NCBI RefSeq assembly: GCF_003344865.1
Contig: NZ_CP031165.1
Location: 4,903,910-4,967,909, forward strand
DNA from: Euzebya pacifica
GTDB taxonomy: Bacteria; Actinomycetota; Nitriliruptoria; Euzebyales; Euzebyaceae
Direction: 5' to 3'
Length of the DNA stretch: 64,000 bases
Both the position numbers and the translations under genes were made by a program. Below the pieces are notes generated by a model. That model made no database searches, was not told where the DNA came from, and worked only from the letters and a program-made list of their open reading frames with translations. Positions 1 to 64,000 of the stretch are shown one piece after another (the stretch's first letter is position 1; each line of letters begins with the position of its first letter).

Positions 1-42
1 CCGCCCCCTACCTTGCCCGACGGCTGGACCGCCGGGCCGTGG

Positions 43-315
43 CTACTCCACGCTCGTGACCGCTGCCTCGATCGGTTGTTCGCTGCTCCCGAGATGGCCG
101 AGCGGGGTGGCGTCGGGGTTGGCGTCCGCGGTCGCACAGCCGGCCAGCAGCAGCATGGCCAGGACGACGGCGTGGCGACGACGGGGTCGGGATGCGGTCC
201 ACCACACGAGACCGGGCCGGACGGGGACGTCGGCGGGCCGTGGCGGGGGGAACGGAACGGTCGGCGAGGGGGTTGTGGGCGAGGGATCCGGGGGCGGGGG
301 AACGACAGTGTGCAT
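43..315 (-). CDS. Small proline-rich protein with lipobox-like membrane segment
   Basis: A 90-residue protein of unknown function. The first 50 residues are rich in proline and basic residues (a run of PPPP near the start), followed by a single hydrophobic stretch ending in LLLAGC. This resembles a lipobox but lies unusually far (about residue 63) from the N-terminus. The last 25 residues are hydrophilic. The start is chosen because AAGGAGG sits five bases upstream of the ATG. It lies 32 bp downstream of the FAD-linked oxidase at 348-1733 on the same strand, so the two are probably co-transcribed. The protein could be a membrane-anchored small protein. No family was recognised. Confidence 0.5.
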   Translation of the reverse strand: MHTVVPPPPDPSPTTPSPTVPFPPPRPADVPVRPGLVWWTASRPRRRHAVVLAMLLLAGCATADANPDATPLGHLGSSEQPIEAAVTSVE

Positions 316-347
316 GGGTCCTCCTTGGGACGAGTGGTGGGGTGACC

Positions 348-1733
348 TCAGTCGAGGTCCAGGACCCGGCCGAGCGCCATGACGCGGTCCGGGTCGTAGG
401 TGCGCGTGGCTGCCCGCAGCCGGGCGATCGTCGGCTGGTCGTAGGCCACGACCAGGTCCTCCGGGGAGAAGGAGAAGTTGGGCAGCCGGTAGGTGCCGGT
501 CCACGGGGTCATGGCGTCCAGGACCGCATGCCCGTGGTCCTGCAGGCCGGGCGTCCCGGCGATGCCGACCAGCAGGAGGGAGTACCCCTCCCCTCGCGAG
601 CAGAAGGCCGAGGCTCCACGGCGTTCGTCGCGGACGGCACCGCCCAGCTGGCGGACCTCGACGAGGATCTGCGGGGACTGGGCCCCGGCGCCGGTGAGCG
701 CGATCAGCGCGTCCACCGCATCCAGCGGCAGGTCGCGCAGGACCGTGCCGGCCTCGTGGGTCGGGATCGGGTCGAGCGGATCGGTGTGGACCGAGTCGAT
801 GGCGGTGTAGGGCTTGGTCGCGACGTCGTCGAGGATCACCGGGCCGGCGTTGCGCATCGCCTCGAACCAACGGGCACCTTCGTCGTCGTCGCCCGTCCAC
901 ACGTAGCGGATCGAGACCGTCGTGCGTCCAGCCAGCGGCGGCGGGACCATGGGGTCATCGGCCGGCAGCTGGAACACCGCGAACGAGGTCGTCGCGACGG
1001 TGGGCAGCTGATCGGACCACGACTTCCAGCGGTGGAGCACGGAGGGGGCGTCAGCCGCGTCGAACCACAGCGAGCCGCCGTAGAACGTGGGCTGCCGCAC
1101 CAGGTCGAACTCGACGGCGGTGACGATGCCGAGCATGCCCTTGCCGCCGCGCAGCCCGAAGAACAGCTCGGGGTGCTCGGTCGGCGTGACACGGCGCAGC
1201 AAGCCGTCACCGGTCACGACCTCGAAGGCGCGGACGCGGTCGCTGGCCAACCCGTGGGTTCGCGCCATCGGACCGAGTCCACCGCCGGTGGTGTAGCCGA
1301 CGACGCCGACATCCGTGATGGATCCCGACAGCGGCGCGAGGCCAAGCGGCGCCGCCGCCTCGACGACGCGCAGCCACTTGACGCCGGCACCCACTCGGGC
1401 CCAGCCCTCGGGATGCACGACACACTCGTCGAGGCCCTTGGTGTCGACCAGGATCTGGCCGACCAGCGACGCCATCGGGCCATGGCCGGTGGCCTGCGGC
1501 GTGACCTGCAGGCCGTGGGCACGGGCGAACCGGACGGCTTCGACGACGTCGTCGTCGGTACGGGCGGCCAGCACCGCGTCGGGCAGGACGGGGATCGCGA
1601 GGTTCCACGGCTGGACCAGGGCGTCGTAGGCGGCGTCGCCACGAACGACGACGGGGCCGGTCGTACGCGCCGCGAGCAGCTCGTGGGGAACGGCGGGTGT
1701 GGGAGCGGGCGTGGGGGGCAGGAGCGTGGTCAC
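348..1733 (-). CDS. FAD-linked oxidoreductase (BBE/PCMH-type)
   Basis: Predicted flavoprotein of the berberine-bridge-enzyme-like oxidase family, 461 aa, close to the family norm of 450-480. The PCMH-type FAD domain covers roughly residues 40-210, with the histidine-bearing QATGHG segment expected to hold the 8-alpha-histidyl FAD and the glycine run YTTGGGLG. The second covalent cysteine of bicovalent enzymes is absent (DVGVVG context), so a single covalent link is likely. The C-terminal end carries the family's substrate lid and BBE tail. The GTG start is chosen because CGGAG precedes it by about eight bases; the longer upstream reading frame looks non-coding. A paralogue follows at 1840-3270 on the same strand. 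The substrate cannot be told from sequence. Confidence 0.85.
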   Translation of the reverse strand: MTTLLPPTPAPTPAVPHELLAARTTGPVVVRGDAAYDALVQPWNLAIPVLPDAVLAARTDDDVVEAVRFARAHGLQVTPQATGHGPMASLVGQILVDTKGLDECVVHPEGWARVGAGVKWLRVVEAAAPLGLAPLSGSITDVGVVGYTTGGGLGPMARTHGLASDRVRAFEVVTGDGLLRRVTPTEHPELFFGLRGGKGMLGIVTAVEFDLVRQPTFYGGSLWFDAADAPSVLHRWKSWSDQLPTVATTSFAVFQLPADDPMVPPPLAGRTTVSIRYVWTGDDDEGARWFEAMRNAGPVILDDVATKPYTAIDSVHTDPLDPIPTHEAGTVLRDLPLDAVDALIALTGAGAQSPQILVEVRQLGGAVRDERRGASAFCSRGEGYSLLLVGIAGTPGLQDHGHAVLDAMTPWTGTYRLPNFSFSPEDLVVAYDQPTIARLRAATRTYDPDRVMALGRVLDLD

Positions 1734-1839
1734 GGGGATTCTCCGGAGGTCGGTGCGGATTCGATGTCCACACCGTCGGGCCCCCACTCGTGGCCGCCCT
1801 GTCACTCGCTGGGCGGTTCGCTCGTGTCTCGCTCGTGAC

Positions 1840-3270
1840 CTACTCGCGAGCCCCCGATGCCCGGGATGCGCTCGTCCGGGCGGGCTCGTGGGGCAGGACG
1901 AACAAGCCGTTCGGGTCGGCGGCAGCCCGGATGGCGCGCAGCCGCTCCCACGACGACGGCGCCCATCCACGTTCCACGTCGACCTCGTCCTCGGCCATCG
2001 GCAGGTACACCGAGCGGTGGGCCCAGGGCCGCAGGGCCGCGAGGAGCTTCAGCGAGTCCGCCCGCTGGGCCGGCCACAGGGAGGGGTCCGGGTCGAGCCC
2101 GAGCCCGAGCAGCAGGAACCGCCCGCCCACCCGGTCGAGGGCGCCGGGACGCGACGAGGGTCGCCCGATCGCCCCACCGAGCTGGCGGATCTCGGTGGTG
2201 GTCAGGCGCGACCCGGAGGCAGGCCCGGCAGTGCGCAGGATGACGTCGATCGCCTCGTCGGAGAGCTCGTCGAGCAGGACGCTGTTGGCGTACGCCGGCG
2301 AGGGGTCGTCGGGTTCGAGGTGCAGCGTGGCGACGGACGCCGCCGGCACCACGTCCATGGTGTCCATCTGGGGGTCGATAGCGCGCAGCGGCTCGATGAG
2401 CGTCGCTCCCCGGGCCCCGTCGGACATGACGACGATGCCGATGACGACGACCTGCCGTCCACGCAGCACCTCGGGCACCTCCGGCACGTCCGGCACGTTG
2501 AACAGGCGCGCGATGCTGGTGACCTCCTCCGGGGCATCGGTGGCCCATCGCGCCCAGGTGCGGAGGGCCACCTCGGCGTGGTCGATGTCCCAGACGAGCA
2601 TGCCGGCGTAGACGGTCTCCACCTCGAACAGGTCGAACGCCATGCCGGTGACGACACCGAAGCCGCCGCCGCCACCCCGTGCGGCCCACAGGAGGTCGGC
2701 GTGCTCGTCGTCGGTGGCACGGACGACGGTGCCGTCGGCCAGGACGACCTCGACCTCGGTCACGGTTCCCGACTGCAGGCCCAGGCGGCGGGAGTACCAG
2801 CTGATCCCGCCCCCAAGGGAGGACCCGACGACGCCGACGTCGCGGCTGGACATGTGGAGGCCCGCCAGGCCGACCGCGCCTGCCCGCCGGATGACGTCCC
2901 CCCAGCGGACACCCGCCCCCACCCAGGCCGATCGCCGTTCGCGGTCGATGGTCAGCTCCGTCATGGCCGAGGTTCGCAGCAGGACGGCGTCCCGCAGATC
3001 GCTGTCCAGGCTCAGCGCTCCGTGTCCGGTGCCCTGCGGGGCGACGCGCAGACCCAGCCGCGCGGCAGCACGGAGGACCTCGCTGACCTCCTCCGCGAAC
3101 GCCGGGTAGACCACGGCCGCGGGGTGGGCGTCCACCAGCAGGTTCCACGGGATCCGCGCATCGTCGTAGCCCGGATCCCCCGGCAGGAACACGGCGCCGC
3201 CGCACAGCCCTCGCAGCTCGTCGTGGCGCTGGTCACGCGCTGGGGATGGGATCTGCACTCGGGGCTCCAT
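1840..3270 (-). CDS. FAD-linked oxidoreductase (BBE/PCMH-type), paralogue
   Basis: Second flavin-linked oxidase of the same family, 476 aa. The FAD-binding PCMH domain spans about residues 45-225, with APQGTGHG carrying the predicted flavin-linking histidine and SSLGGGISW the glycine-rich loop. As in its neighbour, the usual second cysteine is missing. A long acidic and hydrophobic C-terminal half ends in the family's DPNGLF segment. The ATG start overlaps the 3' end of the BTAD regulator upstream by 38 bp, so the two genes are probably transcribed together and the regulator may control both oxidases. No clear ribosome site is visible at this start, and an internal start is possible. Substrate unknown. 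Confidence 0.83.
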   Translation of the reverse strand: MEPRVQIPSPARDQRHDELRGLCGGAVFLPGDPGYDDARIPWNLLVDAHPAAVVYPAFAEEVSEVLRAAARLGLRVAPQGTGHGALSLDSDLRDAVLLRTSAMTELTIDRERRSAWVGAGVRWGDVIRRAGAVGLAGLHMSSRDVGVVGSSLGGGISWYSRRLGLQSGTVTEVEVVLADGTVVRATDDEHADLLWAARGGGGGFGVVTGMAFDLFEVETVYAGMLVWDIDHAEVALRTWARWATDAPEEVTSIARLFNVPDVPEVPEVLRGRQVVVIGIVVMSDGARGATLIEPLRAIDPQMDTMDVVPAASVATLHLEPDDPSPAYANSVLLDELSDEAIDVILRTAGPASGSRLTTTEIRQLGGAIGRPSSRPGALDRVGGRFLLLGLGLDPDPSLWPAQRADSLKLLAALRPWAHRSVYLPMAEDEVDVERGWAPSSWERLRAIRAAADPNGLFVLPHEPARTSASRASGARE

Positions 3271-5503
3271 GGTCCGGTTCGTCGAGGATGTCGACGAGCG
3301 CTCGTGACGGTCTCGTGGTCAACTCGTGGGATTCGGCTCCGGCGAGCTCGGCAAGGACGTCCTCGCGCTCCAGACCCAGCGCCGGCTCCTCCAGGGCGCG
3401 TTGCAGCAGCCGCCGCCCGAGGTCACCGGCGCCGCGGCCGAGGGCGTCCCTTGCCGCGGCTCGCAGCAGGGCCACCGTGGCCCCGTCGCCCCGGCGGGGT
3501 GCCTCCAGGGCGTGTGCGCCGAGCCGGTCCGGCGGGACTCCGAGGGGCCGCAGGACCGCGATCGCCCGTTCGTGGTGGATCGAGCGTTCCGCCGCCGACA
3601 TCATCGCGTAGACGGCGTCGCCGACGACCGGGTGGACGAACCGCGGCGGGTCGTCGCGCAGCAGGTCGCTGCGCACCAGCAGGTCCAGGGCGTCGAGCAT
3701 CCGCGCGTCCGACAGGTCGGCGATGCGCACGAGGGTGCCGATGTCGGCGTCCGTCCCGAGGACCGCCACCGACCGTGCGACCGCCACGGCGTCCGCGGGC
3801 ATGCGGCGCAGCCGCAGCGACACCACGTCGCTGATCGCCCGGGACCCGAGAGCGCGGACGGTGTCGCAGTGGGACACGTCGGGGGGAATCGACTCACAGG
3901 CCAGCGCACCGAGGACCTGCTCGAGCAGGAGCGGGTTGCCGTCGGTCGTGCGGTGGCAGACGTCCACGAACGCCCCGGCGGCAGGGCCCAGCCGATCCTC
4001 CACCAGGGTGCGGGTGGCGTCGTGGGACAGCGGGGCCAGGCGAAGGTGGTGCCGACAGTCGACGACCAGCGCATCGACGAGGCCGTCGCCGACATCGGCC
4101 TCGCCCGGGCGGAGCGCGACGAGGATCGCCACGGGGTGGTCGGCGATGCGTTTGGCCAGGTAGGCGAGGAAGCGCATCGAGGCGACGTCGGTCCAGTGGA
4201 GGTCGTCGACGAGGATCAGCAACGGGCGGTCGGCCGCCACGGCCACGGTCAGGCGGAACAGGCTGTGCAGGACCGCGAAGCCGTCGACGTCGGAGTCGTC
4301 ACAGACGTGCTGCAGGACGTCGCGGGCCAGCTCCGTGCCGTCGACCTGCACGGTCTCGGGCTGGCTGGGGTCCTCCACGAGGGGCTGGAACAGCTGTCGC
4401 ACGACCCCGAACCCGAACGGTTGCTCCACGGCGCTGCTGCGTGCCGTGGCCACCGCCAGGCCGCGGCTGCGGGCCTCCCCGCTGGCGTGGGCCAGGAGCC
4501 GGGTCTTGCCCCGTCCCATAAGGCCCTCCAGCACGACGAGGCCGCCGCTGCCGTGGTCGAGACCATCGAGCAGGCCGTTGATGGTGTCGACCTCCTCGTC
4601 GCGCTCGACGAGAAGGCGCACGTCGGCCCCGGCGGCCGCAGGCCGTGGCGGATGCTGTGACGGGGGCATCGTGGTGGCCCGCGGCGGCGTCCGTTCGCCA
4701 GGGGGTGCTGGCGGCTCGGGAGGGGAGCCCGTGGCGTCGAGGGTGGTCGCCTGCAGCAGGACCTGCTGCTCGATGGCCCGCAGACCGGGTCCGGGGTCGA
4801 CTCCGAGGGTGTCGGCGAGGGTCTCGCGTGCCCGACGCAGGGCGGCGAGGGCGTCGGCCTGTCGTTGGGCGCGGTACAGGCCGAGGGCCAGCAGTCGCCA
4901 TCGCTCCTCGCGCAGCGGCGACTCCGCGACGAGGGCTTCGAGGTCGCCGATCAGGAGCGCGGGGTCGTCCAGCTCCAGCCGGGCGGCGAGCAACCGTTCA
5001 CGGGCCAGGTCGCGCAGCTCGTGGAGGCGAACGATCTCGGGTGCTGCCCAGGGCTGGTCGTCGTACTCCGCGAACGCCGGTCCGGTCCACAGGTCCAGCG
5101 CCGCGCGGAGCTCCTCGGCGGCAGCGACCGGCCGGAGCCCCGCCGCCCGGGACACCGCCCGTTCGAAGCGCCAGGCGTCGACCGCGTCGTCGGCGACCCG
5201 CAGGGCGTAGCCACCACCGGCGCTCGCGATGACGGTCCCTCGACGTCGTGCCGCAGCAGCCGGTTCGAGGTGTCGACGGAGCAGGCTGATCGAGGACTGC
5301 ACCGCTGCGACAACGTTGGCCGGCGGTGCCTCGGCCCACACCCAGTCGGCGAGGCGGTCCAGGTGGACGGCCTGCCCCCGGGCCACGACCAGCGCCGCCA
5401 GGACCGCTCGCTGTCGCTTGCCGCCCAACGGCAACACGACACCGTCCCGGGTCGCGGTGACCGCGCCCAGCACGTGCAGCTCCAGCGGTGCTGTCTCGCC
5501 CAC
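3233..5503 (-). CDS. AfsR/BTAD-family transcriptional regulator with AAA ATPase domain
   Basis: Predicted cytoplasmic transcription factor, 756 aa. Residues about 5-95 form the OmpR-like winged helix of SARP/AfsR proteins. Residues 100-250 form the bacterial transcriptional activation (BTAD) domain, rich in helical repeats. After a proline-rich linker comes an AAA/STAND ATPase module with P-loop GLMGRGKT and Walker B LLILVDDLHWTD. The usual long TPR tail is nearly absent, so the protein is shorter than the 950-1100 residues common for this architecture. The GTG start is preferred because GGAGGAGGG lies directly before it; an in-frame ATG 42 bp upstream is the alternative. It is coupled to the oxidase genes downstream and probably regulates them. 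Confidence 0.8.
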   Translation of the reverse strand: MGETAPLELHVLGAVTATRDGVVLPLGGKRQRAVLAALVVARGQAVHLDRLADWVWAEAPPANVVAAVQSSISLLRRHLEPAAAARRRGTVIASAGGGYALRVADDAVDAWRFERAVSRAAGLRPVAAAEELRAALDLWTGPAFAEYDDQPWAAPEIVRLHELRDLARERLLAARLELDDPALLIGDLEALVAESPLREERWRLLALGLYRAQRQADALAALRRARETLADTLGVDPGPGLRAIEQQVLLQATTLDATGSPPEPPAPPGERTPPRATTMPPSQHPPRPAAAGADVRLLVERDEEVDTINGLLDGLDHGSGGLVVLEGLMGRGKTRLLAHASGEARSRGLAVATARSSAVEQPFGFGVVRQLFQPLVEDPSQPETVQVDGTELARDVLQHVCDDSDVDGFAVLHSLFRLTVAVAADRPLLILVDDLHWTDVASMRFLAYLAKRIADHPVAILVALRPGEADVGDGLVDALVVDCRHHLRLAPLSHDATRTLVEDRLGPAAGAFVDVCHRTTDGNPLLLEQVLGALACESIPPDVSHCDTVRALGSRAISDVVSLRLRRMPADAVAVARSVAVLGTDADIGTLVRIADLSDARMLDALDLLVRSDLLRDDPPRFVHPVVGDAVYAMMSAAERSIHHERAIAVLRPLGVPPDRLGAHALEAPRRGDGATVALLRAAARDALGRGAGDLGRRLLQRALEEPALGLEREDVLAELAGAESHELTTRPSRALVDILDEPDHGAPSADPIPSA

Positions 5504-5604
5504 CCCTCCTCCCGGGTCGGATCGACTGGCGCACTCTAGCGCCACGGCGAGCGCGAGGGCCAGAGGATTCGGAGGGCCACCCGCTACAGCCGAAACCGAT
5601 CAGG

Positions 5605-6160
5605 TCACCCCGCGCCGGTGAGCACACGGCTGGCGGGAAGCGCCAGCAGGCCAGCTCTGATCGTCGGATCCGGGATGGACGTCGCGAGCTGATTCAGGGT
5701 GGTGGCACCCATCACCCACACCGTCTCCGCATCCTCCTCCCGGCCGCCGGCACGCAGGACGGTGGCGCACTCAACAGCGGTGTCGAGGGCAGCCACGAGG
5801 GCGAGACGCCCGTCGGAGCGGGTCTCGATTGCGCGAAACGCCAGCTCCGCGTGGCCGACAGCCTCGTCGAGGTTGCCGGCCGCCAGCAGGACCCGTGCGA
5901 GCAGCGCGCGGGCCGCGAGCAGCGTCGTTGGGGCGGTGGCCTGCTCGACACTCTCGACGAGCTCGCGGGCGCACAGCTCGGCCTGGACCAGCCGACCCTC
6001 CTCGAGCAGGATCCTGATCCAGGGGAACAAGGCGTACCGCAGCCACTCCACCTGCCGGCGCGTCCTTGCGGTCTCGACGGCGTCGGCGAACACGCGCTCG
6101 GCCTCGTCGTGCTCGCCGGCGCCCCGCAGCGCCATCCCGAGCGTGGCCTGGTTGCGGGCT
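5605..6160 (-). pseudogene. Orphan TPR tail of a LAL/BTAD-type regulator
   Basis: About 185 codons of a helical-repeat protein. It opens abruptly with an alanine/glycine-rich TPR helix (GMALRGAGEHDEAERVFADA), continues through further TPR-like pairs, and ends with an IPDPTIRAGLL segment typical of the C-terminal end of large STAND regulators. No N-terminal ATPase or DNA-binding part exists upstream, where the frame runs into non-coding sequence. It is best read as a 3' remnant of a regulator gene. The neighbouring BTAD regulator lacks exactly such a tail, but the fragment lies upstream of it, so a simple frameshift does not explain the arrangement. Confidence 0.5.
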
Positions 6161-6282
6161 GCGCCCCATCCGACCCAATGCGTGCGGAGGGTACCCCGTC
6201 CTCCCCACCATGGCGGAGGACGTGAGACCGGCAGTGCTGAACATGCCAGCCGGGGTCGAACGGACTTGGAGTGCGGAATCCG

Positions 6283-6591
6283 CTAGCAGCCAGCGGCGAA
6301 CCGGTACGCGGCGCACACCTCGGCCATCACGTCCTCCGGGAGCGCCGTGATCCGGTCCACCATCGCATCAGCCGGGATCGTGAGCGTGTTGTCGAAGTTG
6401 GCGGCGCACCGCTGCGGCATGCCGACACCCTGGTCGAGAACGACCTCGGTGGGGATGTCGCGCACCGTGGTGGTCACGGGGGCGACCAAGAGGCTGCGCA
6501 GCCGGGGGATGAACCGCTCGCGGGTGAGGATCAGCACGGGCCGTCGCTTGTCGCCTGGCACGTCGGCCCACCACACCTCACCCCTGTGCAT
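6283..6591 (-). CDS. mazF: MazF/PemK-family toxin (endoribonuclease)
   Basis: Toxin of a type II toxin-antitoxin pair, 102 aa from the ATG at 6591. The N-terminus GEVWWADVPGDKRRPVLILTR is the hallmark beta-strand pair of the MazF/PemK fold, with the conserved arginine-proline of the active site. The core continues as VAPVTTTVRDIPTEVVLD, and a late T-I-P segment precedes the C-terminal helix. Family members cleave single-stranded mRNA at short motifs. The gene overlaps the antitoxin by 14 bp, so translation is coupled with the antitoxin made first. The longer upstream start is unlikely because it would add non-homologous residues. Confidence 0.85.
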   Translation of the reverse strand: MHRGEVWWADVPGDKRRPVLILTRERFIPRLRSLLVAPVTTTVRDIPTEVVLDQGVGMPQRCAANFDNTLTIPADAMVDRITALPEDVMAEVCAAYRFAAGC

Positions 6592-6808
6592 CAGCGTCCT
6601 CCCATGGGATGTGGGCAAGGTCATAGGTGGGGGTCGGCCGGTCGGCGCTGTCGTCGTGACCAGCCAGCCATCGTTGCTCCAACCGGTGGTCGATCAGCTC
6701 CCGCAGGGCCTCCTCCAACAGCGACGACACGTTGGTCTCCCCGGTCAGCGCCACCGCACGATCCAGGGTGTCCGGGTCGATGGTGGCTGAGATACGACGT
6801 TTCCCCAT
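6578..6808 (-). CDS. Ribbon-helix-helix antitoxin partner of MazF
   Basis: Small antitoxin of 76 aa. Residues 1-45 (GKRRISATIDPDTLDRAVAL onward) have the beta-strand then two helices of a ribbon-helix-helix DNA-binding domain. The acidic tail ending in IPWEDADAQG is the likely toxin-neutralising segment. It should bind its own promoter and the toxin at 6283-6591, which it precedes and overlaps. Two in-frame ATGs (6820 and 6808) are possible. TATGCT on the minus strand just upstream resembles a -10 box placed so that the message would be nearly leaderless at the second ATG, and this decides the start chosen. Confidence 0.8.
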   Translation of the reverse strand: MGKRRISATIDPDTLDRAVALTGETNVSSLLEEALRELIDHRLEQRWLAGHDDSADRPTPTYDLAHIPWEDADAQG

Positions 6809-7216
6809 ATGAACAAGCATATAGGTGTAGGCGGCACCGGCGGGCGCCAGAACTGGGGTGGCAGGACGGTCGAAGAAGCGGTTGAGAAACGGTCGGCTGC
6901 AACGGTGGGTGTGCACGGGCTGCTGTGAGGCGGACCGGCACGAACGCAGTTGCAGTCACACGGGCGGTGCTCACGCCGAACACGGCCGTCGCCCCACCCA
7001 TCAACGACGCCACCTGCCGCACCGCAGACCGCACACCCATCACCATCCTCGGCCCCACCACCGTCATCAGCCACGACATCGCCGACGCCCTCACCCAACC
7101 CTGCTCCGTGAGCGACGGCTGGATGTGAAGGCCGGCGGTCCCGAACCGCGCGTTCCAGTGACGACAACCTCACTGAACGTTCGTCATCCTGCACGAGGTT
7201 CCCCTATCCTCGCACG
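6809..7216. other. Intergenic stretch, no gene recognised
   Basis: About 400 bp between the antitoxin and the EAL protein, which are divergent. It must contain both promoters. Open frames exist in several phases, but none has a convincing start, ribosome site or protein-like composition. No clear repeat or hairpin was seen. Confidence 0.5.
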
Positions 7217-9406
7217 GTGGAGCAGCAACGCCGCTGGCTGATGATGATGGTGCTGGGAGTACCGGTCCTGCTGAGCACGGCGGACCCGGTGCTGCTCGGA
7301 AGCGCCCATCGAGCGGTGCAGGTCGGAGCCCTGCTGGCCATCACCGCCGGCACGGCCTGGGGAGCGGTCCGCCATCGTCCGACCGTGCCCGCCGTGGGGG
7401 CGTTCATCGCGGGCGTCGTGGTGGCCAACGCCATCAACCTCGCACTCGAGCTCGACTCCATCGTGCTCGTCCTGGTCGGGTTCGCCTCCGGTCTCGGCGC
7501 CATCGGACTGATCCTGAGGGCGCGCCGACCTCGGTTCCGGCTGGTCACTGCCGTTGACGCGCTGGCTGTCACGGGAGCCCCGTTCACGATCGTCGCGCTC
7601 ACCGCAACCACCCAGCCGTTGCCGCCGGACGCCCCGACCTTGCTGGTTGCCAACTTCGTCGTGCTGCTGCTGGTGGTCTTCACCATCTGCCTGCCCTACG
7701 AGGTCTCCCGATCACTCGTGATCGGGCTGGCCGCGATCTGCATGTCGACGTTCGCCGACATCGCCACCCTGCTGCATCACCCGTTCACCGCCGCAGGGAC
7801 GAACTTCATGGCAGCGTTCCCGCTGCTGCTGCTGGCCGTCACCGTGATGCACCCGACGTTCACGAGGGTCACCACGCCGGTGCGGCTACCGGATCAGCGG
7901 CATCGGGTCGTTCGGGTCGTGCTGCTGTCCGGATCGATGGCCATCACCCTCTTGCTGGCACTCAGCGACGAACGGCTGCTCACCGACCGCGGTGTGCTGG
8001 CCGTGGCCACCCCGATGCTGCTTGCGGGCCTGATCACCTTCCGGATGGCCGGGTGGATCACGCTGCTGGACGGCGAGGCCCGCAGCCAACGGACGCGCCT
8101 CCGAACCGACCCGCTGACCGGGCTCCGGTCGCCCACCGGGCTGCACAGCTTCCTCGTGGACGCAGAGGTCGCGGGCCCGGTCCCCGGCTGGTCGATGGTG
8201 GTCGTCGACCTCGACGGATTCCGTCGTATCAATGACGCCTTCGGACTCGAGGGTGGCGACGCCACACTGCAGGCCGTGGCCACGACCCTGCGGGCGATCA
8301 CCCCACCGGATGCAGGCCTCGCCCGCCTGGACGCAGACGAGTTCGCGATCGTCCTGCCGGGCGAGGACCTCGTCCGTGCCCGCCGCGTGGCCCTGACAGC
8401 AGTGGCAGCGATCAGGGAGTTGCTGAACACCGGCCCGACGCTCGGACGCCTGTCCCTCCGCGCCTCCGCCGGCATCGCGGTCGAGAACGATGGAGGCGCT
8501 GGCACCATCGATCGGTTGACCCACCGGGCACTCACCGCTGTCGGGCATGCCCAGCAGACCGGCAAGCAGGTCCTGGAGTTCGACCCGGCGATGACCACGG
8601 AGGCGTCCACGGACCTGGCGCTGCTCCGCGACCTCCAGCAGGCCCTCCAGACTGGTTCGGGACAGATCCGGCCGGCCTTCCAGCCGATCGTCGACCTGCG
8701 CACCGGTCGGATCGTGGCGGTGGAGGCCCTCGCGCGGTGGGTCCGTCCCGACGGCACCGCAGTCGAGCCGGATCGCTACATCGGCCTTGCCGAGGCCAGC
8801 GGCTGGATCGGCGCGCTCGGCCAGCGGATGCTGCAGCTGTCGTGCGAAGCCGGCGTGGCGCTCCGCCGGCAGCATCCCGACCTCCGCGTGCACGTCAACG
8901 TCTCACCGGTGGAGGCCGAGCAGCCGTCGTTCGTCCAGGCAACCCTTGCGACGATCCACCGGTCGGGGCTGCCGCTGGACGCGGTCGTCCTGGAGGTCAC
9001 CGAGCAGGTGTTCCTCCCGCGCTCGGGGGCTGCGCTGGATGCGTTCCTCACCCTGGCCGGCGAGGGCGTGGCCCTGGCGCTGGACGACTTCGGCAGCGGG
9101 TACGCCTCGGTCGGCTACCTGTCGCGGCTGCCGCTGGCCTACATCAAGATCGACAAGTCGTTCACGGCCGAACTCGGATCGGAAGGGGCCCTGCTGGAGG
9201 ATCTCATGCCCTTCCTCCGTGCACGCGGCCCGGTCATCATCGCCGAAGGCGTGGAGACCGACGTGCACCTCCGCAACCTCGAGCGCCTCGGCTGTGCGCT
9301 GGGGCAGGGGTGGCTGCTGGGGCGCCCGATCCTGCCCCTCGAGCCCGACGGCGATCCAGCGACGATCCTCGGGCTCGCAGTCGCCCAGCGCTTCGGCACC
9401 AGCTGA
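7217..9406 (+). CDS. Membrane-bound EAL phosphodiesterase with degenerate GGDEF domain
   Basis: Cyclic-di-GMP signalling protein, 729 aa. The first 290 residues hold about eight to nine hydrophobic segments with no recognisable ligand motif, suggesting a membrane sensor. Residues about 300-460 form a GGDEF domain in which the signature is LDADEF, so it is unlikely to be a working cyclase and may act as a GTP sensor. Residues 475-720 form an EAL domain with the catalytic set intact: EAL at about 501, VNVSP, LEVTEQ, DDFGSG near 623, IKIDK and AEGVE. The protein should therefore hydrolyse c-di-GMP. A GTG start is used. It stands alone, with convergent transcription downstream. Confidence 0.88.
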   Translation: MEQQRRWLMMMVLGVPVLLSTADPVLLGSAHRAVQVGALLAITAGTAWGAVRHRPTVPAVGAFIAGVVVANAINLALELDSIVLVLVGFASGLGAIGLILRARRPRFRLVTAVDALAVTGAPFTIVALTATTQPLPPDAPTLLVANFVVLLLVVFTICLPYEVSRSLVIGLAAICMSTFADIATLLHHPFTAAGTNFMAAFPLLLLAVTVMHPTFTRVTTPVRLPDQRHRVVRVVLLSGSMAITLLLALSDERLLTDRGVLAVATPMLLAGLITFRMAGWITLLDGEARSQRTRLRTDPLTGLRSPTGLHSFLVDAEVAGPVPGWSMVVVDLDGFRRINDAFGLEGGDATLQAVATTLRAITPPDAGLARLDADEFAIVLPGEDLVRARRVALTAVAAIRELLNTGPTLGRLSLRASAGIAVENDGGAGTIDRLTHRALTAVGHAQQTGKQVLEFDPAMTTEASTDLALLRDLQQALQTGSGQIRPAFQPIVDLRTGRIVAVEALARWVRPDGTAVEPDRYIGLAEASGWIGALGQRMLQLSCEAGVALRRQHPDLRVHVNVSPVEAEQPSFVQATLATIHRSGLPLDAVVLEVTEQVFLPRSGAALDAFLTLAGEGVALALDDFGSGYASVGYLSRLPLAYIKIDKSFTAELGSEGALLEDLMPFLRARGPVIIAEGVETDVHLRNLERLGCALGQGWLLGRPILPLEPDGDPATILGLAVAQRFGTS

Positions 9407-9463
9407 CCGCGACCGCCCGGCCGTCCACCGGGCCCCGCCCAGTGGTCCGGCGTTGCCGAGTGG

Positions 9464-10090
9464 TCAGGCGTTGCCGAACCGCTGGCGGAACGTCTCCACG
9501 CCTGGACCGATCAGGGCCTCGACCGGAGCGCGGCGACCGTGAAGGGCCGAGGCCAGGTCGATCGCCTTTCCCCGGACAAGGTCACCCTCCCCGTGGGACC
9601 AGCGCAGGTCGGTCGCCTCGAAGCGCAGTCCGTCGATGCCGCCCGCCGGGTTGTAGTGGTCGCGGTTCTCGCCGACGACCTCGTCGAGGACGAGCCTCGT
9701 GGCGTCGGCGTTCGCCGGGTGCTCGAGCCCCAGCGGGAACGCGACGTCGTGGGGGTGCAGCACGACGTCGGCCAGCGCGTCGATCGGGCGGGCCCCGGGC
9801 GGCAGCTTCTGCAGTTCAGCGTTGTCGCGCAGCCCTGCGATCAGCTCCTCCGGCGCCTTGCGGCCGAGCTCCTTGCCGAGCTCGGCCGACGCCGCCGGGA
9901 CGTCCCCTCCGTGCCGCCCGACCCGTTCCATCAGCTCTTCATCGGTGGTGTTCCAGATGAAGTTGATGTGTCCCATGGCCTCGCGGACGGTCCAGAGCTC
10001 GCACAGGCTCCGCGCCTGCCAGTGCTCGGGCTGAAGTGTCTCCAGGAAGTCCGCGGTCCGACGACGTTCTGCTGCAACGAGTCCCCACAT
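9464..10090 (-). CDS. Maleylpyruvate isomerase-family (DinB-like) protein, mycothiol-dependent type
   Basis: A 208-residue protein of the actinobacterial mycothiol-dependent maleylpyruvate isomerase/DinB family. It starts MWGLVAAERRRTADFLETL, followed by the expected W-TVREAMGH helix carrying a metal-ligand histidine and later DVVLHPHDVAFPLG with further histidines. These three positions form the metal site of the four-helix bundle. The C-terminal part resembles the family's SCP2-like extension. The actual reaction is unknown; many members are thiol transferases of unknown substrate. The ATG at 10090 fits the family N-terminus better than a longer frame. It lies 31 bp downstream of the LAL regulator on the same strand, so co-transcription is likely. 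Confidence 0.75.
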   Translation of the reverse strand: MWGLVAAERRRTADFLETLQPEHWQARSLCELWTVREAMGHINFIWNTTDEELMERVGRHGGDVPAASAELGKELGRKAPEELIAGLRDNAELQKLPPGARPIDALADVVLHPHDVAFPLGLEHPANADATRLVLDEVVGENRDHYNPAGGIDGLRFEATDLRWSHGEGDLVRGKAIDLASALHGRRAPVEALIGPGVETFRQRFGNA

Positions 10091-10121
10091 GCGATCGGAC
10101 CCTACCGGATCGCCCCGGTCC

Positions 10122-13004
10122 TCAGCGGACCAGTTCGGCCAGCTCGGCCAGCTCCACCCGGTTGCGCCGGCCGGTCTTGTGCAGCAGCCGTTCGACATGG
10201 GACTTCACCGTCGACGGGGAGACCACCAGCTGCTCGGCGATCTCGCGGTTCGTCAGGCGATCGCCGAGCAGGCACAGCACGTCGAACTCGCGTGCGGTCA
10301 CCCCGAACGGCTGCAACACCTCGGGGACATCGGCCTTGCCCTTCCCGCGCCGTCGCTGTGGCGCACCGGCGTCGCGCGCCACTCCCGCGGCCCAGCGAGC
10401 GAGCTTGGAAAACCCGCCCTCGTCCAGCACCTGCTCGGCGCGCTGCAGGTCCTCCAGCGGCGTCCCCCACCCGTCCTCCAGCGCCGCGATGGCGACGAGG
10501 GCACGGAGGTGGGCGAGGAAGATCGACAGCCTGTCGGCCAGCGCGGGGTGTCGTTCCCGCAGGTCATCGAAGCCCGCCCGCGCGGAGTCGAGTGCAACCC
10601 TGTCGCCGGCCCGCCCGGCGATCACCTCATCGACCAGGAAGCGGGCGAACTGCATCACCGGCACACCGAGGAAGGCCGGGGTGACCAGCTGCTCCCGAGC
10701 AGCCGCCGTCAGGGGGTGGTCGTGGACCGCCAGCACCACCGGCGCGATGCACCACGGGGCGGTCGCGGTCGGCACCGGCATCTCGAGCAGGCGCTCGACC
10801 GACCTGGCGAACAGCGGGACCGACGACTCCACGTCCCCGACCCCGAGGTCGGACAACCCCTCGCACAGACCGGCAGCCAACCCGTCGACCTCGCAGTCGT
10901 CCGAGGCCGCCATCCGGGCACGGTCACCAGCCAGCCGGGCCTTCGCCCGCTGACCGTCCAGCGCGTGTGCCCGACCGAGCATCGCCCACCCCATCGCCTC
11001 GAGCTTGGCCGCGCCCGTGGTGCTGGCGGTGCTGATCAGCCGCTCGGCCCACATCGCCGCCTCACCGGTCCGGAAGCCGAAGCCGTTGATGTTGGCCAGG
11101 TTGTAGGCAGCCATGGCGCTGACCCCCAGCGCACCACACTGCACCGCCCGGTCGTAGGCCGCCGTGAAGCCCGACATCCCTCCCCGCAGGGTGGCCTCGC
11201 CGAGGCCCACCTCGATCAGCGCCCGGGCCTGCCACAGCAGCAGCCCCGCGTCCTCGGCGGCCTTCGCGGCGGCGGCGAAGTGGACGCCCGCCACCTCATA
11301 GCTGGTCTCACGGGCGACGCGACCGAGGACCTCCAGCGCCTCGCACCGGCTGACCCCGGCGTCGGCGCCGGCCTCGAGGGCACGCTGCGCCAACGCCTCG
11401 GCACCGGCCACGTCACCGAGCTCGATCGCGGCGATGGCCCGGAACGACAGGACGTCGACCGGCGCCCCGCCGACCTCGCCGTCGGGGATGACGTCGTCGA
11501 GGTGGTCAGCTGCGTCCTCCCACCTCCCCAGCGAGCCAGCGGCGCGGGCGCGGGCAACCACCACGCGATAGATGCCCGCCTGATCGTCAGCTTGACGCAT
11601 GTCGGCGAGTAGCTGAGGGGCGAGCTCCAGCGCCTCCGGGGCCCGACCGGCCAGCGCGAGCGCCTCCAGACGGAGCTCGCGGGCGGCCAGTCCGCCCTCG
11701 ACCTCCATGGGCAGCGCGTCGGCGAGGTCCAGCCGCGCGAGCGCTGTGGCGGTCGCCCCGACGCGCACGGCGCGCCGCGCGGACTCGACGAGGAGCTTCC
11801 GGGCTCGGGACGTCTCGCCCGCCGCCTCGGCGAGGACCGCGGCGACCTCGAGCTCGTTGTCACCCAGCTCCTGCTCGGTCAACGCGGAGAGCGCGTTGGT
11901 GGCGGCGTCCTTCCTCACCGACGGGGCCATGCTGGCGGCGACGGCATCCCGGGTGAGCGCGTGACGGAACCGAACGCGGCCGTCGTCGCTCCAGTCCACG
12001 ATGGCGAGCTGCGCCCGGACGGCGTCGTCAGCCACCGCTGCGGCCTCGTCGCGGTCCAGTCCCATGCGCTGCAGCAGCACCGCGTCGATCTCGCGACCGA
12101 CCAAGGCTGCGAGCTGCACGTTGCGCCGAGGGAGGGGTGGCAGGGAGCGCACACGGCGCTCGACGGCGTCTCGGTACGTCCGCGGGATCGACGGCGCCCG
12201 GCCCTCGTCGAAGCGCCACGCGGCATCCTGTAGGTGGAGGGCCTTGCTGACCACCGATTCGCGCGTGTACTCCTGGAGGAGCAGCGGGGTGCCCTCACCG
12301 ATCCGCAGGGCGTGCTCGACGAACGAGGCCGGCGCGGCGCCGCCCAGCGCGTCATCGACGAGGAGCGCCGCGTCGGCGTCGGACAGGCGGCCGAGCTCGA
12401 TGAGGCCGACGTCCGGGTGGCCGGCCCAGCGGCCCACGACCCGCGTGCCGTCAGCCGCCGCGACGTCACGTGTGGTGGCCAGCAGCAGCACCGGGTGCTG
12501 GTTCAGGTGGTCGGAGACGTAGTCGAGGACCTCGATCATCTCGGCGTCCGCCCAGTGGAGGTCCTCCACGATCCAGAGCACCGGAGTGTCGGGGCAGGAG
12601 GACAGGAGGCGCAGCAGCGCCTCGCCGACCACCAGCGGGTTGTGCTGGCTGTCGGCGGCATCGCCGGCGCCCAGCAGCGTCCGCAGCCCGGCGCCGAAGA
12701 TCCCCTCGTTGATCTCCGTGTGCGCGGCCCCGCCAGTCATGGCACCCAGCGCCGCTTCGCTGAGTGCACGCAGCGGTGGTGCCGGCGGCGGCGTGCAGCG
12801 GCTCAGCACGCACGAGCCGTCGACATCAGCGGCGAACGTTGCCACGAGCGCGGACTTTCCGATCCCCGGCGCGCCGCTGACCAGCACCCCCCGCCCTCCG
12901 GCATCGGCGGTGCCGGTCCACGCCGAGCGCAACGACGCCAGGTCGACGTCCCGACCGATCAGCCGACCCCTGGTCGCCTCCCCCGCTGTCCGCCGTGCTG
13001 CCAC
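10122..13004 (-). CDS. LAL-type LuxR transcriptional regulator
   Basis: Large ATP-binding regulator of the LuxR family, 960 aa. An N-terminal AAA/STAND ATPase has P-loop GAPGIGKS near residue 45 and Walker B VLWIVEDLHWAD near 145. A long alanine-rich TPR-like middle (about 350-880) follows. The C-terminal helix-turn-helix is complete (TAREFDVLCLLGDRLTNREI and the recognition helix SPSTVKSHVERLL). The length is typical. It is divergent from two RidA genes across a 125-bp gap and upstream of the DinB-like gene, so it may control either or both. The inducer is unknown. An in-frame GTG inside the first 20 codons cannot be excluded as start. Confidence 0.88.
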   Translation of the reverse strand: MAARRTAGEATRGRLIGRDVDLASLRSAWTGTADAGGRGVLVSGAPGIGKSALVATFAADVDGSCVLSRCTPPPAPPLRALSEAALGAMTGGAAHTEINEGIFGAGLRTLLGAGDAADSQHNPLVVGEALLRLLSSCPDTPVLWIVEDLHWADAEMIEVLDYVSDHLNQHPVLLLATTRDVAAADGTRVVGRWAGHPDVGLIELGRLSDADAALLVDDALGGAAPASFVEHALRIGEGTPLLLQEYTRESVVSKALHLQDAAWRFDEGRAPSIPRTYRDAVERRVRSLPPLPRRNVQLAALVGREIDAVLLQRMGLDRDEAAAVADDAVRAQLAIVDWSDDGRVRFRHALTRDAVAASMAPSVRKDAATNALSALTEQELGDNELEVAAVLAEAAGETSRARKLLVESARRAVRVGATATALARLDLADALPMEVEGGLAARELRLEALALAGRAPEALELAPQLLADMRQADDQAGIYRVVVARARAAGSLGRWEDAADHLDDVIPDGEVGGAPVDVLSFRAIAAIELGDVAGAEALAQRALEAGADAGVSRCEALEVLGRVARETSYEVAGVHFAAAAKAAEDAGLLLWQARALIEVGLGEATLRGGMSGFTAAYDRAVQCGALGVSAMAAYNLANINGFGFRTGEAAMWAERLISTASTTGAAKLEAMGWAMLGRAHALDGQRAKARLAGDRARMAASDDCEVDGLAAGLCEGLSDLGVGDVESSVPLFARSVERLLEMPVPTATAPWCIAPVVLAVHDHPLTAAAREQLVTPAFLGVPVMQFARFLVDEVIAGRAGDRVALDSARAGFDDLRERHPALADRLSIFLAHLRALVAIAALEDGWGTPLEDLQRAEQVLDEGGFSKLARWAAGVARDAGAPQRRRGKGKADVPEVLQPFGVTAREFDVLCLLGDRLTNREIAEQLVVSPSTVKSHVERLLHKTGRRNRVELAELAELVR

Positions 13005-13129
13005 GCCGGCAACCTAGCGCACCGCAATATTCCGCCGATCCGGCGGACGACGGCCGCCGCCGCGGGGCGGATGGTGTGCACAGAGCGATTCGGCAGCAGG
13101 CCGGGTCCGCCACCACCGAGGAGAGCGCC

Positions 13130-13528
13130 GTGGCGACGATCATCAAGGAGGAGCTGCGCGCCGGCCCGTTCCACGAGCTGTTCGCACAGGGCGTCTGCGT
13201 CGGGGACACCATCCACCTGTCCGGCGCGGTCAGCCTGGACCAGGCGGGCGGCGTCGTCGGCGTCGGCGATCTCGGTGCCCAGGTCCGGCAGTGCTACGCC
13301 AACATCGGCACCGTCCTGCACCGCTTCGACGTCACGTTCCACAACCTCGTCGACGAGACCTGGTTCGTGACCGACATGGCCCGGGTGATGGGCGAGCTCG
13401 GGTCGGTCACCGCGGCGCGGGCCGACTTCCTGGGCGAGCGTCCGCAGATCACCCAGACGATGGTCGAGGTCGCCGGGCTGGTCATGCCCGAGCTGCTCGT
13501 CGAGATCAAGTGCATCGCCCGTCGCTGA
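13130..13528 (+). CDS. RidA/YjgF-family protein (first of pair)
   Basis: RidA-family small trimeric protein, 132 aa, starting at a GTG preceded by GAGGAGAG. The segments AQGVCVGDTIHLSGAVSLD, the long central helix and MVEVAGLVMPELLVEIKCIA follow the family fold. The canonical arginine of deaminase-active RidA (usually R-x-A near residue 105, before the last strand) is not obvious here: the matching segment reads ITQTMVEVAGL. Imine/enamine hydrolysis is therefore uncertain and another ligand-binding role is possible. It lies 56 bp upstream of a second RidA gene, and both are transcribed away from the LAL regulator, suggesting a regulated two-gene unit. Confidence 0.82.
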   Translation: MATIIKEELRAGPFHELFAQGVCVGDTIHLSGAVSLDQAGGVVGVGDLGAQVRQCYANIGTVLHRFDVTFHNLVDETWFVTDMARVMGELGSVTAARADFLGERPQITQTMVEVAGLVMPELLVEIKCIARR

Positions 13529-13584
13529 ACCGTCGCCTGCCCACACAGACCCTGAACGCAACACACACCAAGAGGAGCACCACC

Positions 13585-14004
13585 ATGAGCACGATCACCC
13601 GCACCCCCGTCAACCCCGTCGCCTGGGGCCAGAACTTCCTGATGCATCAGGGCGAGGTCACCGAGGGCGCCCAGCGCGTCCTGCGCTGCAGCGGCCAGGT
13701 CGACCTGGTCGAGGACGCCGACGCCCCGATGGGCCTGTCGGCCGGCCACGAGGACGTCCGCGGCCAGCTGCAGGCCATCCTGGACTCGCTGGACGCGCTG
13801 CTGGAGGGCGCTGGCATGACCCGCGCCGACATCGTCCACCTGACCTTCTACGCCACCGACATCCCGGCCACGCTCGAGGCCTACGACGTCTACGCCGCTT
13901 GGATCGGCGAGACCGGCGCCATGCCGCCTCAGTCGATGATCGGCGTGGCGTCGCTGGTCGACCCGGGCCTGCACCTCGAGATCGAGATGACCGCGGCCCG
14001 CTGA
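13585..14004 (+). CDS. RidA/YjgF-family protein (second of pair)
   Basis: A second RidA-like protein, 139 aa, with an ATG start and AGAGGAG ribosome site. It has the family segments RVLRCSGQVDLVEDADAP, QLQAILDSLDALLEGAGM, the strand DIVHLTFYATDI, and the end GVASLVDPGLHLEIEMTA. The last strand normally begins with an arginine for substrate carboxylate binding (R-T-A-V); here the region is PQSMIGVASL, so the deaminase role is again in doubt. The pair differs strongly in sequence, so it is not a recent duplication. Paired RidA genes often accompany amine or amino-acid catabolism, but no partner enzyme is evident here. Confidence 0.82.
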   Translation: MSTITRTPVNPVAWGQNFLMHQGEVTEGAQRVLRCSGQVDLVEDADAPMGLSAGHEDVRGQLQAILDSLDALLEGAGMTRADIVHLTFYATDIPATLEAYDVYAAWIGETGAMPPQSMIGVASLVDPGLHLEIEMTAAR

Positions 14005-14096
14005 GCTGCCGGGGCCATGCTGGTCCCGGACCCGATTGGTGCGATGCCGGGCTGGATGATGCCCTCGTGCGGAGTCAGGCCTAGGCTGCCGCCCCG

Positions 14097-14855
14097 GTGT
14101 TGTCACTGGAGCTGTTCCTCGTCGTCCTCGCTGGCTTCGGCGCGGGGACGGTCAACGCCATCGTCGGGTCCGGGACCCTGATCTCGTTCCCCACGTTGGT
14201 CCTGCTGGGCTACCCACCGCTGCTGGCCAACGTCAGCAACAACCTCGGCCTGGTTCCCGGTTCCCTCGCCGGGGCCGTCGGGTACCGCCGTGAGCTGAAG
14301 GGACAGGGCACGCGGCTGCGGTGGCTCGTCCCGGCCTCGCTGGTCGGGGGCAGCGTGGGCGCCCTCGGCCTGCTGGTCCTGCCCGCTGCGGCGTTCGACG
14401 CCATCGTGCCGGTCCTCGTGGCCCTGTCGTTGGTGCTGGTCGTGGTGCAGCCGCGGTTGCGCGAGCGGCTGGCGGGGCGGCTGGTGGAGGACCGCGACGG
14501 CCGTCCCTCGACCGGGCTGATCGTCGGGGTCGCCCTGGCCGGGTGCTACGGCGGCTACTTCGGTGCCGCGCAGGGCATCCTGCTGATCGCGCTGCTCGGC
14601 AGCCTGCTGACCGACGACCTCCAGCGGCTGAACGGGACCAAGAACGTCCTGGCCACGGTCGTCAACGCCGTCGCAGCGGTGGTGTTCCTCTTCGGCGCGG
14701 ACATCGACTGGACGGCGGTCGGACTGATCGCCGTCGGATCGACGGCCGGTGGGTTCGTCGGGGGCCGCTACGGTCGCCTGCTGCCACCGACGGTGCTGCG
14801 GGCCTTCATCGTGGTCGTCGGCGTGGCCGCCCTGATCCGGCTGCTGGCCCCCTGA
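14097..14855 (+). CDS. TSUP-family (TauE/SafE) membrane permease
   Basis: Integral membrane protein of the sulfite-exporter TauE/SafE superfamily, 252 aa, with seven to eight hydrophobic segments. The two family repeats are visible as GAGTVNAIVGSGTLISFPTL near the start and VALAGCYGGYFGAAQGILLIAL near residue 150. Members move small anions such as sulfite, sulfonates or organic acids, and the substrate cannot be assigned here. Translation most likely begins at the GTG at 14097, just after a short gap from the RidA pair; no strong ribosome site is visible. The following aldo/keto reductase is only 47 bp away and may be co-transcribed. Confidence 0.85.
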   Translation: MLSLELFLVVLAGFGAGTVNAIVGSGTLISFPTLVLLGYPPLLANVSNNLGLVPGSLAGAVGYRRELKGQGTRLRWLVPASLVGGSVGALGLLVLPAAAFDAIVPVLVALSLVLVVVQPRLRERLAGRLVEDRDGRPSTGLIVGVALAGCYGGYFGAAQGILLIALLGSLLTDDLQRLNGTKNVLATVVNAVAAVVFLFGADIDWTAVGLIAVGSTAGGFVGGRYGRLLPPTVLRAFIVVVGVAALIRLLAP

Positions 14856-14902
14856 CCCGGCCCGCCGTGCACGCCCCCGCCTGACGGCCGAGACTGCAGG
14901 GC

Positions 14903-15949
14903 ATGGAGCAGCCCAACCACGAGATGCCCGTCGCCCAGCTCGGCCCACGCGGTCCCGTCGTGTCCCGGCTTGCGCTGGGGACCATGACCTTCGGTGCCGA
15001 GACCGCGGCCGAGGAGGCCCACCGCCAGCTCGACGCCTTCCACGACGCAGGCGGCACGTTCCTCGACACCGCCGACGTGTACGCCGACGGCGAGTCCGAA
15101 CGCATCGTCGGCGAGTGGCTGCGGTCCCGTGGCCACGACGACGTGATCGTGGCCACCAAGGGTCGTTTCGCCCCACCACCGGGGTCGCCGGGGGCGTCAC
15201 GTCGCGGGTTGGTCCGGGCGATCGACGCGTCCCTCGACCGGCTGGGCGTGGACTCGATCGACGTCTACTTCGTGCACGGCTGGGATCGCGACACCCCGAT
15301 CGAGGAGACCCTGGACGTGCTGAGCGCCGAGGTCCGCAAGGGCAAGCTGCACGCCGTCGGCTGGTCCAACGTGACCGGCTGGCAGCTGAGCCGGCTGATG
15401 ACCACCGCACGGCTCGGCGGGTACGTCGTGCCGACGGTCGTGCAGCCCCAGTACAACCTGCTGGACCGGTCCATCGAGCTGGAGGTGCTGCCGTGCGCCA
15501 TCGACGAGAAGCTGGCGGTGACGCCGTGGTCGCCGCTCGGGGGCGGATGGCTGACGGGGAAGTACCAACGCGATACACAGCCGACGGGTGCCACCCGGCT
15601 GGGTGAGGACCCCAACCGCGGGGTCGAGGCCTATGACACCCGCAACACCGAGCGGACATGGCAGGTGCTGGACGTGGTCGGGGCCATCGCCGAACGGCAC
15701 GACCGGTCCATGGCCGAGGTCGCCGTCGCCTGGCTCCTGACCCGCCTGAACGTCGCGTCGGTGCTGCTGGGGGCCCGAACGCTCGAGCAGCTCGAGCAGG
15801 TCCTGCCGGCAGCCTCCCTGGCCCTCGACGCCGAGGACCTCGAGCAGCTGGCCGCTGTGTCGGCTCCGGGGCTGCCCGACTACCCCTACGGTGTGGTCGA
15901 GTCGTTCAGCGACATGGCGATCTGGAAGGTGCTGGGGACAGCCGGCTGA
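14903..15949 (+). CDS. Aldo/keto reductase
   Basis: NAD(P)H-dependent oxidoreductase of the aldo/keto reductase superfamily, 348 aa. The catalytic tetrad is readable: D and Y in DTADVYADGESE, K in VIVATKGRF, and H in DVYFVHGWDRDTP. The cofactor-binding end includes VLLGARTLEQLEQVLPAASL. The length and the TMTFG N-terminus suit the YajO/Tas-like class. It should reduce small aldehydes or ketones; the natural substrate is unknown. It begins at an ATG 47 bp after the TSUP permease and is followed 34 bp later by the pterin dehydratase-like fusion, so the three may form a transcription unit. Confidence 0.88.
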   Translation: MEQPNHEMPVAQLGPRGPVVSRLALGTMTFGAETAAEEAHRQLDAFHDAGGTFLDTADVYADGESERIVGEWLRSRGHDDVIVATKGRFAPPPGSPGASRRGLVRAIDASLDRLGVDSIDVYFVHGWDRDTPIEETLDVLSAEVRKGKLHAVGWSNVTGWQLSRLMTTARLGGYVVPTVVQPQYNLLDRSIELEVLPCAIDEKLAVTPWSPLGGGWLTGKYQRDTQPTGATRLGEDPNRGVEAYDTRNTERTWQVLDVVGAIAERHDRSMAEVAVAWLLTRLNVASVLLGARTLEQLEQVLPAASLALDAEDLEQLAAVSAPGLPDYPYGVVESFSDMAIWKVLGTAG

Positions 15950-15983
15950 GCCGGCCCCGGATCCCGCGACGAGGAGGAACAGC

Positions 15984-16637
15984 ATGGGCGATGACCGGAC
16001 GATCCTGACCGCCGCCGCGGTCGACGCGGAAGGGCTGCAGGACTGGCGGATGCTGCTGCACCGCCTGCATGCCCGCTTCGACACCGGCGGCTTCGCGACG
16101 GGCCTGGCGTTGGTCGACGACATCGGCGAGGCCGCCGAGGCGGCGAACCACCATCCCGACGTCACGCTCACCTATCCCCTCGTCGAGATCCGGCTGACCA
16201 GCCACGACGTGGGCGGAGTCACGATGCGCGACGTACGGCTGGCCCGACGGATCAGCGAGATCGCGAGCGCGCACGGGGTCACCGCCGACCCGGCATCGCT
16301 GATGGCCGTGGAGTGGGCGCTCGACACCCACGACCACACCGAGGTCGCCCCGTTCTGGGCAGCGCTGCTGGACCTGGAGCTCGACGGCGACGAGGTCCAC
16401 GACCCCGACGGGCTGCTGCCGACCATGTGGTTCCAGCCGACCGATCCGATTGACCCGCCGGCCCAGCGCTGGCACCTCGACGTGCGTGTCCCGCCGGAGA
16501 CCGCCGAGGGCCGGATCGCCCGGGCCCTGGCCGCAGGCGGCACCCTGGTCTCCGACGAGGCCGCGCCGTCGTTCTGGGTGCTGGCCGACGCCCAGGGCAA
16601 CCGCGCATGTGTCTGCACGTGGAAGGGCCGGGACTGA
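15984..16637 (+). CDS. Pterin-4a-carbinolamine dehydratase fused to VOC domain
   Basis: Two-domain protein of 217 aa. Residues 1-100 are a 4a-hydroxytetrahydrobiopterin dehydratase (PCD/DCoH) domain with the motif E-A-A-N-H-H-P-D followed by YPLVEIRLTSHDVGG, giving the three active-site histidines. Residues 105-217 form a glyoxalase/VOC domain (W-A-L-D-T-H-D-H...F-W-A-A-L-L and DPPAQRWHLDVRVP). PCD enzymes recycle pterin cofactors after aromatic hydroxylation; the fused VOC half may add a metal-binding or substrate-binding role. GAGGAGG precedes the ATG by five bases. No aromatic amino-acid hydroxylase lies next to it, so the physiological partner is unknown. Confidence 0.85.
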   Translation: MGDDRTILTAAAVDAEGLQDWRMLLHRLHARFDTGGFATGLALVDDIGEAAEAANHHPDVTLTYPLVEIRLTSHDVGGVTMRDVRLARRISEIASAHGVTADPASLMAVEWALDTHDHTEVAPFWAALLDLELDGDEVHDPDGLLPTMWFQPTDPIDPPAQRWHLDVRVPPETAEGRIARALAAGGTLVSDEAAPSFWVLADAQGNRACVCTWKGRD

Positions 16638-16757
16638 TCGGTCCCACGGCGGGGGTTGAAGGTCCCGTTTCGGTAGGACTATGTTCATCATTGTCATGGT
16701 TCGGCCAGCAGGCCGGGCCCGCCGATGGGGCGAGTGATCGCCCGGGGAGTTCCCGCC

Positions 16758-17282
16758 ATGCCAAGGGTCGCACTGCTGAGCGAGGAGGCCGGGGCGCAGT
16801 TCCGCAGGTCCGTCGGACCGGAGGCCGGACGGGCGCTCGCGCATCGTCCCGCGATGGCCGAGGTGATCGGACGGTTCAACGCCGTGGTGGCCCGCAGCGA
16901 GCTGCCCCCGCGGTTGCACGAGCTGGTCCGGTACCGCATCGCGCAGCTCAACGGCTGCCAGCGATGCCAGACCTACCGGATGCCGGGGGCGCCGGTCAGC
17001 GAGGAGGACCTCGCACTGGTGGAGGGGTGGGCGTCCGACGACGCGTTCGAACCCCTCGAGCGGCTGGCCCTGGACTTCGCGGAGCGCTTCTCCACCGACC
17101 CCTCGTCCGTCGACGACGCCCTGTGCGACGGGCTGAAGGCGGGCCTGGGCGACGACGGACTCGTCGACCTGGCGGTGTGCGTGTCGAAGTACGTGGGGAC
17201 GGGCCGCCTCATCACCGTCCTCGACCTCGACCAGGCCTGCACGCTGCCGTGGACCTCCGACGAGGCGCAGGCCGTCTCCTAG
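16758..17282 (+). CDS. Carboxymuconolactone decarboxylase / AhpD-like protein
   Basis: AhpD-like protein of 174 aa. Residues about 40-80 contain PPRLHELVRYRIAQLNGC followed by QRC: the E...CxxC...(H) alkylhydroperoxidase-type redox motif, although the usual downstream histidine is replaced by Y/R. Members act as thiol peroxidases or carriers. The start at 16758 is preferred because it has GGGGAG upstream and fits the family N-terminus better than the ATG 33 bp earlier. A near-identical copy of its last 60 codons appears at 33436-33622, evidence that this gene or a relative was the source of a partial duplication. It converges with the ATPase at 17317-18519. Confidence 0.82.
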   Translation: MPRVALLSEEAGAQFRRSVGPEAGRALAHRPAMAEVIGRFNAVVARSELPPRLHELVRYRIAQLNGCQRCQTYRMPGAPVSEEDLALVEGWASDDAFEPLERLALDFAERFSTDPSSVDDALCDGLKAGLGDDGLVDLAVCVSKYVGTGRLITVLDLDQACTLPWTSDEAQAVS

Positions 17283-17316
17283 CCGCCATCCCCCGGGAGT
17301 CGGAACACCAGGAGCG

Positions 17317-18519
17317 TCAGCGTGCGAGGTCGGCCAGGTAGCTGGCCATGCCGGGCAGGGCGAACCGGATCCGGCCGTCGGGCCCGCGGCGGATCACCTG
17401 GTGGTCGTCGACGAGCCGCTGGTGCATGCCGCCGCACATCGACGCGGTCGCGTCGGGGTCGGCCTTCCACGCCCGGCAGACCCGTGTCGGGGTCCGTTCC
17501 TCGTCGGACAGGGATGCGGCGGCGACGAGGTAGGCGACCTGGTCGTCGGTGAGTCCTTCGAGGCGGGCGGCGTACCGCTGGCGCATCGATGGCTCGATCC
17601 GTTCGGCGGCGGTGTGTACCTCCTCCGCGGTGATGACCTGCCCGTGCCCGGCGTCCCATGCGGCCTTGCCGAGCAGCTGGAAGGTGTAGGGGTAGCCGGC
17701 GACGACGTCGACGAACACCTCGATGGCATCGGCATCGAACACGACGCCGGCGTCGTTGAACCGGCTGAACGTGACGAGCGCCTCGCGGACCTCGCGGTCG
17801 TCGAGCGGGCCGAGCGCGACGAGCTCGCAGCGTTCGCCGAACGTTACGTGCGCCTTGCGGAAGTTCGCGAGCGCGCCGGGCAGCCCGGCGAGCCAGACAG
17901 CGATCGGGAGCCCGTACCTGATCGTGCCCCCGGATGGGTGCTGGTCGGTCTCGGTGTGCTCCAGCGCCCGTTGGAGTGCGGTGAAGACGGCAGCCAGGTG
18001 GGTCGCGCCGACGTTCTGGACCTCGTCGACGAGGACGACGAGCTGCCGGGCGGTGTCGCGGGCGAGCCGGCCGACGTCGACGAGGGCGTCGGTGAGGGTG
18101 ACCGACGCGACCGGCTCCTCCCCTCCCCCGGACACCGTGACGCCGGTCCCGGCAACCGTGACCCCGGCCAGCCGCGCCAGAGCAGCGGAGACCCGTCCCT
18201 CGAGCCGTTCGACGAGCGACCCGGCGGCTGCGGCGCCGGCCAGCGCGGCGGCGAACACTCGGGTGAAGTCCTCGCCCCGGGCAGCGGTGACGGACACGAC
18301 GAGGCAGTCGCGTTCGCGGGCCTCATCGGCGAGCGCTTCCAGTAGCGCGGTCTTCCCCATCCCCCGTTCGTCCTGAACGAGACGAGGGACTTCCTTCACG
18401 CCGTCGGCGACACGGGGCAGGACGACATCGGTGAACTCGCCGACGAGCAGGTCACGGCCGGCCCAGACACCGGGCTTTCCCCAGCCGGGCTGGAACGGAT
18501 TCGATCGTGCATCCCTCAC
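17317..18519 (-). CDS. AAA/STAND ATPase of unknown role
   Basis: ATP-binding protein of about 400 aa from the GTG at 18519. The N-terminus RDARSNPFQPGWGKPGVWAG is the conserved lead-in of a family of stand-alone ATPases. P-loop DERGMGKTALLEAL is near residue 65, Walker B QLVVLVDEVQNVG near 170, and a sensor-like arginine and winged-helix-like C-terminal domain (ERTPTRVCRAWKADPDATAS) follow. Relatives are often found beside mobile or defence genes, but nothing here proves such a role. The upstream part of the longer frame does not look coding. TATGGT about 15 bases before the GTG could be a -10 box giving a nearly leaderless message. Confidence 0.7.
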   Translation of the reverse strand: MRDARSNPFQPGWGKPGVWAGRDLLVGEFTDVVLPRVADGVKEVPRLVQDERGMGKTALLEALADEARERDCLVVSVTAARGEDFTRVFAAALAGAAAAGSLVERLEGRVSAALARLAGVTVAGTGVTVSGGGEEPVASVTLTDALVDVGRLARDTARQLVVLVDEVQNVGATHLAAVFTALQRALEHTETDQHPSGGTIRYGLPIAVWLAGLPGALANFRKAHVTFGERCELVALGPLDDREVREALVTFSRFNDAGVVFDADAIEVFVDVVAGYPYTFQLLGKAAWDAGHGQVITAEEVHTAAERIEPSMRQRYAARLEGLTDDQVAYLVAAASLSDEERTPTRVCRAWKADPDATASMCGGMHQRLVDDHQVIRRGPDGRIRFALPGMASYLADLAR

Positions 18520-18991
18520 GAGAAGCACAGTACCATACTCCGGAACTGTTACGCCGAAAGATAGTGTGCCGGTGATGCTCGGGCCTGCAGGCGGCCACCA
18601 CTCGGGCCGGACCGGGACCATGGGCAGCTCGGCGAGCGCATCCGGCTCGTCGCCGACTCAGTTCCGGGCTTCCCGGGAAACTGGTCTGTGACCGCTGCCA
18701 CGGAGGACCAACCCAAGGCCAGTGGCTCGGCAGTCGTCGTCGACCGCTGGAGGCGGGGCCGCAACCCAAGGAGGTCAACGGATTCCACAGGGCCCCGGGG
18801 CGCCAGTGTCACTGGGCTTGCCACAAACCAAACACAACATGTCGCCCGGTGCGAGACCCCCGGTCATGCACAACTCTCCTGGAATTCGTCCTACCCGGCT
18901 GAGTCCCAGCGAAAGGCCCTGCCCAGAGAGCCCTGCGATCGGTCGGTGTAGACTGTCCGACCCTGTCCCCAACGGTTGAATCGAGAGACGT
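18520..18991. other. Divergent intergenic region with possible decayed coding fragment
   Basis: About 470 bp between the ATPase and the divergent GntR gene. It must hold both promoters. A plus-strand frame around 18630-18800 (GERIRLVADSVPGFPGNWSV) looks protein-like and could be the 3' remnant of a lost gene, but it has no start. The rest is unremarkable apart from the GTGTAGAC element near 18946. Confidence 0.4.
18946..18954 (+). promoter_or_regulatory. Putative GntR operator/-10 region of the gntR gene
   Basis: GTGTAGACT. It includes TAGACT, which resembles a -10 hexamer, 40 bp before the GntR start codon. The eight bases GTGTAGAC match exactly, in reverse complement, GTCTACAC in the promoter region of the urease operon at 28352-28359. 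The GntR-FCD family typically binds TGT-N-TACA-like palindromes, so autoregulation is plausible. Confidence 0.45.
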
Positions 18992-19663
18992 GTGGAGATT
19001 TCCGACCAGGGGTTCGACACGCGTCCGATGGGACAGCGTGTGTACGACCACCTGCGCAAGAGCATCGAGTCACAGGAACTCGCCCCGCTCGAACGGATTG
19101 TGCAGGAACGGGTTGCCGAGGAGATGTCCACTTCCAGGACGCCGGTTCGGGAAGCGCTCAACCGCCTCATCCAGGATGGTCTCGTCACCTGGGTCGCCGG
19201 CGCCGGATTCTTCGTTTCCCAGCTTCGACGGAAGGACGTCGAGGAAACGCAGCATCTCCGCCGAATCCTCGAGGTCGAAGCGTTGCGGCTGGCACTTCCG
19301 GCCTACACACCTGCGGACATCCGCCATCTCAGGTCCATCTATCTCGAAATGGTCGAAGCCGACCCCGACAGGGCCGACTATGTCGATCTGACTCGACGGT
19401 TCCACCAGGCGTTGGTCGGCCCATGCCCCAACGAACTGCTGCTGAAGCACATAGACGAGGTATGGACCGTGGCCTCCTACGCCAAGGTCATCGGCCGGTA
19501 CGGCGAAACACAGGAGAGCGTCGACATCATGATCGCGGACCACTTCGAGATCATCGCGGCGTTGGAGTCCGAGGATCCGGCCGCGGCAATCACACTCCTC
19601 GAGGAACACCTGGCGTCGGTGCACACGTCGATCACCCACATCCTTGCTGAGGACGAGGTCTAG
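18992..19663 (+). CDS. GntR/FadR-family transcriptional regulator (FCD type)
   Basis: Regulator of 223 aa. The winged helix-turn-helix is residues 13-80 (MGQRVYDHLRKSIESQEL and ERVAEEMSTSRTPVREALNR). The FCD effector domain follows with helices carrying E-T-Q-H-L-R-R, D...F-H and late H residues that form the usual metal/carboxylate pocket. It begins at a GTG. Its stop codon overlaps the stop of the converging urea channel gene in a shared CTAG. Its position next to the urease locus and the shared GTGTAGAC-type element suggest that it controls urea or nitrogen-compound metabolism. The effector is unknown. Confidence 0.85.
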   Translation: MEISDQGFDTRPMGQRVYDHLRKSIESQELAPLERIVQERVAEEMSTSRTPVREALNRLIQDGLVTWVAGAGFFVSQLRRKDVEETQHLRRILEVEALRLALPAYTPADIRHLRSIYLEMVEADPDRADYVDLTRRFHQALVGPCPNELLLKHIDEVWTVASYAKVIGRYGETQESVDIMIADHFEIIAALESEDPAAAITLLEEHLASVHTSITHILAEDEV

Positions 19664-20751
19664 CCGCTGCGGACGGTCTCCCGTTGGGCAAGGACCTCGG
19701 TCTTCCAACGGCGATAGTTGTTCTCCGGGTACGTTGCGTCCGCAGGCTCGACGGGCGTCAGTGCGGGGAACGCCGGCTTCGCAAGGATGAACAGCCAAGT
19801 CGTTAGGACGAACGGGAACGTCAGTGTCGGCATGCCGATGGGCGTGAGGACGACACCGATCGACGGCCACAGGAAGACCGTGACCACGACTCCGAAGAGT
19901 GCGTAGAGGGCCCCCGACCGGTTGAGCACGAAGAAGAAGCCGCCCAATGCGATCGCAGTCAACGCTGCATTGAATCCAAACAGTCCGGCGTTGATGGCGG
20001 CCTCGTCCGCTCCGGCAGCCATCGCTAGGAGGGTCGCAAGCAAGGAGCCTCCGACGGCCATCAGTGCGCCGACCCTCGTGTTCACGAGAATACCCACGGC
20101 CATGATGATGCCCGTGACCGCATTGTCCTGGAAGAAGATCTCACCGACGCCCTTGAATGTCCCGTTGAACACCGTTTCGGCGGTGTAGCCAGCCGTCTCG
20201 CCCAATGGGGCGGGGGAACCCGGGGCCAGCAGTGCTCCCGGCTCGAATCCAACAAAGGCGTAGACGGCGAACATCAACAACCAAGTCGCGAACACGAACG
20301 GGGCGGTGAGTACCGGTGTGCCGCGGCTGCCCAGGAGCGATCCCAGCGCTCCCATGACCACGGTGGACAAGGCCGCTGCCAGTGCCATGTACAGGTAGAG
20401 CTGCACGGATGGCCACTCGCCTATTGTGACATCGTTGCTCATGTAGAAGTTGAGGCCGATGCCGGCAAGGCAACCGTTGAAACCGAGGAGTCCCGCGTTG
20501 ACCAGAGACCGGTCCATCCGCAGCAGCACAGCGGTCGCCGTGCTGACGATCGTGCCCAGGAGTGCAGCAACGAAGTAGACCCACGAGTTGACTGCAATGG
20601 CCGCCAGGATCACCAAGCCGGTGAGCCAGTTGCCCTGGAAGACCACCTGACCCACCCCGCGGAGGATCCAGTCGACCGATCGAATCGCCGGACTTCGTTC
20701 CGAGCCGGGAATCGGGCTGCGGAACATCTCCAGGGTGCGGTCAATGGCCAT
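19660..20751 (-). CDS. Urea transporter (UT family channel)
   Basis: Urea channel of the UT/Yut family, 363 aa, with ten to twelve hydrophobic segments in two homologous halves. Each half has the pore signature seen as L-G-F-N-G-C-L-A-G-I-G and L-F-G-F-N-A-A-L-T-A-I-A, and each opens with GVGQVVFQGNWLTGLVIL or GVGEIFFQDNAVTGIIMA. This doubled pattern is diagnostic of the bacterial urea channel family. The start overlaps the ureD stop by 11 bp, making it the last gene of the urease operon. It supplies urea to the cytoplasmic urease. It converges with the GntR gene, their stops sharing four bases. Confidence 0.9.
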   Translation of the reverse strand: MAIDRTLEMFRSPIPGSERSPAIRSVDWILRGVGQVVFQGNWLTGLVILAAIAVNSWVYFVAALLGTIVSTATAVLLRMDRSLVNAGLLGFNGCLAGIGLNFYMSNDVTIGEWPSVQLYLYMALAAALSTVVMGALGSLLGSRGTPVLTAPFVFATWLLMFAVYAFVGFEPGALLAPGSPAPLGETAGYTAETVFNGTFKGVGEIFFQDNAVTGIIMAVGILVNTRVGALMAVGGSLLATLLAMAAGADEAAINAGLFGFNAALTAIALGGFFFVLNRSGALYALFGVVVTVFLWPSIGVVLTPIGMPTLTFPFVLTTWLFILAKPAFPALTPVEPADATYPENNYRRWKTEVLAQRETVRSG

Positions 20752-21760
20752 TGCTGTCCCTCCTCTTCGAACCCTCACGGCGGGTGACGTGGGGCTCGAA
20801 TCCGTGCTTGATGCGGTAGATCGGTGGCGTGTCGACGCCGAGCAGCTGGCGGCGGGCCGCCTGCCAGGACAGCTGGGTGGCCGCTGCGGTCCGAGTGGTG
20901 CCCGAGCCGAGCATCCGGGCATGCGCTCCCACTTCGGAGGGAAGGACGCTGGCACTCCCGACCACTCCCTCGATGTCCTGCAGGTTTTCGTGCATCGCGT
21001 CGGCCAACGGCGCCGCGTCGTGTGACTCGGCGACAGCGAACATCACGGACATGTCAGAGAACTCCCCGAACAGCCCTGGCGTGGTGACTGCGCTGCGCCG
21101 TGGCTCGAGCACGTTCGTGTCCGCCATGATCAGCTCACCTGTCGGACGATGGCAGCGGATTCGTGAGTAGAGCAGGTCGAACGCCCACGACTCGCCGTGG
21201 CCCACTCGGCCCGGGGTGAGGTGCTCGCTGTAGAGAAGCTTCGCGGAGGGGTCGACGGTGAGGTTGACCTCGTTGTACAGACGGGAGCCCGACGCCGGGA
21301 TCAGCGGATCCATCAGGACCTCGGCATAGGCCCCTTCCCCCACGGTGACGTCGACCCGCTGTGACGCGTAGTTGCGGCTCATCTCCATCACCTTGGTGGC
21401 CCCCTGGTTGGCCACCAGCACCTTGGCGCCATCACCAATCACCAACTCGACGCGGAGCCGGTCTCCCTGCAGGATCCCAGCTCCCACGTTCTGGATGAAC
21501 ACGACCGCCATGTCCTCGATGGCCGTGTCGAGGTAGTGGACCTGTCGGACGATCTGTTGGCCCGAGGAGAAGTTGCGGATCAGGTGGGTCCGACCGTTCC
21601 GCAGCTCGAAGTGCAACTGCAGGAACCCGGTCTTACCGTGTGCCGCAGCCGCCATCTGCACCAGCGGTTCCGAGCCGTAGCCGGAGAAGGCCGTGGGCAG
21701 GCGCAGCACGTCCGTCCACGCGTCCTTCTCCAAGTACGGCACGGCCGCCACCATGGTCAT
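20741..21760 (-). CDS. ureD: Urease accessory protein UreD/UreH
   Basis: Nickel-insertion scaffold protein, 339 aa. UreD binds apo-urease and recruits UreF and UreG for GTP-dependent nickel delivery. Family features include [40 protein letters not shown] and [21 protein letters not shown], equivalent to the central beta-helix. The protein is longer than many UreD proteins (about 270-300) because of extra N- and C-terminal residues, the tail being basic ([16 protein letters not shown]). The start overlaps the ureG stop by 4 bp (ATGA) and the end overlaps the urea channel start. It sits last among the accessory genes. Confidence 0.88.
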
Positions 21761-22410
21761 GCCACGGCTTCGTCGCGGCTGACCTCGGAGTCGAGGTCGA
21801 TGAACAGGGCATCACGCAGAAGGGTCCTGTAGACCTCGTCCACACCTTCGCCGGTCTTGCAGTTGGTGAAGAGCACAGGTCGATCGTCGGGCCGCATCTG
21901 CCTGGCCTGTCGGTCCATCAGTTCGAGGTCGGCGTCCACGAACGGCGCCAGGTCCGTCTTGTTGATGACCAGCAGGTCGGAGTGGGTGATGCCCGGCCCG
22001 TTCTTGCGCGGGATCTTGTCCCCGGCCGCCACATCGATCACGTAGACGAAGTAGTCGACCAGGGCAGGGCTGAACGTCAGGGTGAGGTTGTCCCCGCCGC
22101 TCTCGATGAAGGCGACGTGGGCATCGGGGAACTGACGCTCCAGCTCCTCGAGCGCGCCGAGGTTCATCGTGGGGTCCTCGCGGATGGCCGTGTGCGGACA
22201 TGCTCCGGTCTCCACGCCAACGATCCGCTCGGGCGCGAGGGTGTTCGCGAGGTTCTCACGGACGTGCTTGGCGTCCTCCTGGGTGACGATGTCGTTGGTG
22301 ATGACGACCGGGTCGTACTCGCCCTTCACGAAGAGTGGGACGATCGCCTCGATAAGCGCGGTCTTGCCGGAGCCGACGGGGCCGCCGATCCCGATGCGGG
22401 GCATGCTCAT
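21757..22410 (-). CDS. ureG: Urease accessory GTPase UreG
   Basis: SIMIBI-class GTPase for nickel delivery to urease, 217 aa. P-loop [13 protein letters not shown] is at residues 9-21. The metal-binding CPH motif lies in [16 protein letters not shown], the Walker-B-like acidic stretch is [10 protein letters not shown], and NKTD supplies guanine specificity. The length equals the family norm. It starts 75 bp downstream of ureF and overlaps ureD by 4 bp. UreG dimerises on nickel and GTP binding and hands nickel to the UreDF-urease complex. All key residues are present. Confidence 0.95.
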
Positions 22411-22485
22411 GTGCTTCCTCTTTCCATGTTGAAGGCGGCCATGCCCGTGCGGGCGATGGCAGCAGTTCTTGGCTGACGCAGATGT

Positions 22486-23220
22486 TCAGCTGGCGAACAT
22501 CCGCATACGGGAACGTTCGTGCTGCATCTGCATGACGTCGATCATGGGCGCGAAGGCGTGCATGTCCTGGTACGGCGTGTCCATGGTCGCGTCGCATGCT
22601 GCGGTCATCTTTTGATGGAGTCGCAGCATGATCTCCTGGGCGTGGACGTGATCGAGACGCATCAGGCGGAGCGCAGCGCTGATCAGCGCCGCGGTGTAGG
22701 CATAGAGTTCGCTCAGAACCGCGGTGCGTCGATCGATTCCCCACGCGTGGCTCACGATCCCAACCACAGCAGCGTGGCTGCCCACCGCTTGCCCCTGCTC
22801 CACTGCGGACTCGAACGCCGTCAGGAAAGGCGAGTCCAGGAGCCGCTGGGCAGTTCGGATGAACTGCCTTCCCGTCCTCACCGATGCGCTGGACGCCTCC
22901 TGCGGCAGGCGGAGGGCGTGGACGTGGCGATCGATGTCCACGGCAGTCGCCAGGTCGTCATCGGCTGCGGCCTTCCAGGCTGCAGCGACAGCCACCGCCT
23001 CGCAGCGTCCGAGCGAGTGGACCAAGTAGTCCGAGACGACGGCTTCCAGCGAAGCCGCATCATGGACACGCCCACTCTCCACGAACATCTCCAGGCCGTG
23101 CGAGAGGGTGTAGCGACCCGACGGAAACAGGCTGTCGGACAGCTGCAGCGTCCCGAGCAGGCTCTGGGCAGTCTGCGGGAACACCTCTTGGGGGGCCTCC
23201 CCACAGGACTCGGCGGCCAT
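22486..23220 (-). CDS. ureF: Urease accessory protein UreF
   Basis: All-helical UreF protein, 244 aa, which binds UreD and gates the UreG GTPase. Recognisable stretches include LQLSDSLFPSGRYTLSHGLE near the N-terminus (S-F-P-x-G-x-Y-x-x-S-x-G-L), DYLVHSLGRCEAVAVAAAW, VGSHAAVVGIVSHAWGIDRR and YAYTAALISAALRLMRLDH. The start codon overlaps the ureE stop (TGATG). The tail is rich in methionine and histidine (MQMQHERSRMRMF), which may bind metal. It lies between ureE and ureG as usual. Confidence 0.9.
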   Translation of the reverse strand: MAAESCGEAPQEVFPQTAQSLLGTLQLSDSLFPSGRYTLSHGLEMFVESGRVHDAASLEAVVSDYLVHSLGRCEAVAVAAAWKAAADDDLATAVDIDRHVHALRLPQEASSASVRTGRQFIRTAQRLLDSPFLTAFESAVEQGQAVGSHAAVVGIVSHAWGIDRRTAVLSELYAYTAALISAALRLMRLDHVHAQEIMLRLHQKMTAACDATMDTPYQDMHAFAPMIDVMQMQHERSRMRMFAS

Positions 23221-23753
23221 CAGGCTGGGTGACGGTGTTCGATGTGCGGCATCGCCGTCGGCACGTCGCCCGGCTGCACCGGGACGAACTCGGATTCGAT
23301 GCCGTCGAAACCATGGGTCCGCACGACCGTTTCCATGACCTTGTGATCGATAGTGAGGGGCGCGTAGACGACATCGTCCTTGACGGTGATCGGCCAGTGC
23401 TGGTTCCCGAGCATGTGGCCGAGACGGACCCCGAACTCGAAGAGTTGGTCCGCCGGAATCTCCTTGCTCATGCGCAGGGCCATGGCCTCGCTCGGGGCAA
23501 CCTCGATGAGCACCATGCGGTCGGACTCGTCACCGACGGCGAGGACATCGCCGTTCTGGAGTGCCTCGTCCATGGGGAGGTCCACACCGATGTCGGTGCC
23601 CTGATCGGTCCTCAATCGCACTCGGCGCCGCCCAGCATCGTGGAAGGGCACGAACACGCGCTCGACCTTCTTCTGCTTGTCGAGGCGCTGCACCTCCATC
23701 GACAGCGACTCGTCTGCATGGATGTTGCCGAGAACCTGGTTAGCGATGTGCAT
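23220..23753 (-). CDS. ureE: Urease accessory nickel chaperone UreE
   Basis: Nickel metallochaperone, 177 aa from the ATG at 23753. The N-terminal peptide-binding domain (residues 1-75) is followed by the metal-binding domain with RLGHMLGNQHWPITVKDD, which contains the conserved histidine used at the dimer interface. The C-terminal end has a modest histidine-rich tail (MPHIEHRHPA) that can bind extra nickel. The ATG is preferred over a frame starting 39 bp earlier because homology begins with HIANQVLGNI. It is preceded by a small ORF of unknown function and overlaps ureF. Confidence 0.88.
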   Translation of the reverse strand: MHIANQVLGNIHADESLSMEVQRLDKQKKVERVFVPFHDAGRRRVRLRTDQGTDIGVDLPMDEALQNGDVLAVGDESDRMVLIEVAPSEAMALRMSKEIPADQLFEFGVRLGHMLGNQHWPITVKDDVVYAPLTIDHKVMETVVRTHGFDGIESEFVPVQPGDVPTAMPHIEHRHPA

Positions 23754-23798
23754 CAGATGGTGTCCTGTGTGATTCGTGCGGATGGGAGCCACCAGAAA

Positions 23799-24140
23799 TC
23801 AACCCCGACGCTCCCGGAGTACAGCCAGCCACTCCTGACGCCGTGCACCCTCGTCGACGGGACCGAGGCGTTGGGAGGCGTCGTGCCGTGCACGACAGCG
23901 TGCGAACTGCCCGTTCTCGTCCAGGACGAGTTCGGCGTCGACCTCGAGGCGAACCGCGATGACGCACTCGCCCAGGTCGTGGCCGGCGAAGTCCCGGTTG
24001 AGATGCGTGGTGGGATCGATCGGACCGGCCAGGGACGCCACATGGCTTGCCCTGACCGTCCCGTGATGCACGAGCGAGGGATCGATCATCAGTCCATCCG
24101 GATCGACGTTGTCGGCCTGAGTGATGTGTCGAACTGTCAC
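23799..24140 (-). CDS. Unknown small protein inside the urease operon
   Basis: A 113-residue protein of unknown family between ureC and ureE. The GTG start at 24140 has GAGGA upstream and gives TVRHITQADNVDPDGLMID at the N-terminus. The middle is acidic (DFAGHDLGECVIAVRLEVDA, ELVLDENGQFARC), and the end is arginine-rich. Several histidines (RHI, LVHHG, ASHV, THLN, AGHD, RHD) and two cysteines could bind metal, but this is speculation. The frame is preferred to overlapping ones because of composition, start signal and same-strand spacing (31 bp from ureC, 45 bp from ureE). It may be a lineage-specific urease accessory factor. Confidence 0.6.
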   Translation of the reverse strand: MTVRHITQADNVDPDGLMIDPSLVHHGTVRASHVASLAGPIDPTTHLNRDFAGHDLGECVIAVRLEVDAELVLDENGQFARCRARHDASQRLGPVDEGARRQEWLAVLRERRG

Positions 24141-24171
24141 AATGGTCCTCGCTCGTGCGTCGGTGGCGGCG

Positions 24172-25890
24172 TCAGAGGATGAAGTACTTCTGCGTGAGCG
24201 GAAGCTTGTCAGCCGGTTCTGACGTGGCGACCTCACCGTCGACCTGGACCTCGAAGGTCTCGGGGTTGATCGTGATGTCGGCGGTGCGGTCGTTGAGCAC
24301 CATGTCCTGCTTGGACACGGTCCTCGTCCCCTGGACAGCATAGATCTGGCTCTCCAGACCGAGTTCCTCGGGAACGCCGAGTTCGATGGAGGCCTGCGAC
24401 ATGAACGTGGCGCGCGTGGCCGTCATGGCCTTGCCGAACGCCCCGAACATCGGGCGGTAGTAGACCGGCTGGGGGGTCGGCAGCGACGCGTTGGGGTCAC
24501 CCATCAGCGCCCACGCGATCATCCCGCCCTTGACCACGAGCGACGGCTTGGCGGCGAAGTCCGCGAAGTCCCAGAGCACGAGGTCGGCCATCTTGCCCGG
24601 CTCGATCGAGCCGACGACGTGTGCCATCCCCTGCACCCTGGCGGGGTTGATGGTGCACTTCGCCAGGTAGCGAAGGACCCGGAAGTTGTCGTTGCCGGAT
24701 GCGTCCTCGGGGAGCGGGCCCCGCTGGTCCTTCATCTTGCTGGCGGTCTGCATGCACCGCGTGAAGTGCTCGCCGACCCGGCCCATCGCCTGGCTGTCGG
24801 AGGAGTAGATGCTGAGCAGGCCCCAGTCGTGCAGGACGTCCTCGGCAGCGATCGTCTCGGCGCGGATACGGCTTTCGGCGAAGGCCACGTCGGAGGGGAT
24901 CTTGGGGTCGAGGTGGTGACACACCATCAGCATGTCGAGATGCTCGTCGATGGTGTTGACCGTGTAGGGCCGCGTGGGGTTGGTGGAGGAGGGAAGCGCC
25001 CACTGGTACCCGGCCACGGTCATGATGTCGGGGGCGTGTCCCCCGCCGGCACCCTCGGTGTGGAAGGTGTGGATGGCGCGACCGTCGATTGCGTCGATGG
25101 TGTCCTCGACGAAGCCCGACTCATTGAGGGAGTCGGTGTGGACGGCGACCTGGACGTCGTAGTCGTCGGCGACGTGGAGCGCGCACGAGAGCACAGCAGG
25201 GGTGGTGCCCCAGTCCTCATGGCACTTCAGGCCCGCCGCACCGGCGTGGAGCTGCTCGATCAGCGGTGCCTTGCGGGAGCTGTTGCCCTTCGCGAAGACC
25301 CCGATGTTCATCGGGAGGCCCTCGAAGGCCCGAAGCATGTGCTTGATGTTCCACGGGCCGGGGGTGGCCGTGGTGGCGTTGGATCCGCTGGAGGGTCCGG
25401 TGCCGCCACCGAACATCGTGGTCACGCCGATCGACAGGGCGTCGTAGACCTGCTGTGGGCTGATGAAGTGCACATGCGTGTCGACACCTCCGGCGGTGAC
25501 GATCTTGCCCTCACCCGCGATGACATCGGTGCTGGGGCCCACGAGCAGGTTGTGGTCGACGCCGGGCTGGGTGGCGGGGTTGCCCGCCTGTCCGATGCCG
25601 ACGATCTTGCCGTCCTTGATGCCGAGGTCGCCCTTGACGATCCCGACCATCGGGTCCATGACCACGACGTTGGTGATCACGAGGTCCAGCGCACCCTGCT
25701 GGGACGTGAAGCGCGGGTTCTGCCCCATGCCGTCGCGGATGGTCTTGCCACCGCCGAAGACGATCTCCTCGCCCGGGGTGCCGAAGTCCTTCTCGATCTC
25801 GATGACGAGAGAGGTGTCGGCGAGTCGTACCTTGTCGCCGGTCGTCGGGCCGTACAACGATGCGTATTGCTGCCTTGAGATTGATGCCAT
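24172..25890 (-). CDS. ureC: Urease alpha subunit
   Basis: Catalytic subunit of urease, 572 aa, which hydrolyses urea to ammonia and carbamate with a bis-nickel centre. The carbamylated lysine lies in GLKCHEDWG, the first nickel histidines in THVHF, and the flap and catalytic histidine in MVCHHLDP. The segment [16 protein letters not shown] carries further ligands, and an aspartate ligand lies in [12 protein letters not shown]. The residue after the carbamylated lysine is cysteine where many enzymes have isoleucine. The full length matches the family. It follows ureB by 64 bp and works with UreA and UreB. Confidence 0.97.
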
Positions 25891-25954
25891 GGCGGCACGT
25901 TCCTTTCAGTTGGTCTTCGTCACCCGTCGAGGGCGTTCAACCCCCTTGGCGTTA

Positions 25955-26329
25955 TCAGCCCTCGGCGCCGCCGAAGCCCTGGTCCTTCGCCGCCTGCATG
26001 GCCTGACGGCGAACCCGCTGGGAGTCCAGCGAACCGCTGACCAGCCCAGCGAAGCCGTGGACTCGACGGGTACCGCCCAGCGCCACCAACGTCACCTCGG
26101 CGTCGCTGCCCGGTTCGAAGCGGATAGCCGTTCCCGCCGGGATGTCGAGGCGGAAGCCGAGTGCCTTGTTGCGGTCGAACTCGAGCGCCTTGTTGGCCTC
26201 GAAGAAGTGATAGTGGGACCCGACCTGGACCGGGCGGTCGCCGGTGTTGGTCACGAAAAGCGTCACGGTCTCACGATCGGCGTTCAGGTCGATGTCGCCG
26301 TCCGCGGGAATGATCTCGCCTGCAGTCAC
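25955..26329 (-). CDS. ureB: Urease beta subunit
   Basis: Structural beta subunit of urease, 124 aa from a GTG start that overlaps the ureA stop by 4 bp (GTGA) and has GGAGG upstream. The sequence begins [20 protein letters not shown] and contains the family strand [28 protein letters not shown] and [21 protein letters not shown]. The C-terminal tail, about residues 95-124, is a longer basic segment ending GFGGAEG. It forms the (UreABC)3 assembly with UreA and UreC. A longer upstream frame is a shadow of ureA. Confidence 0.93.
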
Positions 26330-26643
26330 TTGTTGCCTCCTGGCTGAATAGGGTCGTGGACCGAAACGAGCTTCGTGCCGTCCGGGAACGTGCACTCGAC
26401 CTGCACCACGTGAACGTTCTCGGCGACGCCCTCCATGCACTCCTCGACGGAGACGACTTCTCGCCCGTAGGACATCAGTTCCGCCACCGTCCGGCCGTCG
26501 CGAGCGCCCTCGAGGATCTCGTCGCAGATGATCGCGATCGCCTCGGAGGAGTTGAGCTTGGTGCCCCTGTCGCGTCGGCGACGCGCAAGCTGGGACACAT
26601 GGAAGATCAGGAGGTGATCCATCTCCCGTGGAGCGAGTTTCAT
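26326..26643 (-). CDS. ureA: Urease gamma subunit
   Basis: Gamma subunit of urease, 105 aa, near the usual 100. It starts [20 protein letters not shown] and continues with [35 protein letters not shown], the diagnostic helices, and the end [20 protein letters not shown]. It is the first structural gene of the operon, 133 bp downstream of the MFS transporter, and overlaps ureB. Separate ureA and ureB genes match the usual bacterial three-subunit form. Confidence 0.95.
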
Positions 26644-26776
26644 TGTGCCTTCTTTCCTTCGCTGGTGATTCCGGTTCGTGGTCCGGTCGGAACGTCGACT
26701 GTGGCTGGCGGTCGCGCGGGCAGGACCGTACTTCGACCGCGGTCACGACGGGTCGGAGCCGTGGTGTGTCCTGGAC

Positions 26777-28255
26777 CTAGCGATGATCCGACTTCGCCCG
26801 GCTGCCCACGACGTCGCGAGCGTCGACCTCTGCGTTCTCGATCAGCCCGTTCGTGCCCGGGTCGACCGGGCCGACCTCGTCGATGATCTGCTCCGGTCGG
26901 AAGGTCGGCTTCTTGAGCGTCGCGACCAGCACGGCCGAGACGGCGATCAGGCCGATCGCCCAGTAGTAGGCGTTGATGTACCCCGTGGCATCGCTGTACA
27001 CGAGCGCGGTGATCTGCGGACCGATCACGAGCGACAGACCCCAGCCGTAGTACACGACCCCATAGTTCGCCCCGTACTGCTTCAGCCCGAAGTAGTCCGC
27101 CACGATTGACGGCGTGACGCTGAGTGCCGCGCCGTAGAGGGCGCACGCAGCGAGCGTGCCGAACGCGATGGCTGCGGGCGTCTCGTACTGAGTCAGCGCG
27201 AGCATGTTCACTGCCGACAGCGCATGCATGATCAGGTAGGTCCGCTTGCGACCGAGGAAGTCCGACACGATACCGCCGGAGGCCCTGCCGGAGGCGTTGG
27301 TGATGCCGACGAGCGGCACCATCAGCGGTAGGAGCGTCGCGATCGTCCCGCCGTATTCCCCCGACAGGCCCCCGACGGTCTGCTCGGAGAGGATCGACGT
27401 GACGTTGGAGATGACCAGGGCGCCAGCGGAGCAGTAGAGCGCGTAGATGGACAGCAACTGCCACGCCTGAGGGGTGCGCATGGTCGTCCAGACCGAAACG
27501 CTGGCCGACTTCTTCTGGGTCTCGCGAAGTTCCTTGCCCTTGGCGGCGACCATTTCGGGAGCCACGTACCCGGAAGGAGGGTCGACGACCGACAGCGCAC
27601 ACGGAATGCCGATGGCGAGGATCAGCAGTCCCATGATAAGGAACGAGGCCTGCATCCCGTCGGCGATCAGGGCCGTGGACTCCACCGTGCTCAGGAGCTC
27701 ACCGGCTGCGTTGCGAGCCGCGTCCGGCACGTTGCGGTTCAGCAGCCAGACCTCCAGGGGGCCGAGCCACAGGGCCCCGAGACCGAATCCAGCGACCACG
27801 ATCCCGTTGATCATCCCCTTGCGGCCCGCGGGAAACCACTTCATTGCGGCTGGTCGTGGGCACGCGTAGACCGCGGCAAGGCCTGCGCCGATGACGAGCC
27901 CGAAGGTGACGTACATGAGGGTCGGGTTCTGCACCGCGAAGCCGGAAAGGATCGTGCCACCTCCCACCATCAGCACACCGCCGAGCATCACCCAACGCGG
28001 CCCGATCCGGTCCTGAAGCGCACCCGTCAGGATGAGGAGCGCGGCGAACACCATGCCCCCGATCGAGTACGGGGTGGCCAGCGCGGACTCGGTCCACAAC
28101 GGCTCCCCGCCGGCATCGACCATGGGCTTCAGGTAGTCCTTCAGGTTGCTCCACGTGTAGAGGATTCCCACGCTGAAGTTGGACAGAAGGCCAGCGACGA
28201 GGACGACGTACCCGCGTCGGGGGACCTTTCCCGTCATGGTGTGGCTGCTGGACAT
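26777..28255 (-). CDS. MFS transporter of the oxalate/formate antiporter (OFA) family
   Basis: Twelve-helix carrier of 492 aa. The N-terminus RGYVVLVAGLLSNFSVGILYTWS is typical of the OFA family, the helix 2-3 loop reads GALQDRIGPRWVMLGG, and helix 4-5 includes YACPRPAAMKWFPAGRKGMINGIVVAGFGLGA, a family signature. The C-terminal tail is acidic. The gene heads the urease operon, so its substrate may be a nitrogen compound or an organic anion linked to urea release (for example a ureide-derived acid). This is inference. The 440-bp upstream region holds the suspected GntR sites. Confidence 0.8.
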   Translation of the reverse strand: MSSSHTMTGKVPRRGYVVLVAGLLSNFSVGILYTWSNLKDYLKPMVDAGGEPLWTESALATPYSIGGMVFAALLILTGALQDRIGPRWVMLGGVLMVGGGTILSGFAVQNPTLMYVTFGLVIGAGLAAVYACPRPAAMKWFPAGRKGMINGIVVAGFGLGALWLGPLEVWLLNRNVPDAARNAAGELLSTVESTALIADGMQASFLIMGLLILAIGIPCALSVVDPPSGYVAPEMVAAKGKELRETQKKSASVSVWTTMRTPQAWQLLSIYALYCSAGALVISNVTSILSEQTVGGLSGEYGGTIATLLPLMVPLVGITNASGRASGGIVSDFLGRKRTYLIMHALSAVNMLALTQYETPAAIAFGTLAACALYGAALSVTPSIVADYFGLKQYGANYGVVYYGWGLSLVIGPQITALVYSDATGYINAYYWAIGLIAVSAVLVATLKKPTFRPEQIIDEVGPVDPGTNGLIENAEVDARDVVGSRAKSDHR

Positions 28256-28341
28256 TGGAGCTCCCTTGGTCGGCGGATGCCTCCTGGGACACCCGCTCTG
28301 TCGGCGAATCCGGGGCCCGGCGGGGCCACATGGATCAGCAC

Positions 28342-28359
28342 TGTATACACTGTCTACAC
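28342..28359 (-). promoter_or_regulatory. Tandem TGTNTACA operators upstream of the urease operon
   Basis: TGTATACA at 28342-28349, a perfect 8-bp palindrome, and TGTCTACA at 28351-28358, nine bases apart. They lie about 90-105 bp upstream of the MFS start. TGT-N-TACA palindromes suit FCD-type GntR regulators. The second copy extends to GTCTACAC, whose reverse complement GTGTAGAC is found before the gntR gene at 18946-18953. A further CAGTG inverted pair follows at about 28357-28370. Confidence 0.5.
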
Positions 28360-28694
28360 TGGCGACAGTGGACGCTACTGCATCAAATGTTCATGCGCCA
28401 GCACTATTCGACGGAGATGACCAGCGGACTGCTGGAATCCGTCGATCGCGCCGCCCTCCGGGCACTCGACGTCCCTCCAGGGGGCACTGGCCACCCTTGA
28501 CGACCCCAGACCCTCCGGGGATCTCCACGCCGGTACCCGCTCGATTGTTGGACCGGCTCCAGAGTCCTACTCAGGAAGCTGCTGATTGGCCTGGATTTCG
28601 TGGTCTCCCTGTACCGGCGGCGACTCGGCTGTTCCGCCGGTTCACCCCTTCGCACTGCAGTGGCTGTGACGGCCAGCCGATGAGGCCAGAGAAC
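28360..28694. other. Intergenic stretch between the urease operon and the split surface-protein gene
   Basis: About 330 bp with short open frames only. It should hold part of the promoter of the urease operon (minus) and that of the surface-protein gene (plus). No further repeat, hairpin or gene was recognised. Confidence 0.4.
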
Positions 28695-28839
28695 ATGACA
28701 CCCCGTAGGCTCGGGCGGATGCGCAGGTTGTTGGCCATTTCACTCGTAGCCGTTCTTGTGCTGCCCTTCGGGTCCGTTGCGGTGGCACAGCCAGACGGAG
28801 ATCCGGCGACCACGAACCGTCTGGCGCTGCCGGGCACAC
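28695..28839 (+). pseudogene. 5' part of a cell-wall-binding-repeat protein gene, split by an insertion
   Basis: Encodes a signal peptide (RMRRLLAISLVAVLVLPFG, ending AVAQ) and the first residues of the mature protein (PDGDPATTNRLALPGT), where the frame is cut by the IS256-type element. Joining base 28839 to base 31563, after removing one copy of the 9-bp duplication, restores one open frame of 519 codons with the part at 31563-32977. Two ATGs are possible (28695 with a GAGGCCAGAG-like leader, and 28719). The protein would be secreted and attached to the envelope. Without excision it cannot be made. Confidence 0.8.
28831..28839. repeat. Left 9-bp target duplication of the IS256-type element
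   Basis: CGGGCACAC, repeated exactly at 31554-31562 on the far side of the element. Eight- to nine-base duplications are the norm for the IS256 family. Confidence 0.85.
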
Positions 28840-28898
28840 GGCTGAGTCCCGTGAGGTGGTGGAAGTAGAAGGTCACCGTTCGTGAAGTTGTTGGCAGG

Positions 28899-29900
28899 CT
28901 ATGCCGCGGTGGTGGTGGCTGTCACCTCGATGGTGGTGTCGGCGGCGATGGTCTTCATGGATTCCTCGGAGAAGTAGCTGCGTTCGGCGACTTGCCATTC
29001 GTCGTGCTGCTCGAGCAGGACGGCGCCGATGAGGCGGATGATGGAGTTGTCGTCGGGGAAGATGCCCACCACGTTGGACCGGCGCTTGATCTCCTTGTTG
29101 ACCCGTTCCAGCGGATTGGTTGACCACACCCTGCGCCAGTGGGTCCTGGGGAACGCCGCGAACGCGGTGAGATCGGGTTCGGCGTCAAGCAGCATCTGGG
29201 CCGCGGCGGGGAACCGGTCGGTGAGCATGTCGGCGACGGCGCGGAGCTGGGCGGTGACGGCGGCCTGGTCGGGCTGGGCGTAGATGGTGCGGATCATGGC
29301 GGTGACCATCTCGCCGTGGGCCTTGCCGACCCGGGCCAGGACGTTGCGGTTGAAGTGGACCCGACAACGCTGCCACGCCGCGCCCTGCAGGTGCCGGCGG
29401 ATGGCGGCCTTCAACCCTTCGTGGGCGTCGGAGATGACCAGCTGCACACCACCGAGTCCGCGGGTCTTCAAGCTCCTGAGGAAGGCACCCCAGAACGCTT
29501 CGTCCTCGCTGTCGCCCACGTCCAGCCCGAGGACTTCGCGGGTGCCGTCAGCGGCGACGCCGAACGCCACGACGATGGCGCGCGACACGACGTGGCGGCC
29601 GACGCGGCCCTTGACGTAGGTGGCGTCGCAGAACACGTAGGGGAAGTCGGTGTGGGCCAGGGTGCGGGCTCGGAACGCCTCGACGTGCCCGTCGATCTCC
29701 TTGCAGATCCGCGACACCGTCGATTTCGACACGCCCGAGTCCACGCCGAGTGCCTTGACGAGGTCGTCGACCTTGCGGGTGGAGGTGCCCTTGACGTAGG
29801 CGGTCATGATCACCGCCCACAGGGCCTGGTCCACCCGGCGGCGCGGCTCCAGCAGCGACGGGTAGAAGTTGCCGGCCCGAACCTTGGGGATCGCCAGCTC
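28899..29900 (-). pseudogene. IS256-type transposase, C-terminal part
   Basis: Contains the major part of a mutator-family transposase: ELAIPKVRAGNFYPSLLEPR at the cut edge, then RKVDDLVKALG, the first catalytic aspartate in YVFCDATYVKGR, the second in VQLVISDAHEGLKAAI, the C/H-bearing QRCRVHFNRN, and the catalytic glutamate in NPLERVNKEIKRR. The N-terminal 77 codons lie at 31213-31444 beyond the nested IS3 element. Removing that element and one GCTC copy gives a continuous 409-aa frame. Until then the enzyme is inactive unless this part is expressed alone. Confidence 0.9.
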
Positions 29901-29950
29901 TGAACCGCACCGGGTCTGCCGGAGGCTCCAGTCCTTGAGAGGATGGAGTC

Positions 29951-30274
29951 ATGAGCAAGCGATCAGGTCCGTACCCAGAGTCGGTGCGGGAGGAAGCGGT
30001 GAGGCTGTTTCGAGCCCACCGCGCGGAGTACGACTCGGAGTGGGCGGCGATGAAGTCGATCGCTGCCAAGTTCGGCGCGACGGCTGAGACGGTGCGGCTG
30101 TGGGTCCGCCAGGCCGATGTCGATGACGGTGTCGTTGATGGTGTGTCGAGGGAGGAACGGCAACGCATCAAGGAACTGGAACGGGAGAACCGTGAGCTCC
30201 GCCGGGCCAACGAAATCCTCAAGGCAGCATCGGTTTTCTTTGCAGCGGAGCTCGACCCGCGACCGAAGCGATGA
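29951..30274 (+). CDS. IS3-family transposase OrfA
   Basis: A 107-residue DNA-binding protein of IS3 elements. The N-terminal helix-turn-helix comprises PESVREEAVRLFRAHRAEYD and IAAKFGATAETVRLWVRQAD. The second half is a leucine-zipper-like coiled coil (RIKELERENRELRRANEILK) for oligomerisation. It ends four bases into orfB, which is in the -1 frame. A T-rich run, GGTTTTC at about 30229-30235, precedes the overlap and could serve as the slippery site for programmed frameshifting to an OrfAB fusion. Confidence 0.92.
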   Translation: MSKRSGPYPESVREEAVRLFRAHRAEYDSEWAAMKSIAAKFGATAETVRLWVRQADVDDGVVDGVSREERQRIKELERENRELRRANEILKAASVFFAAELDPRPKR

Positions 30275-31182
30275 TCGCCTTCATCGATGCCCACCGGCAC
30301 CGCGTCACCACCGACGGGATGGTGTGGGGAGTCGAGCCGATCTGTGCGCAGCTGCAGATCGCCCCCTCCACCTACTACGCCCACGCCACCAAGGCCCCCT
30401 CGGCCCGTCAGGTCCGCGACGCACAGCTGTCTGCTGACATCCGACGGGTCCACGCCGAGCACTACGGCGTCTACGGCGTCCGCAAGGTCTGGCTGCAGTT
30501 GAACCGCGAGGGCATCGCGGTGGCCCGCTGCACCGTGCAACGGCTGATGGCAGACCTGGGACTGCGTGGCGTCCGGCGTGGCGGCTGGAAGACGACCACG
30601 ATCCCTGATCCTGCCGCGGCTGATCGTCAGGACCTGGTGGACCGCGACTTCACCGCCGAGTCACCCAACGAGCTGTGGGTCGCTGACTTGACCTACATCC
30701 GGCTGATCACCGGCGCGTTCGTGTATGCCGCGTTCGTCATCGACGTGTTCTCCCGCGCGATCGTGGGCTGGCAGGTCGCCACCACGATGCACACCGACAT
30801 CGCCATCGATGCCCTTGATGCCGCGGTTGCCCGTCGTGCTGACGTGGCCGGCGTGGTCGTTCACACCGACCGCGGGTCGCAATATGTCGCGGTGCGCTAC
30901 ACCGAGCGGCTGGCCGAAGCTGGCGCGGTTGCATCGGTTGGATCTCGCGGCGATTCCTACGACAACGCCCTGGCCGAGACCACCATCGGGTTGGTCAAGA
31001 CCGAGCTGATCCACCGCCACCGGTGGCGCTCCGCCGCCGACGTGGAGTTCGCCCTCCTCACCTACGTGGAGTGGTTCAACACCCGGCGGCTGCACCACCG
31101 CCTCGGTGGCATCCCGCCCGCAGAGTTCGAAGCCGCCTACTACGCTGACCGTGGCCAACTAGAACTGGCACTACCCAACTGA
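30271..31182 (+). CDS. IS3-family transposase OrfB (DDE integrase core)
   Basis: Catalytic part of the IS3 transposase, 303 aa. The HTH_21-like region (YGVYGVRKVWLQLNREGIAV) precedes the rve integrase core with the DDE triad: D in NELWVADLTYIRL, D in VVVHTDRGSQY and E in DNALAETTIGLVKTEL. The sequence ends with YVEWFNTRRLHHRLGGIPPAEFE, the family tail. The active enzyme is expected to be the OrfAB fusion made by -1 frameshifting; the orfB frame stays open upstream of the overlap as required. Confidence 0.93.
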   Translation: MIAFIDAHRHRVTTDGMVWGVEPICAQLQIAPSTYYAHATKAPSARQVRDAQLSADIRRVHAEHYGVYGVRKVWLQLNREGIAVARCTVQRLMADLGLRGVRRGGWKTTTIPDPAAADRQDLVDRDFTAESPNELWVADLTYIRLITGAFVYAAFVIDVFSRAIVGWQVATTMHTDIAIDALDAAVARRADVAGVVVHTDRGSQYVAVRYTERLAEAGAVASVGSRGDSYDNALAETTIGLVKTELIHRHRWRSAADVEFALLTYVEWFNTRRLHHRLGGIPPAEFEAAYYADRGQLELALPN

Positions 31183-31212
31183 GCGAGCCTCCGAAGAAGC
31201 CGGTGCGGTTCA

Positions 31213-31444
31213 GCTCCACATCACCAGCCGGTGTTGACAGGGTCCGGGGTGGCCGGTGGCCGTTGCGCTGCCCCGTCCGGTCATCGGTGCGCTCGTGCAG
31301 CGCCGCCCCGATTGAGGCGGTCAGCTCTTCCTCGATCAGTGTCTGCAACGCGTTCTGGAGCAGATCACGAAACAGGCTGCGGTGCTCCTCGGTCAGCAGG
31401 TTCGTCGCAGCGTCGGTCAGCAGGTCATTATCAATGTCGGCCAT
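31213..31444 (-). pseudogene. IS256-type transposase, N-terminal part
   Basis: Begins ATG (31444) with AAAGGGG upstream and encodes MADIDNDLLTDAATNLLTEE, the amphipathic RDLLQNALQTLIEEELTASIG and NGHRPPRTLSTPAGDVEL, where the IS3 element interrupts it. The missing remainder is at 28899-29900. The rejoined reading frame passes through GDVEL-AIPKV without a shift, which supports the assigned IS3 borders and 4-bp duplication. Confidence 0.88.
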
Positions 31445-31553
31445 CGTGTGGCCCCTTTCGAGAGATCCGTGGAAAGACCTCACGAACAGTCACACGGTGG
31501 CCAACACCGTCTGGGGAACCAACTCCGACTTACACCTGTTGCCGGGACTCAAA

Positions 31554-31562
31554 CGGGCACAC
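31554..31562. repeat. Right 9-bp target duplication of the IS256-type element
   Basis: CGGGCACAC, the second copy of the duplication at 28831-28839. Removing one copy plus the element restores the surface-protein reading frame exactly. Confidence 0.85.
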
Positions 31563-32977
31563 CAATCGAGGCGGCGGTAGCTGTGTCATCGCATCGGTTT
31601 CCTGACCGCGCCGACGCTGTCGTGCTCGCCACCACTTCGGGTTTCGCCGACAGCTTGGCAGCAGCACCACTTCTCGGATCCGCACCCCTGCTGTTCACCC
31701 CGCCGGACGCGCCCCTCCCGGACGTGACGGCCGCCGAGATCGATCGCGTCCTCGCGCCCGGCGACGAGGTGTTCATCCTGGGTGGCGAGTCGGCGGTGCC
31801 GGCCGAGGTGGAGTTGGCCTTGGATGGCTATGAGGTCGTTCGACTGGCCGGACGCGACCGGATCGAAACGGCCATTGCGGTCGCAACCGCAGTGGCGGAC
31901 CAGTCCGGTGCCGGCGCTGTCGTCGCGGTCGCAAGGGCATTCGGTGACGGCTCTGCGGGTTGGGCAGATTCCATCACCGCCTCCGGCTGGGCTGCCGATA
32001 CCGGCACGCCGCTCGTGCTGACACCGACCGGTGAGCTGGACGGCCGTGTGTCCGCCCTTCTGGACGACCTCGACACCGCCGTCACGATCGTGCTTGGCGG
32101 CCCTGCTGCGGTGTCGGATGCGGTGGCTGCCGAACTACCGGCCCCCCGTCGCATTGCAGGCCCTGACAGGGCCGCAACGGCAGCAGCGGTCGCGACCGAG
32201 CTGTGGCCATCCACCCAGAACGTGGTCGTCCTCAACGGCTACCAGGACGACGGCTGGACGCTTGGGCTCCCAGCCGCTGGGTTGTCGGCCGACTTCGACG
32301 CGCCCATTCTGCTCGTGGACTCCGACCGGCTCCCGGACTCCACACGGGCACTCGTGGGTGAGGGCTGCGGCTCTGGGACGGCACAAGTCGAGACAACCGT
32401 GATCGGGACGACAGCTCTCATCAGCGAAGCCGTGGCTGCCGAGATGGACCGGCAGGATGGAGGACCGTGCCCTGCGCCAGCCCCAGTTCTGATTACGAGC
32501 GATGGAGCTGTGGGCGGGGTCCAGTTGACCAGCGATGGCAGGCAGGCGGTGGCCACCTTCACGGAGCTGTTCGGACCACCCACGACGATCAGCGATGACC
32601 GGCGGCCCTTCTGTGGCTCGAACAGCTTGGGCCCGGCCGGAGGGCAGATCTACGTCTGGGCGTCACTCGTCATCTTCGTCGTCGATGTCGAGGGCAAGGG
32701 GCACGAGGTGTTCTGGGGCGGGTTCTTCAACAGTCCCGACAGCTATGGCGCTCCGGCACCGCCGGATCTCGGACTGGAGACCGACCGGGGCTTGGGAATG
32801 GGCGCGACGAACGCAGAGGTGAGGCAGCTGTACCCAGACGCCTCGTTCTCCCCGGCAGATGGTGGTGTTCCGGGTGCGACTTGGACGCTTGGACCGCAGC
32901 TCCAGGCCGGTGCGAGCGGCAATGGAGACAGCGACACCGTCCAGTTCTTCGGATTCGGGTCGAACTGCGGCGAGTAG
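31563..32977 (+). pseudogene. 3' part of the split cell-wall-binding-repeat protein
   Basis: Three cell-wall-binding repeats (CWB2 type) follow one another. The first starts IEAAVAVSSHRFPDRADAVV and includes DEVFILGGESAVPAEVEL; the second starts after RLAGRDRIETA and includes VTIVLGGPAAVSDAVA; the third starts after RIAGPDRAATA. A C-terminal domain of about 160 residues with four cysteines (QLTSDGRQAVATFTELFGPP onward to GFGSNCGE) is not recognised. The repeats should bind polymers of the cell wall, so the intact protein would be a secreted envelope protein. The signal peptide lies across the insertion at 28695-28839. Confidence 0.82.
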
Positions 32978-33050
32978 CCAAAGGCACTCACTAGCCCTGG
33001 CGCGGACACCTTCGCAGAGCCTTGCCCAGGGCATTTGACCTGTGGGGTCC

Positions 33051-33096
33051 AAGGAGGCCGGTCGAGGCATCGAACCCCGGACCTATTCATTGCGAG
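33051..33096 (-). repeat. Degenerate 3' end of tRNA-Thr (third att-like copy)
   Basis: A 23-bp stretch at 33069-33091 is identical to the T-arm/anticodon-stem part of the tRNA-Thr at 58993-59068 (ATCGAACCCCGGACCTATTC and three more bases), with imperfect similarity on both sides. It has the same orientation as the tRNA gene and the perfect 47-bp copy at 45791. It could be an older attachment-site remnant. It cannot fold into a tRNA. Confidence 0.6.
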
Positions 33097-33107
33097 GTAT
33101 GTCGGTC

Positions 33108-33435
33108 TCAGCGGTGTGCTGACCTGCGGTTTCGCTGATGAGCGAGGAGCAGTGCGGACAAAGTTATCGGCTGCGGAACCTGCTCAGACGCTGACGCCTT
33201 CAGGCCCGCTTCTGCGAGATCCCTCAGCCGTCCGAAGGGTTCATAACCCTCCTGGCGGAAGAAGCCGGGATGCGTCTGACGCACAGTGGCTTCGAAGTCG
33301 GAACCGACGAGGAGGACCTCTATATGGGTGTCGGCCTCGTACAGCGCCTCGCTGCGGTGGTAGGCGGTGACGGCGTCCTCCACCGGGTGCTCGTCGAAGC
33401 TGAGCAGGCGACCGTGGTGGTGGTCGAAGACCAGT
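33108..33435 (-). pseudogene. Gene tail of unknown family
   Basis: An open minus-strand frame that looks coding (ELVFDHHHGRLLSFDEHPVE, then TAYHRSEALYEADTHIEVLL and TVRQTHPGFFRQEGYEPFGR) and ends at a stop at 33108. It has no start: the 5' side is replaced by the AhpD-like fragment at 33436. It is probably the 3' end of a lost gene. The family was not recognised. Confidence 0.45.
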
Positions 33436-33622
33436 TCCACCGACGCCTCGTCCGTCGACGATGCGCTGTGCGACGGGCTGAAGGCAGGGTTGGGCGACGA
33501 CGGACTCGTCGACCTGGCGGTGTGCGTGTCGAAGTACGTGGGGACGGGCCGCCTCATCACCGTCCTCGACCTCGACCAGGCCTGCACGCTGCCGTGGACC
33601 TCCGACGAGGCACAGCCCGTGA
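33436..33622 (+). pseudogene. Duplicated 3' end of the AhpD-like gene
   Basis: Nearly identical at nucleotide level to 17093-17276, the last third of the carboxymuconolactone decarboxylase-like gene, with only a handful of changes (for example GATGCG for GACGCC, and GCAGGGTTG for GCGGGCCTG). It encodes DDALCDGLKAGLGDDGLVDL and onward to TLPWTSDEAQ but lacks the start and the redox motif. It is a non-functional fragment joined to other gene tails on both sides. Confidence 0.8.
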
Positions 33623-33636
33623 CGGCCCCTTGATTA

Positions 33637-33773
33637 GGGGAAAGGTCAGCCCGCGGGCGGGGTTGGCGCCGCCGACGCAGAAGTAGCACCCGGGGAGATC
33701 CATCAGGATCTCCCCCATGCCGTCGGCGCCGGCGACGACGCGCTCGGCGGTCACGTTGCCCTTCCCCAGGACC
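33637..33773 (-). pseudogene. Duplicated fragment of an M20 amidohydrolase
   Basis: Minus-strand frame [40 protein letters not shown] and GLTFP, closely matching part of the M20 enzyme at 34416-35654 ([20 protein letters not shown] and onward). It lies 0.8 kb from the presumed parent. It has neither start nor catalytic residues, so it is a remnant. Confidence 0.8.
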
Positions 33774-33872
33774 GTGGACACCATCGCCACGGCCGACCAC
33801 GTCATCGACCTCGGCCCCGGGGGCGGCGACGAGGGCGGCCGCGTGGTCGCCACCGGACCCCGCCCGCCCTGA
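33774..33872 (+). pseudogene. UvrA C-terminal tail fragment
   Basis: Plus-strand frame [20 protein letters not shown] followed by [11 protein letters not shown] and a stop. [16 protein letters not shown] is the strongly conserved C-terminal signature of the excinuclease ATPase UvrA. Nothing else of uvrA is present in the window, so this is an isolated tail, part of the fragment patchwork at 33.1-33.9 kb. Confidence 0.75.
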
Positions 33873-33880
33873 ACAGCCGT

Positions 33881-34261
33881 TCAGTGTGCCGAGCGTCCAC
33901 TCACTCCTGCCCGTCGCCCTTTCGTCTCCCGCAAGGCCTGCACTGCCCCGGCAACAACGAGCAGCCAGCCAGGCACGACCAGTACGGCGGGAAGAGCCCA
34001 CCATGCCGATCGCCCGGTGCTGCCACCGACCCCACCAATCGCAGTGATGGCCCACATCGCGACGAATCCGACGAAGAACACCGCCAGTCCGACATTGGAC
34101 AGACGCTCGTATCGACTCCCTGCCCATCGAGCGGCGAGGGCTACCAAGATGCACGCGGGCAGAAGGATGAGCGAGCCCTCAAGCGGGTCCAGTGCCCCGA
34201 CGGCCAGCGCGACCGCCCCGACGATCATCATTGCCCGGTGACGTCCCGATACAACCCGCAT
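33881..34261 (-). CDS. Small integral membrane protein, unknown
   Basis: A 126-residue protein with four predicted membrane segments (MMIVGAVALAVGALDPLEG, LILLPACILVALAARWAG, NVGLAVFFVGFVAMWAITAI and ALPAVLVVPGWLLVVAGAVQ). The ATG start has AGGAGG six bases upstream, which decides it over a longer frame. The basic tail ends RRAGVSGRSAH. No family was recognised. It stands between the fragment patchwork and the M20 amidohydrolase, on the same strand as the latter. Confidence 0.6.
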   Translation of the reverse strand: MRVVSGRHRAMMIVGAVALAVGALDPLEGSLILLPACILVALAARWAGSRYERLSNVGLAVFFVGFVAMWAITAIGGVGGSTGRSAWWALPAVLVVPGWLLVVAGAVQALRETKGRRAGVSGRSAH

Positions 34262-34415
34262 GCGATCCTCCTGAAAGAGCCCTCTGCACCGCCATATTCG
34301 CAAGGAGCAGGAGGCCTCGGGAGGGTCAAGAGTCCCGGTAGGACATCACCTTCGTCGAGCTGCGCTCGCGTGAGGTGGCACGACATGCGACGGACCCTCA
34401 CCCGGCCGGAGGGTC

Positions 34416-35654
34416 CTACAACTTCTCCGACGTCCCGTTGGGCCCCGATGGCGGCGACCGCAGCGTGGCCCGGACGGCCTGCTCCATTACTGCCAGCCCC
34501 ACGACCATGGCGTCCTCGTCGAAGTCGAACTCGGGGCTGTGGTGGGGGAAGGTCAGCCCGCGGGCGGGGTTGGCCCCGCCGACCCAGAAGTAGCACCCGG
34601 GAAGGTCCATGAGGATCTCCGACATGTCGTCGGCGCCGGCGACGACGCGCTCGGCGGTGACGTTGCCCTCCCCCAGGACCGCGCGGGCGGCCGCAGCCAC
34701 GGTCGCGGTGATCGCTGGGGCGTTGACGCAGGCGGGGTAGGTGTCGTCGCGCAGGTCGACCTCGACGGTGCACCCGTGGGTGGCCGCAGTGCCCTCGGCG
34801 ATCTGGCGCAGCCGCCGCTGGATGATCCCGAGGTCGTCGTTGTCGTAGGTGCGGATGGTTCCCTCCAGCTCGACCTCGGCGGGGATCGCCGACCGGTCCT
34901 CGCCGCCGTGGATCCGGCCGAAGCTCACCACCGCGGCCGACCGAGGGGCGAGGGTGCGCGACACGATGGTCTGGGCAGCCATCACGAACGCCGACGCGCA
35001 GACGACCGGGTCGGGCGTCAGGTGCGGGTAGGCCGCGTGCCCACCGGGCGAGCCGAACTTGACGGCGACGCTCTGGGCGCTCGCCGCGATCGTGCCCGGA
35101 CGGATGTCGACGGTCCCGACGGGCAGCTCGGTGGCGATGTGCAGGGCGAGGCTGGCGCTGGGGGTGAGGTCATCCGGCCAGGCCCTGGCGTCCAGCATCC
35201 GGCGGGCCCCGCCACCGCGCTCCTCGGCGGGCTGGAACAGCAGGACCACGTTGCCGGCCAGCGCGTCCCGTTCCGCGGTCAGCCGCTCGGCGAGGGCCAG
35301 GGCGACGGCGACGTGGCCGTCGTGGCCGCAGGCATGGGACACCCCCTCGACGGTCGAGACGTAGTCATGCCCGCGGTCGGCCTCGGTGATGCCCAGCGCA
35401 TCGATGTCGGCGCGGACCAGCACGGTCGGGCCCGGTTCGCCGCCGCGCACCCAGCCGACGACTCCGGTGTCGGCCACCGGATGGGCCACCCCGTCGACGC
35501 CGACCTCGCCGAGGCGGTCGGCGATGAGCTGCGCGGTGCGATGCTCCTGGCGAGACAGCTCCGGGTGGCGGTGCAGGTCCCGGCGAACCGCAACCATTCG
35601 GTCCCGGACGTCCGGGGGGACGGCGATGTCGGACAGCTGCTCGATGGCGGTCAT
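34416..35654 (-). CDS. M20-family metallopeptidase / amidohydrolase
   Basis: Predicted amidohydrolase of the M20D (AbgA/hippurate hydrolase-like) family, 412 aa. Metal and catalytic residues are visible: H and D in the segment around RADIDALGI, CGHDGH, and the glutamate pair in LLFQPAEERGGGARRML, with the dimerisation domain after PGGHAAYPH. It removes an acyl group from an N-acyl amino acid or related amide. The start overlaps the upstream flavoenzyme by 4 bp (ATGA), so the two work from one transcript, last in the CDF-oxidase-amidohydrolase unit. A fragment copy lies at 33637-33773. Confidence 0.87.
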   Translation of the reverse strand: MTAIEQLSDIAVPPDVRDRMVAVRRDLHRHPELSRQEHRTAQLIADRLGEVGVDGVAHPVADTGVVGWVRGGEPGPTVLVRADIDALGITEADRGHDYVSTVEGVSHACGHDGHVAVALALAERLTAERDALAGNVVLLFQPAEERGGGARRMLDARAWPDDLTPSASLALHIATELPVGTVDIRPGTIAASAQSVAVKFGSPGGHAAYPHLTPDPVVCASAFVMAAQTIVSRTLAPRSAAVVSFGRIHGGEDRSAIPAEVELEGTIRTYDNDDLGIIQRRLRQIAEGTAATHGCTVEVDLRDDTYPACVNAPAITATVAAAARAVLGEGNVTAERVVAGADDMSEILMDLPGCYFWVGGANPARGLTFPHHSPEFDFDEDAMVVGLAVMEQAVRATLRSPPSGPNGTSEKL

Positions 35655-36757
35655 CGGGGACTCCTGCGGTCGGCACGGGCGGCGGAGAGACTGAAGCGGG
35701 CAGTCGGCTGGGTGGCGCCCTCGACAAGGTCGGCCAGGACCTCTCCCACGGCGGGGGCGAACTTGAAGCCATGCCCGGAGAACCCGGCACCGACGGTGAT
35801 CGGGCCGACCCGGTCCAGCACGAAGTCCTTGGTCGACGTGGTGGTGTACAGGCACCGGTCGAACCCGATCGGTTCGGGGTCGAGGCCCGGCATCCATCGG
35901 CGCACGTAGTCGCTGGTGCGGGCGGCGGTGGCGGGGTCGGCGTCGAAGGGACGGTCGTCGGGGTCCAGCCATTCGTCGCGGTAGTGCTCGGCGACCTTGG
36001 TACCCCGAGCGGGCGAGTCCAGGCCGTAGATGTCCTCCCGACCGCGGTGGATGAATGCTGGCAGCGGCGCGATGCCGTCGCGCCGCCGGAAGTACATCGG
36101 CTGCTCGGCGCTCACCTGCAGGGACGGCAGGTCCACCAGCCCGCCCAGGAGCGTTCCGGCCCACGCTCCCGCCGTGACCACGACCTGGCTGGCGCTGATC
36201 CGTTCTCCGCCGTCGAGGAGGAGGACGGCACCCGCCCCGTCCACCTCGATGCCGACCACGGCGCTGCCGGTCCGGATCGTGGCGCCGTGCCGCCGAGCGG
36301 CCTCGTGGGCGGCGACGACGCTGCGTTCGGCGAACACCATGCCCCCGTCGGGATGCACCAGCACCGCCTCGTCGAAGGCCATGGCCGGCCAGGCCCGGGC
36401 CGCCTCCAACGGTTCGACGCGTCGGTGGGGCACACCTTGGGCGTTCATGGCGGCGGCCAACGCGTCGATGGTCACGGCGGGGCCGTGGTCCAGCGCACCG
36501 GTCAGCCGCAGCAGGTCAGCGCCGGTCTCCTGCTCCAGACGCCGCCAGCCGGGCAGCGCCTGCTGGCCCAGGTGGATGTAGTCCGCCTCGTCGTAGCCCA
36601 AGCGGAAGATCCGGGTCTCGGCGTGACTGGACCCCCGGTGGTGGACGACGGCGAACCGTTCGAGCAGCACGACGTCATGACCTCGGGCGGCAAGCGCCCA
36701 CGCGGTGCTCGCCCCCATGATCCCGCCGCCGACGACGACCACCTCGAACGGTGACAT
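35651..36757 (-). CDS. FAD-dependent oxidase, monomeric sarcosine oxidase / N-methyltryptophan oxidase-like
   Basis: Flavoprotein of the DAO/MSOX family, 368 aa. The N-terminal dinucleotide motif is VVVGGGIMGASTAWALAARG. RFRLGY-like and YIHLGQQALPGW segments follow, and a cysteine in FDRCLYTTTSTKDFVLD matches the covalent-flavin cysteine of monomeric sarcosine oxidase. GFSGHGFKFAPAVGEVLADL closes the FAD site. It oxidises N-methyl or secondary amino acids with release of hydrogen peroxide. It starts two bases after the CDF exporter stop and overlaps the amidohydrolase, giving a tight three-gene unit. The true substrate is unknown. Confidence 0.87.
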   Translation of the reverse strand: MSPFEVVVVGGGIMGASTAWALAARGHDVVLLERFAVVHHRGSSHAETRIFRLGYDEADYIHLGQQALPGWRRLEQETGADLLRLTGALDHGPAVTIDALAAAMNAQGVPHRRVEPLEAARAWPAMAFDEAVLVHPDGGMVFAERSVVAAHEAARRHGATIRTGSAVVGIEVDGAGAVLLLDGGERISASQVVVTAGAWAGTLLGGLVDLPSLQVSAEQPMYFRRRDGIAPLPAFIHRGREDIYGLDSPARGTKVAEHYRDEWLDPDDRPFDADPATAARTSDYVRRWMPGLDPEPIGFDRCLYTTTSTKDFVLDRVGPITVGAGFSGHGFKFAPAVGEVLADLVEGATQPTARFSLSAARADRRSPR

Positions 36758-36759
36758 GG

Positions 36760-37836
36760 TCAGCCGACGGGCGCGGGCGAGGCGTGGGTGGTGGCGGTGT
36801 CGATGTGGACCGCCACCTCGGTGAGGTGCTGCACGCCCTCGACCAAGCGCTGCTTGACGGCGTCGCCGACCGCGTGGCCCTGCTCCACCGTCATGCGGCC
36901 ATCCACCTGGACCGACACCTCCGCGCGCATGCGGTGGCCCAGCCACCGAACCCGGCAGCTGGACACCCGCTCCACGTCAGCGACCTGCAGGGCGAGGGCC
37001 TCGACCTGCGTCCGGACCTCGGGGTCCACGCCGTCCATCAGGCGGCGGAAGATGTCCCGGGCGGCGGTGCGCAGCACACCGAAGATCGCGATGGAGATGA
37101 GGATGCCGATGATCGGGTCGGCCTGCTCGAAGCCCAGCCACACCCCGACCGCGCCGAGCGCGACCGCCAGCGACGTCAGGCCGTCGGTGCGGGCATGGTG
37201 CCCGTCGGCCACGAGCGCGGCGGAGCCGATCTCCTTGCCGATGCGGATGCGGTACAGGGCGACCAGCTCGTTGCCGAGGAACCCGATGACCCCGGCGCCG
37301 AACAGGACGCCGATGTGCTCGATCGGCTGGGGGTCGAGCAGCCGACGGAACGACTCCCATCCCGCGATGATCGCCGACAGCAGGATCATCAGCACGATGA
37401 ACAGCCCGGCGAGGTCCTCTGCCCGCTTGTAGCCGTAGAGGTAACGGTCGGTCGCTGCTCGCCGGCCGATGACGAACGCCAGGTACAGGGGGATGGCGGT
37501 CAGTGCGTCGGAGAAGTTGTGGATGGTGTCGGCCAGCAACGCCACCGAGCCGGTGAAGTACACGATCGCCAGCTGGGCGAACGCCGTCACCATCAGCGCG
37601 GTGAAGGAGACCTTCAGCGCGACCATGCCCCGTGCGCTGCCCTCCAGCGCCTCGTCGGCAGAGTCGGCGTGGTCGTGGGAGTGCATGCCGAACATCTCGC
37701 TCAACCCATGGCGAACCTTGTCCAACAGCCCCGTCCCATGCGCGTGATCGCCGTGGCCGTGCGCGTGGTCCCCATGGTCGTGACCGTGGCCCGCATGTTC
37801 GTGGGTCGTGGTCTGGTGGCCGTGCTCGTGCGTCAT
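36760..37836 (-). CDS. Cation diffusion facilitator (CDF) metal exporter
   Basis: Metal/proton antiporter of the CDF family, 358 aa. The first 60 residues are extremely histidine-rich (HEHGHQTTTHEHAGHGHDHG), a cytosolic metal-binding tail. Six membrane helices follow with the HxxxD ligands HNFSD in helix 2 and HARTD in helix 5, the pattern of zinc-type and broad transporters. A C-terminal cytoplasmic domain (about residues 270-358) ends the protein. It removes zinc, nickel or cobalt from the cytoplasm. Its promoter at about 37893-37921 overlaps a 20-bp palindrome and lies just after the Fur-family regulator gene. Confidence 0.9.
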   Translation of the reverse strand: MTHEHGHQTTTHEHAGHGHDHGDHAHGHGDHAHGTGLLDKVRHGLSEMFGMHSHDHADSADEALEGSARGMVALKVSFTALMVTAFAQLAIVYFTGSVALLADTIHNFSDALTAIPLYLAFVIGRRAATDRYLYGYKRAEDLAGLFIVLMILLSAIIAGWESFRRLLDPQPIEHIGVLFGAGVIGFLGNELVALYRIRIGKEIGSAALVADGHHARTDGLTSLAVALGAVGVWLGFEQADPIIGILISIAIFGVLRTAARDIFRRLMDGVDPEVRTQVEALALQVADVERVSSCRVRWLGHRMRAEVSVQVDGRMTVEQGHAVGDAVKQRLVEGVQHLTEVAVHIDTATTHASPAPVG

Positions 37837-37892
37837 CGAGTCCCCTGGGTGTCGTGGAGGCCGTCCCTGGTGGACCTTGCCCCGGAGGGCTC

Positions 37893-37923
37893 ACCGTATC
37901 CACTATTGCGATGGTTCGCAATA
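37893..37923 (-). promoter_or_regulatory. Promoter and Fur-type operator before the CDF gene
   Basis: The perfect palindrome TATTGCGATGGTTCGCAATA spans 37904-37923 (arms of 8 with a 4-bp centre). On the minus strand TTGCGA can serve as -35 and TACGGT (37893-37898) as -10 with 17 bp between, so the operator covers the -35 and spacer. It shares the TTGC-N8-GCAA layout with the site before the ABC operon at 45203-45218. Confidence 0.65.
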
Positions 37924-37950
37924 AGGAACGACTGCAATACGAGGGAAGTC

Positions 37951-38418
37951 CTACCCGGCGGGCGCCCCCACACGCCCGGTGTCGGACCAGTCACACGCCG
38001 CGCACAACCCGACGATGGCGAAGTGGTGGCTCGCTGGGGTGAAGCCGTACTTGGCCTTGATGCCGTCGAAGGCGGGGGCGAACTCCTGGACCGGGACGGT
38101 GTAGGAGCGTCCGCACCCCTCGCAGATGAGGTGATGGTGGTCGTGGTCGACGGTCGGGTGCCAGGCCCAGCTCTGCTTGCCGATCGGGACGTAGTGTGCG
38201 TAGCCGATGTTCTGCAGCTCGTTGAGCGTGCGGTACACCGTCGAGGTGTCCATCGGCGCGCCGCCCTCGGCGACGCGCTCGGTGATGTCCTTCACGGTCA
38301 GGAAGCCCTCGTTGGCCTCGGCCAGAACCCGGCAGATCACCCGCCGCGGCAGGGTCAGCCGGAGGCCGTTGGACTTCAGGGCCGCCAGCAGCTGTTCCTC
38401 GATCCGTGCAGGCGTCAT
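37951..38418 (-). CDS. Fur-family metalloregulator (Zur/Nur-like)
   Basis: Ferric-uptake-regulator family repressor, 155 aa. A winged helix occupies residues 1-85 (SNGLRLTLPRRVICRVLAEA, then DTSTVYRTLNELQNIG as recognition helix). The metal-sensing domain has HDHHHLICEGCGRS and a second CxxC (GLCAACDWS) for structural zinc. The family splits into Fur, Zur, Nur, Mur and PerR, and the sequence alone does not settle which this is. Location between an ABC importer operon and a CDF exporter, plus a nickel-requiring urease nearby and TTGC-GCAA sites like Nur boxes, argues for nickel or zinc sensing. Confidence 0.85.
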   Translation of the reverse strand: MTPARIEEQLLAALKSNGLRLTLPRRVICRVLAEANEGFLTVKDITERVAEGGAPMDTSTVYRTLNELQNIGYAHYVPIGKQSWAWHPTVDHDHHHLICEGCGRSYTVPVQEFAPAFDGIKAKYGFTPASHHFAIVGLCAACDWSDTGRVGAPAG

Positions 38419-38454
38419 GCCTGCACAGTACGCGTCCTGTCTCCCAGCTGCGAC

Positions 38455-39744
38455 TCAGCTGCTACTTCCGTTGCACGAACATGCGTCTGACTGCAACTGT
38501 GGGCGAGTTGCACGTAGCCGGTCGAGGTCGGCCAGCACCACGGGGTCCGCTGCTGCGGCGGTATCGGACGGTATGGGGTCCTTGTAGGACGCCGACGTGC
38601 CCAGCGCCACCGTCACGCCGTCGACCCGTTCGGCGACCCTCCTGGCCGCCGCGATGGCGACCGCAGCAGCGGTCTCCACCATCAGGCCGACCTCGGCACC
38701 CACGCGGGCTTTCTCGGCCAGGTAGGTCCCGGCCTCCACCGGGACCGCCCAACCATCGGTACGACGTATGGCGTGCAGGCCCTGCCAGTGTGCGCGGTCC
38801 GAACCGATGGAGAACGCCGGGGAGTCGTGGCGTGTCACGACCACGCGGTCCTGCTCGTCGATGTCATCCAGCGCCAGGGCGGCGCTGAACGCCGCGCCGG
38901 TGGCCGCCTCCGCGGCCACGAGGCGAGGCATGCGGGGCAGCAGCCCGGCGGCGACGAGCTCGTCGAACCCGCTGGCCACCCCCGACAGGAGGTCGGCACG
39001 GGAGGTCGGGACCACCACTGCCGCCAGCTCGTCACCGAGGTCGCGGGCCAGCTCGTAGGCGATGCTCTTGTAGCCGGCGTTGCCGAAGGGGTTGCCGCCC
39101 ACACGGCTGTCGAGGAAGGTGACCGGGTACCAGCCGAGTTCGGCAACCGACCTCGTGGTCAACTCCGCCCGTTCGGCAAGGTCGTCGAGGATCACCAGGT
39201 GGGCACCCAGCGTGGCGAGCATCGACGCGAACATCGGGGGGATGCCCGGCGTGGTGAGGATGACCGCCCGCAGTCCGGCCCGTGCGGCATAGGCGCTGGC
39301 GGCCAGGCCGGCGTTGCCCGAGGACGGGGCCACGATCGTGTCGGCTCCGACCTCCAGGGCCTTGGCGACTGCCACGGACATGCCGCGGTCCTTGTGGGAC
39401 GCCGTCGGGTTGGCGGCCTCGTTCTTGATCCAGATCGGGGAGGTCCCGTCGCTGGCCAGCGGGATGAGGGGGGTGTCCCCCTCCCCCAGGGTCACCGGCG
39501 CGACGTCCGAGCTGACCGGGAGGGTGTCCCGCCAACCCCACGGGCCCCCGGCGAAGTCGGCCAGGTCACGACCGCCCAGGTCGGTGGGCGGCGGGACGAG
39601 GTTGACGTACACCCCCTCGGCAGCACAGGTCGCACAGCCGGTGTAGCCGTGCTGGCGCAGCTCGCAGCGCGGGCACTGCAGGTCCGGACCGGTCTCGGCG
39701 GTGAGGCGGGGCGAAGCGGATTCAGGCGTGGTCAGGTGGCTCAT
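38455..39744 (-). CDS. PLP-dependent threonine synthase-like enzyme with zinc ribbon
   Basis: Fold-type II PLP enzyme of 429 aa. The N-terminal CPRCELRQHGYTGCATC is a four-cysteine zinc ribbon found in many threonine synthase-like proteins. The PLP lysine is in NPTASHKDRGMS, and the phosphate-binding glycine/serine loop is SSGNAGLAASAYAARAG. It may be a threonine synthase or a related beta/gamma-replacing enzyme or ammonia lyase. The start overlaps the upstream solute-binding protein gene by 4 bp, so it is co-translated with the ABC importer, which is unusual for housekeeping threonine synthesis and suggests processing of an imported compound. Confidence 0.8.
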   Translation of the reverse strand: MSHLTTPESASPRLTAETGPDLQCPRCELRQHGYTGCATCAAEGVYVNLVPPPTDLGGRDLADFAGGPWGWRDTLPVSSDVAPVTLGEGDTPLIPLASDGTSPIWIKNEAANPTASHKDRGMSVAVAKALEVGADTIVAPSSGNAGLAASAYAARAGLRAVILTTPGIPPMFASMLATLGAHLVILDDLAERAELTTRSVAELGWYPVTFLDSRVGGNPFGNAGYKSIAYELARDLGDELAAVVVPTSRADLLSGVASGFDELVAAGLLPRMPRLVAAEAATGAAFSAALALDDIDEQDRVVVTRHDSPAFSIGSDRAHWQGLHAIRRTDGWAVPVEAGTYLAEKARVGAEVGLMVETAAAVAIAAARRVAERVDGVTVALGTSASYKDPIPSDTAAAADPVVLADLDRLRATRPQLQSDACSCNGSSS

Positions 39745-41432
39745 GGTGCGGTCTGCCAGTCGACGTTGATGTAGAACTGTGAGGGCTCGTAGCCGGCCCA
39801 CTCGGGGGAGACGACCATCGCGATCGGTCGCGAGGCCACCATGAACGCGTAGGCCTGGTCGGTGATCACACGCTCCTGCAGCTCCGTCAACAGCTGGTCG
39901 CGCTCCTCGATGTCGAACGCCTGGTTCAGGTCGGCCAACATCTCGTTGACCTCGGGGTCGTCGATGTGGCCGGCGTTGAACGCGCCGTCGGTACCCAGCA
40001 GGTCCTGGGCGAGGCCGAGGATGTCGCCGTAGCCGAAGAACCCGGTGCGGAACAGGCCGATGTGCCAGCCGGTGAGGTCCTCGGAGTACAGCGCGGAGCT
40101 GGAGTCGACCTCACGGATCGATGCGTCGAACCCGACTTCACCGAGGTGGGCGGCCATGGCCGTGGCGACGGGCAGCATGTCCGGGTCGGCCTGGTAGGCC
40201 ACGATCTCGATCGCGAGGGGCTCCCCGTCCCTGGTGCGCACCCCGTCGTCGCCCAATTCCCAGCCGGCCTCGTCCAGCCGAGCGGCGGCCTCCTCCGGGT
40301 CGTGGACCTGGTTCTCGACGGCGAAGGCCGAGTCGGCGGGGTACATGCCGGTGGCGACGTCGGCGACGCCGTCCAGGACGTCGGTGGCGATGCTCTCGTA
40401 GTCGATCGCCAGGCTGATGGCCTGCCGGACCAGTGGGTCGTCGGTCGGGGGCTCCTCGATCTGGATGGTCGCGCGGGGTCCGAGGGTGCCCGAGGCCGCC
40501 CTCGTGTAGATGGCGTCCTCCGCCCCCTCCAGCTCCGCCGCCGCGGCGGTCGGGGCGTACATGGCCACGTCGACCTCACCGGAGCGCACCGCGAGGATGC
40601 GTGACTGGTCGTCGGCGATGAAGGCGAGGGTGACCTGCTCCAGCGGCGGCGTGCCCTGCCAGTAGTCCTCGTTGCGGTCCATCACCATCTGCGAGGCGTC
40701 GAGCGACACCACCCGGTAGGGCCCGGTGTAGAGGCCCGCGTCCATCAGGGCCTGCTCGTCGGGGTCCTCCCCCAAGGCCTCCCTGGCGGCGACGTCGTAG
40801 ACGGGGACGACCTCGTTGGCCAGCAGCGCCGGGAGGTTGGCCGCCGGCTCGGAAGTGGTGACCGACACGGTCAGGTCACCGGTGGCCTCGACGGCCACGT
40901 CCGGCAGGGCCGAGGCCAGGGTGTCGCTGGCAGCGACGTGTGCCTGGAGGACCGCCACCACTGCGTCGGCGTCGACCGGGTTGCCGTTCTGGAAGGTCAC
41001 GCCCTCGTGGATCGTCAGCTCCCACTCGGTGTCGCTGACCGACTCCGCGGACGCTGCCACCCAGGACTCGGGCACGCCGTCGGGGGTCTGGCGAAGCAGC
41101 AGCTCACCGAAGCCGAAGCCCTGGGCCCAGTAGCCCTCCACGGTCGGGTCGATGCTGCTGATCGGGAAGCTGCTGGCGATGACAAGGGTGTCATCCCCGG
41201 CCTCTGTCGCGTCCGACCCGGCGTCGTCGGCCTCGGCCCCGGTCTGCTCACCGGCGTCCTCGGCAGCGGTCGATGTGGAGCTCGACACCTCCCCACCGCC
41301 CTCGTCGCCAGCGACGTCGCCGGCGCCCGAGCAGCCGGCGAGGGTCAGGGCTGCGACCAGCAGCAACAGGAGCAAGTGGGCCCTGGGGCGTCTCGCGCCG
41401 TCGTGCAGGGTGTGGTCCGCGTATCCGGTCAT
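39741..41432 (-). CDS. ABC transporter solute-binding lipoprotein (SBP family 5)
   Basis: Extracellular binding lipoprotein of the peptide/nickel family, 563 aa. The signal ends in LTLAGC-SGAGD (lipobox cysteine near residue 34), and the mature protein opens with a long acidic, serine/threonine-rich linker. The family stretch WELTIHEGVTFQNGNPVDAD and the later RQAISLAIDYESIATDVLDG are characteristic. Ligands of this family include oligopeptides, nickel and metal chelates. The start overlaps the ATPase gene upstream by 4 bp. It is the capture component of the importer formed by the four preceding genes. Confidence 0.9.
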   Translation of the reverse strand: MTGYADHTLHDGARRPRAHLLLLLLVAALTLAGCSGAGDVAGDEGGGEVSSSTSTAAEDAGEQTGAEADDAGSDATEAGDDTLVIASSFPISSIDPTVEGYWAQGFGFGELLLRQTPDGVPESWVAASAESVSDTEWELTIHEGVTFQNGNPVDADAVVAVLQAHVAASDTLASALPDVAVEATGDLTVSVTTSEPAANLPALLANEVVPVYDVAAREALGEDPDEQALMDAGLYTGPYRVVSLDASQMVMDRNEDYWQGTPPLEQVTLAFIADDQSRILAVRSGEVDVAMYAPTAAAAELEGAEDAIYTRAASGTLGPRATIQIEEPPTDDPLVRQAISLAIDYESIATDVLDGVADVATGMYPADSAFAVENQVHDPEEAAARLDEAGWELGDDGVRTRDGEPLAIEIVAYQADPDMLPVATAMAAHLGEVGFDASIREVDSSSALYSEDLTGWHIGLFRTGFFGYGDILGLAQDLLGTDGAFNAGHIDDPEVNEMLADLNQAFDIEERDQLLTELQERVITDQAYAFMVASRPIAMVVSPEWAGYEPSQFYINVDWQTAP

Positions 41433-42292
41433 AACGACAACTCCTCGTTGCTTGGGTTCGGGCGGCCAGGGGCGTCAGTCGATCGCCCCTCGAGGTCTGG
41501 GTCACCGGCGTCGGCCGGCGTGATGTCCACGGTCTGGTGCCCGGGGTAGGGCCGGGTGGGATCGTGGCGCTGCAGGTCCTCGCGGGAGGTGCGCTCCACC
41601 ACCCGGCCGTGGTCCATGCGCACCAAGCGGTCGGCGAGGACGGCGAGGAAGTTGCGGTCGTGGCTGACCACCACCAGGGCGATGCCGAGGGAGTCGGCGG
41701 CCTCGCGCAGCACGCGGGTGACCCCGGCGGCGGTCGTCACATCCAGGGCGGCGGTGGGCTCGTCGGCGACCACCAGGCTCGGTTCTGCAACCAGGGCCCG
41801 CACGATCGCCACCCGCTGGGCCTGGCCGCCGGACAGGCGTGCGGGCAGCGCCCGCTCGTCCAGGTGACCGAGTCCCACCCGACCCATCTGTTCGCGGGCG
41901 ATCCGTCGACGTTCGTCGGTGGACATGCGCCGTCGGCCGACGGTCAGGGGCTCGGTGATCGACCGCCAGATCGGCCAGCGACGGTTGAGGCTGGCCACCG
42001 GGTCCTGGAAGACCGGCATGACGAAGCCGGGCCTGGGAAGCCGGGGTCCGCGACGCGCACCCTCCCAGATGTCGACGCCGCCCATGCGGACCCGGCCCTG
42101 GTCGGGCCGTTCTCGTCCGCTGATCAGCCGCAGCGTGGTGGACTTGCCGCAGCCCGACGGGCCGGTGATGCCCAGGATCTCCCCGGGGTGCACGGCGAGG
42201 GAGACGTCGTCGACTGCGAGGACCTCGTGGTGGCCGACGACGTAGCCGCAGGTCAGCCCCTCGCAGGCGAGGAGGGGGGCGCTGTCCGTCAT
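41429..42292 (-). CDS. ABC transporter ATPase (DppF/NikE-like)
   Basis: ATPase of 287 aa. Walker A is GPSGCGKSTT, Walker B SLVVADEPTAALD, signature LSGGQAQRVAIVRAL and switch histidine VVVSHDRNF. An N-terminal LTCGYVVGHHEVLAVDDVSL replaces the usual start. It is shorter than many DppF proteins and lacks the classic OppF tail; the final residues are charged and proline-rich. It overlaps the previous ATPase and the binding-protein gene by 4 bp each, showing a strictly coupled operon. The two ATPases form the heterodimer that powers import. Confidence 0.9.
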   Translation of the reverse strand: MTDSAPLLACEGLTCGYVVGHHEVLAVDDVSLAVHPGEILGITGPSGCGKSTTLRLISGRERPDQGRVRMGGVDIWEGARRGPRLPRPGFVMPVFQDPVASLNRRWPIWRSITEPLTVGRRRMSTDERRRIAREQMGRVGLGHLDERALPARLSGGQAQRVAIVRALVAEPSLVVADEPTAALDVTTAAGVTRVLREAADSLGIALVVVSHDRNFLAVLADRLVRMDHGRVVERTSREDLQRHDPTRPYPGHQTVDITPADAGDPDLEGRSTDAPGRPNPSNEELSL

Positions 42293-43227
42293 GGACCGAC
42301 CACCTCCAGGGGGTGGTGGCAGGCCACGCCGTCGCGCAGCACGGGTAACTGGTCCTCGCAACCCGCCCCGGCGCAGTGGCAGCGTGCCCTGAACGAGCAG
42401 CCGGGGACGGTGGCCAGCAACGACGGTGGGGCGCCCTCGAGCTCCTCGGGGAGTCCATGACCCGGCCGGGGGGACGCGGCGACGAGTGCCCGTGTATAGG
42501 GATGTCGGGCGCGCGAGAGGACCTCCGACGCAGGTCCGGCCTCCACGATCCGGCCGTGGTACATCACCGCGATCCGGTCGGCATGCCTGCCGACCAGGGA
42601 CAGGTCGTGGCTGACCAGCAGCAGCCCATCGGTGGCCTCGCGCAGGATCTGCAGGACCCCGTCGCTGCGGTCGGCGTCCAGCGCGCTGGTGGGCTCGTCG
42701 GCCACGGTGAGCGCGGGACGGTGCACCGTCGCCGCGGCGATGGTGGCCCGTTGGAGCATGCCCCCCGACCACTGGTTGGGCCGCGCCTGGGCTCGATGGC
42801 CTGCCTGGTCGATCCCGAGCGCCTCGAGACGCTCGATCGCCGCGCCGGTCGGCGGGGTGGCCCGCACCGCGGTCCAGCCCTCCTCCACGTGGTGGCGAAC
42901 CGACCGCAGCGGGTCGCAGGCGGCGTAGGGGTCCTGTCCGACGTAGCCGATGGTGTGGCCGCGCAGCCGACGGATCGTGCGACGGGAGGCGCCGACGACC
43001 TCGACGCCGCCCACGACGATCGACCCGGCGACGGTGGTGCGGCGGGGCAGCAGGCCGAGGATGGCGTGGGCGACAGTGGTCTTGCCGCAGCCGGACTCAC
43101 CGACAAGGGCCAAGCACTCTCCGGGGGCGAGCTCCAGGGAGACCGAGCGCACGGCCTGTGCGCCGTTGCTGTAGCAGACGGAGAGATCCGCGATGCGCAG
43201 CACTGCGTCGGTGTCAGGAGTGTCCAT
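42289..43227 (-). CDS. ABC transporter ATPase (DppD/NikD-like)
   Basis: ATPase of 312 aa with Walker A GESGCGKTTVAH, signature WSGGMLQRATIAAA and Walker B ALTVADEPTSALD. It has the oligopeptide/dipeptide family C-terminal extension containing the four-cysteine cluster (CSFRARCHCAGAGCED), which binds an iron-sulfur cluster in relatives. The start codon overlaps the permease stop (TGATG) and the end overlaps the next ATPase by 4 bp. It works with the permeases at 43227-45148. Confidence 0.92.
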   Translation of the reverse strand: MDTPDTDAVLRIADLSVCYSNGAQAVRSVSLELAPGECLALVGESGCGKTTVAHAILGLLPRRTTVAGSIVVGGVEVVGASRRTIRRLRGHTIGYVGQDPYAACDPLRSVRHHVEEGWTAVRATPPTGAAIERLEALGIDQAGHRAQARPNQWSGGMLQRATIAAATVHRPALTVADEPTSALDADRSDGVLQILREATDGLLLVSHDLSLVGRHADRIAVMYHGRIVEAGPASEVLSRARHPYTRALVAASPRPGHGLPEELEGAPPSLLATVPGCSFRARCHCAGAGCEDQLPVLRDGVACHHPLEVVGP

Positions 43228-44132
43228 CAGCGTTGCCAGCTCGGGTCGGTGACGTCACGGAGGGCCTCGGAGATCAGCAGGGATGCGGCGACCGCGGCCA
43301 TGATCGCCAGGCCCGGTGCGAGGGCCAGCTCGGGTGCGCGGTTGACCACGTCGCGGCTCTCGGCCAGCATCCGCCCCCACTCCGCGGTCGGGGGCTGGAC
43401 GCCGAGCCCGAGAAACGACAGCGCCGACAGGCCGAGGATGATGGAGCTCAGCTCCAGGGTGGCGGCGATCATCAGCTGGGCCACCACACCGGGCAGGACG
43501 TGGCCGAAGGCCCGCCGCAATGGTCCGACACCCGCCATCCGGGCGGCCACCACGTCGGGACGCTGGTTGGCGCCCAGCACGTAGCTGCGGGCCAACCGCG
43601 CAGGATAGGCCCAGCCACCCAAGGTCATGGCGATGATGAGGTTGCGCAGGCTGGGGCCCAGGGCCCCGACCACGGCGAGGGCCAGGATCAGCGAAGGGAT
43701 GCCGAGCATCACGTCGACCAGCCGCGACAGCAGGCTGTCCACGAGCCCGCCGGCCAGCCCGGCGGTGGATCCGAGGGCCAGTCCGATGGTGGTGGTGAGC
43801 ACGAAGATGGCTGCGGCAGCCCCCAGGGTCGTCCGGGCCCCGGCGGCGATCCGTGCCAGCTGGTCGCGGCCGGCCTCGTCGGTGCCCAGCAGGTGCTCGG
43901 CGCTGGGGCCCTGGAGCTTGTTGGCGAAGTCGGCGGTATCGGGGTCGGCGGTGAGCATGGGCCCGAGGACGGTCAGGGCGACCAGAAGGACGGTCAGGGC
44001 CAGCCCGATCCGTCCGGACGGGTGGCGGACGAGCCGGGCCAGGACGCTGCTCGACGCGGACGTGATGTGGACGGCCAGCGGCGCCTCGACGGTGTCGGCC
44101 GAGGGCAGGGTGTCCACGTCTGCCCCGCTCAT
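43227..44132 (-). CDS. ABC transporter permease (DppC/NikC-like)
   Basis: Second membrane subunit, 301 aa, with six predicted helices and the EAA loop region VVAARMAGVGPLRRAFGHVLPG. The helix LGLSALSFLGLGVQPPTAEWG is a family signature. The ATG at 44132 is chosen because it overlaps the stop of the first permease by 4 bp (ATGA) like the other genes of the operon; a start five codons earlier is possible. It pairs with the first permease to form the pore. Confidence 0.9.
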   Translation of the reverse strand: MSGADVDTLPSADTVEAPLAVHITSASSSVLARLVRHPSGRIGLALTVLLVALTVLGPMLTADPDTADFANKLQGPSAEHLLGTDEAGRDQLARIAAGARTTLGAAAAIFVLTTTIGLALGSTAGLAGGLVDSLLSRLVDVMLGIPSLILALAVVGALGPSLRNLIIAMTLGGWAYPARLARSYVLGANQRPDVVAARMAGVGPLRRAFGHVLPGVVAQLMIAATLELSSIILGLSALSFLGLGVQPPTAEWGRMLAESRDVVNRAPELALAPGLAIMAAVAASLLISEALRDVTDPSWQR

Positions 44133-45148
44133 GTCCGCGCCGCCCAACGGGTCAGCTGGGTCTTGCGCTGGGTCGGGATCAGCCGCGGGTCGATGGCCGC
44201 CGACACCAGGTCCACCACCAGGCTGGACAGCACGAAGGCAAGCACGGCGAACAGGGTGAACGCCTGCACCACCGGCAGGTCACGGGCGTTGATGGACTCC
44301 ACGGTGAACCGGCCGATCCCGGGCCAGGTGAACACCGTCTCGATCACGGGGGTGCCGGCCAGCAGGTAGCCCACGCTGACTCCGACGATGGCCAGGAACG
44401 GCACTGCGGTGTTGGGCAGTGCGTGGACGACCAGCAGGCGCAGCCGGCCGGCCCCACGCGCCGTGGACACCCGCATGAACGACGCCGATGAGGCCTCCAG
44501 CAACCCGCCGCGCAGGATCCGCGCCCACGAGGCGGCAGGCCACGCGCCCAGGGCGATGGCAGGTAGCCACACGGTGCCCCAACCTCCGGTGGCGACCACC
44601 GACCCGAGCCCCCATCGCAGCACCACGATCTGCAGCAGCAGCACCCCGACGAGGAAGCTGGGTGCCGACACCAGCACGAAGGAGAGCATGCGCACCAGCG
44701 CGTCGGGCCAACGGCCGGCCGTCGCCGCGCCGACAAGGCCGAGCGGGATCGACACGCCCAGGGCCACCAGCATCGACGCCGCGGTGAGGACGAGCGTCGG
44801 CGGGAGGTAGCGGCGGAACTCCTCGCTGACGGGACGGCCGGTGCGCCAGGAGGTCCCCAGGTCGCCCGTCACCGCCCCCGATGCCCAGATCAGGTACTGA
44901 CGCCCGATGGGCTGGTCGAGCCCCAGCTCCTCCCGGACCGCTTCGACCTGGGCGGGCGTCGGCTCGCGCAGCGGGTTCTGGGCGGCGACGACCCGCCGAG
45001 CGGGGTCGTCGGGCGTCAGGCCGGTCAGGCTCCAGACAAGGATGCTGGCGAACAACAAGGTGACGGCCGTCTGTACGGTCCGCTGCAGCATGCGCAGGGC
45101 GAATCGTCGACGGGCCGCCGCCGTGCTCCGGTCACTTCGCACTCGCAT
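44129..45148 (-). CDS. ABC transporter permease (DppB/NikB-like), first gene of operon
   Basis: First membrane subunit of the importer, 339 aa, with six helices and a large periplasmic loop after helix 1 (EELGLDQPIGRQYLIWASGA, then VTGDLGTSWRTGRPV, a DppB signature). The EAA loop contains FMRVSTARGAGRLRLLVVHALPN, and GTPVIETVFTWPGIGRFTVE closes the pore half. The ATG is preceded by GGAGGTGGAGG. It leads the operon of five transporter genes plus a PLP enzyme. Substrates of the family are peptides, nickel or opine-type metal chelates. Confidence 0.92.
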   Translation of the reverse strand: MRVRSDRSTAAARRRFALRMLQRTVQTAVTLLFASILVWSLTGLTPDDPARRVVAAQNPLREPTPAQVEAVREELGLDQPIGRQYLIWASGAVTGDLGTSWRTGRPVSEEFRRYLPPTLVLTAASMLVALGVSIPLGLVGAATAGRWPDALVRMLSFVLVSAPSFLVGVLLLQIVVLRWGLGSVVATGGWGTVWLPAIALGAWPAASWARILRGGLLEASSASFMRVSTARGAGRLRLLVVHALPNTAVPFLAIVGVSVGYLLAGTPVIETVFTWPGIGRFTVESINARDLPVVQAFTLFAVLAFVLSSLVVDLVSAAIDPRLIPTQRKTQLTRWAART

Positions 45149-45166
45149 CCTCCACCTCCGGATCTG

Positions 45167-45218
45167 AATCTAGCCACGGTTCGCTATCGCGATCAAGTCT
45201 TATTGCATGTTGTTGCAA
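45167..45218 (-). promoter_or_regulatory. Promoter and operator of the ABC importer operon
   Basis: On the minus strand, TTGATC (45191-45196) and TAGATT (45167-45172) stand 18 bp apart as -35 and -10. Six bases further upstream lies TTGCATGTTGTTGCAA (45203-45218), an inverted repeat with the same TTGC-N8-GCAA spacing as the site before the CDF gene. Published Nur boxes have similar TTGCAA arms, though spaced one base wider. Confidence 0.65.
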
Positions 45219-45348
45219 CAGCGTCTTCTGCATGTGACGAACCGATGACAGCTCTCGGACACGCGCACGTCCCCACCCAAGGGGTCGGGTGGGGGCGTTG
45301 GGGAGTTCCGGCCTGGTGCAGTGCCCGCTGCCGCGGCCGGTCAGGAAG

Positions 45349-45620
45349 TCAGGTCTGCTGCAGCACCTGGTATGCCGTCAGGCCCACGAGGTACCGGGTC
45401 CGGTGGGCGGGGGAGGTGATGGATTCTGCCAACCTGCGGATCGTCGCCCGTCCGATGGTCCGCAGGCGGGCGGCGTCGACGGTGCGGCCGACCGCGTCCA
45501 GCACGGCCGCGCAGTCGATCACGACCTCCAGCGGATCGGCGATTGCCAGGCAGCCGTGGTCGTCAGGGGCGAGAGCCGCCACAGCCAGATCGACGTGGTG
45601 TTGCGCCTCCTCGACCTCGC
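45349..45620 (-). pseudogene. C-terminal remnant of a large STAND/TPR regulator
   Basis: About 90 codons without a good start: AAGEVEEAQHHVDLAVAALA, IDCAAVLDAVGRTVDAARLR and SITSPAHRTRYLVGLTAYQV. Its helical pattern and ending resemble the C-terminal part of AfsR/LuxR-type regulators and the orphan tail at 5605-6160. It has no upstream partner domain, so it looks like a relic at the outer edge of the island. Confidence 0.4.
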
Positions 45621-45790
45621 CAGCAGCGCACACTACAGGGACCTGCAGACGCGCAGAAGCAGCTCAGGGACCTCCGCAAGCTGTGACGACCGGACGTGGC
45701 CTTGGCTTCGCACTCACCATGCCAGGGCCACGTGCGTCATCAGGCCGCGTGCTCCACCGCCGTCGGAGCACCGTATGACCTGTTGTTCTC

Positions 45791-45837
45791 GTGGAGCCGG
45801 GTCGGGGAATCGAACCCCGGACCTATTCATTACGAGT
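45791..45837 (-). repeat. 47-bp direct repeat of the tRNA-Thr 3' half (putative att site)
   Basis: Identical over 47 bp to 58992-59038, covering the CCA end, acceptor 3' strand, T-arm and the anticodon stem-loop 3' part of tRNA-Thr(CGT). The sequence departs abruptly after GAGT, so it is a fragment, not a gene. The orientation and position are those expected of the displaced 3' end after integration of an element into the tRNA gene. Confidence 0.85.
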
Positions 45838-45969
45838 TACGGCGCGCCGCCAAGCAGGAGGACGTTGCAGCACTAGGTTTGCGGCCGCTGGCCTGCGGTT
45901 CTTCGAAGCCGACCGACCTGCCGGCCATTCCTCTCCAGTTCCCTTCTTCCTCCGGTTTCCCCCTTAGCT

Positions 45970-45990
45970 ACTGCAACGGAACTGCAATCG
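45970..45990. repeat. 21-bp repeat near the left island end
   Basis: ACTGCAACGGAACTGCAATC plus one G, repeated exactly at 58903-58923 near the other end. It contains a short internal direct repeat (ACTGCAA twice). It is placed 133 bp inside the left att-like copy, as an integrase arm site could be. Confidence 0.6.
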
Positions 45991-46149
45991 AGATTCGCCC
46001 CCGGTGGAGTAACGGCCCCGATATCCGAGGGAGACCCAAGGGCATCGTTCACGGGCGGACTCGTGACCACTCCACAAGACCGGTGGCCCGGGACTCGGCG
46101 GTCATTCCGGGATTCGACCTCGTGACCTTGCTCGCGTGGACACAGCGGT

Positions 46150-46335
46150 CGCCAATGCCCATCGCTCGCCATACTCGGCGGCCGCACGATCCGCAAGCAC
46201 CGAACCAGCACCCTCGCCACGTTGGAGTGGACCGAGGGGCGGGGTGCCCGCAACGTCGGCACCGATGTGTGGGAGTGGGAGATGGAGCGTGTCCCGGCTG
46301 GGCAGACCGTGGGGTTCAAGCCGCTCACGATGTGA
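46150..46335 (+). pseudogene. Coding remnant of unknown family
   Basis: A plus-strand frame ILGGRTIRKHRTSTLATLEW, TEGRGARNVGTDVWEWEMER and VPAGQTVGFKPLTM ending at a stop looks like a genuine protein tail, but no start or ribosome site precedes it and surrounding frames are broken. Family not recognised. It lies within the decayed zone between the att copy and the catabolic genes. Confidence 0.35.
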
Positions 46336-46493
46336 CCTGGTCGACTGGTGGCAACTACTCGGTGACAGGTGGTAGCACCATCGACATCTATCCGACGTTC
46401 CCCTGACGGTCAGGGCTGGGTCACTCCACGGCCCAGATGCGCCGGACTGCCGCCGCTCTCAGGGCGGTAGCCCGGCGCCGGCCATTGGTCAGC

Positions 46494-46790
46494 CGCCGAC
46501 GGCCTCCAGGACCCCGCCGATCCCACCCAGGATCCCGCCGATGATCCCGCCAGTGGGTCGGCAGGAGCAGGCTCGTAGGCCTCGCCCTCCACGACGGTGC
46601 CGTCAGCGCCCACCAGGTCGAGGGCCACGTCAGGGTTGGGGCCGACCGCAGCGGCGGACACGGTCGCCTCCAGCGGCCGTCCCCGGCGTTGACCAGGAAC
46701 GCATCGACGTCGTCCACGCCGATGATCCCCGCGGCCACACCCGGATCATGCCGTCGGAGCATGGGTCTGCGTCGGAACCGGTATTGGAGG
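46494..46790 (-). pseudogene. Frameshifted tail of a secreted or surface protein
   Basis: Minus-strand coding potential runs through three phases: VDDVDAFLVNAGDG, then PLEATVSAAAVGPNPDVALD and LVGADGTVVEGEAYEPAPAD, then TGGIIGGILGGIGGVLEAVG ending in a stop. Two frameshifts are needed to join them. The glycine/isoleucine-rich end suggests a membrane-inserting or surface-exposed tail. The 5' end is missing. Confidence 0.4.
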
Positions 46791-46794
46791 GCAT
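46780..46794 (+). promoter_or_regulatory. Shared upstream element, copy 1 (dioxygenase operon)
   Basis: GGTATTGGAGGGCAT, 55 bp before the ATG of the intradiol dioxygenase. The same sequence lies 55 bp before the maleylacetate reductase start, and variants precede the monooxygenase and Rieske genes. The function (promoter or activator site) is unknown. Confidence 0.6.
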
Positions 46795-46849
46795 CGACAA
46801 GCCGTGAAAGCGTGCATAGCACACCCACCGCCTGACGCCAGGAGCCGAG

Positions 46850-47656
46850 ATGGAGCGCAACCCGAGAGTCGACGCCGTCGCAACCGACATGATCGAGGCC
46901 ATCAAGCAGGTCATGTCCGACCACGACCTGACCCACTCCGAGTACCGGGCCGGGTGGATGTGGATGATGAAGCTGGCCGGGTCCGGTGAGATCCCGCTGT
47001 TCCTCGACGTGTTCTTCGAGTCCGCCGTCGAGCGCCTCACGTTCGACGACAAGCCGGGCTCCAAGGGGGCGGTCCAGGGTCCGTACCACTCCGACGCCGC
47101 CCAGCTCCTGGAGGCCCCCTACGTCCTCCCGATGCGCGATGACGAGGCGGGTGAGCCGATCGTCTTCAGCGGCCAGGTCACCGACCTCGACGGCACCCCC
47201 GTCGTCGGCGCGGACGTCGACGTCTGGCACGCCTCCAACGACGGGACGTACTCAGGTTTCACCGGGGACGAGACCTGCCCGCCGGACAACCTCCGCGGCA
47301 TCCTCCGCACCGATGACCAGGGCCGCTTCACATTCCGGTCCATCCGGCCGGCCCCCTACCAGATCCCGCACAACGGCCCGACGGGGGAATTCCTCGCCAT
47401 GCTGGGACGGCACTCCTGGCGCCCGGCCCACTTCCACTTCACGATCGACGCGCCCGGGTTCGACTCGCTCACGACACAGCTCTACTTCGCGGGCGACCCG
47501 TGGCTGGAAAAGGGCGACTGCGTCGACGCGGTCAAGGACGAGCTGGTCATCGACGTCGGCAAGGGCGAGGACGCCCAGGTCCTCGACACCTACGGCATCC
47601 CCGACGCGCCCTACCTCACCGCGGAGTACACCTGGCAGCTCCGGCCGAGCGCCTGA
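46850..47656 (+). CDS. Intradiol ring-cleavage dioxygenase (chlorocatechol/hydroxyquinol type)
   Basis: Non-haem Fe(III) dioxygenase of 268 aa that cleaves a catechol ring between the two hydroxyls. An N-terminal helical dimerisation region is followed by the beta core with the four iron ligands: Y in DVWHASNDGTYSGF, Y in IRPAPYQIPHNGPTG, and the two H in SWRPAHFHFTI. The segment LRGILRTDDQGRFTFRSIRP and the ending LTTQLYFAGDPWLEK resemble chlorocatechol 1,2-dioxygenases more than plain catechol enzymes. It is the first gene of the plus-strand operon and is followed after one base by dienelactone hydrolase. Hydroxyquinol as substrate cannot be excluded. Confidence 0.88.
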   Translation: MERNPRVDAVATDMIEAIKQVMSDHDLTHSEYRAGWMWMMKLAGSGEIPLFLDVFFESAVERLTFDDKPGSKGAVQGPYHSDAAQLLEAPYVLPMRDDEAGEPIVFSGQVTDLDGTPVVGADVDVWHASNDGTYSGFTGDETCPPDNLRGILRTDDQGRFTFRSIRPAPYQIPHNGPTGEFLAMLGRHSWRPAHFHFTIDAPGFDSLTTQLYFAGDPWLEKGDCVDAVKDELVIDVGKGEDAQVLDTYGIPDAPYLTAEYTWQLRPSA

Positions 47657-47657
47657 G

Positions 47658-48446
47658 ATGTGCCATCCCGACTGGGTCGCCTCGGTCGGGGAGGGCGCCC
47701 GAGCGGACGTCCCGCTCGCCGACGGCGGCTCGCTGCCGACGTGGCGGTACGTCCCCGACGGGGCCGCCACAGCGCGCCCTGTCCTCCTCCTCCCCGACAT
47801 CTACGGCCCCCTGCCGTTCTACCGCCACCTGGCGGAGCTGCTCGCCGACGCCGGTCATCCGGTCGCGCTGGTCGACCTGTTCCACCACGAGGGGCCGCTC
47901 GACGACCCCACCGACCGCGAGCAGGCCTTCGCCCGGTTGGCGTGCCATGACGTGGTGCGAGCCGTCGACGAGGCCGAGCAGGCCGCGGCCTCCCTCGCCG
48001 TGACCGGGCGCCCCACCGGAGTCCTCGGCTTCTGCATCGGCGGGCAGCAGGCGCTGGTGCTCGCGGCCCGGCGGGCGGACCTCGTGACGCTGACCTACTA
48101 CGCCTTCACCGAGGGCCTGCCCCGTCCCGTCGCCCGACCCGCCCCCCGGCCGATCGACCTCACCACAGCCCTCAATGGCCCCATCCTCGGGTTCTGGGGC
48201 GACCAGGACTACATCCCGGTCGAGGCGATCGCGCGGTTCGGGGAAGCCGCCGAGGATGCCGGGGTGGACCACGACATCCGCATCCTCGAGGGTGCCGGCC
48301 ACGGCTTCCTCCAGGGGATCGTGGAGGACCGCGGCGACTCCGCGGTCGCGCAGCTGGCGTGGGCGGAGGGTCGGCGCTTCCTCGCCGAGCACCTCGCCGG
48401 CCACGGTGAACCCCTCGCCGCCGGCCGCTCGCGGTCGGCGCCGTGA
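47658..48446 (+). CDS. Dienelactone hydrolase family protein
   Basis: Alpha/beta hydrolase of 262 aa that opens dienelactone (4-carboxymethylenebut-2-en-4-olide) to maleylacetate. The cysteine nucleophile lies in GVLGFCIGGQQAL, the aspartate in FWGDQDYIP and the histidine in GAGHGFLQG, the cysteine-type triad of the family. It starts one base after the dioxygenase stop and its end overlaps the cycloisomerase start (GTGATG), so the first three pathway enzymes are translationally linked. The presence of this enzyme together with maleylacetate reductase is the mark of the modified ortho pathway for chlorocatechols. Confidence 0.88.
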   Translation: MCHPDWVASVGEGARADVPLADGGSLPTWRYVPDGAATARPVLLLPDIYGPLPFYRHLAELLADAGHPVALVDLFHHEGPLDDPTDREQAFARLACHDVVRAVDEAEQAAASLAVTGRPTGVLGFCIGGQQALVLAARRADLVTLTYYAFTEGLPRPVARPAPRPIDLTTALNGPILGFWGDQDYIPVEAIARFGEAAEDAGVDHDIRILEGAGHGFLQGIVEDRGDSAVAQLAWAEGRRFLAEHLAGHGEPLAAGRSRSAP

Positions 48447-49591
48447 TGACGCCGGTGATCACCGGGGTCCGCACCGTCGTCGTCGACCTCCCCAGCCGAC
48501 GACCGCACCGGTTCGCGAGCCACGAGATCGACACCCAGGCCTACCTCGTGGTCGCCATCACCGTCGACGGGGAGGTCACCGGCGTCGGCGAGGGCGTCAG
48601 TCCCGGCGGTCCGTGGTGGGGCGGGGAGTCGATCGAGGGGCAGCAGGCGCTCATCGAGCACCATGTCGCCCCGCTCATCGTGGGACGGCCCCTGCAGCCG
48701 ATCCGCCAGCTGATGGCCGACGTGGACCGGGCCGTCTTCGCCAACCCCTTCGCGAAGGCCGCGGTCGAGATGGCCCTCCACGACGCCCTCGGCCGCCTGA
48801 TGGGCGTGCCCGCCCACCTGCTGCTCGGCGGCGGCGGCGCCCAGCGCGACCGGTTCCCCGTCCGGTGGGCGCTGTCCGCAGCAGCCGCCGAGGAGGTGCT
48901 GGCGGAGTGCGAGGAGGTCGCCGCCGCCGGTCACTCCGCCCTCAAGTTCAAGATGGGCGCCCTGCCACCCGCCGACGACCTCGTCCGCATGGCCCGGATC
49001 GTCGAGGGCCTCCCCGGGCACCTCTCGCTCCTGGTCGACCCGAACGGCACCTGGGACCGGAGGACCGCCGTCCGCAGCGTCCTGGCGCTGGAGGAGATGG
49101 GCGTCGACGTGGTCGAGCAGCCGATCGAGCGTCGCGACCTCGACGGCATGGCCGACCTGGTCCGCCGGGCGACCCGCATCGCCATCATGGCTGACGAGGG
49201 CGTCTGCACCCCGGCGGATGCCCTCGCCGCGGTCGAGGCACGGGCGTGCGACTCGATCGCGGTCAAGGTGGGCAAGGCCGGAGGGCTCGCACGCGCCCGC
49301 GACGTCGCCACGATCGCCCACACCGCCGGGTGCCGCGTCTACGGCGGCACGCACCTGGAGAGCTCCCTCGGCACGGCGGCGAACCTCCAGCTCCTGGCCG
49401 CGCTGCCGACGCCCGTCGACGGCACCGAGCTGGTCGGACCGCTGCTGCTGGCCGACGACCTCACGGTCGAACGCCTCGAGTACGTCGACGGGGACGTCCT
49501 CGTCCCGGATGGGCCGGGCCTCGGCGTCGACGTGGACTGGGACAAGGTCGCCAAGTACGCCCGGACCCCGCCGGGGGACGTGCTGGCGTAG
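48446..49591 (+). CDS. Muconate/chloromuconate cycloisomerase (enolase superfamily)
   Basis: Lactonising enzyme of the muconate cycloisomerase subgroup, 381 aa. The N-terminal capping domain is followed by the barrel with LKFKMG (catalytic K-x-K), metal ligands D in LVDPNGTW, E in VVEQPIE and D in MADEGV, and the acid/base lysine in IAVKVGKAGG. It ends with GGTHLESSLGTAA. The reaction turns cis,cis-muconate or chloromuconate into a lactone. The ATG overlaps the hydrolase stop; a GTG three bases earlier gives one residue more. No muconolactone isomerase is found in the island, which supports the chloroaromatic version. Confidence 0.9.
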   Translation: MTPVITGVRTVVVDLPSRRPHRFASHEIDTQAYLVVAITVDGEVTGVGEGVSPGGPWWGGESIEGQQALIEHHVAPLIVGRPLQPIRQLMADVDRAVFANPFAKAAVEMALHDALGRLMGVPAHLLLGGGGAQRDRFPVRWALSAAAAEEVLAECEEVAAAGHSALKFKMGALPPADDLVRMARIVEGLPGHLSLLVDPNGTWDRRTAVRSVLALEEMGVDVVEQPIERRDLDGMADLVRRATRIAIMADEGVCTPADALAAVEARACDSIAVKVGKAGGLARARDVATIAHTAGCRVYGGTHLESSLGTAANLQLLAALPTPVDGTELVGPLLLADDLTVERLEYVDGDVLVPDGPGLGVDVDWDKVAKYARTPPGDVLA

Positions 49592-49600
49592 GGTTTGCGC

Positions 49601-50497
49601 GTGCTCCCCGACACCCGACAGCTCGAGTGCTTCGTCGCGGTCGCCGAGGAGGGGCACATCGGGCGGGCCGCCGCCAGGCTGCACCTGACCCAGCCTCCCC
49701 TGACGCGACGCATCAAGCGGCTCGAGCGGGACCTCGACGTCGAGCTGTTCGTCCGCGAACCGAGCGGGGTCCGCCTCACCGCGCCCGGTGAAGCGCTCCT
49801 CGTGGAGGCCCGCCGCATCCTCGCGCTCACCGACAAGGCCGTCACGCTCACCAGACGGGTCAGCGCCGGGGAGGAGGGTCACCTCCTGGTCGGCTGGTTC
49901 GGGTCGACGGTCTTCGCCCACGTCCCGCAGCTGCTCGGCGGCTTCGCCCGCGCCCACCCGGGGATCGACGTCGTCCTCGAGCGGGTGCCGAAGGCCGAGC
50001 AGGCCGACGCGCTCCGCGACGGGCTGCTGCACATCGGCTTCGGCCGCCTCTACGCCGAGGAGGACGGCCTGGTCGTCCGGCACCTCGCGACCGAGCCGCT
50101 GGCGCTCGCCGTGCCGGCCGGGGGTCCCCACGACGGCGACGCACCGGTGGGCATCGACGATCTCCGCGGCGTGCCGATGGTCCTGTACCCGCGGGCCCGG
50201 CCGAGCTTCGCCGATCAGATCCTGCGCGAGTGCGAGGAGGCCGGCTTCGCACCGGAGGTCGCCCACGAGGCCGGCGACGTCGTCGGGGCCCTCAGCTACG
50301 TCGCCCTTGGGTCGGCCGTCGCGATCGTGCCCCGCAGCGCCCGGAACGTGGCGCTGCCGGGGGTCGTGCACCGTCCGCTCACGGGTGTCGCGGGGGTCGA
50401 GTTCAGCTGCCTGCACCCGGAGGCGGGCCGTCCGCCGGCGCTCGAGGCGCTGCTGTCCTACCTCGACGCGGTCCACGAGGGCGGGGCCGAGGGCTGA
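49601..50497 (+). CDS. LysR-family transcriptional regulator of the catabolic operon
   Basis: LysR regulator of 298 aa. The helix-turn-helix is RQLECFVAVAEEGHIGRAAA and LHLTQPPLTRRIKRLERDLD at residues 5-50. The effector domain opens with EGHLLVGWFGSTVFAHVPQL. CatR/ClcR-type regulators respond to muconate or chloromuconate, a natural match here. It starts nine bases after the cycloisomerase stop, in the same direction, which is uncommon because such regulators usually lie divergent to their operon. A GTG start is preferred; a TTG six bases earlier is possible. Confidence 0.87.
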   Translation: MLPDTRQLECFVAVAEEGHIGRAAARLHLTQPPLTRRIKRLERDLDVELFVREPSGVRLTAPGEALLVEARRILALTDKAVTLTRRVSAGEEGHLLVGWFGSTVFAHVPQLLGGFARAHPGIDVVLERVPKAEQADALRDGLLHIGFGRLYAEEDGLVVRHLATEPLALAVPAGGPHDGDAPVGIDDLRGVPMVLYPRARPSFADQILRECEEAGFAPEVAHEAGDVVGALSYVALGSAVAIVPRSARNVALPGVVHRPLTGVAGVEFSCLHPEAGRPPALEALLSYLDAVHEGGAEG

Positions 50498-50556
50498 GCC
50501 CGGGTTCCGGGCGTCCGCCACCTGATGCGGTACAGGTATGGACGGGCCCTCAAGCT

Positions 50557-50571
50557 GGTATTGGAGGGCAT
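50557..50571 (+). promoter_or_regulatory. Shared upstream element, copy 2 (maleylacetate reductase operon)
   Basis: GGTATTGGAGGGCAT, identical to copy 1 and likewise 55 bp from the start codon at 50627. A related GGTATGGACGGGC lies about 20 bp further upstream, giving a possible direct repeat. Confidence 0.6.
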
Positions 50572-50626
50572 GGCCGTGGTCGGGGAGGGTGGACCTCGAC
50601 CCGCCAGCCTCGATCGGAGCCCGACC

Positions 50627-51715
50627 GTGTCCGCTCTCCCGCCGTTGTCGCCGACGTCCTTCACCTACGAGCCGGCCGCTGGCCGCGTCGTCTTCGGACG
50701 TGGCGCCCTCGCCTCCCTGCCCGACGAGCTCGACCGGCTCGGCAGCCGCCGGGCGGTCCTCGTCGCCGAGCCCCGCGACGCCGACGTCGCCGACCTGGAC
50801 CCCCGGATCGGGGGGCACGTCGACACCGTCGTCCAGCACGTCCCCGCCGCCGTCGCGGACGCGGCACGCGAGCAGGTGCGCGAGCTCGGCGGCGACGTCC
50901 TCGTCGTCGTCGGTGGCGGATCGGCGATCGGGCTGGCCAAGGCCGTCGCGCTGACCGTGGACGTCCACCTCCTGGCCGTGCCGACCACCTTCGCGGGCTC
51001 CGAGCAGACCTCCATCTGGGGGATGAGCGCCGACGGTCGCAAGCGCACGGGTCGCGACGAGCGGGTCCGCGCGCGAACGGTCGTCTACGACCCGAACCGT
51101 TCCGGGACGATGCCGCCCCAGGTCGCCGGCCCCTCGGGGATGAACGCCATCGCCCATGCGGTCGAGGCCATGTACGGGCCGGGCGCGAACCCGGTCACGA
51201 CCCTCCTCGCGGCAGAGGCCGTCCGGATCATGGCTGCCGCCCTCCCCCGCGTGGTGACCGGGGCGGGTGCCGGCGGAGGGGTCGCGGACCCGGCCGCCGA
51301 CGCCCTCTACGGGTCCTACCTCGCCGGGATCGTCCTCGACACCGCCGGGGTCGCGTTGCACCACCGGACCTGCCACGTCCTCGGTGGCATGTTCGGGCTC
51401 GACCACGGAGGGATGAACGCCGCCATCCTGGGCCACGCGCTGGCCTACACCGCACCCGCCATCCAGCCGGTCATCGCCCGGCTCGCGGAGGCGCTCCAGG
51501 TCAACGACCCCGCCGTCGCCCTCCACCAGCTCGCCGAGCGCATCGGGGCACCGACCGCGCTCGAGGAGCTCGGCATGCCGGCCGACGGGATCGAGGAGGC
51601 CGCGGGCCGCGTCGTCGAGGAGGCCGCCGACAACCCCCGCCCGCCCGAGCACGACGCCATCGCCGCGATGCTGCGGCGGGCGTTCGCCGGGAAGGCGCCG
51701 GAGCGAGAGGGCTGA
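50627..51715 (+). CDS. Maleylacetate reductase (iron-containing alcohol dehydrogenase family)
   Basis: NAD(P)H-dependent enzyme of 362 aa reducing maleylacetate to 3-oxoadipate. The family motifs include VVFGRGALASLPDELDRLG, VVVGGGSAIGLAKAVAL, the conserved VPTTFAGSEQTSIWGMS and NAIAHAVEAMYGPGANP. Metal-ligand histidine positions correspond to HHRTCHVLGGMFGLDHG. The GTG at 50627 is taken because homology begins just after it (FTYEPAAGRVVF) and the conserved upstream element keeps the same spacing as at the dioxygenase; an ATG at 50570 is possible. It is followed seven bases later by the CoA-transferase genes. Confidence 0.9.
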   Translation: MSALPPLSPTSFTYEPAAGRVVFGRGALASLPDELDRLGSRRAVLVAEPRDADVADLDPRIGGHVDTVVQHVPAAVADAAREQVRELGGDVLVVVGGGSAIGLAKAVALTVDVHLLAVPTTFAGSEQTSIWGMSADGRKRTGRDERVRARTVVYDPNRSGTMPPQVAGPSGMNAIAHAVEAMYGPGANPVTTLLAAEAVRIMAAALPRVVTGAGAGGGVADPAADALYGSYLAGIVLDTAGVALHHRTCHVLGGMFGLDHGGMNAAILGHALAYTAPAIQPVIARLAEALQVNDPAVALHQLAERIGAPTALEELGMPADGIEEAAGRVVEEAADNPRPPEHDAIAAMLRRAFAGKAPEREG

Positions 51716-51721
51716 GCAGCG

Positions 51722-52540
51722 ATGGCACGTCTCTCGTCCCTGCACGACGCCGTCGCCGCCGAGGTGCGCGACGGCATGACCGTCGCCCTCGAGGGCTTCA
51801 CCCACCTCATCCCCTTCGCCGCGGCGCACGAGGTGATCCGCCAGGGCCGCCGCGAGCTGACGCTCGTCCGGATGACACCGGACCTGATCAGCGACCAGCT
51901 GATCGGCGCCGGGTGCGCGTCCGCGCTGGTGTTCTCCTGGGGCGGCAACCCAGGTGTGGGGTCCCTGCACCGCCTGCGCGACGCCGTCGAGCACGGCTGG
52001 CCACACCCCATCGTGCTGGTCGAGCACGCGCACGCGGCCATGGCGGCCGCCTGGGAGGCGGGGGCGGCGAACCTGCCCTTCGCCGTCCTCCGCGGGTACG
52101 CGGGCACCGACCTCCCCAGCGTCAACGACCAGATCGCCGCCATCAGGTGCCCCTTCACCGACGAGGAGCTCGCCGCCGTCCCCGCCCACCGCCCGGACGT
52201 CGGCATCGTCCACGCCCAGCGCGCCGACCGTGACGGCAACGTGCTGCTCGAGGGGATCATCGGGGTCCAGAAGGAGGTCGTGCTCGCCTCCGCACGATCG
52301 ATCGTGACCGTCGAGGAGGTCGTGGACGACCTCGGCCCCCGCTCGATGAACGCCAGCGTGGTCCCGGGCTGGGCGATCGACCACGTGGTCGTCGCCCCTC
52401 GTGGCGCCCACCCCTCCTACGCCCACGGCTACTACCCGCGCGACAACGCCTTCTACGTCGCGTGGGACGACATCTCCCGGGACCGGACCCGCTTCACGGC
52501 CTGGATCGACGAGCACGTGCTCGGGGCGGTGGCGGCGTGA
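51722..52540 (+). CDS. CoA-transferase subunit A (3-oxoadipate type)
   Basis: Alpha subunit of a family I CoA-transferase, 272 aa. The start SLHDAVAAEVRDGMTVALEG and the segment LIGAGCASALVFSWGGNPGV are typical of PcaI/GctA subunits, with EHAHAAMAAAWEAGAANLPF and LRGYAGTD in the CoA-binding half. With subunit B it would activate 3-oxoadipate with succinyl-CoA, the step after maleylacetate reduction. It overlaps the subunit B gene by 4 bp (GTGA). The thiolase that would complete the route is not in the window. Confidence 0.87.
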   Translation: MARLSSLHDAVAAEVRDGMTVALEGFTHLIPFAAAHEVIRQGRRELTLVRMTPDLISDQLIGAGCASALVFSWGGNPGVGSLHRLRDAVEHGWPHPIVLVEHAHAAMAAAWEAGAANLPFAVLRGYAGTDLPSVNDQIAAIRCPFTDEELAAVPAHRPDVGIVHAQRADRDGNVLLEGIIGVQKEVVLASARSIVTVEEVVDDLGPRSMNASVVPGWAIDHVVVAPRGAHPSYAHGYYPRDNAFYVAWDDISRDRTRFTAWIDEHVLGAVAA

Positions 52541-53307
52541 CGCGCGACTGGACCCCGGCGGAGCTCATGACGATCGCCGCCTCCAGGGCGCTCGACCCCG
52601 ACGACGTGTGCTTCGTCGGCATCGGCGCCCCGTCGGCGGCATGCAATCTGGCCCGGCTCACCCGTGCCCCGGACCTGATCCTCATCTACGAGTCGGGGAC
52701 GATCGGGACGCGCCCCGACGTGCTCCCGCTGTCGATCGGTGACGGCGAGCTGGCCGAGACCGCCCTGACGACCGTCTCGGTGCCGGAGATGTTCCGGTCC
52801 TGGCTGCAGGGCGGCCACGTCACCGTCGGGTTCCTCGGCGCGGCCCAGCTCGACCGGTACGCGAACCTGAACACGACGGTGATCGGGAGCTACGACTCCC
52901 CCCACGTCCGGTTGCCGGGTGCGGGAGGAGCCCCCGAGATCGCCACGCACTGCCAGCGGGTGCTCATCACCCTCCGCCACCGTCCCCGAGCCCTCGTCGA
53001 GACCGTCGACTTCGTCACCTCGCTGGGGTTCGGGCGCACCGGGACCGAGCGGGCGGCCCTGGGGATCCCCACCGCCGGGCCCCAGCTCGTCGTCACCGAC
53101 CTGTGCACCCTCGCCCCCGAGCAGGACACGAACGAGCTGGTCGTCACCGCGCTGCACCCGGGCGTCGGTCGTGCGCAGGTGCAGGCGGCCACGGGCTGGC
53201 CGGTCCGCTTCGCCCCGGAGGTCGCCGAGACGCCCCCGCCGACGGAGGAGGAGCTGACGGTCCTCCGAGAGCTGCACCGGCGGACCGCGGCCGTCCACGG
53301 GGCCTGA
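52537..53307 (+). CDS. CoA-transferase subunit B (3-oxoadipate type)
   Basis: Beta subunit, 256 aa, beginning at a GTG that overlaps the subunit A stop. The catalytic glutamate is in LILIYESGTIG. The flanking GIGAPSAACNLARLTRAPDL and VTVGFLGAAQLDRYANLNTT are family signatures. It ends GRTAAVHGA-like and converges, 14 bp apart, with the Rieske oxygenase gene. Substrates of PcaJ-like and glutaconate-type subunits are hard to separate; the pathway context favours 3-oxoadipate. Confidence 0.87.
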   Translation: MTRDWTPAELMTIAASRALDPDDVCFVGIGAPSAACNLARLTRAPDLILIYESGTIGTRPDVLPLSIGDGELAETALTTVSVPEMFRSWLQGGHVTVGFLGAAQLDRYANLNTTVIGSYDSPHVRLPGAGGAPEIATHCQRVLITLRHRPRALVETVDFVTSLGFGRTGTERAALGIPTAGPQLVVTDLCTLAPEQDTNELVVTALHPGVGRAQVQAATGWPVRFAPEVAETPPPTEEELTVLRELHRRTAAVHGA

Positions 53308-53321
53308 CCCGACCCGACGGG

Positions 53322-54755
53322 TCAGGCCGGACCCAGGGGGCGCTGCAGGCGGGGCAGGGAGTGTCCGGACCCATCGCTGCGGCGACGCCGGTCGGCCACC
53401 TCGGCGCGATGGGCCGCCTGCACCATGCGTCGGGCCTTCACCACCCCGCCATCGGTCCGCGAGAGGTCGTCGGCGTCCCACCTCGCCACCCGACCCTGGG
53501 AGGCCATCATCGGCAGGTCGCCACCATCCAGGCATGACGAGACCGTGCCGGGCACGGGGTACCAGCGGCTCCACATCACCTCGAAGAACGTCCGCTTGAG
53601 GCGGTCGAGGAACGGGTTGGGCGCATCCTTCAGGCCGAGGATGAAGAAGCCCGTGAAGCTGCCGACGTCGCGCGGGACGAACCAGAAGAACCCGGCGCCC
53701 AGGCCGCCACCGAGGTCGTCGTGGTCGTGGTAGACGAAGTTGGGCAGGTACCACTCGATCTGGTCGATGGAGAACTGCCCGGCCTGGGGGCCGTCATCGC
53801 GGTACTCGACGTGCAGCCCGCTGGGGGTCCCGTCCGGGCGGTCGAGCTCGGTGACGGCGAGCCGCCCCGACGGCTTCTGGCCGCTGAACAGGAGGCAGGT
53901 GCGGTGCAGCACCCCCGTGTGGGTGAGGTCGACGGCGTTGTCGAGGATGTTGAGGTGGCTGATGGGGATCTGCACCGTGTGGATGAACTTGTGGGTGTAG
54001 TCGAGGACGTCATGGGCCCTCGGCACGTGTGACATCAGCGGCTCGGGGGCCCCGTCTCCCATCCACACCCAGATGACGCCGCCGACCTCCTCCGTGGGAT
54101 ACCGGCGGGTCCGGACCTTCCCGCAGGCGGGACTGTCGGGCCCGTCCGCGAGGAACGCCACGCACTCGCCGTCCCCATCGAACGTCATGCCGTGGTAGCG
54201 GCAGGTGATGGTGCCCGCCTGCAGGACGCCGACCTGGCCGAGGGAGAGGAGCGGCCCACGGTGGGGACAGCGGTTCTCCAGCGCGGCCGCCTGCCCGTCG
54301 GCGGTGCGGAACAGGACCAGGTCGTCGCCCAGCAGCGCGACCGGTGCCGCCGCGTTGTGCCGGAGGTCCTGGCTCGGCAGCGCCGGGTACCAGTGCTCGC
54401 GGAGTCCGAGGAATGGGATGTCGTCCTGCTGCTGCTCGACGTAGTCCCACGGGATCGCGCCGAGCCCCTCGGGCTTGGCCGCCGAACCGTAGGGGCTCCG
54501 CCACCACCGGTTCATCGCGATCGCGCCCGATCGCAGCGGCTGGGTGCGGGGACGGTCGACCAGCGGACTGATCCCCGGCAGGTGCGAGAGGCCGGCGAGG
54601 GCGAGCTCCTTGGCCTGGTGGGCGGCCACGGTCGCCATGCGGCGGACCGTCCCGATCCGGGGGACGGCGGCGGCCAGCGCGGCGGCGTCCAGTCCGGTGG
54701 AGCGCGGCCCACGTGGCTCGGGGTGGCGGTCTCGGGGCAGGTCGGTGGTGCGCAT
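53322..54755 (-). CDS. Rieske non-haem iron oxygenase, large subunit
   Basis: Oxygenase component of 477 aa. The Rieske 2Fe-2S site is CPHRG and CRYHG in ENRCPHRGPLLSLGQVGVLQ and TITCRYHGMTFD. The mononuclear iron ligands are expected in the D-x2-H-x4-H motif of VDLTHTGVLHRT, preceded by the bridging aspartate. An unusual N-terminal extension of about 100 residues (arginine and alanine rich) precedes the Rieske domain. No ferredoxin or reductase gene is present, so electrons must come from elsewhere. GAGGAGG precedes the ATG. The gene sits behind the shared upstream element and a TetR-like palindrome, and its substrate is unknown but presumably aromatic. Confidence 0.85.
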   Translation of the reverse strand: MRTTDLPRDRHPEPRGPRSTGLDAAALAAAVPRIGTVRRMATVAAHQAKELALAGLSHLPGISPLVDRPRTQPLRSGAIAMNRWWRSPYGSAAKPEGLGAIPWDYVEQQQDDIPFLGLREHWYPALPSQDLRHNAAAPVALLGDDLVLFRTADGQAAALENRCPHRGPLLSLGQVGVLQAGTITCRYHGMTFDGDGECVAFLADGPDSPACGKVRTRRYPTEEVGGVIWVWMGDGAPEPLMSHVPRAHDVLDYTHKFIHTVQIPISHLNILDNAVDLTHTGVLHRTCLLFSGQKPSGRLAVTELDRPDGTPSGLHVEYRDDGPQAGQFSIDQIEWYLPNFVYHDHDDLGGGLGAGFFWFVPRDVGSFTGFFILGLKDAPNPFLDRLKRTFFEVMWSRWYPVPGTVSSCLDGGDLPMMASQGRVARWDADDLSRTDGGVVKARRMVQAAHRAEVADRRRRSDGSGHSLPRLQRPLGPA

Positions 54756-54787
54756 GTGGTCCTCCTCGGCTCGGGCGCAGACATGGG

Positions 54788-54801
54788 TGAGTGTTCACTC
54801 A
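54788..54801. promoter_or_regulatory. TetR-type operator before the Rieske gene
   Basis: TGAGTGTTCACTCA, a perfect palindrome with arms of six and a 2-bp centre, between the shared element and the Rieske start codon and 60 bp after the TetR stop. The size and symmetry suit a TetR-family operator; the adjacent tetR is the obvious candidate. Confidence 0.6.
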
Positions 54802-54808
54802 GCGAAGG

Positions 54809-54823
54809 ATGGGGGCCAATACC
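54809..54823 (-). promoter_or_regulatory. Shared upstream element, copy 4 (Rieske gene)
   Basis: Minus-strand GGTATTGGCCCCCAT, 53 bp before the Rieske ATG. The first eight and last three bases equal those of copies 1 to 3, with the middle changed. Confidence 0.5.
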
Positions 54824-54860
54824 CATCCCAGCCGTGCTCGATGCCGAGGGGGCCGGTGCC

Positions 54861-55481
54861 TCAGGTCGGCGCCGGGGCCGTGCACGTCCGCGTCCAGAGG
54901 GCGGTCGTCGCCCGGGCCTCCTCGCGGAGGATCGGGTGCCGGTCGTGGTCGTCGTGCGGTGCGGCGGCGGTCAGGAGGATCAGGAGGAGGCCGCCGATCA
55001 GCTGCTGTGCCGCCGCGCGCCGGTCGAGGCCCGCATCGACCTCGCCCGCCGCGACGCGCTCGGCAAGGTAGTCCGCGAGGGCCCCGGCGGCGTCATCGAC
55101 CGCCCTGGTGAACGCTGCGTGGAGCACCGCATCAGTGCGGGACTCGCCGATCAGCACCGACAGCAGCGCGGCCTCGGAGCTGGCGAGGTCGGCGAACCGC
55201 TCCGCGAGGGCGACGGCGACCGTCCGCACCGGCTTCGCGCCTGCCCCGTCGACGACGTCCCGCAGGGCCGCGGCGATGGTCGGACCGTCCGCCACGACCC
55301 CGTCGAGGAGGTCGCGTTTGGTGGGGAAGTAGCGGAACACCAGCCCCTCCGAGACGCCCGCCCGTGCCGCGATCGAGCGGGTCGAGGTCGCCGCCACCCC
55401 GTGGGCGGCGAAGAGCTCGAGGGCTGCGTCGGCGATGCGCCGGCGTGATGCGAGCGCCTGGCGCTGGCGGGTGGTCGACAT
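54861..55481 (-). CDS. TetR-family transcriptional regulator
   Basis: Repressor of 206 aa. The helix-turn-helix at residues 10-55 is complete (SRRRIADAALELFAAHGVAA, AARAGVSEGLVFRYFPTKRD). The C-terminal helical domain with AALRDVVDGAGAKPVRTVAV and GLLLILLTAAAPHDDHDRHP presumably binds an aromatic or acyl ligand. It lies between the DUF3237 gene and the Rieske gene on the same strand, with a palindrome suited to it directly downstream in front of the Rieske gene. It therefore likely controls that promoter. Confidence 0.88.
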   Translation of the reverse strand: MSTTRQRQALASRRRIADAALELFAAHGVAATSTRSIAARAGVSEGLVFRYFPTKRDLLDGVVADGPTIAAALRDVVDGAGAKPVRTVAVALAERFADLASSEAALLSVLIGESRTDAVLHAAFTRAVDDAAGALADYLAERVAAGEVDAGLDRRAAAQQLIGGLLLILLTAAAPHDDHDRHPILREEARATTALWTRTCTAPAPT

Positions 55482-55526
55482 GTCGTTGACCGTACGCTCA
55501 CCGGACGGCGTCGAGCCCGCGCCCCG

Positions 55527-56030
55527 TCATCGACCGGCCGGGCGGACGTGGCGATCGAGCAGGTGGAGGTCGTACACCGGCCCCCCTGGCGGACGGGTGC
55601 CGGTGCCGACGACGACCCGGGCATCGAGGTCCGGGGCTCCGGCGTGCTCGAGGACCCCGGCGACGTGGAGGGTGTAGGCACCCGTGCTCACGGGCGCCCC
55701 GTCCTCCAGCGCACGGAGGGCGGCAGGGTCCCCGACCCGGATGCCGTGGTAGCGGAGCGTCATCGCGGCGGCGTCGTCGCCCCGCAGCTCCAGGGTGACG
55801 TCGAGGCGCATCGACCCATCCGGCCGGCGGAGTGCGCGGTCGACCCCGCCGAGGACGACGGCGCGCCAGCTCGCGGTGCTGAGCTCGCCCCCGGTCACGG
55901 GGACCAGCAGGCGCTCGCCGTCGCGGTCGGGGTGACGCTCCGCCACCGGTCCGACCTCGAGCCGCAGGCGCCCGAGCGGGACCGCAGGCGGCAGCGACCG
56001 CAGCTGGGGGCCGGGTGGGGGCGCGGTCAG
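55527..56030 (-). CDS. DUF3237 protein with apparent CTG start
   Basis: A protein of about 167 aa in the DUF3237 family: RLRLEVGPVAERHPDRDGER, then LLVPVTGGELSTASWRAVVL, DRALRRPDGSMRLDVTLELR and ALEDGAPVSTGAYTLHVAG. The family forms a small beta-barrel often next to aromatic degradation genes, with unknown biochemistry. No ATG, GTG or TTG exists in frame before the conserved region. The only plausible initiation codon is CTG at 56030-56028, overlapping the monooxygenase stop as CTGA in the same manner as the common ATGA overlaps. Translation would then depend on coupling. An internal GTG would remove conserved residues. Confidence 0.7.
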   Translation of the reverse strand: MTAPPPGPQLRSLPPAVPLGRLRLEVGPVAERHPDRDGERLLVPVTGGELSTASWRAVVLGGVDRALRRPDGSMRLDVTLELRGDDAAAMTLRYHGIRVGDPAALRALEDGAPVSTGAYTLHVAGVLEHAGAPDLDARVVVGTGTRPPGGPVYDLHLLDRHVRPAGR

Positions 56031-57799
56031 CGGCCCAGGATCGCGTGGACGGCGTCGGCAAGCCGCGACTCGGCGGCGTCGTCGCGGGTCGGGTGGCGGA
56101 ACGCCACATGGCCGTCGGGGCGGACGAGCAGGACGCCGTCGTCGCCGACCTCCCGCAGCGCCGGCCAGTCGCCGTAGACGTCCTCGTAGTCCTGACCGGG
56201 ACCGATCGACGCTGTCGCGATCTCGAGGCCGGTGTCGTGGGCGACCTTCTCCGCGGCGGAGATCCAGCCGTCGCCCCCGATGCCGGTGAGCACGGTGAAG
56301 CGGCCGTTGCCGACCAGGTCGAGGGTGGAGACGACCTCCGCACCGGTCGGGCCACGTCGCAGCCACGCGTGGGGCAGGTGCGCCCCAGGACGGGTCGAGG
56401 GCTCGTAGTCCAACTCGGGGTCGCCGACGAAGCCAGGGTCCGGGGACCCGTCGTCGACGACGGCCCCGGAGGTGTACCGCTGGTTCATCTCGACGCCGTG
56501 GGCGTTGTAGACGTACTCCGTGCCCGCGATGGCCTCGCGGAGCGCCGCACGGCGGGCGGCGCCCTCAGGGGTGTCGTCCTTCCTGGCCTCCATGGCGGCC
56601 ATGGCCTCCTCGGGGGTGGTGGCGTCCATCAGCCCGAGCGCGGCGAAGATCGGCATGAAGTCGCTGATCGAGCGGTTGGCGCGTTCGACGGTCTGGCGAC
56701 CGATCGGGGCGCGTTCGGCGGAGTAGGAGTCGAGCAGCGAGTCGTCCGCCACGCCGCGCAGCACCAGCGCGAGCTTCCACGCGAGGTTGTAGGAGTCCTG
56801 GATCGACACGTTCGACCCGAGCCCGTTGGTCGGGGGGTGGCGGTGCATGGCGTCGCCGCCGCAGAGCACGCGGCCGCTGCGGTACTCCGTCCCCCAAGAG
56901 TTGTTGACCGTCCACAGCGACGTCGAGTCGATCCGCGCGTCGAGGTCGGGCAGGCCGGTGAGGCGCCGGACGATGCCCAGGGCGGTCTCGTCGTCGAGGT
57001 CCGGTGGGCCGTCCTCGAGGTCCCAGCCCCACACGATCAACCAGCGCCACCACCGACGGACCATGCGGATCACCCCGGCGCCCACCCCGCCGACGTCCGC
57101 ACCGTCCTGGAGCACCCAGTAGAGGCAGCTCGGTCGGTGGGCGACGTACTCGGACAGGTCGGCCTCGAAGACGATGTTCATCGACCCGGCCACGGCCATC
57201 TCGCCCTCCAGGGGCAGCCCCGCGTCGGTGGCGACCTGGGAGTTGCCGCCGTCGGCGCCGTAGAGGTACTTGGCGCGCACCTCCACGACCTGCCCGGTGA
57301 GGCGGTCGCGGACGGTCGCCGTGACCCCGTCGGCGTCCTGGACATGGCCCAGGTACTCGTGGTCGTAGCGGATCCGGGTGCCGCGCAGCGTGGCGTTGCG
57401 GACCAGGATCGGCTCCATCAGGTCCTGGGGCAGGTCGACGTACTCGCATGGGCTTGCGAGCTGGTGGGCTGCTCGACGCGTCGGGTGGGTGCCCCACGCG
57501 TGGATGCGGCCGACCTCCTCCCCGGCGAGGGCGGTGCAGAACACGTTCTGCCCGAGGAGGTCCTGCGGGGTGGCCTGCTCGCGGACGAACCGCTCGACGC
57601 CCACGTCCCGAAGGGCCTCCAGCGTCCGCTGGTTCGTCAGGTGCGCGCGAGGGGTCCGGACCAGCCGGTGGAAGCGGGTCACTATGACGTTGTCGATCCC
57701 CCAGGTCGACAGGAACAGGCCCATCGACGCGCCCGCGGGCCCGCTTCCCACGATGAGGACGTCGGTCTCGATCACGGCGGTCGGCTCGTCGGCTGGCAT
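56027..57799 (-). CDS. FAD-dependent phenol monooxygenase, TfdB (2,4-dichlorophenol hydroxylase)-like
   Basis: Aromatic hydroxylase of 590 aa in the PHBH-fold TfdB group. The FAD dinucleotide motif is VLIVGSGPAGASMGLFLSTW, followed by RTPRAHLTNQRTLEALRDVG as in dichlorophenol hydroxylases. YLYGADGGNSQVATDAGLPL carries the DG motif, and GGDAMHRHPPTNGLGSN with SIQDSYNLAWKLALVL is the classic second FAD motif. A thioredoxin-like C-terminal domain follows. The reaction would convert (chloro)phenol to (chloro)catechol with NADPH. The ATG at 57799 is chosen because TGGAGGG lies just upstream. It starts the minus-strand half of the island. Confidence 0.9.
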   Translation of the reverse strand: MPADEPTAVIETDVLIVGSGPAGASMGLFLSTWGIDNVIVTRFHRLVRTPRAHLTNQRTLEALRDVGVERFVREQATPQDLLGQNVFCTALAGEEVGRIHAWGTHPTRRAAHQLASPCEYVDLPQDLMEPILVRNATLRGTRIRYDHEYLGHVQDADGVTATVRDRLTGQVVEVRAKYLYGADGGNSQVATDAGLPLEGEMAVAGSMNIVFEADLSEYVAHRPSCLYWVLQDGADVGGVGAGVIRMVRRWWRWLIVWGWDLEDGPPDLDDETALGIVRRLTGLPDLDARIDSTSLWTVNNSWGTEYRSGRVLCGGDAMHRHPPTNGLGSNVSIQDSYNLAWKLALVLRGVADDSLLDSYSAERAPIGRQTVERANRSISDFMPIFAALGLMDATTPEEAMAAMEARKDDTPEGAARRAALREAIAGTEYVYNAHGVEMNQRYTSGAVVDDGSPDPGFVGDPELDYEPSTRPGAHLPHAWLRRGPTGAEVVSTLDLVGNGRFTVLTGIGGDGWISAAEKVAHDTGLEIATASIGPGQDYEDVYGDWPALREVGDDGVLLVRPDGHVAFRHPTRDDAAESRLADAVHAILGR

Positions 57800-57869
57800 C
57801 GGTCCCTCCAGACCGGCCCGCGGTCGGCTCAGGTGCGGGCTCGTGTCCGAGTCTCTGCGAACGGACATC

Positions 57870-57884
57870 ATGTCCTCCAATACC
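57870..57884 (-). promoter_or_regulatory. Shared upstream element, copy 3 (monooxygenase)
   Basis: Minus-strand GGTATTGGAGGACAT, one base different from copies 1 and 2, 70 bp before the monooxygenase ATG at 57799. It is followed by the palindrome GGACATGATGTCC. Confidence 0.6.
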
Positions 57885-58049
57885 GGTCTCGGTCCGGCTC
57901 AATGCCCGACGCGCATGCAGGGGGCTTCGACGGGTGCTCGGCGCCGTGAGCGTGTCGGCTCTGCCCGGTCCTCCGCCGACCTCGAGGTCACCTACGAGGC
58001 GATCCCCGAGGCCGACGGGCAGCAGCACGCGCTGAGGCGGGACCTTGCC

Positions 58050-58500
58050 GGGCCTGCCGGTCCAGCAGGCCTCCTGCGACGGCTCGACCATCCAGGCAGG
58101 GACGAGCGGGGCTCCGGTGCCCTTGTCGTCACTGGCTCCGGTGCGGACCCGGAAGCCGGTGCGGTCCCAGTCGACCACGGTGTTGCGGGCCCCTGTGGCG
58201 GTCTCCACGATGGGGTCGAGGGTGAGGCTGGCATCAAGCGGTGCCCACAGGTCGTGGTCGAGCACATCGGCGACCAGGAGGTCGGGCAGCAGGCTGGCCG
58301 GGTCGGCATGCCCGACGTCCCACCAGCCCTCGAGGGTTGTTTCGAGCCGGCCGAGCTCGTCCTGGACGTCATCGCCTTGCAGCAGCGTGTGGGCCTCGTC
58401 GTTGACGGCAAGCCCTCCGGTGCAGTTGCCCGACCCGATCAGTGCCGCATGTTGCCCGCCGCGGGTGACGAACCAGACCTTGGCGTGATAGCCGCCGCTC
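58050..58500 (-). pseudogene. Fragment of a PLD-like domain protein
   Basis: Minus-strand frame GGYHAKVWFVTRGGQHAALI and GSGNCTGGLAVNDEAHTLLQ shows the H-x-K and G-S-x-N pattern of phospholipase D-like nuclease domains. DVQDELGRLETTLEGWWDVG and later residues follow, but no start precedes it and the frame continues beyond plausible protein. Such domains occur in restriction and phage-defence proteins. It is incomplete and probably non-functional. Confidence 0.5.
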
Positions 58501-58619
58501 GGCGTGGTCCGCCGCGGACGTCGAACCGTCGGGCCCGTGCCGCAGCGATCCCATCGGCGGTGGTGACCCGGTCGGTGGCCACCAGCAGCCGGCCCTCACC
58601 CACGGCAGCCATGCGGTCG

Positions 58620-58809
58620 GCCAGCAGCCCAACAACACGGCACCCAGCGACCAGATCGACGTCGCCACCGTCGTCTTCGACCCCGACATCGACGACCCGG
58701 ACGGCCTCAACACCGCCATGCGGCAGGCCATCACCAAATGGTCGCCTTCGGCTGCGGGACCCCCTTCGCCCAGCTCGGCCTCGACCGAACCCTCTTCAAC
58801 GAAGGCTGA
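58620..58809 (+). pseudogene. Frameshifted coding remnant
   Basis: Plus-strand frames NNTAPSDQIDVATVVFDPDI with DDPDGLNTAMRQAITK, then (one frame over) MVAFGCGTPFAQLGLDRTLF with NEG and a stop. The two pieces read naturally as one protein tail with a frameshift near 58738. Family unknown. Confidence 0.35.
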
Positions 58810-58902
58810 CGCGCCGTGCGACCGTGACCCCGACCGAAGGTCCCCTGAGAGGGCCCGCACTGGTACTTGCTCACTCCGCGATCGGACGCGGAAGGTCAGT
58901 CC

Positions 58903-58923
58903 ACTGCAACGGAACTGCAATCG
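58903..58923. repeat. 21-bp repeat near the right island end
   Basis: Exact second copy of the sequence at 45970-45990, 69 bp inside the tRNA-linked end of the island, in the same orientation. Confidence 0.6.
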
Positions 58924-58991
58924 GGAGATCAAGGACCAGCAGCACGGGCCGACCAACGACGCCCGAACGCCGTTCTGGCCTGCGGTTTCGT

Positions 58992-59038
58992 GTGGAGCCG
59001 GGTCGGGGAATCGAACCCCGGACCTATTCATTACGAGT
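58992..59038 (-). repeat. 47-bp repeat within tRNA-Thr (att-like, tRNA side)
   Basis: The copy lying within the intact tRNA gene. It is identical to 45791-45837 and together they delimit a 13.2-kb segment. Confidence 0.85.
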
Positions 59039-59068
59039 GAATCGCTCTGCCGACTGAGCTAACCCGGC
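58993..59068 (-). tRNA. tRNA-Thr (anticodon CGT)
   Basis: A 76-nt tRNA including an encoded CCA. The acceptor stem pairs GCCGGGT with ACCCGGC, the discriminator is T, the D-arm is GCTCAGTCGGCAGAGC, the anticodon stem pairs ATTCA with TGAAT around the loop CTCGTAA (anticodon CGT, reading ACG), and the T-arm pairs CCGGG with CCCGG around TTCGATT. All arms are intact. It serves as a probable integration site, its 3' half being repeated at 45791 and in degenerate form at 33051. Confidence 0.95.
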
Positions 59069-59251
59069 TGGGGCCCAGCGCGCTGGGCGGACGATCAGGG
59101 TAGCGGGCCACCGCGGATCGGGCCAGTTGACCGGGCGGGCCGCTCACGACGGCTGGGCCGACCCTCCGCCACGTGCAGGAGTTCGTTGTGTCAACGGCGA
59201 AATACCTCGTGCACGAGGCCATTCCCGTCACCGAGCCGAACGGACCACGCC

Positions 59252-60295
59252 ATGGACGCAAGCCGCCCCATCCCCACCCTCAGCCGACGAGGGATGCTCG
59301 GCGCCAGCACCAGCGCTGCGGCTGCGGTTGCACTCGGCGGCGGTCGTGCCCAGGCCAACGAAGTCGACCCGCCCGAGTGCGTCGAGCCCGATCCGGACGC
59401 GAACCTCACCGACGACGTCGGCACCAACCTTCCGCCCAGCCGCATCGGCGTGCAGACCTACTCCGTCAACGACCAGATCAGCAGCCTGGGCCTCGGCCCG
59501 GTCCTGACCGCCCTCGCCGAGATCGGCTACCGCGGGGTGGAGTTCGCCGGCCTGGGAGGCGCCACCGCCGACGAGGCCCGGACGATGCTCGACGACCTCG
59601 GCATGCACCCGGTCGGCCAGCACGCCGGCATGGACAACGCGTCCCTCCAGACCGCCGTGGCCCTCGGCCTGCCCCACACCGGCATCAGCCTCATCACCAA
59701 CATCCACGGTGCCCACACCGAGGCCTGGAAGCAGACCGCCGAGGAGTTCAACGCCTTCGGCGCCCAGTGCACCGCCGAGGGCGTGAAGTTCTACGTCCAC
59801 ATGCACCCCGAGCCCTACACCCCGGTCCTGGACTCCCCCGGCAACCTCGCGCTCGACGTCCTCCTCGCCCACACCGACCCCGAGCTCGTCTTCTTCGAGA
59901 TGGACCTCTACTGGGCCTACTTCACGGCGATGTCCGCCCAAGGCCTGCTGTTCGACCCCGTCGAATTCGTCCTGCCCGCCCCCGAGCGGTTCCCGATCTT
60001 CCACGTCAAGGACGGCCGGGCGCTGGCCAACGAGCAGGTCGCCGGCCAGCAGGTCACGCCGATGAACGTCACTCACGCCCCCTACCCCATGGACGGGATC
60101 TGCGACGTCGGGCAGGGCGACGTGCCCTTCAAGGACTTCTTCGGCAAGCTCGCCGAGGTCAGCGACCTCGCCGGGCACGAGCTGGTCTGGGAGCGCGACA
60201 CCGCCAGCAACCACCCCCGTGGTTCCCTCGCGTCGGCCCGCGCGAGCTACCTGATGATGCGCCACGACCACATGGGGGCACCCAGCCTGTACTGA
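59252..60295 (+). CDS. Tat-exported sugar phosphate isomerase/epimerase-like protein
   Basis: A 347-residue TIM-barrel protein of the xylose isomerase-like family. A twin-arginine signal is at the N-terminus (LSRRGMLGAS followed by an alanine-rich hydrophobic run and AQAN). The barrel begins RIGVQTYSVNDQI and continues GYRGVEFAGLGGATADEART, KFYVHMHPEPYTP, FFEMDLYWAYF and FHVKDGR, carrying the usual metal ligands E, D, H and E. Exported relatives act on carbohydrate derivatives; the substrate is unknown. The ATG at 59252 is preferred as it places the Tat motif at the normal distance. Confidence 0.82.
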   Translation: MDASRPIPTLSRRGMLGASTSAAAAVALGGGRAQANEVDPPECVEPDPDANLTDDVGTNLPPSRIGVQTYSVNDQISSLGLGPVLTALAEIGYRGVEFAGLGGATADEARTMLDDLGMHPVGQHAGMDNASLQTAVALGLPHTGISLITNIHGAHTEAWKQTAEEFNAFGAQCTAEGVKFYVHMHPEPYTPVLDSPGNLALDVLLAHTDPELVFFEMDLYWAYFTAMSAQGLLFDPVEFVLPAPERFPIFHVKDGRALANEQVAGQQVTPMNVTHAPYPMDGICDVGQGDVPFKDFFGKLAEVSDLAGHELVWERDTASNHPRGSLASARASYLMMRHDHMGAPSLY

Positions 60296-60469
60296 TCCCG
60301 GCGCCCGACACCGACGGACCGGCCGGGACCGGGACCGACGGACCGGCCAGGCCCGGCCCGACCCGGCGCGTGGTTTTGGTCACCTCGGCCAGCCACCCGG
60401 CCGAGCTGCACACAACGGCCCGGGATGGGTGCACCTCGGACGACAGGCCGGCCGAGCTGCACAACTCAT

Positions 60470-60570
60470 GACCGGGCGACCCACGAGACCGGGCGACCCA
60501 CGAGACCGGGCGACCCACGAGGCCGGGCGACCCACGAGACCGGGCGACCCACGAGACCGGGCGACCCACA
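60470..60570. repeat. 17-bp tandem repeat, six copies
   Basis: Unit GACCGGGCGACCCACGA repeated six times in direct contact. The fourth copy starts GGCC and the last is one base short and altered. It lies in the 350-bp gap (60296-60648) after the isomerase-like gene, which holds no gene. Adjacent sequence also repeats a GGCCGAGCTGCACA motif. Confidence 0.9.
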
Positions 60571-60648
60571 CACCCGCCCGGCCGACGAGCAACCCGGTGG
60601 CGGGCCCAAAATGTGTCGAAATCACCGTCCTCGGGAAGGAAAATCGGC

Positions 60649-61317
60649 ATGACTCCGACACGCACCCTCGCCGTCTATCCCGATCAGCCCTCGGCCACGC
60701 GGGCCAAGGAAGCTGTGACCGCCATCGCCGGTCCCGACGCCGTGCACGTCGAGGAGGCTGCCGACGTTGCGGCGTCGAAGGTCGCCGAGGAACAGGCCGA
60801 ATCCCGCCACGCCGGCCCCATGCCCGCGACGCCCCCGATGACCGGCCAGGCCGCCAAGTCCTCGACGTTCTTCGCGCTGGTCGGCGGGGCGATCGGTGCC
60901 GCCCTGCTGCTGCCCGTCGCGTTCTTCGGGTGGGGGGATGCCGACCTGGGCACCCGCATCTTCTTCGCGCTGTTCATCGGTGCCGCCGCCGGTTCGACGT
61001 TCGGCTGGCTGGCCGGCGGGTACCTGGGTGCAACCGTGTCCACCAAGCCGCTCGCCGTCGAGCGCGGCTGGATCCTGCGAGTGGATTCCACCGACCAGGA
61101 GATCGTCCAGGCCCTGCGCTCGGAGGGTCCGCTGCGGATCGACCTGACCGACGACGTCGGCAACCTGTACGAGACCGACATGGCTGAGGAGTACGACGCC
61201 GAGGGCATGATCAACCGCCTCGGCCGTGCCTACGCCGGCCACGACCACCCCGACGAGCTGACCGACCAGCGACGCGTCCGCGGTCCGGCGGTCGACGGCC
61301 CCTCAGTCGACAAGTAG
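60649..61317 (+). CDS. Membrane protein of unknown function, stress-protein-like
   Basis: A 222-residue protein. The first 60 residues form a soluble ferredoxin-like region (RTLAVYPDQPSATRAKEAVT, AIAGPDAVHVEEAADV). Two glycine-rich membrane helices follow (FFALVGGAIGAALLLPVAFF and FFALFIGAAAGSTFGWLAGG), and a C-terminal soluble part is rich in acidic residues (LRIDLTDDVGNLYETDMAEE). This layout resembles general-stress membrane proteins of actinobacteria. GGGAAGGA lies before the ATG, which is preferred to one 36 bp upstream. Role unknown. Confidence 0.65.
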   Translation: MTPTRTLAVYPDQPSATRAKEAVTAIAGPDAVHVEEAADVAASKVAEEQAESRHAGPMPATPPMTGQAAKSSTFFALVGGAIGAALLLPVAFFGWGDADLGTRIFFALFIGAAAGSTFGWLAGGYLGATVSTKPLAVERGWILRVDSTDQEIVQALRSEGPLRIDLTDDVGNLYETDMAEEYDAEGMINRLGRAYAGHDHPDELTDQRRVRGPAVDGPSVDK

Positions 61318-61374
61318 GAGATCGACGAGAAGAGGGCCAAGCGGCCAGTCGAGAGTTCGCGTTCGGCGTCGAGG

Positions 61375-62316
61375 TCACTCGGCGCCGAACAGCATGTCGA
61401 GATACCGCTGCGCGGTGGGCTGCGGTTCGTGGTTGGCCAGGCCCGGCATCGGGTTGACCTCGATGATCACGCCACCGTCGCCATCCACGTCCGGGACGAT
61501 CAGGTCGACGCCCAGCACGGGCGCGCCGACCGCCCGGGCCGCACGACACGCGGTCTCGACCGACGAGGGGTGCAGCCGATCGGTGACGTCGGTGATCGTG
61601 CCGCCGGTGTGCACGTTGGCGGTGCGTCGCAGCACGACACGGCGACCGTCGTCGAGCACGTCGTCGAGGGACGTCCCCTGCCCCGCCAGGACATCGAGGG
61701 TCCGATCGTCCAGGGGCACCTCGATCCCACCCTCCCGCTCGCGCCGCTCGGCGTTCAGGGCCTCGGCGAGGTGCCCCAGGGTCCGTGTCCCGTCGCCGAC
61801 CACGACCGGGGGACGGCGGACCGACGCCGCGACCACGCTGCCGTCGATGACCAGCACGCGGAGGTCCTCGCCCTCGACCATCTCCTCGGCGAGGACGGTT
61901 TCGTGATGGCGTCTGGCGACCTCGACGGCCTCGTGCAGGCCGGCCACGTCCGCCACGCCGACCGTGACACCCTCCCCACCCTCGCCACGGGCCGGTTTGA
62001 CGACGACCGTGCCGTGCTGGCGGAGGAACGTCTCGTCGGTGGCGTCGTCGGCGATCACGTGACCGGCCGGCAGGGGCAGCCCAGCGGCTGACAGGACCCG
62101 TCGGCTGGCGACCTTGTGCTCGCAGCGAAAGTAGCTGACGGCGGGCAGGCGCTGCGACAACGACTGGATGACGACCTCCTCCCGCATGCCGTCACCGATC
62201 CGCAGCTCGCCGAGCTCCGGGTCGAGCACCTCGACGTCCAGGCCGCGTCGCAACGCTTCGTCGACGATGATCGTCGTGTAGCGGTTGCACCGGTCGTACC
62301 CGGTCGGCCGGGTCAC
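61375..62316 (-). CDS. ATP-grasp ligase (cyanophycin synthetase/GshF-like)
   Basis: ATP-grasp enzyme of 313 aa. The nucleotide-binding part includes TVVVKPARGEGGEGVTVGVA and AEEMVEGEDLRVLVIDGSVV. The C-terminal half has RRTANVHTGGTITDVTDRLH, a signature of CphA and the glutathione synthetase half of GshF, and the metal-binding VIIEVNPMPGLANH. It joins an amino group to a carboxyl via an acyl phosphate. The start overlaps the amidotransferase stop by 4 bp (GTGA). With the glutamate-cysteine ligase-like gene divergent nearby, a gamma-glutamyl peptide is a reasonable product. Confidence 0.85.
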   Translation of the reverse strand: MTRPTGYDRCNRYTTIIVDEALRRGLDVEVLDPELGELRIGDGMREEVVIQSLSQRLPAVSYFRCEHKVASRRVLSAAGLPLPAGHVIADDATDETFLRQHGTVVVKPARGEGGEGVTVGVADVAGLHEAVEVARRHHETVLAEEMVEGEDLRVLVIDGSVVAASVRRPPVVVGDGTRTLGHLAEALNAERREREGGIEVPLDDRTLDVLAGQGTSLDDVLDDGRRVVLRRTANVHTGGTITDVTDRLHPSSVETACRAARAVGAPVLGVDLIVPDVDGDGGVIIEVNPMPGLANHEPQPTAQRYLDMLFGAE

Positions 62317-63053
62317 GCGGCCCGCTCCGCGTGGTGCTCCATCGCCTCGTCCACCAGCCATCCGAACAGCTCACCCGAGACCGGATCACCGAACAGCATC
62401 TCGGGGTGCCACTGCACGCCGAGGGCCCGCGGGTTGCCAGCGACCTCGAGGGCCTCCGCGACGTCGCTGTCGTCCCACGCCACCACCGACAACCCCTCGC
62501 CGGTGGCGTCCACGCCCTGGTGGTGAAGGCTGTTGACGGCGATGTCGGTCCCCACCAGACCAGCCAGGAGGGTGCCCTCCTCGACCCGCACCTCGTGCGT
62601 GCCCTTTGCCCAGGACATGGGCTCCATGTGCAAGCGGTCCTCCGGGTCGGCGAGGTGCTGGTGCAGCGTGCCGTTGCGGGCGACGTTCAGCACCTGCATG
62701 CCCCGGCAGATGAAGAGGGACGGAAGCTGCTGCTCCAGCGCGGCGGTGGCGACGGCGAGCTCGAAGGCATCACGTTCCTGGTTGACCCCGTCGGTCTCGG
62801 GTGCCCGCTGGTGGCCGTACATGGATGGATCCATGTCCCCACCGCCGGACATGACGATCCCGTCCAACCGCTCGACGTAGCGGTCGGCCAGCGTCGGCGA
62901 CACGACGGGAAGCAGCACCGGTACGCCGCCGGCTGCCTCCACGCTGTCGACGTAGCTGCGGTCGAGCGCGTCGATCGGCCGTTCGATCTCCAGGGTTCGT
63001 GACATGTGCGTCGACGGGGTGGCGGTGATGCCGATGATCGGTGGTGTGGGCAC
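62313..63053 (-). CDS. Class-I glutamine amidotransferase, gamma-Glu hydrolase (PuuD-like)
   Basis: Peptidase C26-type hydrolase of 246 aa, which removes gamma-glutamyl groups in relatives such as gamma-Glu-GABA hydrolase. The N-terminus PPIIGITATPS, the SGGGDMDPSMYG motif, the catalytic cysteine in LFICRGMQVLN and the histidine/glutamate pair in GVQWHPEMLFGD are all present. The GTG start has GGAG upstream. It overlaps the ATP-grasp gene by 4 bp and is divergent from the glutamate-cysteine ligase-like gene across 71 bp, so the three are probably functionally linked. Confidence 0.87.
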   Translation of the reverse strand: MPTPPIIGITATPSTHMSRTLEIERPIDALDRSYVDSVEAAGGVPVLLPVVSPTLADRYVERLDGIVMSGGGDMDPSMYGHQRAPETDGVNQERDAFELAVATAALEQQLPSLFICRGMQVLNVARNGTLHQHLADPEDRLHMEPMSWAKGTHEVRVEEGTLLAGLVGTDIAVNSLHHQGVDATGEGLSVVAWDDSDVAEALEVAGNPRALGVQWHPEMLFGDPVSGELFGWLVDEAMEHHAERAA

Positions 63054-63124
63054 GTGGGGCTCCTCTCCCTCGATGGTCCAGCGTCGGTGGATAGGCGGCG
63101 GCCCGCCTCGGGTATGGCCTACCC

Positions 63125-64000
63125 ATGCCTGCGACATCTGATTCCCTGACCCTCGGCGTGGAGGAGGAGTTCCTCCTCGTCGACCCCGACGACGGTCGGC
63201 TGGTCCCTCGAGTGGAGGAGGTCATCGCCAACCTCCAGTCCGCGTGGCCGAACCGCATCGAACGTGAGATGAACCGCTGCCAGGTCGAGCTGTCGACCAC
63301 GGTCCATCGGTCGCTCACCGACCTGGAGGCCGAGCTGGTGCTGCGGCGGGAGGACCTGGCCGGCGCCGCCGCTGCTGCCGGGTGTGCCATCCTGCCGACG
63401 GCCACCCACCCGTTCTCCTCGGCCGCGGAGCAGCAGGTCAGGCGGGAGGAACCCCGCTTCGACGCCATGTGGGAGCGCTATCGCCTGATCGCCGAGCAAC
63501 AGGTCGTGTGCGGTGCGCACTTCCACGTCGGGATGGGTGATCGCGACACCGATGTCCGGGTCGCGCGCATCCTGCGTCCGTGGTTGCCGGTGCTGCTGGC
63601 GCTGTCGGCCAACTCGCCCTTCTGGGAGGGACAGGACACCGGCTATGCCTCCTTCCGGTCAGAGGTGTGGCTGCGGTGGCCGACCGCGGGCTTCCCACCG
63701 CCGCTGGACGACGCGGCGGCGTTCGAACGCCATGTCGCCCAGCTGGTCGAGGCCGAGGTCGTGGCCGACTCCAGCTACCTCTACTGGTACCTGCGACCGT
63801 CCATGGTCCATCCCACGCTGGAGTGCCGGGTGGTCGACATCCCGCTCCACACCGAGGACACGGTGACGCTGGCGGGGTTGTACCGAGGTCTGGCTGCTGC
63901 GGCCCTGGACGGTGCGCTGCCCGACCCCGACGTCCCATCGGACCTGCTCGACGCGGCCATGTGGCGTGCCGGCCGCTACGGGCTGCAGGAGCGCCTGCTC
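63125..64000 (+). CDS. Glutamate-cysteine ligase-like carboxylate-amine ligase (GCS2/YbdK), truncated by window end
   Basis: First 292 codons of an enzyme of the GCS2 family (usual length about 370). The start LGVEEEFLLVDPDDGRLVPR is the hallmark ATP/metal motif. REMNRCQVELST carries the substrate glutamate site, and GAHFHVGMGD and LECRVVDIPLHTEDTV close the active site. It forms an amide at the gamma-carboxyl of glutamate or a related acid. The gene runs off the window with no stop. It is divergent from the amidotransferase/ATP-grasp pair. Confidence 0.88.
   Translation, partial: MPATSDSLTLGVEEEFLLVDPDDGRLVPRVEEVIANLQSAWPNRIEREMNRCQVELSTTVHRSLTDLEAELVLRREDLAGAAAAAGCAILPTATHPFSSAAEQQVRREEPRFDAMWERYRLIAEQQVVCGAHFHVGMGDRDTDVRVARILRPWLPVLLALSANSPFWEGQDTGYASFRSEVWLRWPTAGFPPPLDDAAAFERHVAQLVEAEVVADSSYLYWYLRPSMVHPTLECRVVDIPLHTEDTVTLAGLYRGLAAAALDGALPDPDVPSDLLDAAMWRAGRYGLQERLL

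Follow-up and report, generated by a model that had tools for sequence, protein, structure and literature searches.

The analysed DNA, referred to throughout as the window, was a stretch of 64,000 nt from Euzebya pacifica (RefSeq assembly GCF_003344865.1, contig NZ_CP031165.1, positions 4,903,910 to 4,967,909 of the forward strand). It contains a Fur-family gene, a gene for a CDF cation exporter and an ABC importer operon, as an earlier note on this DNA had described, except that the second of two palindromic sites was found to head a seven-gene operon in which fur is the last gene. All genes of both operons lie on the minus strand. The features, in descending coordinates, are as follows.

45201..45220, no strand assigned: site 2, operator TATTGC-N8-GCAACA (TATTGCATGTTGTTGCAACA)
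45167..45196, minus: predicted importer promoter (-35 TTGATC at 45191-45196, 18 bp, -10 TAGATT at 45167-45172)
44129..45148, minus: ABC permease, NikB/Opp type
43227..44132, minus: ABC permease, NikC/Opp type, its start taken at the ATG that overlaps the preceding stop
42289..43227, minus: ABC ATPase, NikD/Opp type
41429..42292, minus: ABC ATPase, NikE/Opp type
39741..41432, minus: family 5 solute-binding protein (SBP), best matches NikA-type (3t66, SaNikA 4ofj)
38455..39744, minus: threonine-synthase/PALP-family PLP enzyme, part of the importer operon, its start taken at the ATG that overlaps the SBP stop
37951..38418, minus: Fur-family regulator of 155 aa from the CDF-linked subgroup; its gene closes the importer operon
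37934..37939, minus: additional TATTGC half-site, lying 16 nt upstream of the TTGC of site 1, with an equal period upstream of the box at locus L131
37904..37923, no strand assigned: site 1, operator TATTGC-N8-GCAATA (TATTGCGATGGTTCGCAATA), perfect 8-bp arms
37893..37921, minus: predicted cdf promoter (-35 TTGCGA at 37916-37921, 17 bp, -10 TACGGT at 37893-37898)
36760..37836, minus: CDF cation exporter with a His-rich N-terminus; HxxxD in TM2 and TM5, from an alignment by reading
35651..36757, minus: FAD amino oxidase resembling sarcosine/N-methyl-tryptophan oxidases (225.6 bits, cut-off 257 bits)
34416..35654, minus: M20-type amidohydrolase, read from its sequence, its start overlapping the oxidase stop

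The importer operon was read in the order permB, permC, two ATPases, SBP, ThrC-like PLP enzyme and fur, mostly overlapping by a few bases. Site 1 lies between fur and cdf, and cdf is followed by the amino oxidase and then the amidohydrolase; the oxidase starts 2 nt past the cdf stop, and so is probably within the cdf operon. An inverted repeat TGCAACT-N7-AGTTGCA with outward-facing half-sites was seen where the PLP gene ends, directly ahead of fur (window 38480-38530). Near site 2, a sequence similar to the 3' part of a tRNA (GGTCGGGGAATCGAACCCCGGACC, window 45796-45870), uncalled by ARAGORN, is a possible integration remnant.

The two TTGC-N8-GCAA 16-mers reported earlier were recovered at 37906-37921 (TTGCGATGGTTCGCAA) and 45203-45218 (TTGCATGTTGTTGCAA), with identical spacing of the arms (N8) at both. 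Site 1 forms the palindrome TATTGCGA-TGGT-TCGCAATA, with 8-bp arms without error. No further match to TTGC-N8-GCAA was obtained in the window, where 0.24 were expected, and at least two matches were seen in 1 of 100 shuffles. Across the genome the 16-mer gave 33 sites and its reversed control 53, so that it is weak evidence alone and was rejected as the signature of a genome-wide regulon. The longer pattern YTATTGC-N8-GCAAYAG, scanned with 0 mismatches over the 6.37 Mb genome, returned only sites 1 and 2; it had been derived from these two sites themselves, and the weight of the case is therefore carried by other genomes. The regulon looks local, with two promoters.

The window regulator was assigned to the Fur superfamily by PF01475 (72.2 bits, gathering cut-off 23.1). 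Four Fur-family genes were counted in the genome: besides the window gene, one lies at znuA, another at katG, and a third is followed by cbiM. No match to the window protein was found in three genomes of the same genus at E up to 1e-15, or when a collection of genome contigs was scanned with this single protein; a plasmid search gave one match, at 30%. Its nearest kin (41-51% identity) come from another actinobacterial class, Acidimicrobiia where the records name a class, and these mostly acidimicrobial orthologues adjoin a CDF that is 46-67% identical to that of the window over most of its length. In the tree the window protein was a long branch placed within a CDF-linked clade (support 99/95) and outside the Zur sequences, which formed their own clade (100/99). 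The first four N8 proteins did not appear as a single clade in the tree, yet that grouping was not rejected (p-AU 0.15). No paper came up when the literature was searched for a Fur-family gene paired with a CDF in Acidimicrobiia, and no description of the subgroup was found in the library searched.

Promoters of CDF, fur or importer genes were found to carry an N8 box in 8 genomes including this one. The loci were the window, L131, L132 and L150, then L188, L189, L198 and L203, the last four of which were examined only after the spacer rule had been formed. In the scored N8 regions, an equally good N8 score arose in 0-5 of 200 shuffles, and no region held an N9 box; the boxes of L132, L188 and L189 carry one core mismatch, and the CDF genes of L131 and L189 are cut by a contig end and were read from their His-rich start only. 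Nur-type genes beside CbiM had N9 boxes in 14 of 14 cases, and those beside NiCoT in seven, with one N8 (N9 in 21/22 overall). When spacers of 5-13 bases were scanned, the peak fell at 8 in the CDF class and at 9 in the CbiM/NiCoT class, L189 tying at 8 and 9. Spacer length was associated with the partner gene (Fisher p = 1.5e-6, with kinship ignored).

Both classes coexist in the window's genome and in G611. In the former, an 8-1-8 palindrome (TTGCGAACGGTTCGCAA, L072 5375-5391, C1:5348875-5348891) was observed between cbiM and a second Fur-family gene; relative to this palindrome, site 1 has one spacer base fewer and one substitution. In B2, a branch of the CDF-linked clade with 13 loci aligned and 10 promoter regions scored, no recognisable N8 box was seen, which leaves 8 of roughly 22 clade loci with the box. 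A conserved TGACAT-N4-TTGCAA stands in its place upstream of fur and cdf in B2 (L136-L147). At L076, near Nur proper, an N8 box precedes a NiCoT gene. Because of B2 and L076, the spacer rule is strong but not absolute. Chance palindromes, or sites bound by some other protein, would agree with the lack of genome-wide enrichment of TTGC-N8-GCAA, but are very improbable given the equal spacing at the promoters of one gene pair, the recurrence in 8 genomes and the shuffle and control-spacing tests. Sites 1 and 2 are very likely a matched pair of candidate operators belonging to the adjacent Fur-family protein, and the importer and exporter promoters carry one type of site, as the earlier note had held.

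The same note had proposed a Nur/Zur regulon and had likened the sites to Nur boxes of Streptomyces. The published Nur box of S. coelicolor is tTGCaa-N5-ttGCAA, equivalent to TTGC-N9-GCAA with a 9-bp spacer (PMC3919588). The TTGC/GCAA arms agree with it, but both window sites have an 8-bp spacer. The box can still be called Nur-type, because TTGC-N9-GCAA boxes precede CbiM or NiCoT importers by Nur-like genes in many actinobacteria; the Zur half of the proposal was not borne out, nor was the assignment of the protein to Nur proper.

Aligned with Nur of S. coelicolor (3EYY), the window protein shares membership of the Fur family, the HFAI motif and both CxxC pairs, and His86, His88, His90 and His126 are kept. 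At the positions of His33, His70 and His72 it has Phe, Tyr and Pro. The ligand numbering used here, which we take to be His70, His72 and His126 for the nickel site and His33, His86, His88 and His90 for the M-site, gives Tyr, Pro and His for the former set in the window protein and Phe, His, His and His for the latter. With these residues altered, the window protein therefore does not show the full ligand sets expected of Nur as a sensor, while its box is still Nur-like. The His33 position was Phe in 17 of 17 aligned members of the CDF-linked clade and His in all CbiM/NiCoT-linked sequences, and position 75 was His in 0 of the 17. The N-terminal His ligand expected of a PerR (equivalent to His37) is likewise absent, the aligned residue being Phe.

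A true Nur, whose nickel-loaded form would repress a nickel importer and whose CDF would export nickel or cobalt, is suggested by the Nur-type arms, the NikA-type binding protein, the N9 boxes of relatives linked to the nickel/cobalt importers CbiM and NiCoT, and the presence in the window of a urease that needs nickel. We consider it unlikely, however: the spacer is 8 rather than 9, Phe, Tyr and Pro replace the three histidines, the conserved partner is a CDF, and the place of Nur is already filled in this genome by a separate Fur-family gene, which has cbiM and an N9 box beside it. The proposed CDF-linked N8 subgroup is defined by a neighbouring CDF, Phe in place of His33 and an N8 box, all three of which were found in the window. 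On these characters, the window protein belongs to a putative subgroup that is related to Nur but distinct, and is not to be filed as Nur or Zur.

Placement of the sites relative to the promoters was as the earlier note had given it, for promoters that are themselves predicted. Site 1 covers the predicted cdf -35 and much of its spacer, and the end of site 2 lies directly upstream of the predicted importer -35. Both promoters are weak matches, that of cdf being based on a TANNNT match only, and a stricter sigma-70 scan of the region returned no promoter. In seven N8 promoters with TANNNT from other genomes (five CDF promoters, that of the L198 CDF and a further one at L198), the -35 element falls on the downstream half of the box, with TANNNT 16-18 bases on; the coincidence of -35 and box half is expected by chance at about 0.027 per promoter. 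At the window cdf promoter, unlike these seven, it is the other half of the box that covers the -35. Boxes of the cbiM class lie mostly a few bases after the -10 element, as expected of a repressor site. With the N8 box lying over the exporter -35, the bound regulator would probably repress the exporter, and such repression would be odd for a metal-corepressed sensor. Activation from a box at such a -35 position is known for other regulators. At L198 a second perfect N8 box with -35 and -10 elements (4058-4073) was seen before a gene that by eye resembles glycerol-1-phosphate dehydrogenase, and at L203 three overlapping N8 boxes in 10-bp steps (1358-1393) lie right before a CDF gene, divergent to a sugar-type ABC ATPase.

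A zinc regulator modelled on Streptomyces Zur, which would activate the CDF and repress the importer, was weighed against the same geometry. Zur of S. coelicolor (3MWM) represses znuA and activates the CDF gene zitB with one box type, the zitB box lying 8 nt upstream of the -35 (PMC5472717). In the window, too, importer and CDF exporter carry one box type, Zur like the window protein has Phe at the His33 position, and the CDF has its best solved-structure matches in FieF/YiiP. The actinobacterial Zur box, by comparison, is a TGA..TCA palindrome, tGaNNatSatNNtCa (PMC5472717), to which neither TTGC..GCAA site conforms; site 1 lies over the exporter -35 rather than upstream of it, and it is site 2, at the importer, that has the zitB-activating geometry. 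A Zur regulon was rejected on the box, on the separate clade and on the Zur-type gene present at znuA in the same genome, and zinc control of this style is doubtful for the same reasons.

The transporters were scored against family models. The window set has all five NikABCDE/Opp components and an SBP closest to NikA-type proteins, but all scores fell short of the curated cut-offs of the nickel equivalogs (for the SBP, NF045468, 245 of 600 bits; TIGR02294, 122.8 of 393), and a PLP enzyme and fur lie inside the operon. The CDF exceeded the superfamily cut-off (TIGR01297, 224.8 bits against 82.35) and resembles the FieF/YiiP exporters; it differs from them in its His-rich N-terminus and its linkage to fur, and none of the CDF equivalog models reached its cut-off. 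Urease is a nickel enzyme, and a urease cluster (urea transporter UT, UreD and the UreC alpha subunit) was observed at window 19660-25890, in a lower-GC stretch of about 18-34 kb. The earlier note had suggested its promoter as a further target; no N8 or N9 box was found at the cluster, and it was rejected as such. Given the box, the type of importer and the presence of a urease cluster in the window, nickel or cobalt is put forward as a first guess at the leading metal, with zinc as the second.

A small local regulon covering both operons, in which the adjacent Fur-family protein of the CDF-linked subgroup reads the N8 palindrome, is the reading we prefer, at a probability of about 0.72. We infer that a dimer would bind both sites in response to cellular metal. 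Site 2 would control the importer operon and, as this ends in fur, would provide autoregulation; site 1 would control the operon of cdf, oxidase and amidohydrolase. At site 1 the dimer would cover the predicted exporter -35 and most likely repress, and at site 2, directly upstream of the predicted importer -35, it could repress or activate.

The two operons might instead be under coordinated, and not opposite, control by one switch, the metal complex of an amino-acid-like chelator being imported and broken down by the PLP enzyme, oxidase and amidohydrolase while the CDF removes surplus metal. Both operons do contain metabolic genes besides the transporters. Two more such CDFs (L224 and L223, 56% and 62% identical) were seen in this genome beside Opp/Nik-type ABC genes, and at L224 a cupin-like gene and a ThrC-like PLP enzyme are present as well. 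Neither of these two CDFs was found to have an N8 or N9 box, however, the acidimicrobial fur-CDF pair is without ABC genes, and the chelator is a guess; the idea is a tentative one, with somewhat less than an even chance. A sensor of reversed sense compared with Fur, Nur and Zur, whose metal-poor form would bind N8, hold the exporter off from over its -35 and help the window importer from just ahead of its -35 until released by metal, and whose paralogues would be insulated by one base, is a more speculative prospect that we think rather unlikely.

Sensors of the Fur family are usually sorted on their sequence into Fur, Zur, Nur and PerR. The preferred reading, a local N8 regulon of the CDF-linked subgroup, would add a Nur-like protein whose ligand residues are changed and whose partner is an exporter, with a box one spacer base off the Nur box and both boxes in the same genomes. 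This reading raises the questions of whether a one-base difference in half-site spacing suffices to keep paralogous sensors separate, as it may do for the related sensors of a single cell, and whether derepression of an exporter can be the task of a Fur-family protein.
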